In this document: in pieces, positions 1-33,772 of the stretch
Layout of the letters: every line of letters starts with the position of its first letter
Numbering within the stretch: position 1 is the stretch's first letter
Assembly (NCBI RefSeq): GCF_020627745.1
Contig: NZ_JAHDGE010000019.1
Coordinates: forward strand, 1 to 33,772
DNA length: 33,772 nucleotides
Direction: 5' to 3'
From: Pseudooctadecabacter sp.
GTDB taxonomy: Bacteria > Pseudomonadota > Alphaproteobacteria > Rhodobacterales > Rhodobacteraceae
Notes under the pieces: model-generated
Told to the model about the DNA's origin: nothing
The model's database searches: none
What the model saw: the letters and a program-made list of their open reading frames with translations, nothing else
Position numbers and translations under genes: made by a program

Positions 1-386
1 TCCACGTCGCCGCCGATGGCCGACAGGGCGTACCACAGATAGGCGCGCACCAGATCGGGTTCCGGCAGACCGCGCCCGATCTCGTAATACCAGCCCAGCC
101 CCGACTGCGCGCCGGGGTGCCCTTTGAGGGACGCGCGCAGATACCATTCAAACGCGCGTTCGTCGTCGCGCTCCACCCCCAGACCCAGCGCATACATCAC
201 CCCGATCAGCTCCTCCGCATCCGCATTGCCGGACCTTGCCAGAACCTCGAACATCGCGCGCGCCTCGACAAAATCGCCCGCCTCCATCAGATCGCGGGCC
301 TCCTCCAGATCAGCGGCCATCGCAGGACTTGCCAGCGCCACCAAAACCGCCAAAGTAAGGGCATGGATTGTATGACGCGTGTACAT
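1..386 (-). CDS. Sel1-repeat protein, exported (partial, 3' end outside window)
   Basis: The reverse strand reads from an ATG at 386 without a stop to the window edge, giving about 128 residues. An N-terminal signal peptide is visible (LAVLVALASPAMA before ADLEEARD), so the protein is probably periplasmic. After it come Sel1-type TPR units, recognisable by patterns such as AFEWYLRASLKGHPGAQ and GLGWYYEIGRGLPEPD. Sel1 repeats form alpha-solenoid scaffolds for protein contacts, so no catalytic role can be read from them. There is no clear Shine-Dalgarno sequence before the ATG, but this start is the only in-frame ATG that preserves the signal peptide. The start region overlaps the start of the divergent cytochrome c peroxidase gene. 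Family assignment is good; the specific role is unknown. Confidence 0.75.
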   Translation of the reverse strand, partial: MYTRHTIHALTLAVLVALASPAMAADLEEARDLMEAGDFVEARAMFEVLARSGNADAEELIGVMYALGLGVERDDERAFEWYLRASLKGHPGAQSGLGWYYEIGRGLPEPDLVRAYLWYALSAIGGDV

Positions 387-1685
387 ACGGGTTGTGTACA
401 GGGTGTGCACGCAGTGTGCCTCCTTTTTTGGGGGGCCTTGGGCGTGGCTGCCGACCCGATCTCTCTGGATGATTTCGTGGATGCCGACCCCGCGCAAGCG
501 CGAATTGGCCAGCTGCTGTTTTACGACAAAATCCTCTCCGGCAACCGCAATATTTCCTGCGGCACCTGTCACCACCACGACCACGCGGGCGGTGACGGTT
601 TGTCCCTCGGGATCGGCGAAGGCGGCACCGGCGTGGGGCCGGACCGCACCATCGGCGACATCCGCAAACGGGTGCCAAGAAACGCGCCAGCCCTTTGGAA
701 TCTCGGGCATAATTCCGTTGACGTGCTGTTTCACGATGGCCGGTTGGAGGTCTCGGACCAGTTCGGAAACGGCTTCGATTCCCCCGCCGAAGAATGGCTG
801 CCGCAAGGTCTGGACAACATTGTCGCGGCGCAGGCCCTGTTCCCTCTGACAGCCCAGTTCGAAATGGCCGGCAACCCCGGTGAAAACGACATCGCAGGGG
901 CCACCCATGACCGGATTGATGCGGCCTGGCCGATCCTCGCCGCCCGCATTCGCGCGGAACCCGACTACGTGAGGATGTTCACGCAAGCCTTTGAAACCGT
1001 TGACGAACCTCTGGACATCACCATCGTCGAGATTGGCAATGCGCTGGGGGCGTTCATCACCTCCGAATGGCAAAGTTTCGACAGCCCCTATGACGCTTGG
1101 CTCACCGGAACGCCCCTGCCCGACGACGCCGAACGGGGCCGCGCGCTGTTCTTTGGCGAAGCCCGCTGCGCCGCGTGCCATTCCGGCCCCCTGTTCACCG
1201 ATCAGGGGTTTCACGCCCTTGGCCTGCCTGCGTTCGGGCCGGGCCGCACGCGGACCTTTGACAAGATGCCCCGCGATGTGGGCCGCATGGGAGAAACGGA
1301 CCTGTTATCAGATGCTTACCGGTTCCGCACCCCGTCCCTGCGCAACGTCGCCCTCACCGCGCCTTATGGCCACAACGGGGCCTATCCGACCCTGCGCGAC
1401 ATGATCCGGCACCACGCGGACCCCACCGCCGCCCGTGCCGCATGGACGCCCGCCATGGCGGCCCTGCCCGTGACAGACAGGTTTCTGGGTGTGGATTTCG
1501 TGATCCAGCAGGACGCACGCGAAATGGCCCGTCAGTCGGCAGTCCTCGACATCAATCCGGTGGCGCTTTCTGATGCGGAAATCACTGATATAGAAGCGTT
1601 TTTACACAGTCTCACCGGTGCCACAGCCGACACCCGCCCCTTGGGGCGGCCCGACGTTGTTCCCAGCGGATTGCCGGTCGATTAA
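372..1685 (+). CDS. di-heme cytochrome c peroxidase / MauG family protein
   Basis: A 437-residue protein from an ATG at 372. Two CxxCH heme c sites are visible: CGTCH followed by further His residues near residue 60, and CAACHSGPLF near residue 270. The C-terminal part has the family pattern FRTPSLRNVALTAPYGHNG. These features define the bacterial di-heme peroxidase/MauG group, which reduces hydrogen peroxide or oxidises proteins in the periplasm. A hydrophobic segment ending GALGVAA before DPISLDDF is the likely signal peptide. I chose 372 because AAGG at 357-360 is well placed before it and it keeps an Arg in the n-region; ATG 363 and GTG 405 or 414 are alternatives. The frame stays open upstream to 117, but that part only mirrors the Sel1 gene. 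Its stop overlaps that of the convergent nitroreductase gene. Confidence 0.85.
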   Translation: MTRVHTGCVQGVHAVCLLFWGALGVAADPISLDDFVDADPAQARIGQLLFYDKILSGNRNISCGTCHHHDHAGGDGLSLGIGEGGTGVGPDRTIGDIRKRVPRNAPALWNLGHNSVDVLFHDGRLEVSDQFGNGFDSPAEEWLPQGLDNIVAAQALFPLTAQFEMAGNPGENDIAGATHDRIDAAWPILAARIRAEPDYVRMFTQAFETVDEPLDITIVEIGNALGAFITSEWQSFDSPYDAWLTGTPLPDDAERGRALFFGEARCAACHSGPLFTDQGFHALGLPAFGPGRTRTFDKMPRDVGRMGETDLLSDAYRFRTPSLRNVALTAPYGHNGAYPTLRDMIRHHADPTAARAAWTPAMAALPVTDRFLGVDFVIQQDAREMARQSAVLDINPVALSDAEITDIEAFLHSLTGATADTRPLGRPDVVPSGLPVD

Positions 1686-2650
1686 CGCAGCACCTCCGCC
1701 AGTGGCCGCCGCGCGCGCGGCGGGGCCGCACCTGTGGGGCGACCAAACCGGATCGCCTGAATAAACCGTCTGTCCGGTGGCAGCCCGAACCGGCGATAGA
1801 CGGCATCGCACGTGGGGGGATGATCGGACAGGGCGGCCATGGGCCAGCCCGCCAATCCAAGAGACGCAGCCTCAAGACACAGGCGCAGATACGCCCGCCC
1901 CGACGTCACGGCGCTTTCTGAAATATCTCGATGAAACAACGCGATGAGAGGTGATTTTGAAGTTACCTCAACCTCGGAGACAAGCGTTTTTGCCAATCCC
2001 AGACGCGACAGGACCGGCCACAGTTTCACCAACGCCCAAGGCACCAGACGCGCCTGTGCCGCTGTCATCTGCAGGGCCGCGCGGTCCATCCCGTCGCGGC
2101 CTGCCCGGGGATGGGTGTCGGACAGGCGCATCCAGTTGACCAGTTCCGTCCGAAAGGCACCATCGGCCATGACGGCAAGGCTCGCCTCGTCATTGCGCGC
2201 CGCGATCCATTCGCGTTCTCCCTGTGACAAAACAAACCGCGTGTCGGAACGGGTCCAGCCGTAAAGGACGGGGGGGGCGTCCTCGAACGCCCCGCGCCAT
2301 GTGAACCGCGCCTCCAGATGGGCATGCAACCGGTCCTCCGGCCCGTCCCGCACCGTCAGATGCGCCACAGGCACAAGCCCCTGACCGGGCGCGGTGTTCC
2401 GACCTGTTTCGGTCACCTGCGCGCCCAGACCATGGGCGGACAGGGCCAACGCCATCCCCTCCAGAACCGCGCCGCACGACAAGGCCGCATCGCGCCCCGT
2501 GGGGTCCCCCACCTGCAATCCCACGTCGGTATCACAAAACAGGGATATCACGTCGCCGTCACGCGTCCAGCGCGCGGGCTGGGTGTTGTGAACCGTCGGG
2601 GCAAGGGCGGCCCGCATGACACAGTTTTCAAATATATCTTGTGATATCAT
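1682..2650 (-). CDS. Acg-like FMN nitroreductase family protein
   Basis: A 322-residue protein beginning with the motif AALAPTVHNTQPARW, typical of the Acg-type branch of the nitroreductase family known from mycobacteria. The C-terminal part contains SLGLAGWPMAALSDHP and an RFGRPTG segment that fit the FMN-binding fold. Canonical family members use FMN and NAD(P)H to reduce small molecules; some Acg proteins are thought to bind flavin without classical reductase activity, so the reaction is open. The start ATG overlaps the stop of the upstream membrane-protein gene (ATGA at 2647-2650), so it is the last gene of a four-gene translationally coupled operon. I recall that an Acg-like domain occurs fused to a ThiF domain in mycobacterial MoeY (Rv1355c). 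That supports a functional link to the ThiF gene two positions upstream. Confidence 0.8.
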   Translation of the reverse strand: MISQDIFENCVMRAALAPTVHNTQPARWTRDGDVISLFCDTDVGLQVGDPTGRDAALSCGAVLEGMALALSAHGLGAQVTETGRNTAPGQGLVPVAHLTVRDGPEDRLHAHLEARFTWRGAFEDAPPVLYGWTRSDTRFVLSQGEREWIAARNDEASLAVMADGAFRTELVNWMRLSDTHPRAGRDGMDRAALQMTAAQARLVPWALVKLWPVLSRLGLAKTLVSEVEVTSKSPLIALFHRDISESAVTSGRAYLRLCLEAASLGLAGWPMAALSDHPPTCDAVYRRFGLPPDRRFIQAIRFGRPTGAAPPRARRPLAEVLR

Positions 2651-3834
2651 CGGGGTATCGCCATCAATCGCGCCATGCGTTGCACAGCGGCCAATTCAAG
2701 TTCTGCGCGGGGGGACGCGGCAAGGGCCGGCATCGACACAGCCACCAGTGTCAGCGGATCGTCGTCTGCCAGCAGGATATGGGTCGCGTCGAACAACCCG
2801 AAAAGGTGCGCAATATGGTCCCCTTCGGTTCCGTCCGTGAACGGCGGATCAGCGCGTTTGAGGACGGGGCGCACCGCGAAAACATGCCGCAACACAGGGC
2901 CGTCCAGACCGGCCAGATCACCGGCTGACACAAGGACAGCCCCCTCCACCAACGGATGCGATTGCAGGCCGCGCAAAAACCCCATGCCATCGCGGGACCG
3001 GTCCTCGGCCAGATGGCGCAGCAAGGACTGTGACTGCTCCTCGGTCCTGAGGCTCTGCGCCTCGACAACCAGAACCGCCACCATAAGGGACGCCAGAACC
3101 ACAGCGAGCGTCAGAACCGTCTCGTCCGTGGTCAACGGCACCATAAAGGCAATCACCGTTCCGGACAGCGCCGCCGCCACCACGATGGCCATGAACGACA
3201 CCACAGGTGTGCGATGGCCCGTATGCGTCCGGCCGAGGGACACCGCCAGCCAGCACAAGAACAACACCCCCAAGGGTGAGGTTTGGGCCGGAAACCCCAG
3301 AAATACCAACAGAAAATCCGCAGCCGCCAAGGGGACCAGCAAGACCAGAGACAGGGCAATCCTCTCAACCGACCGGTTTTCTGCAGCAGTTAAGCTGGCG
3401 CGATCACGGCGCAGGACCATCCATCCGCCGATAGCAAAACCGCTCAGCTGAAACACCATAAGTCCCGCCAGACGCGCCGGATCAATGCTGTCACGCCACC
3501 ACAAGGACAGCACTGCAAAGACAGCCGTGCCCCCAGCAACCCACAGTTTCGCCATCGGCGGCGCATGACGGCGCAACAGCCCTTCGGTCAGGATCAACAC
3601 GGATATCGGGATAAGAGAGGCCCCTAACAGGATGAAAAACCTGAAGAATTGTACATCCGTCAGAATAAACAACGCCCGTCCCGCAAAAAGAAGCATCATC
3701 ACCCGAAGCCCAAAGATGAACCGTCGGTTCAATGGCGCCCAAGCATCGCGGGCCGAAATCACGTGACTTACGATCATCAGCCCCGCCAAAGCCGATGCAG
3801 AAAGGAACAGATTGCCAATCTCGGACGGTCCCAT
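2647..3834 (-). CDS. polytopic membrane protein with short cytosolic C-terminal domain, sensor-like
   Basis: A 395-residue protein with eight or nine hydrophobic segments over residues 6-260, for example IGNLFLSASALAGLMIVSH, FRFFILLGASLIPISVLIL and LTLAVVLASLMVAVLVVEA. A soluble region of about 135 residues follows (EEQSQSLLRHLAEDRSRDGM to the end). The layout resembles the membrane input module of 7TM-type sensor kinases, but I find no H-box, N-box or G-box, so it is not a working histidine kinase as it stands. The C-terminal domain could be a degenerate GAF- or kinase-like fold; that is a guess. It starts inside the stop of the ThiF gene (ATGA at 3833-3836) and ends inside the start of the nitroreductase gene. 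I do not recognise the family. Membrane location is clear; function is unknown. Confidence 0.7.
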   Translation of the reverse strand: MGPSEIGNLFLSASALAGLMIVSHVISARDAWAPLNRRFIFGLRVMMLLFAGRALFILTDVQFFRFFILLGASLIPISVLILTEGLLRRHAPPMAKLWVAGGTAVFAVLSLWWRDSIDPARLAGLMVFQLSGFAIGGWMVLRRDRASLTAAENRSVERIALSLVLLVPLAAADFLLVFLGFPAQTSPLGVLFLCWLAVSLGRTHTGHRTPVVSFMAIVVAAALSGTVIAFMVPLTTDETVLTLAVVLASLMVAVLVVEAQSLRTEEQSQSLLRHLAEDRSRDGMGFLRGLQSHPLVEGAVLVSAGDLAGLDGPVLRHVFAVRPVLKRADPPFTDGTEGDHIAHLFGLFDATHILLADDDPLTLVAVSMPALAASPRAELELAAVQRMARLMAIPR

Positions 3835-4700
3835 CAGCCCATCAACCTTGACAGGAACCGCCGCACCAACGGACGCATCATGGCCGCGATCAGGGCCGGT
3901 CTGGGCCGTTCGACCCGCGCGGCATAGGGGTTGAAAAAGTAACCACGATTGTCGGTGCCATGGGGGCGGCCAAGGGCTGCGTTGATCACCTCATAACACA
4001 TCAACTGGCCGGTGGTGATGACCATCGGCGCAAAAGACATCCGCGACCTTTTGCCAGACACAACCTCGCCCACGATGTCGAGATCAATGTAGTGTCTGGA
4101 TGAAGAATGGATCACAACCCATTCGGATTCCTTCAAAAATGCTTCAGACCTCTGGCTATCCGTGATCTGGTCCCATGCCGTTCCCACAGTCGGATAGCCC
4201 ATCCGCACCTCATGGGGCACAGCATCCGGCGTGGTCACATAAACCGACGGCAAGGGGGAGGCATAGGCATCCACCACCGCCCGACCCAAAGCCCGCGCCC
4301 GCCGGTACAAAAGCAGCGATGCGCCCAGATCATCCGTCCCGTTTACCACGATCACGGATCGGGAAATCAGATCATCCACATGATCCGTCCAATCGGCGTG
4401 ATAGACTTCAATCTCAACCTCGGGGTTGATGGTGCGGGCAATCGCGGCGGTGGCTTCGGCCTTGTGGCAATCCACCGTGTCCATGAAACAAAAGACCTGC
4501 CGGTTGAGGTTGCTGACCTCAAACGCGTCCAGATCCGCGATAATCAACCGCCCCACACCTGCGCGCACCAGCCCCAGAATGCAGGCCCCGCCCATGCCAC
4601 CGGTGCCACAGACAAAGACGGTTGCACCACGCAGCGCTTCTTGTTCCTGCGGGGTGACGAAACCGATGTTGCGGGTGGTAAAGGTGGCATAATCAAACAT
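3834..4700 (-). CDS. ThiF/MoeB/HesA-family (E1-like) adenylyltransferase
   Basis: A 288-residue E1-like protein. The nucleotide-binding core is intact: the glycine loop CGTGGMGGACILGLVRAGVG, the acidic and NRQ motif IIADLDAFEVSNLNRQV, a Lys in CHKAEATAAIARTINP, and the aspartate element NGTDDLGASLLLYRRA. Family members adenylate the C-terminus of a small protein (ThiS, MoaD or ubiquitin-like) or a carboxylate. The paired CxxC zinc motifs of MoeB and ThiF are absent, and no thiS or moaD gene is nearby, so thiamine or molybdopterin synthesis is unlikely. The ATG at 4700 is chosen because it aligns with the usual N-terminus and overlaps the upstream gene by 8 bp; the frame is open further to 4739. 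The downstream membrane-protein gene starts in its stop codon. The substrate cannot be deduced. Confidence 0.8.
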   Translation of the reverse strand: MFDYATFTTRNIGFVTPQEQEALRGATVFVCGTGGMGGACILGLVRAGVGRLIIADLDAFEVSNLNRQVFCFMDTVDCHKAEATAAIARTINPEVEIEVYHADWTDHVDDLISRSVIVVNGTDDLGASLLLYRRARALGRAVVDAYASPLPSVYVTTPDAVPHEVRMGYPTVGTAWDQITDSQRSEAFLKESEWVVIHSSSRHYIDLDIVGEVVSGKRSRMSFAPMVITTGQLMCYEVINAALGRPHGTDNRGYFFNPYAARVERPRPALIAAMMRPLVRRFLSRLMG

Positions 4701-5649
4701 CACGGTCCTCGCGCGCGGGCCGCAGGATCGAAAACGCACGGCGCGTGTCGAACCAGTAGAGCACCGGCAGGATCAGCCGCCCAAGCGCCACGTAGATCGC
4801 CGTGCTCAGCACACCGAAGATGGCATTGGCCGGAACCTCCCGCGTCAGATAGCGGCGGATCGCGGGCAAATCCATGCGCCCCAGTTGCAGGATGTCATCG
4901 CCGCGGTCGTAATCGAGCTGATCGGCGCAAAAGGTATTGTAAACCTCATCGCGGTGCTTGGGCGCCGCCTCCCACGTCTTTTTCAGATCGTCGGACCCGC
5001 CGGTGTAGGCGTTGGTGATGACAAAACGGTCCTCGTCGAACCCCGCATCGTCCCCCACGCCAAAGACATGGCGGTGCTGCGCCATGATGCCCCGCGCGAT
5101 CAACACATGGGTGAGCGTCCGCCGCCCCGCGTCCGGCGCAGGCCAAATGTCGGAAAACATCTGGCTGACCATCCCCACCACCGCAGGCACCTGCGTGACA
5201 TTGGACATCCACAGGGGCCGGAACTGATTGCGCACGAACAGCAAAAAACACGTGAGCCCGTAAAGCACCCAAGACAACCCGCCCGACCGTTGATCGGGGT
5301 CCACCATCACCAGCCCCAGATGCAACACATCCACAGGCGCAGGCTGGGTGTCGATCGTCATCACCGCCAGCGCATTAAAGGCCACAGGCGTGCCGTCCTT
5401 GGTGCTGACCAGGGTCACGATCGTGTCGCGCATCCGGTCGCGGTCGCCTGCAAAAACACCGTAGCTCAGCGTGCCGGCGTCCAGCGTTTTGGCCGCCACG
5501 GCGCGCAGATCTGCCGTCAGCGCGGCCAGATCCCCATCGGACATCCAGCGCCCCGGCTTTTCCATGATCCGCACCACATGGCCGCGCCCGTGGCGCAGGG
5601 TCACGTCCATATGGTCGCGGCGCAGGGATGTGAGGAGTGATGCAATCAT
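4693..5649 (-). CDS. GNAT-fold-like putative acyltransferase with C-terminal hydrophobic helix
   Basis: A 318-residue protein, first in the four-gene operon. Residues about 110-150 (VLHLGLVMVDPDQRSGGLSW followed by a helix) resemble the beta4 strand and acetyl-CoA pyrophosphate loop (R/Q-x-x-G-x-G/A) of GNAT acyltransferases. The match is partial, so the fold call is moderate. Near the C-terminus AIFGVLSTAIYVALGRLILP is strongly hydrophobic and could anchor the protein to the inner membrane. The start at 5649 gives the longest reading; ATG 5610 (MDVTLRHGRG) is an alternative, and neither has a strong Shine-Dalgarno sequence. It overlaps the ThiF gene by 8 bp. In context it may supply an acyl group to a product that the E1-like and nitroreductase-like proteins act on; this is inference only. 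Confidence 0.55.
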   Translation of the reverse strand: MIASLLTSLRRDHMDVTLRHGRGHVVRIMEKPGRWMSDGDLAALTADLRAVAAKTLDAGTLSYGVFAGDRDRMRDTIVTLVSTKDGTPVAFNALAVMTIDTQPAPVDVLHLGLVMVDPDQRSGGLSWVLYGLTCFLLFVRNQFRPLWMSNVTQVPAVVGMVSQMFSDIWPAPDAGRRTLTHVLIARGIMAQHRHVFGVGDDAGFDEDRFVITNAYTGGSDDLKKTWEAAPKHRDEVYNTFCADQLDYDRGDDILQLGRMDLPAIRRYLTREVPANAIFGVLSTAIYVALGRLILPVLYWFDTRRAFSILRPAREDRDV

Positions 5650-5740
5650 GGAGGCAAGGCTTGTGTCATTAACCCTACCCTATGAAGGACAAGCAGGGCG
5701 AACAAGCGGGGAAACCCTGACCTTTATGGGGCACACCCCC

Positions 5741-5769
5741 TTGACCGACACCCGACCCAAAACTAGAAC
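5741..5769 (+). promoter_or_regulatory. predicted sigma70-type promoter of the imu cassette
   Basis: A -35 element TTGACC (5741-5746), a 17-bp spacer and a -10 element TAGAAC (5764-5769) lie just upstream of imuA. They match the TTGACA and TATAAT consensus at 5/6 and 4/6 positions. The -10 overlaps the SOS box, the usual geometry for LexA repression. The call rests on spacing and on the operator, not on experiment. Confidence 0.6.
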
Positions 5770-5780
5770 ATAACAGGAAC
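5766..5780 (+). promoter_or_regulatory. LexA operator (alphaproteobacterial SOS box)
   Basis: GAAC, seven bases, GAAC: a perfect match to the alphaproteobacterial LexA site (GTTC-N7-GTTC read on the other strand). It starts 34 bp before the imuA ATG and overlaps the predicted -10 element. It also lies in the divergent region shared with the ThiF-GNAT operon on the other strand, 117 bp from that operon's first start codon, so it could influence both directions. The rest of 5650-5799 shows no open frame or other clear structure. Confidence 0.85.
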
Positions 5781-5799
5781 ATTAATCACGGAATCGCCC

Positions 5800-6480
5800 A
5801 TGCGCAGCGCCCTGCCCCCGCCCAAATCCGCGACCGACCTGTTGATGGAACGGGCGGAAACGGCTGGCCGCAAGGGCGAGGCCGACAGCCAGCCCACGTT
5901 GCGCGAACTCTTTGCCGACAAAGCCACAGATGCGGCGGCCTTGGGTTTTATGCTGGCGCAGATCGACATCACCAAAGGCCCCGTCTTGTGGATTTCAGAC
6001 CGCATCAGCCGCAAGGAGGCGGGCGTGATCTGTATGGCGGGCCTGCCCCATGGCATCGACGTGCTGCGCGTGGATGTCTCCAAACCCGTTGACGTGCTCT
6101 GGGCGATGGAACAGGGCTTGGGCTGTTCCACCTTGGGCGCGGTCGTGGGGGAGGTCTGGGGCGATCCGCCTGCGCTGGATTTCACCGCCTCCAAACGGCT
6201 GGCCCTGCGGGCCGAGGCCCATGCAGTCCCTGCATGGCTGATCCGCCGTGCTGCCACCGCCAACCTCAGCGCGGCACGCGCCCGCTGGCGCGTGGCCTCA
6301 CTGGCCTCCATGCACAACCCCGATGACATCCACGCGCTGGGGCAGCCGCTGTGGCAGGCCAACCTGTTCCGCTCCCGCTGGGGCACACCGGGCGAATGGG
6401 TCGCACGGGCGCAAGACGGCACACTCCACCTCGACCACCGCGTCGAAGGCCAGACAGAGGCAGGGGCACGCTATGGCTGA
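5800..6480 (+). CDS. imuA: ImuA-family SOS mutagenesis protein
   Basis: A 226-residue protein with the ImuA pattern: an LRELFADKATDAAALGFMLA segment, a strand GPVLWISDR, then LWAMEQGLGCSTLGAVVGEVWGD and LDFTASKRLALRAEAHAV. ImuA is a RecA-fold-like accessory protein of the ImuA-ImuB-DnaE2 mutasome, which performs error-prone translesion synthesis after DNA damage. I see no Walker A motif, as expected for many ImuA proteins. It is the first gene behind the SOS promoter, with a weak CGGAA ribosome site before the ATG at 5800. The identification rests mainly on gene order, length and these conserved strings, and is firm with imuB and dnaE2 following. Confidence 0.88.
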   Translation: MRSALPPPKSATDLLMERAETAGRKGEADSQPTLRELFADKATDAAALGFMLAQIDITKGPVLWISDRISRKEAGVICMAGLPHGIDVLRVDVSKPVDVLWAMEQGLGCSTLGAVVGEVWGDPPALDFTASKRLALRAEAHAVPAWLIRRAATANLSAARARWRVASLASMHNPDDIHALGQPLWQANLFRSRWGTPGEWVARAQDGTLHLDHRVEGQTEAGARYG

Positions 6481-6488
6481 TCACACAC

Positions 6489-6518
6489 CCTGTTTCGTTT
6501 TGCCTGAAATACTCAAAA
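6489..6518 (-). repeat. dispersed intergenic motif, copy 1 (inverted)
   Basis: In the imuA-imuB spacer. On the reverse strand it reads GAGTATTTCAGGCAAAACG and continues to CAGG, nearly identical to copy 2 at 8476-8505. Similar short motifs are, from memory, common between genes in Rhodobacteraceae. Its function is unknown. Confidence 0.6.
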
Positions 6519-6543
6519 CCCCGCACCTTCGGCACACGCGACA

Positions 6544-8415
6544 ATGAGGGGGGAGGACAAGCTGCCCGTCCTGCCCTTTCCAACGCCGCCCCGCCCCGCC
6601 AAACCACAAGGGGCCACCCCCCAAAGGTCACAGGACACGGCCCAGATGCTGGCCCATGCCATCGCCGCTTTGCACCAGGCGATGGTCACCCCGCCCGTGG
6701 ACCTGAGCGTCACGGACCTGCCGCCCCCCGATGCGCAGGCGGAGGAGGCGTTCACCCCCGTGGGCATCCCGCCCAGCACACCTCGGTGGCGGGCGAGCAC
6801 AACGCCCACAACACCCCTAGACCCGAAGGTCGGGCGGGTGGGTGTCGCCGCAGGCGCAGTCACACCGCCTGACCCCAAAGACCCTCTGGCCCGGCGCATC
6901 ACGGCGCTGCATTTTCCGCGCTTTTCCATGAACCGCTGGCAGTGGCACATGGACCGCGCGGGTCAGGCCCCACCGCCCGAGGTGCCTGTGGCCCTCGCCG
7001 TCGAAGGCCCCCACGGCCCCGTCATCCATGCCACCAACCGCGCCGCCGACCAGCACGGCATCCGGATCGGCGCGCGGGTGGTGGACATGCGCGCGCTGGT
7101 GCCCGATCTGCGGGTGGACTTTGCCGATGTGGGGGGCGACCGCGCGGCCTTGGGGCGGTTGATGCTGTGGGTGCGGCGCTGGTGCCCGTGGTCCACGGTC
7201 GACGGGCCTGCAGGGCTGGTCATGGACACCACCGGGTCCGACCACCTGTGGGGCGGTGAGGCGGCGATGCTGCGCGAAATCGAAGGCAAGCTGTCCACGC
7301 TGGGGCTGGAAACCGATCTGGCCACCGCCCCCACCCATGGCGCGGCCTGGGCGCTGTCGCGCTGCGGTGGCGTGCGCGAGGTCTGCGCACCGCAGGACCT
7401 TGCCACCAAAACCGCCCCCCTGCCCGTGCGCGCCCTGCGGCTGCACCCCGATACGGTGCTTCTCCTGAAACGGCTCGGCCTGAAAACCGTGGGCGCACTG
7501 GCCGATGTGCCGCGTCTGTCGCTGGCGCGCCGGTTCCAGAAGGCGGAACTGGTGCAGAACCCTCTGCTGCGGCTGGACCAACTCATGGGCCGCATGGCCG
7601 AACCCCTGCAAAGCCCTGATGACCCGCCGCAATTCTGCGTCCAGTCCAGCCTGCCGGAACCTGTGATGGACCCCGAACCGCACCTGCCCGATATGGCGCA
7701 AGAGCTTTGCGCAGGGCTGCATGCCGCAGGTCTTGGCGCGCGGCGCATCACCCTTACTGTTTACCGCACCGATGGGGAGGTTGACCGCATTGGCACAGCC
7801 ACGTCCCAAGCCAGCCGCGATGCAGCCCACATCCTGCGTCTGTTTGACGGCAAGCTGGAACGGTTGAACCCCGGCTTCGGCTTCGATCTGATCACGCTGG
7901 AGGCCAGTGTCGTCGAACACGTCGATGTCGTGCAAACCCGCATCGAAGGCGGCAGCGATGAGGGCACGGAACTGGCCCGTCTGGTGGACCGCCTGTCGGC
8001 CAAGTTCGGTGCGGACAACATCCGCCGCCCCGCCCCGCGCGACAGTCACATCCCCGAACGCCGCGAAGGCTGGCATCCCGCCATGGCCCCCGATGCCGCC
8101 CCCCTGCCCGCTCATCCACGCCCGCGCCCCTTGCGCCTGTTGCAGCCCCCCGAGGATATCCGCGTCCTTTATGCCGTGCCTGAAGGCCCGCCCGCCCAGT
8201 TCATGTGGCGGCGTCAGACCCATAAAGTGGTCCGGTTTGAAGGCCCCGAACGGATCGCGCCCGAATGGTGGGCCGACCGCCCCGGCACGCGGTTGCGCGA
8301 TTATTACCGGATCGAGGACCAGCACGGGTGCCGGTACTGGCTGTTTCGCGAAGGCGTGGTGGGCGATGGTCGCGGCGGTGCACCCCGCTGGTGTGTGCAA
8401 GGATTGTTCGCATGA
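6544..8415 (+). CDS. imuB: ImuB, inactive Y-family polymerase subunit of the SOS mutasome
   Basis: A 623-residue protein. From about residue 119 it follows the Y-family fold: ITALHFPRFSMNRWQW takes the place of the catalytic DxD strand, and VMDTTGSDHLWGGE the place of the SIDE motif. The catalytic acidic residues are therefore missing, as is usual for ImuB, which acts as a scaffold linking ImuA, DnaE2 and the sliding clamp. The C-terminus (RLLQPPEDIRVLYAVPEG, then YRIEDQHGCRYWLFREG) is characteristic. Residues 1-118 are a Pro/Ala-rich extension I do not expect in this family; the true start could be further in, but the next in-frame ATGs are at 6646 and 6682 and still leave an extension. It lies 63 bp after imuA and is followed by a strong terminator. 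Confidence 0.88.
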   Translation: MRGEDKLPVLPFPTPPRPAKPQGATPQRSQDTAQMLAHAIAALHQAMVTPPVDLSVTDLPPPDAQAEEAFTPVGIPPSTPRWRASTTPTTPLDPKVGRVGVAAGAVTPPDPKDPLARRITALHFPRFSMNRWQWHMDRAGQAPPPEVPVALAVEGPHGPVIHATNRAADQHGIRIGARVVDMRALVPDLRVDFADVGGDRAALGRLMLWVRRWCPWSTVDGPAGLVMDTTGSDHLWGGEAAMLREIEGKLSTLGLETDLATAPTHGAAWALSRCGGVREVCAPQDLATKTAPLPVRALRLHPDTVLLLKRLGLKTVGALADVPRLSLARRFQKAELVQNPLLRLDQLMGRMAEPLQSPDDPPQFCVQSSLPEPVMDPEPHLPDMAQELCAGLHAAGLGARRITLTVYRTDGEVDRIGTATSQASRDAAHILRLFDGKLERLNPGFGFDLITLEASVVEHVDVVQTRIEGGSDEGTELARLVDRLSAKFGADNIRRPAPRDSHIPERREGWHPAMAPDAAPLPAHPRPRPLRLLQPPEDIRVLYAVPEGPPAQFMWRRQTHKVVRFEGPERIAPEWWADRPGTRLRDYYRIEDQHGCRYWLFREGVVGDGRGGAPRWCVQGLFA

Positions 8416-8417
8416 GG

Positions 8418-8452
8418 GGGACGATCTGCGATCGGTGCCTGCGGCAGGCGGG
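8418..8452 (+). repeat. 35-bp element, copy A, downstream of imuB
   Basis: Matches 11886-11920 without gaps at 30 of 35 positions by my count. In both places it sits directly after a mutasome gene's stop codon and is followed by a hairpin and a copy of the GAGTATTT-type motif, so the three parts form a composite intergenic repeat of 88-97 bp. Confidence 0.7.
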
Positions 8453-8456
8453 GCGC

Positions 8457-8479
8457 GCGCCGCTGCGCGGCGCTTTTTT
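8457..8479 (+). terminator. intrinsic terminator between imuB and dnaE2
   Basis: A perfect 7-bp stem GCGCCGC (8457-8463) and GCGGCGC (8467-8473) with a TGC loop, followed directly by six T. This is a textbook rho-independent terminator 42 bp after the imuB stop. It implies that dnaE2 is at least partly uncoupled from the SOS promoter of imuA, or that the signal is read through. Confidence 0.8.
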
Positions 8480-8505
8480 GAGTATTTTTGGCAAAACGAA
8501 ACAGG
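8476..8505 (+). repeat. dispersed intergenic motif, copy 2
   Basis: Begins in the T-run of the terminator and reads GAGTATTTTTGGCAAAACG and on to CAGG. It is the inverted counterpart of copy 1, so the two copies flank imuB. Confidence 0.65.
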
Positions 8506-8522
8506 GCGCGGGGCAGTGACAC

Positions 8523-11500
8523 ATGCCCGAGAATGACCATCAGCATCCGCGCCGCACCCTGCCCGAGGACGGGGTGTTCACGCCCAACGTCAAGGCGTCC
8601 TATGTCGAGTTGGGGATGTTCAGCTGTTTTTCCTTTCTGCGTGGCGCATCGGATGCCGTGGATCTGGCGTCCGAGGCTTGGTCGCTGGGCTATGACTGCA
8701 TCGCGGTGGCGGACCTGAACACGCTGGCGGGCGTCGTGCGCATCTGGGGCGAGGCGCGCAAGGCCAAGCTGCGTCCGCTGATTGGCGCGCGGATCGAGCT
8801 GATCACCGGTGAGGCCTTTCTGGCCTACCCCCGCGACCGTGCCGCCTATGGGCGGTTGTCACAGCTGATTTCCAAGGGCCGGATGACCGACAGGGATGGC
8901 AACTGGCAGGCCAAAGGTGCGTGTGATCTGACATTGGGCGATCTGGCCGCCCACCAAGAGGGGCTGATCCTGATTGCTGTGCCCTCTGAGGATGTGCAGA
9001 CGTACGGGCGCGGGTTGGCCCGGCTGTGCAAGGCGCTGCCGTCCTTGGGCTATCTGGCGGCCTCCTACCTTTACCGGGGCGATGATGCGCTGCGCATCAA
9101 CCGGACTGACGCGCTGGCGCGGCGTCATGGGCTGCGTCTGCTGGCCACCAATGACGTGTTGTACCACGCGCCCGAGCGTCGCCCCTTGCAGGACATCATG
9201 ACCTGCATCCGCGACCATTGCACCCTGACCGAGGCTGGCAGCCGGTTGGAACCCAACGCCGAACGCCACCTCAAATCCCCCGCAGACATGGAACGCCTGT
9301 TCCGCCAGTGGCCCCATGCCATCGCCGCCACCCGCGCCGTGGCCGATGCCATCACCTTTGATCTGGGTGAACTGGCCTACGAATACCCCCGTGAGGTGAT
9401 CCCCACAGACATGACACCCCAGGCCTATCTGGAAAAGCTGACATGGGAGGGGGCCGCCTGGCGCTATCCGGACGGCGTGGCCGAGGCGACGAAGGCCGTT
9501 TTGGCCAAGGAACTGGCGATGATCGAAAAGCTTGATATTGCGCGGTATTTTCTGACCATCCACGACATCATCCACTATGCCCGCCACGTGGCCCAGCCCG
9601 AAATCCTGTGTCAGGGGCGCGGGTCGGCGGCCAATTCCGCCGTCTGCTATGTGCTGGGGATCACAGCCGTGGATCCCGCGCAGCACAGCCTGCTGTTTGA
9701 ACGCTTTATCAGCGAAGAACGCAAAGAGCCGCCCGATATCGACGTGGATTTCGAACATGAACGCCGCGAGGAGGTGATCCAGCATATCTATCAGAAATAC
9801 GGCCGCGACCGCGCAGGGCTTTGTGCCACGGTGATCCACTACCGCCCCCGGTCCGCCATCCGTGAAGTGGGCAAGGTCATGGGCCTCAGCGAGGATGTGA
9901 CCGGTGCGCTGGCCAAGACGATCTGGGGCAGCTGGGGCAAGGATGTGGACGGAGACCATGCCAAGGAGGCCGGTCTTGATATGTCCGATCCGCTGCTCAG
10001 GCGGACGATTTTGTTGGCGGGGCAATTGATCGGGATGCCGCGTCACCTGAGCCAGCATGTGGGCGGGTTTATCCTGACCGAACGCCCCCTGACGGAAACG
10101 GTGCCCATCGGCAACGGGGCCATGGCGGACCGGACATTTATTGAATGGGACAAGGACGATATCGACGCACTTGGCATCCTGAAGGTCGATATTCTGGCGC
10201 TGGGGATGCTGACCTGCATCCGCAAATGTTTCGACATGATATCAAAGCAGTACGGGCGCGACCTGACCCTTGCGACCACCCCGCAGGAAGACCCGCGCGT
10301 CTATGACATGCTGTGCCGCGGCGACAGCATCGGCGTCTTTCAGGTGGAAAGCCGCGCCCAGATCAACATGCTGCCGCGCCTGCGCCCGCGCCGGTTCTAT
10401 GATCTGGTGATCGAGGTCGCCATCGTCCGCCCCGGCCCCATTCAGGGCGACATGGTCCACCCCTATCTGCGCCGCCGCAACGGGGAGGAACAGGTGATCT
10501 ATCCCGCCCCTGGCGCCCCCCATGATCCGGCTGAGTTGAAGAACATCCTTGGCCGCACCCTGGGCGTGCCGATCTTTCAGGAACAGGCCATGAAGATCGC
10601 CATCGAGGCGGCAGAATTCTCCCCCGCGGAAGCCAACGAGCTGCGCAAGGCCATGGCGACCTTCCGGTCCCGCGGCACGATTGAACTGTTGCAGGAAAAG
10701 ATGGTGGGCCGGATGATGCGGCGCGGCTACGACGAAGACTTCGCGCGCCGCTGTTTCGACCAGATCAAGGGCTTTGGCGAATACGGCTTTCCCGAAAGCC
10801 ATGCCGCGTCTTTCGCGCTGCTGGTCTATGTATCCAGCTGGCTGAAATGCCACTACCCCGATGCCTTTTGTGCAGCCTTGCTGAACTCCCAACCCATGGG
10901 GTTTTACGCCCCCGCACAGCTGGTCCGCGATGCCCGCGAACACGGGGTCGAGGTCCGCCCGCCGGATGTGAATTATTCCCATTGGGACAGCACGCTGGAG
11001 CCGCTGACCGGATACCACGTCCCCTCTTCATCTGGCCAGAAAAACTCAAATCCCACCGATCCCACCGGGCGCTACGCCCTCCGGCTGGGGCTGCGCCAGA
11101 TCACAGGCTTCCGCGAAGACGCCGCCGCCCGCCTGATCGCGGCCCGCGATGCGCCCTACCGCGATCTGAAAGACCTGCAAGACCGCGCAGGGCTGACCGC
11201 CCCGCACGTGCGCCGACTGGCCGAAGCCGATGCCCTGCGATCCATGTTTCTGGACCGCCGTCAGGCGCTCTGGGACGCCAAAGCGCTGCGCGACGCGCCT
11301 GATTTGCCGCTGTTCCAAGAGGCGCGCGATGAGGGGGCGGAGGCCCCCGTGGCCTTGCCGGAAATGCCTGTCAGCGAACAGGTGGTGGCCGATTACCAGA
11401 CCCTGCGGCTGAGCCTGAAAAAACATCCCATGGCGTTTTTGCGCCGGTCTTTGGCCGGGCAAGGTTACACCGATTGCGGGCAGCTGAAAGACATGGGCGG

Positions 11501-11882
11501 CTGGCGGAAGGTGTCGATGGCGGGGCTGGTGCTGATCCGCCAGCGGCCCGGATCGGCCAAAGGCGTCTGTTTCATCACCATCGAGGACGAACACGGGGTG
11601 GCCAATCTGGTGATCTGGCCCAAGGTGATGGAGGCGTACCGCAAAATCATCATGCAATCGCGTCTGATCGTGATCCATGGCTATGTGCAGCGCGATGTGG
11701 ATGTGATTCACGTGGTGGCGGAACGTCTGGAGGACCGGTCGGACGCCCTATTGGCCCTGTCAGCGGATGCGATGCCCACAACGGTGGCGCGGGCCGATCA
11801 CGTCGTCAGCCCTTTGCCGTCCACGTCATCGCGCCACCCCCGCGATGTACAGATCATTCCGAAAAGCCGTGATTTTCACTGA
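8523..11882 (+). CDS. dnaE2: error-prone DNA polymerase DnaE2 (ImuC)
   Basis: A 1119-residue C-family polymerase. The N-terminal PHP domain begins with YVELGMFSCFSFLRGASD. The catalytic aspartates are present: D405 and D407 in PDIDVDFEHERRE and D556 in ILKVDILALGML, matching the E. coli DnaE triad. Then come the fingers (NELRKAMATFRSRG), a helix-hairpin-helix region (ITGFREDAAARLIAARDAP) and a C-terminal OB fold (KGVCFITIEDEHGVANLVIW). As DnaE2 it is the catalytic subunit of the ImuAB mutasome and makes damage-induced mutations. Residues about 830-851 are an insert that overlaps a copy of the dispersed intergenic motif. The gene starts 107 bp after imuB, behind a terminator. Length and motifs make the call secure. 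Confidence 0.95.
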   Translation: MPENDHQHPRRTLPEDGVFTPNVKASYVELGMFSCFSFLRGASDAVDLASEAWSLGYDCIAVADLNTLAGVVRIWGEARKAKLRPLIGARIELITGEAFLAYPRDRAAYGRLSQLISKGRMTDRDGNWQAKGACDLTLGDLAAHQEGLILIAVPSEDVQTYGRGLARLCKALPSLGYLAASYLYRGDDALRINRTDALARRHGLRLLATNDVLYHAPERRPLQDIMTCIRDHCTLTEAGSRLEPNAERHLKSPADMERLFRQWPHAIAATRAVADAITFDLGELAYEYPREVIPTDMTPQAYLEKLTWEGAAWRYPDGVAEATKAVLAKELAMIEKLDIARYFLTIHDIIHYARHVAQPEILCQGRGSAANSAVCYVLGITAVDPAQHSLLFERFISEERKEPPDIDVDFEHERREEVIQHIYQKYGRDRAGLCATVIHYRPRSAIREVGKVMGLSEDVTGALAKTIWGSWGKDVDGDHAKEAGLDMSDPLLRRTILLAGQLIGMPRHLSQHVGGFILTERPLTETVPIGNGAMADRTFIEWDKDDIDALGILKVDILALGMLTCIRKCFDMISKQYGRDLTLATTPQEDPRVYDMLCRGDSIGVFQVESRAQINMLPRLRPRRFYDLVIEVAIVRPGPIQGDMVHPYLRRRNGEEQVIYPAPGAPHDPAELKNILGRTLGVPIFQEQAMKIAIEAAEFSPAEANELRKAMATFRSRGTIELLQEKMVGRMMRRGYDEDFARRCFDQIKGFGEYGFPESHAASFALLVYVSSWLKCHYPDAFCAALLNSQPMGFYAPAQLVRDAREHGVEVRPPDVNYSHWDSTLEPLTGYHVPSSSGQKNSNPTDPTGRYALRLGLRQITGFREDAAARLIAARDAPYRDLKDLQDRAGLTAPHVRRLAEADALRSMFLDRRQALWDAKALRDAPDLPLFQEARDEGAEAPVALPEMPVSEQVVADYQTLRLSLKKHPMAFLRRSLAGQGYTDCGQLKDMGGWRKVSMAGLVLIRQRPGSAKGVCFITIEDEHGVANLVIWPKVMEAYRKIIMQSRLIVIHGYVQRDVDVIHVVAERLEDRSDALLALSADAMPTTVARADHVVSPLPSTSSRHPRDVQIIPKSRDFH
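11021..11051 (-). repeat. dispersed motif copy 3, inside the dnaE2 coding sequence
   Basis: The reverse strand reads ATTTGAGTTTTTCTGGCCAG and continues into GATGAAGAGGGG, which resembles copies 1 and 2 (about 23 of 33 positions with copy 1). Here it is translated in frame as part of residues 830-851 of DnaE2. The reading frame is kept. Confidence 0.5.
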
Positions 11883-11885
11883 GGC

Positions 11886-11982
11886 GGGACGATCTTCGAT
11901 CGGGTCCTGCGGACGGCGGGTGCAAATTTTCTGACGAAAATTTGGCCTCCGGCGGAGGTATTTGAGAACCAGAGAAATCAGG
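11886..11982 (+). repeat. composite intergenic repeat, copy B, between dnaE2 and fdsD
   Basis: Contains, in order, the 35-bp element (11886-11920), a perfect 8-bp inverted repeat CAAATTTT/AAAATTTG (11923-11944), a hairpin CCTCC-GGC-GGAGG (11946-11958) and a copy of the GAG-TATTT-type motif (11954-11982). It sits between convergent genes and probably ends transcription from both sides, although no run of six T follows either stem. It just reaches into the fdsD stop codon. Confidence 0.6.
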
Positions 11983-12196
11983 CTGTGGTTTTCACGACCC
12001 TTTGCGCACCCTCCAGGGCCAGCGGGCTCAGGCCGTCACCGCCTGCATCAAGATGGGCGGCCAGTTGATCCAGCATCCGCGGCTCCCAGAATTCTTTCAG
12101 GTGATCGGCCACGCGCTGCGCCTTGTCGGCGTCCGGCTGGGTTTCGAAAAACGTGGCGATCTGGTTGGCCATGCGGACCATTTTGTCAGGCGACAT
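11978..12196 (-). CDS. fdsD: formate dehydrogenase delta subunit FdsD
   Basis: A 72-residue protein starting MSPDKMVRMANQIATFF, the typical beginning of FdsD, followed by ADHLKEFWEPRMLDQLAAH. FdsD is the small subunit needed for assembly of the NAD-dependent molybdenum formate dehydrogenase, probably for cofactor loading together with FdsC. The open frame continues to 12262, but the ATG at 12196 matches the family start and gives an 11-bp overlap with fdsC upstream. It is the last gene of fdsGBACD. Confidence 0.9.
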   Translation of the reverse strand: MSPDKMVRMANQIATFFETQPDADKAQRVADHLKEFWEPRMLDQLAAHLDAGGDGLSPLALEGAQRVVKTTA

Positions 12197-12977
12197 CGGT
12201 GGCGTCCTCGGTGTGAATACGGTGGGGATGGGTGAAGATTTCAAAGGTGTCGTCGCGCGCAAGGGCGACGAGGGTGATATCGGCGGCCTCGGCCGTCTCG
12301 ACGGCCAAGGTTGTAGGGGCTGAGACAGCGAGGACCACAGGCGCGCCCGCCATCGCCGCCTTTTGCACCATTTCGACCGAGACGCGCGAGGTCAGGACAA
12401 TCGCCCCGGCTGTGGTATCAGGTGTCGCGCCGATCAGTTTGTCCAATGCATTGTGGCGCCCGACATCTTCGCGAACAGTCACAAGCCCTTGATCCGGTTC
12501 GAAAAAGCCCGCGCCATGCACCGCACGGGTCCGATCATGCAGCGCTTGCCCCGCCCGCAGGGCTGCCATCGCATTTGCGATTTGAGGCGCGGTCAGCGTC
12601 AACTCAGCTGCGACCTTGGGCACAGCGCGGTCCGCCTCCTCAAGGCTGTCGATCCCGCACAGGCCACACCCCACAGGGCCCGCCATGGCCCGCCTGCGGC
12701 TGGCCAATGCCTCCGCCTGCGCGTCCGGCAGCCACATCTGCACCTCGATACCTTTGGGATGGGTCACGACCTCGATACTTTCAACCTCACCCAAGCCTTC
12801 GGTACGGGTAAATCCGCGCCCGAAATCCTCCAGATCACCGGGGGTCGCCATCATCACGGCCTGCGTGGTGCCGTTGTAGACCAGCGCCACAGGCACCTCT
12901 TCCGGCAGCGCGCGGCTGGCCTTTCGCGCGCGACCGTTGCTCACCACGTGAGCGGTGGTTGCGCGCGCGCCGGTCAC
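12186..12977 (-). CDS. fdsC: FdsC / FdhD-family formate dehydrogenase accessory sulfurtransferase
   Basis: A 263-residue FdhD-family protein. The signature GPVGCGLCGIDSLEEA holds the CxxC pair that, in E. coli FdhD, carries sulfur from IscS to the molybdenum cofactor. RTRAVHGAGFF and VREDVGRHNALDKLIG are further conserved blocks. It is needed for sulfurated, active formate dehydrogenase. I place the start at GTG 12977, whose last two bases overlap the fdsA stop (GTGA). The frame is open to 13037, but that would extend 64 bp into fdsA and add a sequence not seen in the family. The product is cytosolic and works on FdsA with FdsD. Confidence 0.9.
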   Translation of the reverse strand: MTGARATTAHVVSNGRARKASRALPEEVPVALVYNGTTQAVMMATPGDLEDFGRGFTRTEGLGEVESIEVVTHPKGIEVQMWLPDAQAEALASRRRAMAGPVGCGLCGIDSLEEADRAVPKVAAELTLTAPQIANAMAALRAGQALHDRTRAVHGAGFFEPDQGLVTVREDVGRHNALDKLIGATPDTTAGAIVLTSRVSVEMVQKAAMAGAPVVLAVSAPTTLAVETAEAADITLVALARDDTFEIFTHPHRIHTEDATDVA

Positions 12978-15886
12978 TCGGCTGCCGGAAGGATGCGACG
13001 CGATTGTTCCGCCTGCGCGGTGTAGTCTTCCTGCCAATCGGACGGACCGTTGGACAGTGCGACCTGCACCGCAGTCACCTTGTATTCAGGGCAGTTTGTA
13101 GCCCAGTCGGAGTAATCCGTGGTGATGACATTGGCCTGTGTGTCCGGGTGGTGGAAGGTCGTATAGACCACACCGGGCGACACGCGGTCCGTGATCTGTG
13201 CCCTGAGAGACGTCTCACCCGCGCGGCTGGCCAGACGCACGTACTGGCCATCGCGGATGCCGCGCACCTCAGCGTCGTGGGGGTGGATTTCCAGCAGGTC
13301 TTCCTCATGCCAGACAGTGTTATCCGTCCGCCGCGTCTGCGCGCCGACGTTGTATTGCGACAGAATGCGCCCCGTGGTCAGCAGCAGCGGAAACCGTGGG
13401 CCGGTGCGTTCGTCCGTGGCCACATATTCGGTGATGATGAACTGCCCCTTGCCGCGCGCAAACCCGTCGATGTGCATGATGGGGGAGCCATCGGGTTTGT
13501 CGTCATTGCAGGGCCACTGGACGGACCCGCGGACCTCCAACATCTCGTAATTCACATTGGCGAACCCAGGCGTCGTGGCCGCGATTTCGTCCATGATCTG
13601 GGACGGATGCGTGTAGGTCCAACCGGAGCCCATGGCATTGGCCAGCATCATGGTGATTTCCCAATCCGCATAGCCGTTTTTGGGCGCCATGACCTTGCGC
13701 ACGCGGTTGATGCGGCGTTCGGCGTTGGTAAACGTGCCGTCCTTTTCAAGGAAGGTCGATCCGGGCAGGAACACATGGGCGTAGTTCGCCGTCTCGTTCA
13801 GGAACAGGTCATGGACGATGACACACTCCATCGCTTCCAGCCCCGCCTTGACATGTTTGGTGTCGGGGTCCGACTGCAGGATATCCTCGCCCTGAATGTA
13901 GATGCCCTTGAACGTGCCATCGACGGCAGCGTCCAACATGTTGGGGATACGCAGGCCCGGTTCGGGGTCGACCTTGGTGCCCCAGATCGCTTCGAATACC
14001 TCACGTGTGGCGTCATCGCTGACATGGCGGTAGCCGGGCAATTCATGGGGGAAGGACCCCATGTCGCAGGCCCCCTGCACGTTGTTTTGCCCGCGCAGCG
14101 GGTTCACGCCCACGCCGTTGCGGCCCAGATTGCCGGTCATCATCGCGAGGTTCGCGATGGCCATAACGGTGGTGGAGCCTTGGGAATGTTCGGTCACGCC
14201 GAGGCCGTAATAGATCGACCCGTTGCCACCCGTGGCGAATAGCTTGGCCGCCGCACGCAGCTCTCCTGCGTCCACGCCGGTCAACATGGCCGTCGCTTCG
14301 GGCGCATGGCGCGGATCGGAGATGAATTCGGCGTAATGGGCGAATTCATCCCAGTCACAACGTTCGCGGATAAACGCCTCATCCATCAGGCCTTCGGTCA
14401 CGATCACATGGGCGATCGAGGACAAGACAGCCACATTCGTGCCCGGCAACAGCGGCAGGTGATGTTGCGCCTCGATATGGGCGCTGCGCACAATGTCGGT
14501 GCGGCGCGGGTCGATCACGATCAGCTTCGCACCCTGACGCAAACGCTTTTTCAGGCGGGATGCGAACACCGGATGGCCGTCCGTGGGGTTCGCGCCAATG
14601 ATGATGACCACATCGGTTTCTTCAACGGAATCAAAGTTTTGCGTCCCTGCTGAGGTCCCAAACGTCGTCTTGAGCCCGTAGCCTGTGGGCGAATGACACA
14701 CCCGCGCGCAGGTGTCGGTGTTGTTGTTGCCAAAGGTGCTGCGGATCATCTTTTGCACCAAATACGTCTCTTCATTGGTGCAGCGCGACGATGTGATCCC
14801 GCCGATGGATTTCACGCCATGTCTGGCCTGCAGATCGCGCAGCTTGGTGGCGGTGTAGCTGATCGCCTCGTCCCAGGACACTTCGCGCCACGGGTCGGTG
14901 ACCTTGTCGCGGATCATCGGGTTCAGGATCCGGTCGGAATGGTTGGCATAGCCCCAGGCAAAGCGGCCTTTGACGCAGGAATGGCCACGGTTCGCCTCGC
15001 CGTGCTTATACGGCACCATGCGCACCAGCTCATCGCCGTTCAGCTCCGCCTTGAACGAACAGCCCACTCCGCAATAGGCGCAGGTGGTGATGACAGACCG
15101 TTCCGGCGTGCCCATCTCGATCACGGATTTTTCCTGCAAGGTCGCCGTCGGGCAGGCCTGTACGCAGGCCCCGCAGGACACGCAATCGGACGCCATAAAA
15201 TCATCGCCCGCCGCACCGGCAGACACGCGGCTGTTGAAGCCGCTGCCTTCAATGGTCAGTGCGAAAGTGCCCTGCACCTCTTCGCAGGCGCGCACGCAGC
15301 GGCTACAGACGATGCACTTGGCCGGATCATAGGTGAAATAGGGGTTGCTGTCATCCTTGGGGATGAACTGCGCATTGGGCGCGCCCGCGTCAGACCGCGC
15401 CTCAAAATGGTTCGCCAAGGACCCGCCTTTAGGGGCCTCATAGCGCACATCACGCAGGCCAACCATGCCGGCCATATCCTGCAACTCGCAATCGCCATTG
15501 GCCGCACAGGTCAGGCAATCCAGCGGGTGATCGGAGATATACAGCTCCATCACGCCTTTGCGAATTTTCTTCACCTTGCTCGATTGCGTGGTCACCACCA
15601 TCCCGTCCATCACCGGCGTGGTGCAGGACGCAGGCGTGCCGCGCCGCCCCTCAATCTCGACCACGCACAACCGACACGACCCGAAAGCCTCAAGGTTGTC
15701 TGATGCACACAGCTTGGGCACCTGAATGCCAGCCTCAGCCGAGGCCCGCATCACCGACGTGCCCTCGGGCACCGTCACATCAAAGCCGTCAATCGTCAGC
15801 GTCACCATCACATCGGATTTCGACGCAGGCGTGCCCATGTCAATGTCGCCATTGGCCAAACGGGTTGGAATGATAAAATCCTTCAT
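12974..15886 (-). CDS. fdsA: NAD-dependent formate dehydrogenase alpha subunit FdsA
   Basis: A 970-residue molybdopterin enzyme that oxidises formate to CO2. In order: an N-terminal [2Fe-2S] ferredoxin domain (LEAFGSCRLCVVEIEGRRG), a His/Cys-ligated cluster segment (DHPLDCLTCAANGDCELQ), two [4Fe-4S] motifs (CIVCSRCVRACEE and CVSCGACVQACPT), the catalytic-domain cluster (CAYCGVGCSF with CVKG), and the bis-MGD domains. The metal ligand is Cys397, followed by His398 (RVCHSPTGYGL), so this is a cysteine enzyme, not a selenocysteine one. A perfect AAAGGAG precedes the ATG at 15886. It lies 97 bp after fdsB, the largest gap in the operon, and that gap holds two hairpins. The assembled enzyme is the soluble, cytosolic FdsGBAD complex. 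Confidence 0.97.
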   Translation of the reverse strand: MKDFIIPTRLANGDIDMGTPASKSDVMVTLTIDGFDVTVPEGTSVMRASAEAGIQVPKLCASDNLEAFGSCRLCVVEIEGRRGTPASCTTPVMDGMVVTTQSSKVKKIRKGVMELYISDHPLDCLTCAANGDCELQDMAGMVGLRDVRYEAPKGGSLANHFEARSDAGAPNAQFIPKDDSNPYFTYDPAKCIVCSRCVRACEEVQGTFALTIEGSGFNSRVSAGAAGDDFMASDCVSCGACVQACPTATLQEKSVIEMGTPERSVITTCAYCGVGCSFKAELNGDELVRMVPYKHGEANRGHSCVKGRFAWGYANHSDRILNPMIRDKVTDPWREVSWDEAISYTATKLRDLQARHGVKSIGGITSSRCTNEETYLVQKMIRSTFGNNNTDTCARVCHSPTGYGLKTTFGTSAGTQNFDSVEETDVVIIIGANPTDGHPVFASRLKKRLRQGAKLIVIDPRRTDIVRSAHIEAQHHLPLLPGTNVAVLSSIAHVIVTEGLMDEAFIRERCDWDEFAHYAEFISDPRHAPEATAMLTGVDAGELRAAAKLFATGGNGSIYYGLGVTEHSQGSTTVMAIANLAMMTGNLGRNGVGVNPLRGQNNVQGACDMGSFPHELPGYRHVSDDATREVFEAIWGTKVDPEPGLRIPNMLDAAVDGTFKGIYIQGEDILQSDPDTKHVKAGLEAMECVIVHDLFLNETANYAHVFLPGSTFLEKDGTFTNAERRINRVRKVMAPKNGYADWEITMMLANAMGSGWTYTHPSQIMDEIAATTPGFANVNYEMLEVRGSVQWPCNDDKPDGSPIMHIDGFARGKGQFIITEYVATDERTGPRFPLLLTTGRILSQYNVGAQTRRTDNTVWHEEDLLEIHPHDAEVRGIRDGQYVRLASRAGETSLRAQITDRVSPGVVYTTFHHPDTQANVITTDYSDWATNCPEYKVTAVQVALSNGPSDWQEDYTAQAEQSRRILPAAE

Positions 15887-15930
15887 GACGTCGCTCCTTT
15901 ATTCATCTTGGCCAATACAACTCCGGGGGT

Positions 15931-15948
15931 GCGGGGGCTGGCCCCCGC
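15931..15948 (-). repeat. strong hairpin in the fdsB-fdsA spacer
   Basis: GCGGGGGC (15931-15938) and GCCCCCGC (15941-15948) form a perfect 8-bp GC stem with a 2-nt gap. A second inverted repeat, ATTTAC-GCA-GTAAAT (15957-15971), stands beside it. Both lie inside the operon, between stop and ribosome site, with no T-run, so they may mark mRNA processing or partial attenuation, or be an intergenic repeat. Confidence 0.6.
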
Positions 15949-15983
15949 CCGGTCGGATTTACGCAGTAAATTCGATCCAAACA

Positions 15984-17501
15984 TCACTCCGCCGCCTCGC
16001 GCACCATGTTGAAGTCTTCGGGAAAAGCCCGCAGCGCCGACAAAACCGGATAAGGCGTGAACCCGCCTAACGCGCACAGGCTGCCGTCCTTCATGGTCTC
16101 ACAGAGGTCTTCCAACAACGCGACCGCCGCGCCGTCCCCCTGCCCGATCCGGTCAATCGTCTCGACCCCGCGCACGGCACCAATGCGGCACGGCGTACAC
16201 TTGCCACAACTTTCGACGGCGCAGAATTCCATCGCAAACCGCGCCATGCCGCGCATGTCGGCACTGTCGTCGAACACCACCAGACCGGCGTGGCCGATCA
16301 ACCCGCCTTGCCCGTCGAACTCCTCATAGCCAAAGGGCGTGTCGAATTTTTCACGCGGCATATAGGCCCCCAAAGGCCCGCCCACCTGAACCGCTTTCAC
16401 CGGACGGCCCGACAGCGTGCCACCGGCCACTTTGTCCACCAGATCGCCCAAAGGCATGCCAAATGCTGTCTCATAAAGCCCGCCAAACTTCACATTGCCT
16501 GCAATCTGAATGGGGATCGTGCCCTTGGACCGGCCCAACCCGAACTCCGCATAATGCTGCGCGCCCTTCTCCAGAATGACCGGCACCGTTGCCAGCGAAA
16601 TCACGTTGTTCACGACCGTGGGCTTGCCCAGAAACCCTTCCAACGCAGGCAGTGGCGGCTTGGCACGCACCACGCCGCGCTTGCCTTCCAGCGAATTGAG
16701 CAGCGATGTTTCCTCACCGCAGACATAGGCCCCCGCACCCACGCGGATTTCCATGTCAAATGCCCGCCCTGAGCCCAGAACATCCGCGCCCAATACACCT
16801 GCCGCCCGCGCAATCCGCACGGCCTCTTCCATCACATCAATGGCGTCGGGATATTCGGACCGCAGATAGACATAACCGCGTGTCGCCTCGACGGCGAGAC
16901 CCGCAATCACCATGCCTTCGATCAGGGTGAAGGGATCGCCCTCCATGATCATCCGGTCCGCAAACGTGCCGCTGTCGCCTTCGTCTGCGTTGCAGACGAT
17001 GTATTTCTGATCGGCCTTGGCCCCCAGCACCGTGTTCCATTTGATGCCTGTGGGGAAGCCCGCACCGCCGCGCCCGCGCAGGCCGGAGGTCGTGACCTCG
17101 TCCACCACCTCCGCCGCCGTCATGGCAATGGCGCGGCGCAGACCGGCCAGACCGCCGTGGGCTTCATAATCGCTCAATGACAACGGGTCGATCACGCCGC
17201 AGCGCTGGAACGTCAGACGGGTCTGGCCTTTCATCCAGTCCAGATCGTCCACCAGACCGAGGCTGGCCAGTTTGCCGTCCAGCAACGCGGGCACATCGGC
17301 CACATCCACCGCGCCGTAGCCCACGCGGCCTTCAGGCGTTTCGACTTCAACCAGCGGCTCCAGCCAGATCATGCCGCGCGTGCCGTTGCGGATGATCTCA
17401 ACATCCAGGCCGCGGGTCGCAGCTTCGCTGCGGATCGTGGCGGCCACATCACAGGCACCCAGCGCCTTGGCGGCACTGTCGAGGGGGACGTAAATCTTCA
17501 T
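15984..17501 (-). CDS. fdsB: NAD-dependent formate dehydrogenase beta subunit FdsB
   Basis: A 505-residue NuoF-like flavoprotein that passes electrons from the iron-sulfur chain to NAD+. After an N-terminal thioredoxin-fold [2Fe-2S]-like region (MKIYVPLDSAAKALG onwards) come the NAD/FMN-binding segments GLRGRGGAGFPTGIKWN and ICNADEGDSGTFADR-like strings, with GAGAYVCGEETSLLNSLEG. A [4Fe-4S] motif, ESCGKCTPCRIGAVRG, lies near the C-terminus. The ATG at 17501 has GGAGG upstream and overlaps the fdsG stop (ATGA), indicating translational coupling. The frame is open back to 17606, but that part lies within fdsG. The family call is secure. Confidence 0.96.
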   Translation of the reverse strand: MKIYVPLDSAAKALGACDVAATIRSEAATRGLDVEIIRNGTRGMIWLEPLVEVETPEGRVGYGAVDVADVPALLDGKLASLGLVDDLDWMKGQTRLTFQRCGVIDPLSLSDYEAHGGLAGLRRAIAMTAAEVVDEVTTSGLRGRGGAGFPTGIKWNTVLGAKADQKYIVCNADEGDSGTFADRMIMEGDPFTLIEGMVIAGLAVEATRGYVYLRSEYPDAIDVMEEAVRIARAAGVLGADVLGSGRAFDMEIRVGAGAYVCGEETSLLNSLEGKRGVVRAKPPLPALEGFLGKPTVVNNVISLATVPVILEKGAQHYAEFGLGRSKGTIPIQIAGNVKFGGLYETAFGMPLGDLVDKVAGGTLSGRPVKAVQVGGPLGAYMPREKFDTPFGYEEFDGQGGLIGHAGLVVFDDSADMRGMARFAMEFCAVESCGKCTPCRIGAVRGVETIDRIGQGDGAAVALLEDLCETMKDGSLCALGGFTPYPVLSALRAFPEDFNMVREAAE

Positions 17502-17965
17502 GCGCCTGCCTCCTGCAAAAGCCTGTCCAGCTTGTCGGCATCCACACGGCCCACGACTTTGTTGTCGACCATCGCGGCCGGACCGCAGGCGCACAGGCCA
17601 AGACAATAGACAGGCTCCAACGTCACGGCCCCATTGGTCGTGGTGCCATGCCAGCCCACGCCCAGCTTTTCGAACGCACGTTCTGAAATCGCGTTGCCGC
17701 CCACGGCCTGACAGGCCTCAGCGCGGCAAATCTTGACGATATGTTTGCCCGCAGGGGCATCGCGGAAGTCGTGATAAAAGGTGATGACACCATGCACTTC
17801 GGCGCGGGTGATGTTCAGGTCATCGGCAATGATCTGGACCACATCACCGGGGATAAACCCGAACTCTGCCTGCACCGAATGCAGGATCGGCAGCAACGGC
17901 CCCTCTTGGCCCTTATGGCGCGCAAGAATGTGCTGCATGGTTTGTGTGGTCTGGGTATCGGCCAT
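17498..17965 (-). CDS. fdsG: NAD-dependent formate dehydrogenase gamma subunit FdsG
   Basis: A 155-residue NuoE-like protein with a thioredoxin-fold [2Fe-2S] site. The four ligating cysteines are in ICRAEACQAVGGN and CLGLCACGPAAMV. It binds beside FdsB and takes part in electron transfer from formate to NAD+. It is the first gene of the operon; an AAAGGA ribosome site lies upstream of the ATG at 17965. The promoter must lie in the 90 bp to the regulator gene or further upstream, since both genes run the same way. Confidence 0.95.
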   Translation of the reverse strand: MADTQTTQTMQHILARHKGQEGPLLPILHSVQAEFGFIPGDVVQIIADDLNITRAEVHGVITFYHDFRDAPAGKHIVKICRAEACQAVGGNAISERAFEKLGVGWHGTTTNGAVTLEPVYCLGLCACGPAAMVDNKVVGRVDADKLDRLLQEAGA

Positions 17966-18024
17966 GGCGGGCGGTCCTTTGCTGTGCGTGCCGCCTTAAT
18001 GGGTTTTTTCACAGGGGTAATCAA

Positions 18025-18047
18025 TATCGTTATTTCGTGAAACGATA
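18025..18047. promoter_or_regulatory. inverted repeat, likely LysR-type operator upstream of fdsG
   Basis: TATCGTT (18025-18031) and AACGATA (18041-18047) form a perfect 7-bp inverted repeat with a 9-bp centre; it contains T-N11-A (18030 and 18042). It lies 60 bp upstream of the fdsG start, where a LysR-type activator would bind, and 8 bp past the regulator's stop. A terminator function is less likely because no T-run follows. Confidence 0.55.
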
Positions 18048-18055
18048 GACGCATC

Positions 18056-18961
18056 CTATCGACCGGTCGGGATCGCCGCTGGAATATCCGACAAGGTCCG
18101 TGCACGATCCAAAAGGGCTGTCAGGACAGGGGTAAACGGCTCTCTGTGGGGGGCGACAAGGCCCACGGTGTGGCTCGCATCCGGTTTGACCAGGGGGACC
18201 GATCCCAAATCGTCGCCCGCCAGAAAAATCTCGGCCGCACGGACGGGCAAGATGGTGGCCCAGTTGGACCGCAAAACATGGCTGACCAGCACCACGACAG
18301 AGGTTGATTCGATCTGGGGTTCCACCGCGACGCCCGCCTCGGCCATGTGCTGGTTGATGATCCGGCGGTTCTGCATATCGGGTGTCAGCAGACACAGCGG
18401 CACGTCCCCCAGATCACCCCATGCCACCGGTCCCGCCAACAGCGGATGACCGGAGCGTGCCACCAAAACATAGCGTTCCGCATAGATCGGCACCGTGGTC
18501 ACACGGCCCAGCGGTTCATTGTCGAGGTATGTCAGCCCTGCGTCGATCTCCAAGTTCTCCAGCATCTCCAATATCTCAATGGAGGTTTTGGATTGCACCG
18601 AAAAGCGCACGTTGGGGTGTTTGTCGGTAAACCCTTCGGTCAGATCGGCCACCACCGTCAGCGCCGTGGGGATCACCGCCAGACGAATGTCGCCTGACAG
18701 ACCCTCCCGTGCGGCGCGCATTTCCTGCCTCAAGGACCGCGCATCCCCCACAATCCGCCGCGCCCAATCCAGTGCGCGCTGGCCTTCCGGCGTCAGCCCC
18801 TGATACCGCGACCCGCGCCAGACCAGCATCACGCCCAACTGGTCCTCAAGCTGTTTGATCGCCGCCGACAAGGTGGGCTGCGTCACCCCTTGGGCGGCAG
18901 CCGCACGGCCAAAGTGTTCTTCCCGCGCCAGCGCAATGAACATTTCCAGTTTGTCGATCAT
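18056..18961 (-). CDS. LysR-type transcriptional regulator of the formate dehydrogenase operon
   Basis: A 301-residue LysR-family protein. The N-terminal helix-turn-helix is in EEHFGRAAAAQGVTQPTLSAAIKQLEDQLG (residues about 15-45). The effector-binding domain follows, with GLSGDIRLAVIPTA at its start and the usual FTDKHPNVRFSV segment. It precedes fdsGBACD in the same direction, 90 bp away, and likely activates it in response to formate, as FdsR does in Cupriavidus. That is inference from position. A T-N11-A palindrome 15 bp before its start suggests autoregulation. It is divergent from the pqi operon. Confidence 0.88.
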   Translation of the reverse strand: MIDKLEMFIALAREEHFGRAAAAQGVTQPTLSAAIKQLEDQLGVMLVWRGSRYQGLTPEGQRALDWARRIVGDARSLRQEMRAAREGLSGDIRLAVIPTALTVVADLTEGFTDKHPNVRFSVQSKTSIEILEMLENLEIDAGLTYLDNEPLGRVTTVPIYAERYVLVARSGHPLLAGPVAWGDLGDVPLCLLTPDMQNRRIINQHMAEAGVAVEPQIESTSVVVLVSHVLRSNWATILPVRAAEIFLAGDDLGSVPLVKPDASHTVGLVAPHREPFTPVLTALLDRARTLSDIPAAIPTGR

Positions 18962-18975
18962 GAGGACGCCCCTAA

Positions 18976-18990
18976 ATAGATGTTTCCTAT
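18976..18990. promoter_or_regulatory. ATAG-N7-CTAT palindrome between lysR and pqi, LysR/OxyR-type site
   Basis: ATAG (18976-18979), seven bases, CTAT (18987-18990), with T-N11-A at 18977 and 18989. This is the LysR-family half-site geometry and resembles an OxyR site. It lies 15 bp from the lysR start and 68 bp from the first pqi gene, so it could act on either. The rest of the 96-bp spacer shows nothing clear. Confidence 0.5.
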
Positions 18991-19057
18991 CAAACCGTGA
19001 CAGCGCGGCTGGCGCAAGCCACCTGTCCCTGCCCGGCCATTCCCGCTAAGAAGAGCC

Positions 19058-19690
19058 ATGACCACGCAAACGCCCCTTGATCCGGATACGTTGATCGGCT
19101 GCCCGCAGTGCGACGCCACCTATACGCTCGCCGCGCCCAAATCGGGTGAGACCGCCCACTGCGCGCGCTGTGGATACCGCCTGATCGCACCGCGCAAAAA
19201 AGCGGGCATGCAGATCATCATGTTGTCGCTGACCATTGCTGTGCTGGTCATCGCGGCCTCTGTCTTTCCGTTCCTGACGATTTCTGCCGCGGGCCGCAGC
19301 AATTCGGTGTCGATCCTGCAGGCGGCATTGGTCTTTAGTGACGGCATTCTGGTGGTGCTCGCGCTGGCCACCGCCGCCTTGATCATCTTCATCCCGCTGC
19401 TGCGCGTGTTGCTGTCGCTTTACGTGCTGACGCCGGTGGTCTTTGACCGCCCGCCCGCGCGCGGTGCTGTCAAAGCGTTCCGCCTGTCCGAGGCGTTGCG
19501 CCCGTGGTCCATGGCCGAAATTTTCGCCATCGGCTGCGCTGTGGCGCTGGTCAAGGTCACGGACCTTGCGGATGTGCAATTCGGCCCGGCCTTCTGGATG
19601 TTCACGATCCTTGTCTTTCTCGTTGTCCTTCAGGACACATTCCTGTGTAGATGGTCTGTATGGAACTCTCTGGACAAAACGCAGACATAA
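19058..19690 (+). CDS. pqiA: PqiA-domain membrane protein, first of two
   Basis: A 210-residue inner-membrane protein. It opens with a zinc ribbon (CPQCDATYTL and CARCGYRL) and then has four hydrophobic segments (MLSLTIAVLVIAASVFPFL, ILVVLALATAALIIFIPLL, EIFAIGCAVALV, FWMFTILVFLVVLQD). The sequence VFPFLTISAAG and the LRPWSMAEIFAIG block are typical of PqiA domains. In E. coli one PqiA protein carries two such domains; here each domain has its own gene, and this gene overlaps the second by about 30-40 bp. With PqiB and PqiC it forms a lipid-transport machine across the periplasm. Confidence 0.85.
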   Translation: MTTQTPLDPDTLIGCPQCDATYTLAAPKSGETAHCARCGYRLIAPRKKAGMQIIMLSLTIAVLVIAASVFPFLTISAAGRSNSVSILQAALVFSDGILVVLALATAALIIFIPLLRVLLSLYVLTPVVFDRPPARGAVKAFRLSEALRPWSMAEIFAIGCAVALVKVTDLADVQFGPAFWMFTILVFLVVLQDTFLCRWSVWNSLDKTQT

Positions 19691-20319
19691 AAAGCGCCAA
19701 GGATCTGGGCCTTGTGACCTGCCGCCGGTGCAGCCGCGTCTGGCCTATAGAGACTGAGGTGTGCGCGCGCTGTGGCCACGCCGTGCAAAGCCGCGACATC
19801 ACCAGCCTGCAACGGGTCTGGGCGTTCTGGGTCTTGGGGTTCATGTGCTATATTCCCGCCAATATGTTCCCCATGCTGCAGACCCGCACCCTGCTGCAGG
19901 TGCAGGAGGACACGATCATCGGCGGCGCGGTCGAACTGTTCCATTACGGATCGCCCGGCGTGGCGGCGATCATTCTGATCGCAAGCGTCGTCATTCCGGT
20001 CGCCAAATTCATGGCGATCGCGTTCTTGGCGATCTCTGTGACGCGGCCGTCCAAAGTCTCCCCCCACCAGCGCACCGTGCTTTATGAGGTGGTGGAATAT
20101 ATCGGGCGGTGGTCCATGATCGACATCTTTGTCGTTGCGATCATGGCGTCACTGGTGCAGTTGAACACATTGGCAGCGATCAATCCCGGCAGTGCCAGCC
20201 TGTTTTTCGCCTTGTCGGTGATTTTCACGATGCTGTCCGCGCAAGCCTTTGACAGCCGCATGATCTGGGATGTCCAGGCAGAGGCAACAGACCACCACGC
20301 GGGGGAGACCGAGACATGA
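19660..20319 (+). CDS. PqiA-domain membrane protein, second of two
   Basis: A 219-residue protein (222 if it starts at ATG 19651). It has its own zinc ribbon (CRRCSRVWPIETEVCARCG), then PqiA-domain membrane helices: AFWVLGFMCYIPANMFPML, AAIILIASVVIPVAKFMAI and DIFVVAIMASLVQL. YIGRWSMIDIFVVAIMASLV is the strongest family block. It overlaps the preceding gene in another frame, and its stop overlaps the pqiB start (ATGA), so all four pqi genes are translationally linked. It corresponds to the second half of a two-domain PqiA. Confidence 0.85.
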   Translation: MELSGQNADIKSAKDLGLVTCRRCSRVWPIETEVCARCGHAVQSRDITSLQRVWAFWVLGFMCYIPANMFPMLQTRTLLQVQEDTIIGGAVELFHYGSPGVAAIILIASVVIPVAKFMAIAFLAISVTRPSKVSPHQRTVLYEVVEYIGRWSMIDIFVVAIMASLVQLNTLAAINPGSASLFFALSVIFTMLSAQAFDSRMIWDVQAEATDHHAGETET

Positions 20320-22679
20320 CCGACACGCCCCCGACCCTGCAGGTGAAACCGGCGCGCCGTGCGTGGTATCAGCGGATTTCGGCGATCTGGCTGATCCCGA
20401 TCATCGCGATCCTCGGCTCCCTTGCTGTGGCCTATCAATCCTATTCCAGCCGCGGTCCCCTGATTGCGATCACCTTTTCGGACGGGGCCGGCATCGCCAA
20501 ACGCGAAACGGAACTGCGCTACCGTGATGTGACCGTGGGCGTGGTGGAAGACGTCAAATTCACCCCTGATCTGAGCGGCGTACAGGCCATGGTGCGCGTC
20601 GACACCTCGGTCGCCCCCTATATCGACAGCTCTGCCACGTTCTGGATCGTGCAGCCCGAACTGACCGCACAGGGCGTGACCGGCCTCGATACGGTGTTGT
20701 CGGGCGTCTATATCGAAGGCACGTGGGACAACGACCCCAGCGATCTGGTCTATGCCTTTGACGGGCTTGAGGACGCGCCGCTGTTCCGGTCCGACGAAGG
20801 CGGGCTTGAAATCGTGTTGCGCACCCCCCCCGGCGGGTCGATGACCGACAACAGCCCCATCACCTTTCGCGGCATCGAAGTGGGCCGCATCGGCAAGGCG
20901 CGCATTTCGCCTGATGGCAATTTCGCCCTCGCCGAGGCGCTGATCTACGAACCCCACGACCGTCTGATTTCCAGCGCCACACGGTTCTGGGACACCGCCG
21001 GATTCACCTTTTCCGTAGGTCCCAACGGGGCCGAAATCGACTTTTCCTCCGTCGCGACCCTTCTGGGGGGCGGCGTGACCTTCGACACCTTCGTGTCGGG
21101 CGGCGATCCGATCAACGACGGTGCCGTGTTCGAAGTCCACCCCGGCGAAACCGAAGCCCGCAACAGCCTGTTCACCGAATCCGAGGTCGAGACCCTTCAG
21201 GTGCGCGTCATATTCGAACAGAACATTTCCGGGCTGGCCGTCGACGCCCCCGTTGAAATCAACGGGCTCAACATCGGTAAGGTCCAATCGGTTCTGGGCA
21301 CCATCGACAGGGAAGAATTCGGCGACAGCCGGGTCCGACTGAACGTGCTTCTGGCGATCCAGCCCGCCCGCCTTGGTCTGCCCGGTGAGGTCACACCGCA
21401 GGCCGCACAAGACTTTCTGGCCCGCCGGATCGAGGGCGGCCTGCGCGCCCAACTGGCCAACGCCAGCCTGTTGACCGGAGGTCTCAAAATCATTTTGCGG
21501 CAGGTGGATGACGCCAAACCCGGTGAAATGCGGGTGGCCGAAAACGGACTGCCGATTATCCCGACCGTGGACGCCGAACTGGCCGATGCCGCAGCCAGCA
21601 TTGAAGGCGTGCTGAACCGCGTCAATGAGCTGCCCGTCGAGGAACTCCTTGAAAGTGCAATCCTGTTTCTGAACAACGCGACCGCCTTGGTGGGCAACGA
21701 AGACCTGCAGCAAACCCCTGCAGATATCCGCGCGCTTGTGGGCGATATCAGCGGGGTCGTGTCCTCGGACGAGGCGCAGACGCTGTTGGTCACGCTGAAC
21801 TCAGCCGTTGGCCAGTTCGAACAGCTTCTCGTGGATGTCGAAACCGCCCGTCTGGCAGCAAGGCTGGGCGACGCGCTGGACACCACAAGTGCCGCCGCCG
21901 CCGCCGTGGCCGACGTGACCGGCGGGGTGCCCGCGCTGATCGACCAGATCACAGCCGTGGCCCAGAAAGCCGAAGCGCTTCCGCTTGAGGCATTGACGCA
22001 GGAACTGACGGATGTGGCCGCCGCCACCGCGAGCCTTCTGGAAAGCGATGGCGCGCAATCCCTGCCCGGCGTTCTTGGCGGCGCATTGGGCGAGGTTGAG
22101 GCGACCCTGCGCGATCTGCGCAACGGCGGCTCGGTCGAGAATTTGAACGCGGCACTTGCCTCGGCCCGTGAGGCCGCAGATGCGGTCGCAGCTTCGACCC
22201 AAGGGGTGCCCGCGCTGATCGAACGGATCGAGGCCGTCGCGGCCAAGGCGCTGGACCTGCCCCTTGAAGACTTGTCTGTGGAGCTGACCGATCTGGCCGC
22301 GGCCACCGCAACACTGCTGGAAAGCGAGGCGGCCCAAAACCTGCCAGGCGATCTGGGCGGTGCCTTGGGTGAGGTCGAGGCGACGTTGCGCGACCTGCGC
22401 GCCGGTGGCACGGTGGATAACCTGAATGCGACACTGGGGTCCGCCCGTGACGCAGCGGGCGCCATCGAAGAGGCGGCAAACGACCTGCCGACGCTCGTGG
22501 CGCGGATGCGCGCTGTCCTCGATCAGGCAGGGCGCACCATTGCAGGCTATGATCAGGGTGCCACCCTCAGCCGTGATGTGGAAAGCACCCTGCGTGACAT
22601 CCAGAACGCGGCAAACGCGCTTGAATCCCTTGCGCGAACCATAGAACGTAACCCAAGCGCACTGATCCGGGGACGATGA
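20316..22679 (+). CDS. pqiB: PqiB, MCE-domain protein with repeat-built helical needle
   Basis: A 787-residue protein. One membrane helix (ISAIWLIPIIAILGSLAVAY, residues about 21-40) is followed by three MCE domains with the signatures LRYRDVTVGVVEDV, ITFRGIEVGRIGKA and VEINGLNIGKVQSV. The long C-terminal part (about 410-787) is Ala/Leu-rich and helical and carries tandem repeats of 93 residues. In E. coli, PqiB hexamers form stacked MCE rings with a coiled-coil needle that spans the periplasm and carries lipids between membranes. The length and three-domain layout fit that. It shares ATGA overlaps with the genes on both sides. Confidence 0.93.
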   Translation: MTDTPPTLQVKPARRAWYQRISAIWLIPIIAILGSLAVAYQSYSSRGPLIAITFSDGAGIAKRETELRYRDVTVGVVEDVKFTPDLSGVQAMVRVDTSVAPYIDSSATFWIVQPELTAQGVTGLDTVLSGVYIEGTWDNDPSDLVYAFDGLEDAPLFRSDEGGLEIVLRTPPGGSMTDNSPITFRGIEVGRIGKARISPDGNFALAEALIYEPHDRLISSATRFWDTAGFTFSVGPNGAEIDFSSVATLLGGGVTFDTFVSGGDPINDGAVFEVHPGETEARNSLFTESEVETLQVRVIFEQNISGLAVDAPVEINGLNIGKVQSVLGTIDREEFGDSRVRLNVLLAIQPARLGLPGEVTPQAAQDFLARRIEGGLRAQLANASLLTGGLKIILRQVDDAKPGEMRVAENGLPIIPTVDAELADAAASIEGVLNRVNELPVEELLESAILFLNNATALVGNEDLQQTPADIRALVGDISGVVSSDEAQTLLVTLNSAVGQFEQLLVDVETARLAARLGDALDTTSAAAAAVADVTGGVPALIDQITAVAQKAEALPLEALTQELTDVAAATASLLESDGAQSLPGVLGGALGEVEATLRDLRNGGSVENLNAALASAREAADAVAASTQGVPALIERIEAVAAKALDLPLEDLSVELTDLAAATATLLESEAAQNLPGDLGGALGEVEATLRDLRAGGTVDNLNATLGSARDAAGAIEEAANDLPTLVARMRAVLDQAGRTIAGYDQGATLSRDVESTLRDIQNAANALESLARTIERNPSALIRGR
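21648..22550 (+). repeat. 279-bp (93-residue) tandem repeat in pqiB
   Basis: Landmark strings recur exactly 279 bp apart: GVPALI at 21924 and 22203, its degenerate NDLPTLV form at 22482, and DxAQ at 21768, 22047 and 22326. The best-preserved copies are 21927-22205 and 22206-22484. A diverged copy lies before them and a partial one after. Synonymous differences are many, so the duplication is old and kept at protein level. The first copy holds an extra 23-residue unit, suggesting 93 residues equal four helical units. Confidence 0.8.
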
Positions 22680-23236
22680 TGACCTATAAGACTGCCCTTT
22701 TCTCATTGGCCCTTCTCGCGGGCTGCGGCGGCACAGCGGATCTGTATTCCGTGCCGACGCCCGCAGTGTCGGACAGCATCAGAATTGGCTATGCCACGGT
22801 TGAGGTCCGCGATGTGTCCCTGCCCACCTATGCCGCCGATGATGTGATCGCCGTACAAGGCCCCGGTGGTGTGCTGCTGACGGACGAAAACATCCGCTGG
22901 GCCGACAGCCCCGAACGCGCTGTGGGGCTGGAACTCAGCCGTCATCTGGCGCAGCTGTCCGGTCGTCGTGTGGCCTCTGAACCTTGGCCATTCGAAGGCT
23001 TTGCAGATGCCATTCTTGAGGTCCGTTTTGAAAGCCTGATCGCGGGGGCCGACGGCATTTACCGCGCCTCGGGCCAGTATTTCGTCAGCACGGAACGTGA
23101 GGTCCGCGACCGGTCCGGTCTGTTTGATCTGGCGGTGCCCTATGTGGTTGACGCAGGCCCTGCCGGGATCGCCGCCGCCCGTGGGCAGCTGGTCCTTGAT
23201 CTGGCCGAACTGATCGCCACCGAAGGTCTACGCTAG
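22676..23236 (+). CDS. pqiC: PqiC-like outer-membrane lipoprotein (ABC-transport auxiliary family)
   Basis: A 186-residue protein with a lipobox: after MMTYKTALFSLAL comes LLAGC, so Cys17 would be lipidated and the protein anchored in the outer membrane. The body (IGYATVEVRDVSLPTYAADD, then WADSPERAVGLELSRHLAQL) fits the PqiC/LptE-like auxiliary family, which connects the PqiB needle to the outer membrane. It starts in the pqiB stop (ATGATG; ATG 22676 or 22679). Its last 9 bp overlap the 3' end of the convergent nagA gene. Confidence 0.9.
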   Translation: MMTYKTALFSLALLAGCGGTADLYSVPTPAVSDSIRIGYATVEVRDVSLPTYAADDVIAVQGPGGVLLTDENIRWADSPERAVGLELSRHLAQLSGRRVASEPWPFEGFADAILEVRFESLIAGADGIYRASGQYFVSTEREVRDRSGLFDLAVPYVVDAGPAGIAAARGQLVLDLAELIATEGLR

Positions 23237-24322
23237 GGCGCGGACCGTCAGGTCACCCTCCAGCACAATCAGGTCCGCTATCGGCCGCCCGACCATTTGC
23301 GACAGGTGCCCCTGCCCCATGACGGCCGCAGGTGTGGTGATGGCCATGCGCAGGGCGTCCTCCAGTGGCACGCCCACCTTTTGCACCAGCCGCCGCAGCC
23401 CTTGGGCCTGAGTGATATGGGCACCGGCCAGATTGCCGTCGCTGTTGACCAGACGCCCCCCGTCAACGCGGATCGTTTGCCCATAAAGGTCAAAGCTGTC
23501 GCCGCCGCCCACGGTCGCCATGGCGTCAGACACCAGAAAGGCGCGGTCCGGTCCGGCGGCGCGTAAGGCAAGCGCGATCATGGCGTCATCCACATGATGC
23601 CCGTCACAGATGATCCCGAACCGCGCCTGACTGTTCAGCAACGCCCCCACCGCCCCCGGCGCACGGCCCTGCATCTGCGACATGGCGTTGTACAGATGCG
23701 TGCCGCAAGTGGCCCCGGCGCGGATGGCTGCGGTGACATCCTCCGCCCGCGCATCGGTGTGCCCGATGGACACCACGGCCCCCATCTGTGCCAGCGTCGC
23801 GATCTGATCGAGGGTCGCGGCCTCTGGGGCCAGCGTTATCATCACCGGCACACCGGCGCGGCGCAGCTTGCCCACCACATCCATCGTGCGCGTATCCAGC
23901 GGGCGGATAAACTCCGCCGCGTGGGTGCCGCGTTTGGCGGGGGCGATGTGCGGGCCTTCGATGTGCAGGCCCATGATGCCACCTGATCCGGCCACGGCCA
24001 TCGCGGCCTCAGCCGCGCGGTCCAGCACGTCGGGCGCGTCGGTAATCACGGTCGGCATCAGCGCCACCGTGCCAAGGGCGTGGTGTGCAGCGGCCACGGC
24101 ACGCAAGCCGTCCGGCGTCGGGTCCGTATTGACCATGACACCGCCGCCGCCATTCACCTGTAGGTCAACAAACCCCACGGACAGACAGCCTGAAACTGGT
24201 GTGGCTTGAGCGGGGGCCTGCCCCACCTCGGCCACGTGGCCATCTTCCAACCGGACGCCGCAACGGGCGCGCAATGTCTGACCATCAAAGACCTGTTCCG
24301 CCGCGATCCATCCGTCAGTCAT
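23228..24322 (-). CDS. nagA: N-acetylglucosamine-6-phosphate deacetylase
   Basis: A 364-residue amidohydrolase. The metal-binding and catalytic elements are visible: VDLQVNGGGGV, the Glu in GLHIEGPHIAPAKRGTHA, His in SIGHTDA and THLYNAM, and the catalytic Asp in LVSDAMATVGG. NagA converts GlcNAc-6-phosphate to glucosamine-6-phosphate and acetate in the cytosol. The start at ATG 24322 (MTDGWIAAEQVFDG) matches the family; the frame is open to 24463 but that part lies in the kinase gene. It overlaps the kinase gene by 8 bp and is the last of three coupled genes. No nagB deaminase is in the window. Confidence 0.93.
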   Translation of the reverse strand: MTDGWIAAEQVFDGQTLRARCGVRLEDGHVAEVGQAPAQATPVSGCLSVGFVDLQVNGGGGVMVNTDPTPDGLRAVAAAHHALGTVALMPTVITDAPDVLDRAAEAAMAVAGSGGIMGLHIEGPHIAPAKRGTHAAEFIRPLDTRTMDVVGKLRRAGVPVMITLAPEAATLDQIATLAQMGAVVSIGHTDARAEDVTAAIRAGATCGTHLYNAMSQMQGRAPGAVGALLNSQARFGIICDGHHVDDAMIALALRAAGPDRAFLVSDAMATVGGGDSFDLYGQTIRVDGGRLVNSDGNLAGAHITQAQGLRRLVQKVGVPLEDALRMAITTPAAVMGQGHLSQMVGRPIADLIVLEGDLTVRALA

Positions 24323-25217
24323 GTTTCGCGCTCCATGCCGCATAGGCGGCCCCCCGTGCGCCGCTGGTGTCGCCGCCTTGGGCGATGACCACGGGCGGCA
24401 CCGTGATATCGGCAAATTGCGCGGCTTGGGCGGCGGCCTGCACATCCTGTGCGACGCCATCAATCAGGCTCAACCCGCCACCAAGGATGATAATGTCGGG
24501 GTCGAGCGTTACGACCAGCCCGTGCAACACCTCCCCCACCAAGGCGCACCAGACCGCCCAGACCTGCGCCATGTCGCCTGCCTTGCGGGCGGCAATATCG
24601 CGGGTGGTCACGTCTTGGCCGATGATATGGAGGGCCAGCCGCACCAGACCGGGGCCGGAGATATAGGTTTCGACGCAGCCGCGCCGTCCGCAACCGCAGT
24701 CATAGATCGGCAGATCATATGCGGCGATCAGATGGGCGGGCGCGGCCATATGGCCGATCTCTCCGCCCGTGCCGGTGGGCCCGTCCCGCAGCGCGCCACC
24801 GTGAATGACCCCACCGCTGACGCCCGTGCCCAGGATCACCGCCGCGACCGTGTCCGCGCCGCGCCCCGCGCCAAAAACAGCCTCGGACAAGGCCAGTGCG
24901 CGGCAGTCGTTCAGCAGCGTGACGCGGCGCCCCAAGGCGGCGTCCAGATCCGCGCCGAACCTGTGCCCGTTGGCCGCCAAATTCGCAGCGATCATTCGCC
25001 CCGTGGACGGATGCACCAACCCCGCGCTGCCGATGCCCACGGGCAAAACCGCGTCCGCCTCAGCCTCGGCCCAAGCCACTTGGCTTGCAACCGCCGCCAC
25101 CAGCGCCGGATAGTCGCGCGGCGTGTCCACACGGGCGCGCGCGGCCACCTGCCAGTCGTCATCAAACACCTGCGTTTCAATCTTGGTGCCGCCGATATCA
25201 ATGCCAATGGCCTTCAT
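24315..25217 (-). CDS. ROK-family sugar kinase, probably N-acetylglucosamine kinase
   Basis: A 300-residue ROK kinase. DIGGTKIET binds the ATP phosphates, LNDCRALALSEA holds the catalytic Asp, GTGVSGGVIHGG and GGEIGHM follow, and CGCGRRGCVETYISGPG is the ROK zinc site. The family phosphorylates hexoses and N-acetylhexosamines. Next to nagA, with an 8-bp overlap, the likely product is GlcNAc-6-phosphate or a close analogue, so a nagK-like role is probable. The start overlaps the stop of the sulfatase gene (ATGA at 25214-25217). The NDCRAL string departs slightly from the more usual NDANCAA, so another amino sugar is possible. Confidence 0.85.
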   Translation of the reverse strand: MKAIGIDIGGTKIETQVFDDDWQVAARARVDTPRDYPALVAAVASQVAWAEAEADAVLPVGIGSAGLVHPSTGRMIAANLAANGHRFGADLDAALGRRVTLLNDCRALALSEAVFGAGRGADTVAAVILGTGVSGGVIHGGALRDGPTGTGGEIGHMAAPAHLIAAYDLPIYDCGCGRRGCVETYISGPGLVRLALHIIGQDVTTRDIAARKAGDMAQVWAVWCALVGEVLHGLVVTLDPDIIILGGGLSLIDGVAQDVQAAAQAAQFADITVPPVVIAQGGDTSGARGAAYAAWSAKHD

Positions 25218-26842
25218 GTGGGGCGACCTGCCGGTGTCAGGCTGTCGAAGGGGATACCTGTGGCGGCTTCAAATTCTGCCTCATCCCAAAAGCCGATCAG
25301 CACACCCTCCTCGGCGGCTTTGCTTTGACCGGCCAGAACCTGCGGCGTGGCCGTGATGCGGCTGTGGTGGCGCGTGGCCCACGCCAGCAAAGCGTCCTTC
25401 ATCCGCGTGCGGGCCGCCACATGGGCAGGCGCGTCAGAGGCCCCCAAATCGACCAGTTCATCGGGGTCATCGGCCAGATCAAACAGGATCGGGCGGAAGC
25501 CTTCGCAATGGATGTATTTCCACCGGCCATCGAAAATCATCTTCGTATGGGCGCGGTCCTGCGCGACATCCAAGGCCGTGGCCATTTCGGACCAATGATA
25601 ATCATGTTCCGAAATCGCGTATGTGCGTCCCAATGGCCCCGCCCCATGCAGCACCGGCGTCAGATCGCGCCCCTCCAGCACGTGGGGCTTGGGCGCGCCG
25701 CCGACGGCGGCCAGAAACGTGGGTGCGAGATCAATCATCTCAACCAGATCATCCGCGATGCGGCCCCGTGCTGCGTCAGGCGCGCGGGGGTCCGCGATGA
25801 TCATCGGCACTTTGACGGCCATCTGGTGGTAGAAATCCTTGTCGCCCATCCAGTGATCGCCCATGTAATCCCCATGATCGGAGGTCACGGCAATGATCGT
25901 CTTGTCTGTCAGCCCCGCCGCATCCATCCACGCAAAAAGCCGCCCCAGATGATCGTCGAGCTGTTTGATCAGCCCCATATAGGCGGGGATCACGGTCTTA
26001 CGAACTTCATCACGGGCGAAACTTTGGCACACACGGGCGTTGAGGTAGGCGGCCATCAGGGGATGATCTGTCGCCTTCTCAGCCTCGGCCCGCACGGGCG
26101 GGATGATGTGCCGTTCGTCGTACATATTGTGATAGGGGGCGGGCACGATATAGGGCCAGTGGGGCTTGATATAACTGAGGTGACAGACCCACGGCGCGTC
26201 GCCCGCGTTTTCCATGAACGCCATGGCGCGGTTGGTCATATAGGCGGTCTCGGAATGTTCCTCAGGGATATTGGCCTGTCTGCGGGAGTTTTTCAAAAGC
26301 CAGCCGGACAAACCCGCGCCGTCTGCATCCACGCCCGAATTGGCGAAATCATGCCACGGGTTGTCGGCCTCAAACCCATGTGCCACCAAATAATCGTCAT
26401 AGGCCGACCAGCGCTGGATGGACGTGTTCGGATGCAGCCCGTCGTCGCGTTCAAAGGCGTCAAACCCGCACTCAGACCGCCGCACGCCAATGTCACTGTC
26501 CGGATCAATGCCCAGCCAGGCCATCCCCTCAAGATCGGCGCGCATATGGGTCTTGCCCACCAGAACCGCACGGGCACCGGCCTCACGCAGGTGATCGCCC
26601 AACGTAGGCTCGCCCACGCGCAGGGGCATCCCGTTCCATGTTGATCCGTGGGACCGCACATACCGCCCCGTATAGGCCGACATCCGCGAGGGGCCGCAGA
26701 CGGGCGATTGCACGTAGGCGTTGTCAAATCGCACCCCACGGGCGGCCAGCGCATCAATGTGCGGCGTGTGCAAATGCGGGTGGCCATAACAGCTGAGGTA
26801 GTCAAACCGCAGCTGATCGGCCATGATCCACAGCACATTCAT
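25214..26842 (-). CDS. cytosolic sulfatase / phosphonate monoester hydrolase-like enzyme
   Basis: A 542-residue alkaline-phosphatase-superfamily hydrolase. The active-site motif CGPSRMSAYTGRY places Cys49 for conversion to formylglycine. Metal ligands are in VLWIMADQ (Asp9) and AVTSDHGDYMGDH. The blocks KPHWPYIVPAPYHNMY, HPLMAAYLNA, GLIKQLDDHLGRLFAWMD and YIHCEGFRPILFDLADDPDE resemble phosphonate monoester hydrolases as much as sulfatases, so the ester cleaved is uncertain. There is no signal peptide, which is unusual for a sulfatase and implies a substrate taken into the cell. The ATG at 26842 fits the family start (MNVLWIMADQL); MGQPMNV is an alternative. It is the first gene of a coupled operon with the kinase and nagA. 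Confidence 0.85.
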   Translation of the reverse strand: MNVLWIMADQLRFDYLSCYGHPHLHTPHIDALAARGVRFDNAYVQSPVCGPSRMSAYTGRYVRSHGSTWNGMPLRVGEPTLGDHLREAGARAVLVGKTHMRADLEGMAWLGIDPDSDIGVRRSECGFDAFERDDGLHPNTSIQRWSAYDDYLVAHGFEADNPWHDFANSGVDADGAGLSGWLLKNSRRQANIPEEHSETAYMTNRAMAFMENAGDAPWVCHLSYIKPHWPYIVPAPYHNMYDERHIIPPVRAEAEKATDHPLMAAYLNARVCQSFARDEVRKTVIPAYMGLIKQLDDHLGRLFAWMDAAGLTDKTIIAVTSDHGDYMGDHWMGDKDFYHQMAVKVPMIIADPRAPDAARGRIADDLVEMIDLAPTFLAAVGGAPKPHVLEGRDLTPVLHGAGPLGRTYAISEHDYHWSEMATALDVAQDRAHTKMIFDGRWKYIHCEGFRPILFDLADDPDELVDLGASDAPAHVAARTRMKDALLAWATRHHSRITATPQVLAGQSKAAEEGVLIGFWDEAEFEAATGIPFDSLTPAGRPT

Positions 26843-26914
26843 TGGTTGCCCCATCTGCCCCTCATCCGGCTGTTTCGCGTGACTTTCCCCCAAAGCGCAT
26901 CCGGTGTCGACCCT

Positions 26915-26928
26915 TGGCCAAATGACCA
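26915..26928. promoter_or_regulatory. imperfect palindrome in the sulfatase-TRAP divergent region
   Basis: TGGCCA-AA-TGACCA is an inverted repeat with one mismatch, placed between two divergent operons that probably share a substrate. The 177-bp spacer (26843-27019) must hold both promoters, but I see no convincing -35/-10 pair, and no regulator gene is adjacent. Confidence 0.3.
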
Positions 26929-27019
26929 CAAGACCGCCTATTGCGTCGTTTTCGACCTTTTGAACCGCCCGCGAAATGTTTACCTAAGCCCCAGACGATC
27001 AATTGGAGGGCCAAAGCCC

Positions 27020-28039
27020 ATGTTTCGACGCACAGCAACCGCCATCGCAACCCTGCTGACCCTGACCACCACAGCGCAGGCGCAGGAGTTTACCTTTTCG
27101 GTGCATCACTTCCTCAGCCCGCAATCCCTGACCCATACGCAGATGATTGAACCTTGGGCTGCGTCGATTGAAGAGGCGTCGGGCGGGCGCATCGCGTTTG
27201 AAATCTTCCCCTCCATGTCGCTGGGCGGCACCCCGCCTGAACTTTATAGTCAGGTTCGCGACGGCGTGGCCGATGTGATCTGGACGCTGCCGGGCTACAC
27301 GCCGGGCACCTTCCCCCGGACGGAAGTCTTTGAACTGCCCAGCGTCCACATGGGCGATGCGCGCGCCACGAACCTTGCGATCCAGTCGATGATGGACACG
27401 CTGGCCCCTGATTTCGAAGACATCCACCCGCTGCTTGTGCACGTCCACACCGGCAATGCGGTGCATCTGAACGGGTCCGACATCGCGACCGTCGCGGATT
27501 TTGAGGGCCTGAAGGTCCGCAGCCCGTCGCGTACGGGCGCTTGGATGGTCGAAGCCTTGGGCGCCGAACCCGTGGGGATGCCCGTCCCCGCCCTGCCACA
27601 GGCGCTGGCGCGTGGCACGGTGGATGCGGGCCTCGTGCCGTTTGAAATCGCCATTCCGCTGGGGCTGGCGGACCTCACGACAGCCTCCGTTGAACTTGAC
27701 GGCGGCGCGCGCTTTGGCACGTCTACGTTCCTGTTTGCCATGAACCAAGCCAGCTACGACAGCCTGCCCGCCGATCTGCAACAGATCGTCGATGACGCCT
27801 CAGGTGAGGCGTTTGCGATCGCCATGGGCGAGGCGTGGAACGCGATTGAACCCACCGGTATCCAAAAGGCGCTGGACGCAGGCAACACCGTGACCCAGCT
27901 CGACGCCGAGGCCACTGCGTCCTTCGACGCGCCCTTTGCCGCCGTAGAAGCCCGTTGGCTTGAGGAAACGGCCGCAACCTTTGACAGCCAATCCCTGCTG
28001 GATGAGGCCCGCGCGGCCATCGCCGCAGCCACAGAATAA
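27020..28039 (+). CDS. dctP: TRAP transporter substrate-binding protein (DctP family)
   Basis: A 339-residue periplasmic binding protein. The signal peptide is MFRRTATAIATLLTLTTTAQA, cut before QEFTFSV. SLGGTPPELYSQVRDGVADV and FEGLKVRSPSRTGAWMVEAL are DctP-family blocks; the Arg in the second is the residue that usually salt-bridges the substrate's acidic group, so an anionic ligand is expected. GGAGGG at 27005-27010 sets the start at ATG 27020. It is followed by its two permease genes and divergent from the sulfatase-kinase-nagA operon. Confidence 0.92.
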   Translation: MFRRTATAIATLLTLTTTAQAQEFTFSVHHFLSPQSLTHTQMIEPWAASIEEASGGRIAFEIFPSMSLGGTPPELYSQVRDGVADVIWTLPGYTPGTFPRTEVFELPSVHMGDARATNLAIQSMMDTLAPDFEDIHPLLVHVHTGNAVHLNGSDIATVADFEGLKVRSPSRTGAWMVEALGAEPVGMPVPALPQALARGTVDAGLVPFEIAIPLGLADLTTASVELDGGARFGTSTFLFAMNQASYDSLPADLQQIVDDASGEAFAIAMGEAWNAIEPTGIQKALDAGNTVTQLDAEATASFDAPFAAVEARWLEETAATFDSQSLLDEARAAIAAATE

Positions 28040-28051
28040 ACGCGCCGATCC

Positions 28052-28546
28052 ATGCGGGCCCTGTTGATCAAAGCCATCACCGGCTGGGCCCTCATGGGCG
28101 GTGTGCTGCTGCTGCTGATCGTGGCCGCGTCGGCGTTGAACGCCGCAGGGTTTACCGCCAATGCGGTGGCGCGGATGTTTGGCGGCACGGTGTCCGGCCT
28201 GCCGGGGTATGAGGACGCGGTGACGCTTTTTGTGGGGGTGGCGGGCCTTGCCATGTTTCCCTACGCGCAACTGCACCGCGCCCATGCGGCGGTCGATACC
28301 TTCATGCAAAACGCCCCCGATTGGGCCAACAGGGCCGTCTTTGTGACGTCATCGTTGCTGGTGGCAGGCGTGGCGCTGGCGATGGGGTATATGCTGATCC
28401 TCGGCACGGTTGAGGTCCGTGCGGACCGCGTGGAAACCACGGTTCTGGGCTGGCCTGTCTGGGTGTTCATGCCCTTTGCGGTGGTGTCCTGCATCCTGTG
28501 GGCCGCAGCGGCCCTTTTGGCGTTGAAGGCTGACGATGGAACGTGA
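28052..28546 (+). CDS. dctQ: TRAP transporter small permease (DctQ family)
   Basis: A 164-residue inner-membrane protein with four hydrophobic segments (GWALMGGVLLLLIVAASAL, VTLFVGVAGLAMFPYAQL, AVFVTSSLLVAGVALAMGYM, VFMPFAVVSCILWAAAALLA). PYAQLHRAHAAVDTF is the family block after the second helix. DctQ joins DctM to make the sodium-coupled transporter fed by DctP. It lies 12 bp after dctP and overlaps dctM by 11 bp. Family is clear; substrate is not. Confidence 0.9.
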   Translation: MRALLIKAITGWALMGGVLLLLIVAASALNAAGFTANAVARMFGGTVSGLPGYEDAVTLFVGVAGLAMFPYAQLHRAHAAVDTFMQNAPDWANRAVFVTSSLLVAGVALAMGYMLILGTVEVRADRVETTVLGWPVWVFMPFAVVSCILWAAAALLALKADDGT

Positions 28547-29921
28547 AGTCATCGGCCTTTGGGGCCTCGTCGCGCTGTTTTTATTGATCATGCTACGCAT
28601 TCCCGTAGCCTTGGCGATGTTTGTGACCGGCGTTGTGGGCACATGGGTCCTCAGCCTGACGTCGCCCTTCATCAAATTCGGCCCCTACCTGTTGCAGTTC
28701 AAAACCGCGCTGTGGAATTCGGTGGCCAACTACGATTTGTCCGTGGTGCCGTTGTTCATCCTGATGGGGTTTCTGGCCGCCGAAACCGGGCTCAGCCGCG
28801 ATCTGTTTCAAGGGCTGAGTGCAGTGACACGGCGCATCCGTGGCGGCGTGGCCATGGCCACGATTCTGGCCTGCGCGGGCTTTGGGGCGGTCAGCGGGTC
28901 GTCCATCGCCACAGCCTCCACCATGAGCCGCGTGGCCCTGCCGGAACTGCGCCGCCTGAGCTATCACGAAGGCCTGTCCACGGGCGTTCTGGCCGCAGGC
29001 GGCACCTTGGGCATCCTGATCCCGCCGTCTGTGGCGCTGGTGATCTATGCCATCGTGGTCGAGGCCCCGATCATCGCGATGTTCCAAGCGGCCATTGTGC
29101 CGGGCATCCTGGCGGTTGTCCTGTTCTTGCTGGTGATCCGCATCCGCGTGGCGCGCAATCCCGCACTGGCCCCGACGCGGGCGCCCATGACGGATGCGGA
29201 GGTGTCGCAGGCATTGCGCCGGTTGATCCCTGTGGGCCTGATCTTTGGCGCGATCATTCTGGGGCTGGGATTGGGCCTGTTTACGCCAACCCCAGCCGCA
29301 GCCGTCGGTGTGTTTTTGATCCTGATCTACGGCGGCCTGCTGCGCGCCTTGGGCCACGACGCGGGCCTGACCCGTGCGCGGCTGAAGGCAGCCCTGCTCG
29401 CCACGGCCAACACGGCGTCGATGATCTATTTCATTCTGTTCTCGGCCGATATCCTAAAGGGGTTCTTTGCGCGCACGGGCCTGCCTGCGGCCCTGTCGGA
29501 GTGGGCTGCGGCGTCGACGATGGAGCCGATGATGATCCTGCTGGCGATGCTGGTGATCCTGATCATCCTCGGCTGTTTCATGGAAAGCCTGTCGATGATC
29601 CTGGTGGTGGTGCCGTTTTTCTGGCCGGTGCTGGTGCAGCTTAATGGCGGGGAGTTTGTATCCGCTGATCGGGCGGCCTTCGGGATGACCACTGATGATC
29701 TGCGCATCTGGTTCGGGATACTGGCCCTGATCGTGGTGGAGCTGGGGCTGATCACACCGCCCGTGGGGCTGAATGTCTTTGTGATCAAATCGTTCTCCCC
29801 CGACACGACCCTTGGGACGATCTTTCGCGGGGTGGCCCCGTTCTTTGCCATCGAACTGGTGCGTGTGGCGCTGTTGTTGGCCGTGCCCGCTTTGGCGCTG
29901 ACCCTGCCCCGCCTGCTTTAG
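28536..29921 (+). CDS. dctM: TRAP transporter large permease (DctM family)
   Basis: A 461-residue polytopic membrane protein of the DctM family, with family blocks FILMGFLAAETGLSRDLF, FGAVSGSSIATASTMSRVAL, GTLGILIPPSVALVIYAIV, CFMESLSMILVVVPFFWPVL and GLITPPVGLNVFVIKS. It carries the transport pathway and sodium sites. GAAGG precedes the ATG at 28536. Its stop is 4 bp from the stop of the convergent SARP-like gene, with no obvious terminator between. Confidence 0.93.
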   Translation: MEREVIGLWGLVALFLLIMLRIPVALAMFVTGVVGTWVLSLTSPFIKFGPYLLQFKTALWNSVANYDLSVVPLFILMGFLAAETGLSRDLFQGLSAVTRRIRGGVAMATILACAGFGAVSGSSIATASTMSRVALPELRRLSYHEGLSTGVLAAGGTLGILIPPSVALVIYAIVVEAPIIAMFQAAIVPGILAVVLFLLVIRIRVARNPALAPTRAPMTDAEVSQALRRLIPVGLIFGAIILGLGLGLFTPTPAAAVGVFLILIYGGLLRALGHDAGLTRARLKAALLATANTASMIYFILFSADILKGFFARTGLPAALSEWAAASTMEPMMILLAMLVILIILGCFMESLSMILVVVPFFWPVLVQLNGGEFVSADRAAFGMTTDDLRIWFGILALIVVELGLITPPVGLNVFVIKSFSPDTTLGTIFRGVAPFFAIELVRVALLLAVPALALTLPRLL

Positions 29922-29925
29922 GCGG

Positions 29926-31521
29926 CTACCCCGGCCCCACATCGCGGTTGTGCGCCAGCGGGCTGGCGCGCAAGGTGGCCGCCGGAAATTCCGGTGTCTG
30001 CCGGATCATTTGCAACGAAAAGCCCGGTGTCTGACGTTGCAGATCGCCCAGCAATTTGCGCGCGCGGTCGTGACGGTTGGCATGGACATCCAACGCATAC
30101 AGGTGCCGCATGGGCATCCGGAACGCAGGGGCCAACCGGTGCGCGCGCGCCGCATTGCGCGTGGCGCGGTCAAAATCACCCACCGAGATATCCGTCAGAC
30201 ACGCCACCATATGCGCCCATTGCGCGTAGCGGCTTTCGCCCGCAAGCTCCACCGCCGCGCGGGACAGGTTTTGCGCCATGCGCACGTCGCCCTGCCGCAT
30301 GGCCAGCGTCGTCAGCGCGGTGCGCGCCATCACCGATGATGCATTGCGTTGGGAGGCAGATCGGATCAGATCATCCACATCCTCGATCACCCCGCCCAGA
30401 AACAGTTCAATCTGGCCAATCAGGGCGATCATCGACGGGTTGCGCCCGTCCCGTTCAGCCGCCTGCGTGGCAAAGGCCCGCGCCTCATCACGCAAGGTGT
30501 CCAGATCGGATTCGGTGCGTTCGTTGACCATGACCAGCCGCAAAAACGCAAGCCACGCCAGCGCGATGGGGTCGGATGTCTGGTCATGAACCGCCGTCAG
30601 CAATCCGTCGGCCACCCGCAGACGCGCAGCATCAAAGGTGAACAATTCATCAATCGCCCGTTCCCGCATCCGTAGGGCCGGATCACACCCGTCAAGGTCC
30701 CGCGCGGCCCGCAAAACTGCCTCCGTCGCTTCGTTTCCCGCGCTCAAGGCGTTGTTCAGGCCCGGCGTGTTGAACAACCGTGAGGTCGACCAGACGATCC
30801 TGCCATCGGACCCCGTGACGGTCATCATCGCCACGACCGCATGATCCTCGCGCAAGGACGTCACATCAAGGATGAGGTCCGTGGCACCCTGCGGAGCGGC
30901 GGCAGATCTGCCACCGGCAGTGCCCACAATCTCGAACCCGCCCACTTCCGTCAGGTTCTGGGCCGCCATGTGAACAACCGTCCGGCACAGATCAGACCCG
31001 TCGTGCCGTATGCCCACGCGGGCCACACGCCGCCCCTGCGGACGCGGCGGAAGCGCATCCACCAGACGTGCCCCGGCGGACACCGCGACGGGGGGTGTTC
31101 CCAACCGCTGCCGTTCACGTGCCAGCCAGCTTTCGAATTCCGGATCGCGCACGTCCAGACCCTCAAACAGCGGCATCGGGTCACCGTCCCCGTCCGACCC
31201 GAGATCAATCGCGATGAGGGTGGTATCAAGCGCCACAAACCGGCGGTCCGAGATCAGGGCCGCGCGGTCCGGCCCCAGACACTTGCGCACCTCGGACAGC
31301 GCCTGACGCAAGCTGCCGTTGGCCTGCGCCTGATCGCGGTCCGACCACAGCCGTGTTTCCAGCCAGCGCCGGGCGCGCCTGTGACCACCTGACAGGGCCA
31401 ACAGGGCCAGCAGGCCGCAGGTTTTCATATTGCGCGGGGTGATATCCGTGCCATCCGCGCGGACCAGACCGAACGGCCCACGGCAGTTCAGAACAACACG
31501 TGCAACGTCCCCGTCCTTCAT
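29926..31521 (-). CDS. SARP-like transcriptional regulator with TPR-like C-terminus
   Basis: A 531-residue protein. The N-terminus (residues about 5-95) has the OmpR-type winged helix of SARP/BTAD regulators: GPFGLVRADGTDITPRNMKT, then LLALLALSGGHRRARRWLETRLWSD and ANGSLRQALSEVRKCLG. A middle domain (about 150-290) contains LILDVTSLREDHAVVAMMTV, and the C-terminal half is helical with TPR-like units (AFATQAAERDGRNPSMIALI, RATRNAARAHRLAPAFRMPM). Such proteins bind direct repeats and activate nearby genes. I chose ATG 31521 (MKDGDVARVV) because the winged helix follows at once; the frame is open to 31599. A direct repeat with 11-bp period lies just upstream. Targets are unknown; the divergent Gly-Pro-His gene is the obvious candidate. 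Confidence 0.75.
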   Translation of the reverse strand: MKDGDVARVVLNCRGPFGLVRADGTDITPRNMKTCGLLALLALSGGHRRARRWLETRLWSDRDQAQANGSLRQALSEVRKCLGPDRAALISDRRFVALDTTLIAIDLGSDGDGDPMPLFEGLDVRDPEFESWLARERQRLGTPPVAVSAGARLVDALPPRPQGRRVARVGIRHDGSDLCRTVVHMAAQNLTEVGGFEIVGTAGGRSAAAPQGATDLILDVTSLREDHAVVAMMTVTGSDGRIVWSTSRLFNTPGLNNALSAGNEATEAVLRAARDLDGCDPALRMRERAIDELFTFDAARLRVADGLLTAVHDQTSDPIALAWLAFLRLVMVNERTESDLDTLRDEARAFATQAAERDGRNPSMIALIGQIELFLGGVIEDVDDLIRSASQRNASSVMARTALTTLAMRQGDVRMAQNLSRAAVELAGESRYAQWAHMVACLTDISVGDFDRATRNAARAHRLAPAFRMPMRHLYALDVHANRHDRARKLLGDLQRQTPGFSLQMIRQTPEFPAATLRASPLAHNRDVGPG

Positions 31522-31535
31522 TTCGTCACCCCAAC

Positions 31536-31557
31536 GCGAATTCTTCGTGAATTCCTC
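31536..31557. promoter_or_regulatory. 11-bp-period direct repeat, candidate SARP binding site
   Basis: GCGAATTCTTC (31536-31546) and GTGAATTCCTC (31547-31557) are adjacent 11-mers that agree at 9 of 11 positions. SARP proteins are known to bind direct repeats spaced 11 bp apart. The site is 15 bp before the SARP-like gene and 99 bp before the divergent gene. Confidence 0.5.
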
Positions 31558-31577
31558 GGCCCATGCCGCCCCCGGCG

Positions 31578-31606
31578 TTGACCGCACGAAGACGGCCAAG
31601 ATTAAT
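31578..31606 (+). promoter_or_regulatory. predicted promoter of the Gly-Pro-His phosphatase-fold gene
   Basis: TTGACC (31578-31583), 17 bp, ATTAAT (31601-31606), matching consensus at 5/6 and 4/6 positions. AAAGGAAA (31639-31646) gives a good ribosome site before the ATG at 31656. Confidence 0.5.
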
Positions 31607-31655
31607 GAGCATCATAACCTTACGTCAATTTCTGCAATAAAGGAAATTTTCTATC

Positions 31656-32747
31656 ATGGCGCTTTTCTCGACGTTCGGGCCGCATGGCCCCCACGGACCC
31701 CACGGCCCGCATGGCCCTCACGGACCGCATGGCCCCCATGGGCCGCATGGTCCACACGGTCCCCATGGGCCGCACAGCCCTCATGGATCGTCTGCAGAGG
31801 CCACCAACGTTGGCAGTTACTCCCTGTTGCTTGCCTCGTCGGAGGCCGTGGGGCACTGGGATGGCACGGCCGACCGCACGCCGCAGATGCCCGACGACAC
31901 TTTGGGGCGGTTCAAAACCCTGCCCGATCATGTGCGCGGGCCGCTTCTGGCGGCGGATCTGTCCGATCTTTTTGCTGTCGGCGCTTTGGATCACGGTGAT
32001 GTCACGGTCAAAATGTCCGGGAAGGACCTTGCGACAATTTCGGCAGGTCAGGACATCGACGACGCCCAGATGGATCTGATGAAGGAGGCAGCCCACCTGC
32101 GCGCGGAACGTCTGCCGGAGATCGTGGACCAGATCGGCGCGGTGCTGCCCTATATGGCGCAAACCCTGCGGCTGGGCGGCGGTCATGCGCCGATGGCGTC
32201 CCTGCTTTTGGCGACGGTCCAGTCGGCTGCGTCGAAAATCTCCTATCAGGTGAAATTCCAGTTCTCGGCCCCCCGACCGGTACAGTTTTCCACCGGTCTG
32301 CGTCCGGTCATCCAGACACCGGGGCATTCGAGCTATCCCAGCGGTCACGCCACCGAAAGCTTTGCCCTTGCGACCGTCCTATACGGGTTGATGCACAAAC
32401 AAACGCTCGATGTCGGGACCCTGTCGACGGCCCTGCCCGACACGCTGGCCATTGCAGACCGCATCGCGCGCGGGCGGGAGATCGCGGGCGTTCACTTTCC
32501 GCAAGACAGCGCCGCGGGCATGGTGCTGGGGATCGCCATCGGCAACGCTGTTGTTGCGGCGGGTCTGGGGGTGGACACGCCAAGCTACGGCTTTGACGCC
32601 TGCCGTCTGGGCACGGCACTTGCCGATCCGAGGGCCGTGTTTGACGGCAAAGGCGGGACAGTCGGACGGGGCAGTGTCACGCCGCAGCCCACGCCACTGG
32701 CGCGTCTGGTCATTGGTGAGGCGATGGCGGAACTCTCGGGCGCATAA
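31656..32747 (+). CDS. PAP2 / vanadium-haloperoxidase-fold protein with N-terminal Gly-Pro-His repeat
   Basis: A 363-residue protein. Residues 8-43 are eleven Gly-Pro-His triplets and one Ser-Pro-His. The C-terminal domain has the full acid-phosphatase/vanadium-haloperoxidase signature: K200 with R207-P208 (KFQFSAPRP), S229-G230-H231 (YPSGHATES), and R274 with H280 and D284 (REIAGVHFPQD). These residues bind phosphate or vanadate, so the enzyme is either a phosphatase or a haloperoxidase. There is no signal peptide or membrane helix, so it is a soluble member, not a PAP2 lipid phosphatase. The middle (about 45-190) is helical, as in bacterial haloperoxidase-like proteins. It is divergent from the SARP-like gene and convergent with the subtilase gene. 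Substrate unknown. Confidence 0.8.
   Translation: MALFSTFGPHGPHGPHGPHGPHGPHGPHGPHGPHGPHGPHSPHGSSAEATNVGSYSLLLASSEAVGHWDGTADRTPQMPDDTLGRFKTLPDHVRGPLLAADLSDLFAVGALDHGDVTVKMSGKDLATISAGQDIDDAQMDLMKEAAHLRAERLPEIVDQIGAVLPYMAQTLRLGGGHAPMASLLLATVQSAASKISYQVKFQFSAPRPVQFSTGLRPVIQTPGHSSYPSGHATESFALATVLYGLMHKQTLDVGTLSTALPDTLAIADRIARGREIAGVHFPQDSAAGMVLGIAIGNAVVAAGLGVDTPSYGFDACRLGTALADPRAVFDGKGGTVGRGSVTPQPTPLARLVIGEAMAELSGA
31677..31784 (+). repeat. 12-unit Gly-Pro-His codon repeat
   Basis: Twelve nine-base units encode (Gly-Pro-His)x11 then Ser-Pro-His. All four Gly codons, all four Pro codons and both His codons are used, so the DNA units differ while the peptide does not. This points to selection on the protein rather than recent slippage. 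Confidence 0.95.
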
Positions 32748-32766
32748 CCCCGACCGGACCCCTCAG

Positions 32767-32795
32767 GACAGCCACCCTAGGTCGTGGTGGCTGTC
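32767..32795. terminator. inverted repeat between convergent genes, possible bidirectional terminator
   Basis: GACAGCCACC (32767-32776) and GGTGGCTGTC (32786-32795) form a perfect 10-bp stem with a 9-nt loop. The right arm is the last codons of the subtilase gene. No T-run follows in either direction, so it may stabilise mRNA ends rather than end transcription by itself. Confidence 0.55.
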
Positions 32796-33772
32796 TTGCT
32801 GTGAAACACGGCGCGCCCCAGTCTGGGGTCCGCATCATCCGTCAACGGTTTTGCCGCCTGCCCCCGCGTCAGGCGATCCGCCTCAAGACCGGCAGCAATG
32901 GCGGCGGCTGCACTGGTGCCGCCGATGCGGGCCATGGACCCCGTGCGCGTTCCTGCGGCCAGAAAGCCCCCCGACAAAAAGCCGTCTTCGACGACCACAG
33001 CAAAATCGGGTGCGTGATTGACCGCGAAAGTTCCGCCTTGAGACGAATAGGCCATCGGCTCGGCCCCTCCGAAGGCCGCCGCCGCGACCGTTTTCACCCT
33101 GTCCGAACTGTGCGGCGCGAGGGCGGTGTAGCTGCCTGCGTCGGTAACCTTGACGCCTGCATCGCGCTGCGGGCTTTCGAAATAGGATTGCCGCCCGTGC
33201 GGGGCATAGCCCGGCGGGGTCGATCCCGACTGGATCTGGGCCGTCACGTCAACGGGGGCCGCCCCGCCGGACCGGACCACAACCTGCCACAAACCGGCGC
33301 GAAAGGCCGCGCGTCCCAGATCGGGGGAGGTCGGCCGCAACGCCACCACAACCCCGTCAGCGGACCAATCCAACCCGCCATCCGCCCCGTAGAGTGCAGA
33401 GGTCTGGCCCAGCGCCCAGCCGATGGCCTCGCCTGCGTCGTTGTGCAAAGCGATGCACTCGCCCGCACCCGGGGCGGTCCAGCTTTGCGGGACCGTTTCG
33501 CCCGGTGCAATCAGCCCGATTTCCACAGGTCCGGTGGCGCGCACTTCCATAAAGCTTGCCGTGCGGTCGTCGGGCAGGGTCCGCCATCCGAAGGTCACGC
33601 TGTCCTTTGGTGCGATCTGCGCTGTGGCCAACTGGCGGTCGCCATAGGCGTTTCCATAGGCGAAAAAGGCCGTCACCGTGCCCCCTGTCGCGGCTTCATA
33701 GGCGGCAACCTCGCGCAGGAATTCGCGTTGGAAGTGTCCCGATCCGTCCTTCGGCCCCGCCAGCATCCCCAG
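32777..33772 (-). CDS. subtilisin-like (S8) serine protease, 3' part (5' end outside window)
   Basis: At least 331 residues, open to the window edge; the residues before MLAGPKDGSGHF continue the frame (Leu-Gly), so the start lies outside. GGTVTAFFAYGNAYGD fits the oxyanion-hole Asn region of subtilases (Asn codon 33650-33652), and RIGGTSAAAAIAAGL holds the catalytic Ser (codon 32912-32914). The Asp and His of the triad must be upstream. About 245 residues separate Asn and Ser, far more than the roughly 65 of subtilisin, with a beta-rich insert (DSVTFGWRTLPDD onwards, resembling a P-domain-like sandwich). It is convergent with the Gly-Pro-His gene. Family call is good; completeness and export cannot be judged. 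Confidence 0.7.
   Translation of the reverse strand: MGMLAGPKDGSGHFQREFLREVAAYEAATGGTVTAFFAYGNAYGDRQLATAQIAPKDSVTFGWRTLPDDRTASFMEVRATGPVEIGLIAPGETVPQSWTAPGAGECIALHNDAGEAIGWALGQTSALYGADGGLDWSADGVVVALRPTSPDLGRAAFRAGLWQVVVRSGGAAPVDVTAQIQSGSTPPGYAPHGRQSYFESPQRDAGVKVTDAGSYTALAPHSSDRVKTVAAAAFGGAEPMAYSSQGGTFAVNHAPDFAVVVEDGFLSGGFLAAGTRTGSMARIGGTSAAAAIAAGLEADRLTRGQAAKPLTDDADPRLGRAVFHSKTATTT

Follow-up and report, generated by a model that had tools for sequence, protein, structure and literature searches.

According to the sections on these enzymes in PMC12856293 and PMC10404671, N-acyl oxazolones are made by Rv1355c/Rv1356c, TyzACB and OxzAB. In the published pathway, a fatty acid and an amino acid are turned into a reactive ring-shaped lipid by acylation, ThiF-dependent cyclisation and desaturation by an Acg-like oxidase, and the genomic criterion used in PMC12856293 is a ThiF-like cyclase that has an FDO beside it or fused to it and an N-acyltransferase as a neighbour. 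Oxazolone lipids are a recent discovery, made in gammaproteobacteria and mycolic-acid bacteria (PMC12856293).

We analysed a 33,772-nucleotide stretch of a Pseudooctadecabacter sp. contig (the window), in which four ORFs lie on the minus strand at 5649-4693, 4700-3834, 3834-2647 and 2650-1682, with an overlap at every junction. We consider it fairly probable that this operon encodes an oxazolone-type N-acyl amino acid lipid pathway, of the kind known from OxzAB, TyzACB and TrzAS, together with a membrane partner. Its features are the following.

363..1685, plus strand: convergent neighbour, di-haem CCP/MauG-type protein (PF03150, 2e-33)
1682..2650, minus strand: gene 4, 322 aa, Acg-like flavin-dependent oxidase (nitroreductase superfamily) that is proposed to act as a desaturase (profiles)
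2570..2602, minus strand: APTVHNTQPAR motif of gene 4, residues 17-27 (aligned with Acg 2ymv)
2647..3834, minus strand: gene 3, uncharacterised polytopic membrane protein, 395 aa (hydropathy, model)
3834..4700, minus strand: gene 2, ThiF/E1-like protein, 288 aa, proposed ATP-dependent cyclase (PF00899, PRK08223)
3837..3890, minus strand: basic amphipathic stretch at the gene 2 C terminus, possible membrane contact (moment, charge)
4329..4343, minus strand: NGTDD of gene 2, residues 120-124, aligned with the DCTDN motif of E. coli ThiF
4693..5649, minus strand: gene 1 (GNAT1), GNAT-like protein, 318 aa, proposed N-acyl amino acid synthase (ORF, homologues)
4768..4824, minus strand: hydrophobic helix at the gene 1 C terminus, residues 276-294, which may be a membrane tail (Kyte-Doolittle)
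5263..5304, minus strand: GNAT motif-A-like stretch of gene 1, VDPDQRSGGLSWVL, residues 116-129, with S in place of the usual G/A (pattern)
5766..5780, minus strand: LexA-box-like GTTCN7GTTC in the divergent promoter region (pattern scan)

Gene layout compared with described clusters

The initial annotation gave the junctions as an 8-bp overlap followed by two ATGA overlaps; the first (gene 1/gene 2, 8 bp) and third (gene 3/gene 4, ATGA, 4 nt) stand, and the second (gene 2/gene 3) is instead TGATG with a 1-nt overlap. Relatives are likewise tightly spaced (GNAT-ThiF, -8 to +11; ThiF-membrane, -4 to +5; membrane-Acg, -11 to +1 where no gene is inserted), with starts picked by script; a script value of +35 in L040 reflects a misplaced ThiF start, and the actual ORFs overlap by 4. 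The overlapping genes leave room for no further ORF, and the annotation's statement that a ThiS/MoaD partner is missing was borne out for the interior of the operon.

TrzA-TrzS (Rv1356c-Rv1355c, tryptazolone) shares with the operon an acyltransferase gene beside a ThiF cyclase and an Acg-like flavin oxidase, but the latter two are fused in TrzS whereas here the four genes are separate, and the Rv1355c profile is no closer to gene 2 than to MoeB. Neither a membrane protein nor a transporter is named for TrzA-TrzS in the main text of PMC12856293, whereas gene 3 is present here. The ThiF-Acg fusion named in the initial annotation, Rv1355c, proved to be one of the published oxazolone enzymes (PMC12856293). 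TyzACB (Rv2336, Rv2337c, Rv2338c, tyrazolone) likewise consists of separate acyltransferase, FDO and ThiF proteins, and its acyltransferase also has few homologues (41), but tyzA lies on the opposite strand and the reported neighbours are cysK1, cysE and mmpL9 rather than a gene 3 homologue. Acyltransferase, ThiF and nitroreductase activities also occur in OxzA-OxzB of Pseudoalteromonas rubra, where OxzB is a ThiF-nitroreductase fusion according to the part of PMC10404671 that describes it, in contrast to the separate genes here. The NasY clusters of stieleriacine, kyonggic acid and thalassotalic acid producers combine NAS, ThiF and nitroreductase, with short or overlapping spacing in two producers, like the operon; they differ in having recognisable NAS genes and, in the Stieleria clusters, methyltransferases, and no membrane protein is mentioned in the PMC12479983 section on them, whereas the operon has gene 3.

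The operon resembles the ThiF, FDO and acyltransferase neighbourhood that serves as the PMC12856293 criterion, and ThiF shares a cluster with an Acg-like oxidase in 11 of 11 family genomes that have a close ThiF. However, the membrane gene (in 3 genomes also a second acyltransferase gene, GNAT2) separates ThiF from the oxidase, and only a post hoc motif marks the gene on the other side of ThiF as acyltransferase-like. The early proposal that an acyltransferase, an activating enzyme and a flavoprotein could make a small modified molecule fits OxzAB, TyzACB and TrzAS, with a sequence link that is moderate.

Properties of the four proteins

Homologues of gene 1 that adjoin ThiF are 44-80% identical to it. 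The gene 1 protein of the window has no significant match to any known acyltransferase by Pfam, NCBIfam, PDB or hhalign: no Pfam or NCBIfam family was matched (including FeeM, Autoind_synth, Acetyltransf_5 and TIGR03694), PDB matches were at chance level (best, interferon-activable protein 202, 0.018; by profile, E of 1.1 or nothing), and hhalign against FeeM/TIGR03694 profiles and GNAT2 profiles was null. GNAT motif A reads hydrophobic-x-P-x-x-R/Q-x-x-G-x-G/A. A pattern that allows S at the last position, admitted after the sequence had been seen, matches 16 of 22 aligned GNAT1 family members (2 of 22 with G/A only) and 22 of 20,000 shuffles of the gene 1 protein; the motif is found in 46 of 67 GNAT1-like ORFs and 2 of 1150 others, the pattern having been fitted to the GNAT1 family. 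Of the original GNAT-like label, the motif is retained through a pattern written post hoc, the family match is not, and the AlphaFold2 model (pLDDT 37.8) is unusable for judging a GNAT fold; gene 1 is proposed to be an acyltransferase on the strength of this motif, chosen after the fact. The C-terminal helix has a best 19-residue Kyte-Doolittle mean of 1.96; of the 22 family members, 21 lie between 1.44 and 2.15 and the remote Vibrio member is at 1.23.

Gene 2 starts at ATG 4700, not at GTG 4739, and this start is conserved in relatives. The protein matches PF00899 (E = 8.8e-31), E. coli ThiF and MoeB are among its best PDB matches, its nucleotide-site region aligns with E. coli ThiF (1zud/1zfn), and N120, G121, D123 and D124 are invariant in 14 of 14 relatives. 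MoeB/ThiF-type CxxC zinc pairs were found in none of the 14, whereas the MoeB of the same genome (325 bits with PRK05690, over the cut-off) has two; the initial observation of a kept ATP site and absent zinc motifs is thus upheld. The best NCBIfam profile was PRK08223 (107.7 bits, under the cut-off of 266; own-genome MoeB, 57.9), with the ThiS-adenylating ThiF profile second (88.4 bits). PRK08223 scores 419 and 455 for ThiFs adjoining FeeM or TIGR03694 acyltransferases (L042, L043) and 411 for a ThiF-oxidase fusion (L048). The fused PRK14851 profile gave gene 2 76.7 bits versus 52.5 for MoeB, far below the cut-off. Matches to the Rv1355c profile (46.0 versus 45.5 bits, not specific) and PRK14852 (45.3 versus 47.7), both far below cut-off, were dropped as pathway evidence because own-genome MoeB scores alike; the ThiF parts of these two profiles are unspecific, and the Rv1355c and PRK14851 profiles match in 12 of 14 control genomes. 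Relatedness to characterised cyclases was judged by profiles, which give moderate support for a possible link between gene 2 and the oxazolone cyclases. Within the last 30 residues, the best 18-mer has a net charge of +3 to +5 in 14 of 14 proteins and a moment in the 92nd-100th percentile of each protein's 18-mers, again in 14 of 14, the percentile being the best of 13 windows, a choice that favours high values. An anti-phage E1 reading was rejected: among the 25 of 31 PADLOC matches listed, gene 2 (best E, 6.8e-14) matches E1-E2 proteins via the shared ThiF core, while genes 1 and 4 had no PADLOC match and gene 3 matched one effector model (0.016).

Gene 3 has about 8-9 helices by hydropathy, a long helix, a small C-terminal alpha/beta domain and no kinase; its best model, from 7 close sequences, reached pLDDT 69.9 (the other four, 45-54). 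A family search returned no sensor, kinase, HisKA/HATPase, cyclase or DNA-binding domain match, so that in the original description, "membrane sensor-like," the polytopic part stands and the sensor or kinase family does not. Histidine-kinase forms of gene 3, which the initial annotation had envisaged, were absent among its 7 profile matches in 398 genomes, whose frames of 388-516 codons could not hold both gene 3 and a kinase. By eye, gene 3 resembled PrsK in its many helices, DF motif and GAF-like end. A PrsK-like (TIGR02916) kinase sensor was rejected by hhalign (probability 0.5%, E = 0.12; 6 PrsK proteins, with one of the 7 loci omitted for an unclear frame). Foldseek returned 758 matches to the model at E <= 10 and zero at E <= 0.001; the best 50 of the 758 are mostly 7TM receptors (TM-scores, 0.17-0.47), a likeness that was discarded as that of generic helix bundles.

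Gene 4 matches PF00881 (5.5e-07), the second half of PRK14851 (7.2e-10), the second half of the Rv1355c profile (1.7e-08) and, by profile over nearly the full length, Acg 2ymv (E = 4.3e-20), which supports the superfamily only; NF047509 (Acg-like FMN oxidoreductase) gave E = 9.2e-42, but at 143.6 bits it falls below the cut-off of 199. The name Acg-like nitroreductase therefore holds for the superfamily (PF00881, 2ymv) and not at the curated NF047509 cut-off. P18, H21, N22, Q24, P25 and R27 are invariant in 13 of 13 sequences.

Co-occurrence, modularity and neighbouring genes

A close ThiF homologue is present in 11 family genomes, and all of these have the order acyltransferase-like gene, ThiF, membrane gene and, downstream, Acg-like gene; in 3 of them GNAT2 also stands between ThiF and the oxidase, beside the membrane gene, and the order is also found in two other families of the same class. 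Among 11 plasmid records in which ThiF was matched, 10 have gene 1 directly next to gene 2. Each of the seven genomes matched by the gene 3 profile (398 searched) has gene 1 upstream, as a direct neighbour in four (G294, G402, G488, G504) and with ThiF in between in three (our own, G653, G658). Five loci (L079-L083) carry gene 1 and gene 3 without ThiF or Acg; the pair is therefore the core, with ThiF and the Acg-like oxidase as an add-on, and in these five loci it must do something other than oxazolone formation. One locus (L099) has a three-gene form that keeps the oxidase and lacks ThiF, and others are five-gene relatives with GNAT2 inserted. Conservation of the set as a unit, raised in the initial annotation, thus holds as co-occurrence (11 of 11) but not as a fixed unit, given the pairs, the three-gene form and the insertions. 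What is new is an uncharacterised membrane protein as the steady companion of the acyltransferase-like gene.

In a midpoint-rooted ThiF tree, the four-gene forms make up one group of 9 rows (support 93/83, unstarred branch), in which the L038 locus ends before reaching the Acg gene; the tree does not include G159 and further close loci, and the MoeB and Vibrio rows could not be placed because they are too long. The second acyltransferase of the five-gene relatives was probably lost once. A TetR-type gene lies near the cluster in four loci (L021, L079-L081).

The stop codon of gene 4 overlaps that of the convergent di-haem neighbour. At least two CxxCH motifs occur in 8 of 312 ORFs in 22 loci, and in each of the 8 cases the ORF is the convergent gene that abuts the stop codon of Acg; the ORFs come from a crude script caller and the pattern was noticed before counting, so the statistics (1.6e-10 with all 8 taken as independent, 1.9e-05 with 4 lineages) are descriptive. 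These multi-haem neighbours (8 of 22 loci) belong to two families, CCP/MauG and RoxA-like. The RoxA-like type, found in L040 and L041 (PF21419) and in L056 (by homology to both), with the L041 protein matching RoxA 4b2n, is shared with RoxA and oleate 10S-dioxygenase (PA2077), whereas the window's own neighbour is of the CCP/MauG type. The di-haem neighbour is associated with the operon, perhaps functionally; H2O2 removal is plausible for the CCP type and less so for the RoxA type.

An imuA-like gene was found next to the cluster in 5 loci. The LexA-like box, scanned for in 29 loci, is present in 4 of these 5 and in no other locus; the fifth, L013, comes from the same genome as L033 and was outside the scan. 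The window alone has 2 matches versus 0.99 expected. SOS control of the operon was rejected on both counts, and the box probably belongs to the neighbouring imuA/imuB/dnaE2-like genes.

Proposed pathway, competing explanations and implications

Gene content, the absence of CxxC and a PRK08223 score above that of MoeB make the oxazolone pathway the best reading. Gene 1 would N-acylate an amino acid with a fatty acyl group; gene 2, like TyzB, OxzB and TrzS, would activate the carboxylate of the N-acyl amino acid with ATP and cyclise the molecule to an oxazolone; and gene 4, like TyzC and TrzS, would introduce the 2,3 double bond with FMN and O2. Gene 3 may serve as a docking partner or lipid outlet at the inner membrane, and possibly as a sensor. 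The work probably takes place at that membrane, given the hydrophobic helix of gene 1, the amphipathic stretch of gene 2 and a polytopic gene 3 that accompanies gene 1. In several lineages the di-haem enzyme, probably periplasmic, may act on the product or by-products.

The same chemistry could instead end in an open-chain N-acyl dehydro-amino acid, with ThiF used for transient activation, which we regard as unlikely. Thalassotalic acids, kyonggic acids and stieleriacines are such compounds, and NAS, ThiF and nitroreductase are linked to N-acyl dehydrotyrosines, with oxazolones not observed, according to the relevant sections of the stieleriacine paper (PMC12479983); the three-gene form lacking ThiF would also suit this product. 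However, oxazolones hydrolyse easily on acid/methanol work-up (PMC12856293), so that their absence in stieleriacine producers is weak evidence, and ThiF is kept in 11 of the 16 family genomes with gene 1. It is less likely again that the operon is a signalling unit, in which an acylated signal is made by gene 1, decorated by ThiF and the oxidase, and received at the membrane by gene 3: the gene 1-gene 3 association, the many helices and predicted small C-terminal domain of gene 3, and the resemblance of N-acyl amino acids to acyl-homoserine lactones favour this, but gene 3 has no kinase, cyclase or DNA-binding domain match and no PrsK similarity by profile. An E1-like sulfur-carrier or cofactor pathway (ThiS/MoaD type) would explain the ThiF superfamily membership, the PDB matches and the ThiS-adenylating score, yet it is highly improbable in view of the missing zinc pairs, the overlapping genes with no small carrier ORF, and partners that are acyltransferase-like and an oxidase instead.

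A broader and rather doubtful proposal is that gene 1 and gene 3 form a new two-protein system of Alphaproteobacteria, a tail-anchored acyltransferase with a polytopic lipid outlet, to which several lineages add cytosolic ring closure by ThiF and the flavin oxidase and a periplasmic RoxA/MauG di-haem oxygenase acting on the exported acyl chain. If true, oxidised oxazolone or N-acyl amino acid lipids would be built on an assembly line that runs from inside to outside, with gene 1 as a candidate for the missing synthases of Roseobacter N-acyl amino acids. In Roseovarius, N-acyl alanine methyl esters are reported as native rather than methanol-formed in the relevant part of PMC6296433, and a 2024 study states that candidate synthase genes for them had not been found (PMC11580390); gene 1 is a candidate for the gene type to look for in such producers.

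The role of oxazolone lipids is called a major unresolved question in the discussion of PMC12856293. If the oxazolone reading is true, the operon would bring this chemistry to culturable marine and soil Alphaproteobacteria, where the membrane partner and the recurring di-haem neighbour would point to the lipid's destination and a possible next step.

Operon layout and the two enzyme families

The four genes lie on the minus strand of the window, followed upstream by a polymerase module:

5649-4693, minus strand: gene 1, GNAT-like protein, 318-aa ORF
4700-3834, minus strand: gene 2, ThiF/E1-like protein, 288-aa ORF
3834-2647, minus strand: gene 3, polytopic membrane protein, 395-aa ORF
2650-1682, minus strand: gene 4, Acg-like flavin oxidase, 322-aa ORF
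5800-11882, plus strand: dnaE2-like polymerase (Pfam DNA_pol3_alpha) and two genes before it, divergent from the operon

The initial annotation gave the junctions as 8 bp, ATGA, and ATGA; the 8-bp overlap and the third junction are as described, and the second is TGATG. Gene 2 starts at ATG 4700; relatives conserve both this start and the motif RNxGF. The source genome is a 2.94-Mb draft in 74 contigs, and the closest gene 2 sequences among named records come from Pseudooctadecabacter, Octadecabacter, and one uncultured member of the Rhodobacteraceae (79-82%). The two genes ahead of the polymerase, which we take to be imuA and imuB, have no Pfam match at 1e-5, and a LexA-box-like site (5766-5780) stands in front of the three genes. 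Formate dehydrogenase-like genes, recognized by eye, occur about 7 kb from the operon (12186-17965, minus strand) and also upstream of gene 1 in two other loci (L015, 7830-12998; L099, 8-4870). An ORF at 31656-32747 (plus strand) starts with a Gly-Pro-His repeat from 9-bp tandem units (31676-31786).

Gene 2 matches Pfam PF00899 ThiF (E 8.8e-31); among NCBIfam profiles, PRK08223 ranks first (107.7 bits, cut-off 266), followed by ThiS-type ThiF (88.4 bits) and MoeB (77.9 bits). The control was MoeB from the same genome (L002), which scores 325 bits with PRK05690. This control reached 57.9 bits with PRK08223 and 52.5 bits with the fused PRK14851, versus 107.7 and 76.7 bits for gene 2, while gene 2 and MoeB scored 46.0 and 45.5 bits with the Rv1355c profile and 45.3 and 47.7 bits with PRK14852; gene 2 thus leans to the PRK08223/PRK14851 kind and not to Rv1355c in particular. 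The Rv1355c and PRK14851 profiles both match below cut-off in 12 of 14 control genomes. The lack of CxxC motifs remarked on initially extends to all 14 gene 2 members, which makes a role as a sulfur-carrier enzyme unlikely. Gene 4 resembles FMN oxidoreductases of the Acg family (NF047509, E 9.2e-42, under cut-off) and also matches PRK14851 and the Rv1355c profile over their second halves; its best solved relative by profile is Acg (2ymv, E 4.3e-20).

Conservation and modular composition

A close gene 2 is present in 11 of 295 family genomes (own included), all 11 with genes 1, 2, and 3 in order and gene 4 downstream. In G159, the contig truncates the cluster at both ends, and gene 2 (L022, 302-1154) shifts frame near its start: residues 4-35 and 38-287 align in different frames, reflecting either a broken frame or a misassembly. 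A five-gene form, with a GNAT of ∼365 aa (GNAT2) between genes 3 and 4, accounts for 3 of the 11 (L018, L019, L021); the inserted protein matches Pfam Acetyltransf_1 (1.2e-08 in L018, 4.8e-09 in L040). Across 398 phylum genomes, gene 2 had 11 matches: its own genome, two five-gene clusters (G653, G658), and eight distant ThiFs (34-48% identity). Plasmid records with a match also number 11; gene 1 directly adjoins gene 2 in 10, and the remaining record matches only in part, at 32.5%. The three annotated plasmid records that we inspected share the five-gene order, and their annotation calls genes 1, 3, and 4 hypothetical. Six of seven named loci, which include L033 from the same genome as G145, have the four-gene form; in L038 the sequence stops within gene 3. 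In a midpoint-rooted ThiF tree, the four-gene forms are one group (93/83, a branch without full support) nested inside the five-gene forms, which suggests that GNAT2 was lost once.

The gene 1 profile matches 16 of the 295 family genomes: the 11 with a close gene 2; G294, with only genes 1 and 3; G049, with genes 1, 3, and 4 but no ThiF; G022, whose contig stops after gene 1; and G242 and G123, which retain remnants. Its three matches in 385 class genomes are the own genome, G294, and G954, which has only genes 1 and 3 as judged at the locus itself. The gene 3 profile matches 7 of 398 phylum genomes, and gene 1 always precedes it: immediately in G294, G402, G488, and G504, in which no ThiF was found at E ≤ 1e-20, and with ThiF in between in the own genome, G653, and G658. 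Genes 1 and 3 therefore form the core, to which genes 2 and 4 are optional additions. Co-occurrence of the four genes holds for the 11 family genomes with a close gene 2 and breaks down where genes 1 and 3 occur alone.

On a Vibrio megaplasmid (L057, 6515-8430), a remote gene 1 relative (20% identity) overlaps a short ThiF; neither an oxidase nor a homologue of gene 3 was found in the 14.5 kb examined. Degraded gene 1 remnants occur in two family genomes (L101, 6358-6909; L102, 5532-6330), the latter with a gene 4 remnant and a CCP/MauG gene still nearby; the cluster is thus decaying in some lineages. In L021 (10634-12033), the five-gene cluster has a PspA/IM30-family gene and a TetR-type regulator in its vicinity, as do gene 1-gene 3 pairs from another family (L079, 4057-5420; L080, 3172-4538; L081, 3423-4801). 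Such neighbors could be a sign that the product stresses the membrane.

Predicted membrane-associated proteins and the di-haem neighbor

Gene 1 has no match in Pfam or NCBIfam. Chance-level similarities appear among 14 aligned members: to NodA in two (best value 0.017), to Acetyltransf_1 in two (0.051), and to EMC6_arch in two (0.023). When S is permitted at the final G/A position, 16 of 22 members carry a pattern resembling GNAT motif A, against 2 of 22 under the stricter form; the looser pattern, composed after the family was seen, occurs in 46 of 67 gene 1-like ORFs versus 2 of 1150 others, from overlapping loci. The C terminus is a hydrophobic helix (Kyte-Doolittle at least 1.44 in 21 of 22 members). 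Gene 2 has a C-terminal basic amphipathic stretch in 14 of 14 members (best of 13 windows taken), and gene 3, for which no family was found, combines about 8 to 9 hydrophobic helices with one long helix and a small α/β domain at the C terminus. From the C-terminal features of genes 1 and 2 and the pairing of gene 3 with gene 1, we infer that the acyltransferase is bound at the membrane, with a partner that serves for docking or as an outlet; gene 3 may act in export, flipping, docking, or sensing.

A convergent di-haem gene (363-1685, plus strand) overlaps the gene 4 stop in the window. In 22 loci with sequence past gene 4, a crude script called 312 ORFs; eight have at least two CxxCH motifs, and all eight are the convergent ORF past gene 4, with stops −5 to +2 bases from that of gene 4. 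Five are of the CCP/MauG type (window, by Pfam; L033, L036, L037, and L020, by homology), of which the window, L033, L036, and L037 form one clade and are not independent. The other three (L040, L041, L056) are of the RoxA type (L041 versus RoxA 4b2n, E 1.5e-06), whose relatives include periplasmic fatty-acid dioxygenases according to PMC4496055. The di-haem gene is absent from 14 of the 22 loci, and three close Octadecabacter-type loci (L034, L035, L039) are without it. A large acyl-[ACP]-phospholipid O-acyltransferase-like gene takes its place in three of these 14 (L054, L055, L058), a call based on annotation, with Pfam for L054 and only ORF start and length for L058; the Aas-like protein of L054 (11217-14615) has MFS, acyltransferase, and AMP-ligase domains.

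Relation to published oxazolone pathways

OxzAB, TyzACB, and TrzAS make N-acyl oxazolones by N-acylation, ATP-dependent ThiF cyclization, and O2-dependent flavin desaturation, as described in PMC12856293 and PMC10404671, and NasY clusters with ThiF and a nitroreductase are linked to N-acyl dehydrotyrosines in PMC12479983. The operon approaches the arrangement that PMC12856293 takes as its criterion, a ThiF adjoining a flavin-dependent oxidase and an acyltransferase. Four of the eight distant ThiFs directly adjoin an acyltransferase (FeeM in L043, TIGR03694 in L042 and L044, one recognized solely by alignment in L047); it lies one gene further in L045 and some kilobases away in L046, where a profile identifies it, and in L049, where alignment alone does. 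In L048, ThiF and an oxidase are fused, and among the distant ThiFs an adjoining oxidase was noticed only in L044. An oxazolone-type pathway is the reading we favor for the operon with moderate confidence, slightly lowered because of the MoeB control and the motif recount.

Among the open-licence papers listed for this combination, titles and abstracts pointed to those cited above as the relevant ones, and we found in them no description of gene 3, of the di-haem neighbor, or of the operon in Rhodobacteraceae. Recent literature accounts for a good part of the finding, to which this operon brings real additions: the enzymology is of a known kind, and the layout and partners make a new version of it.
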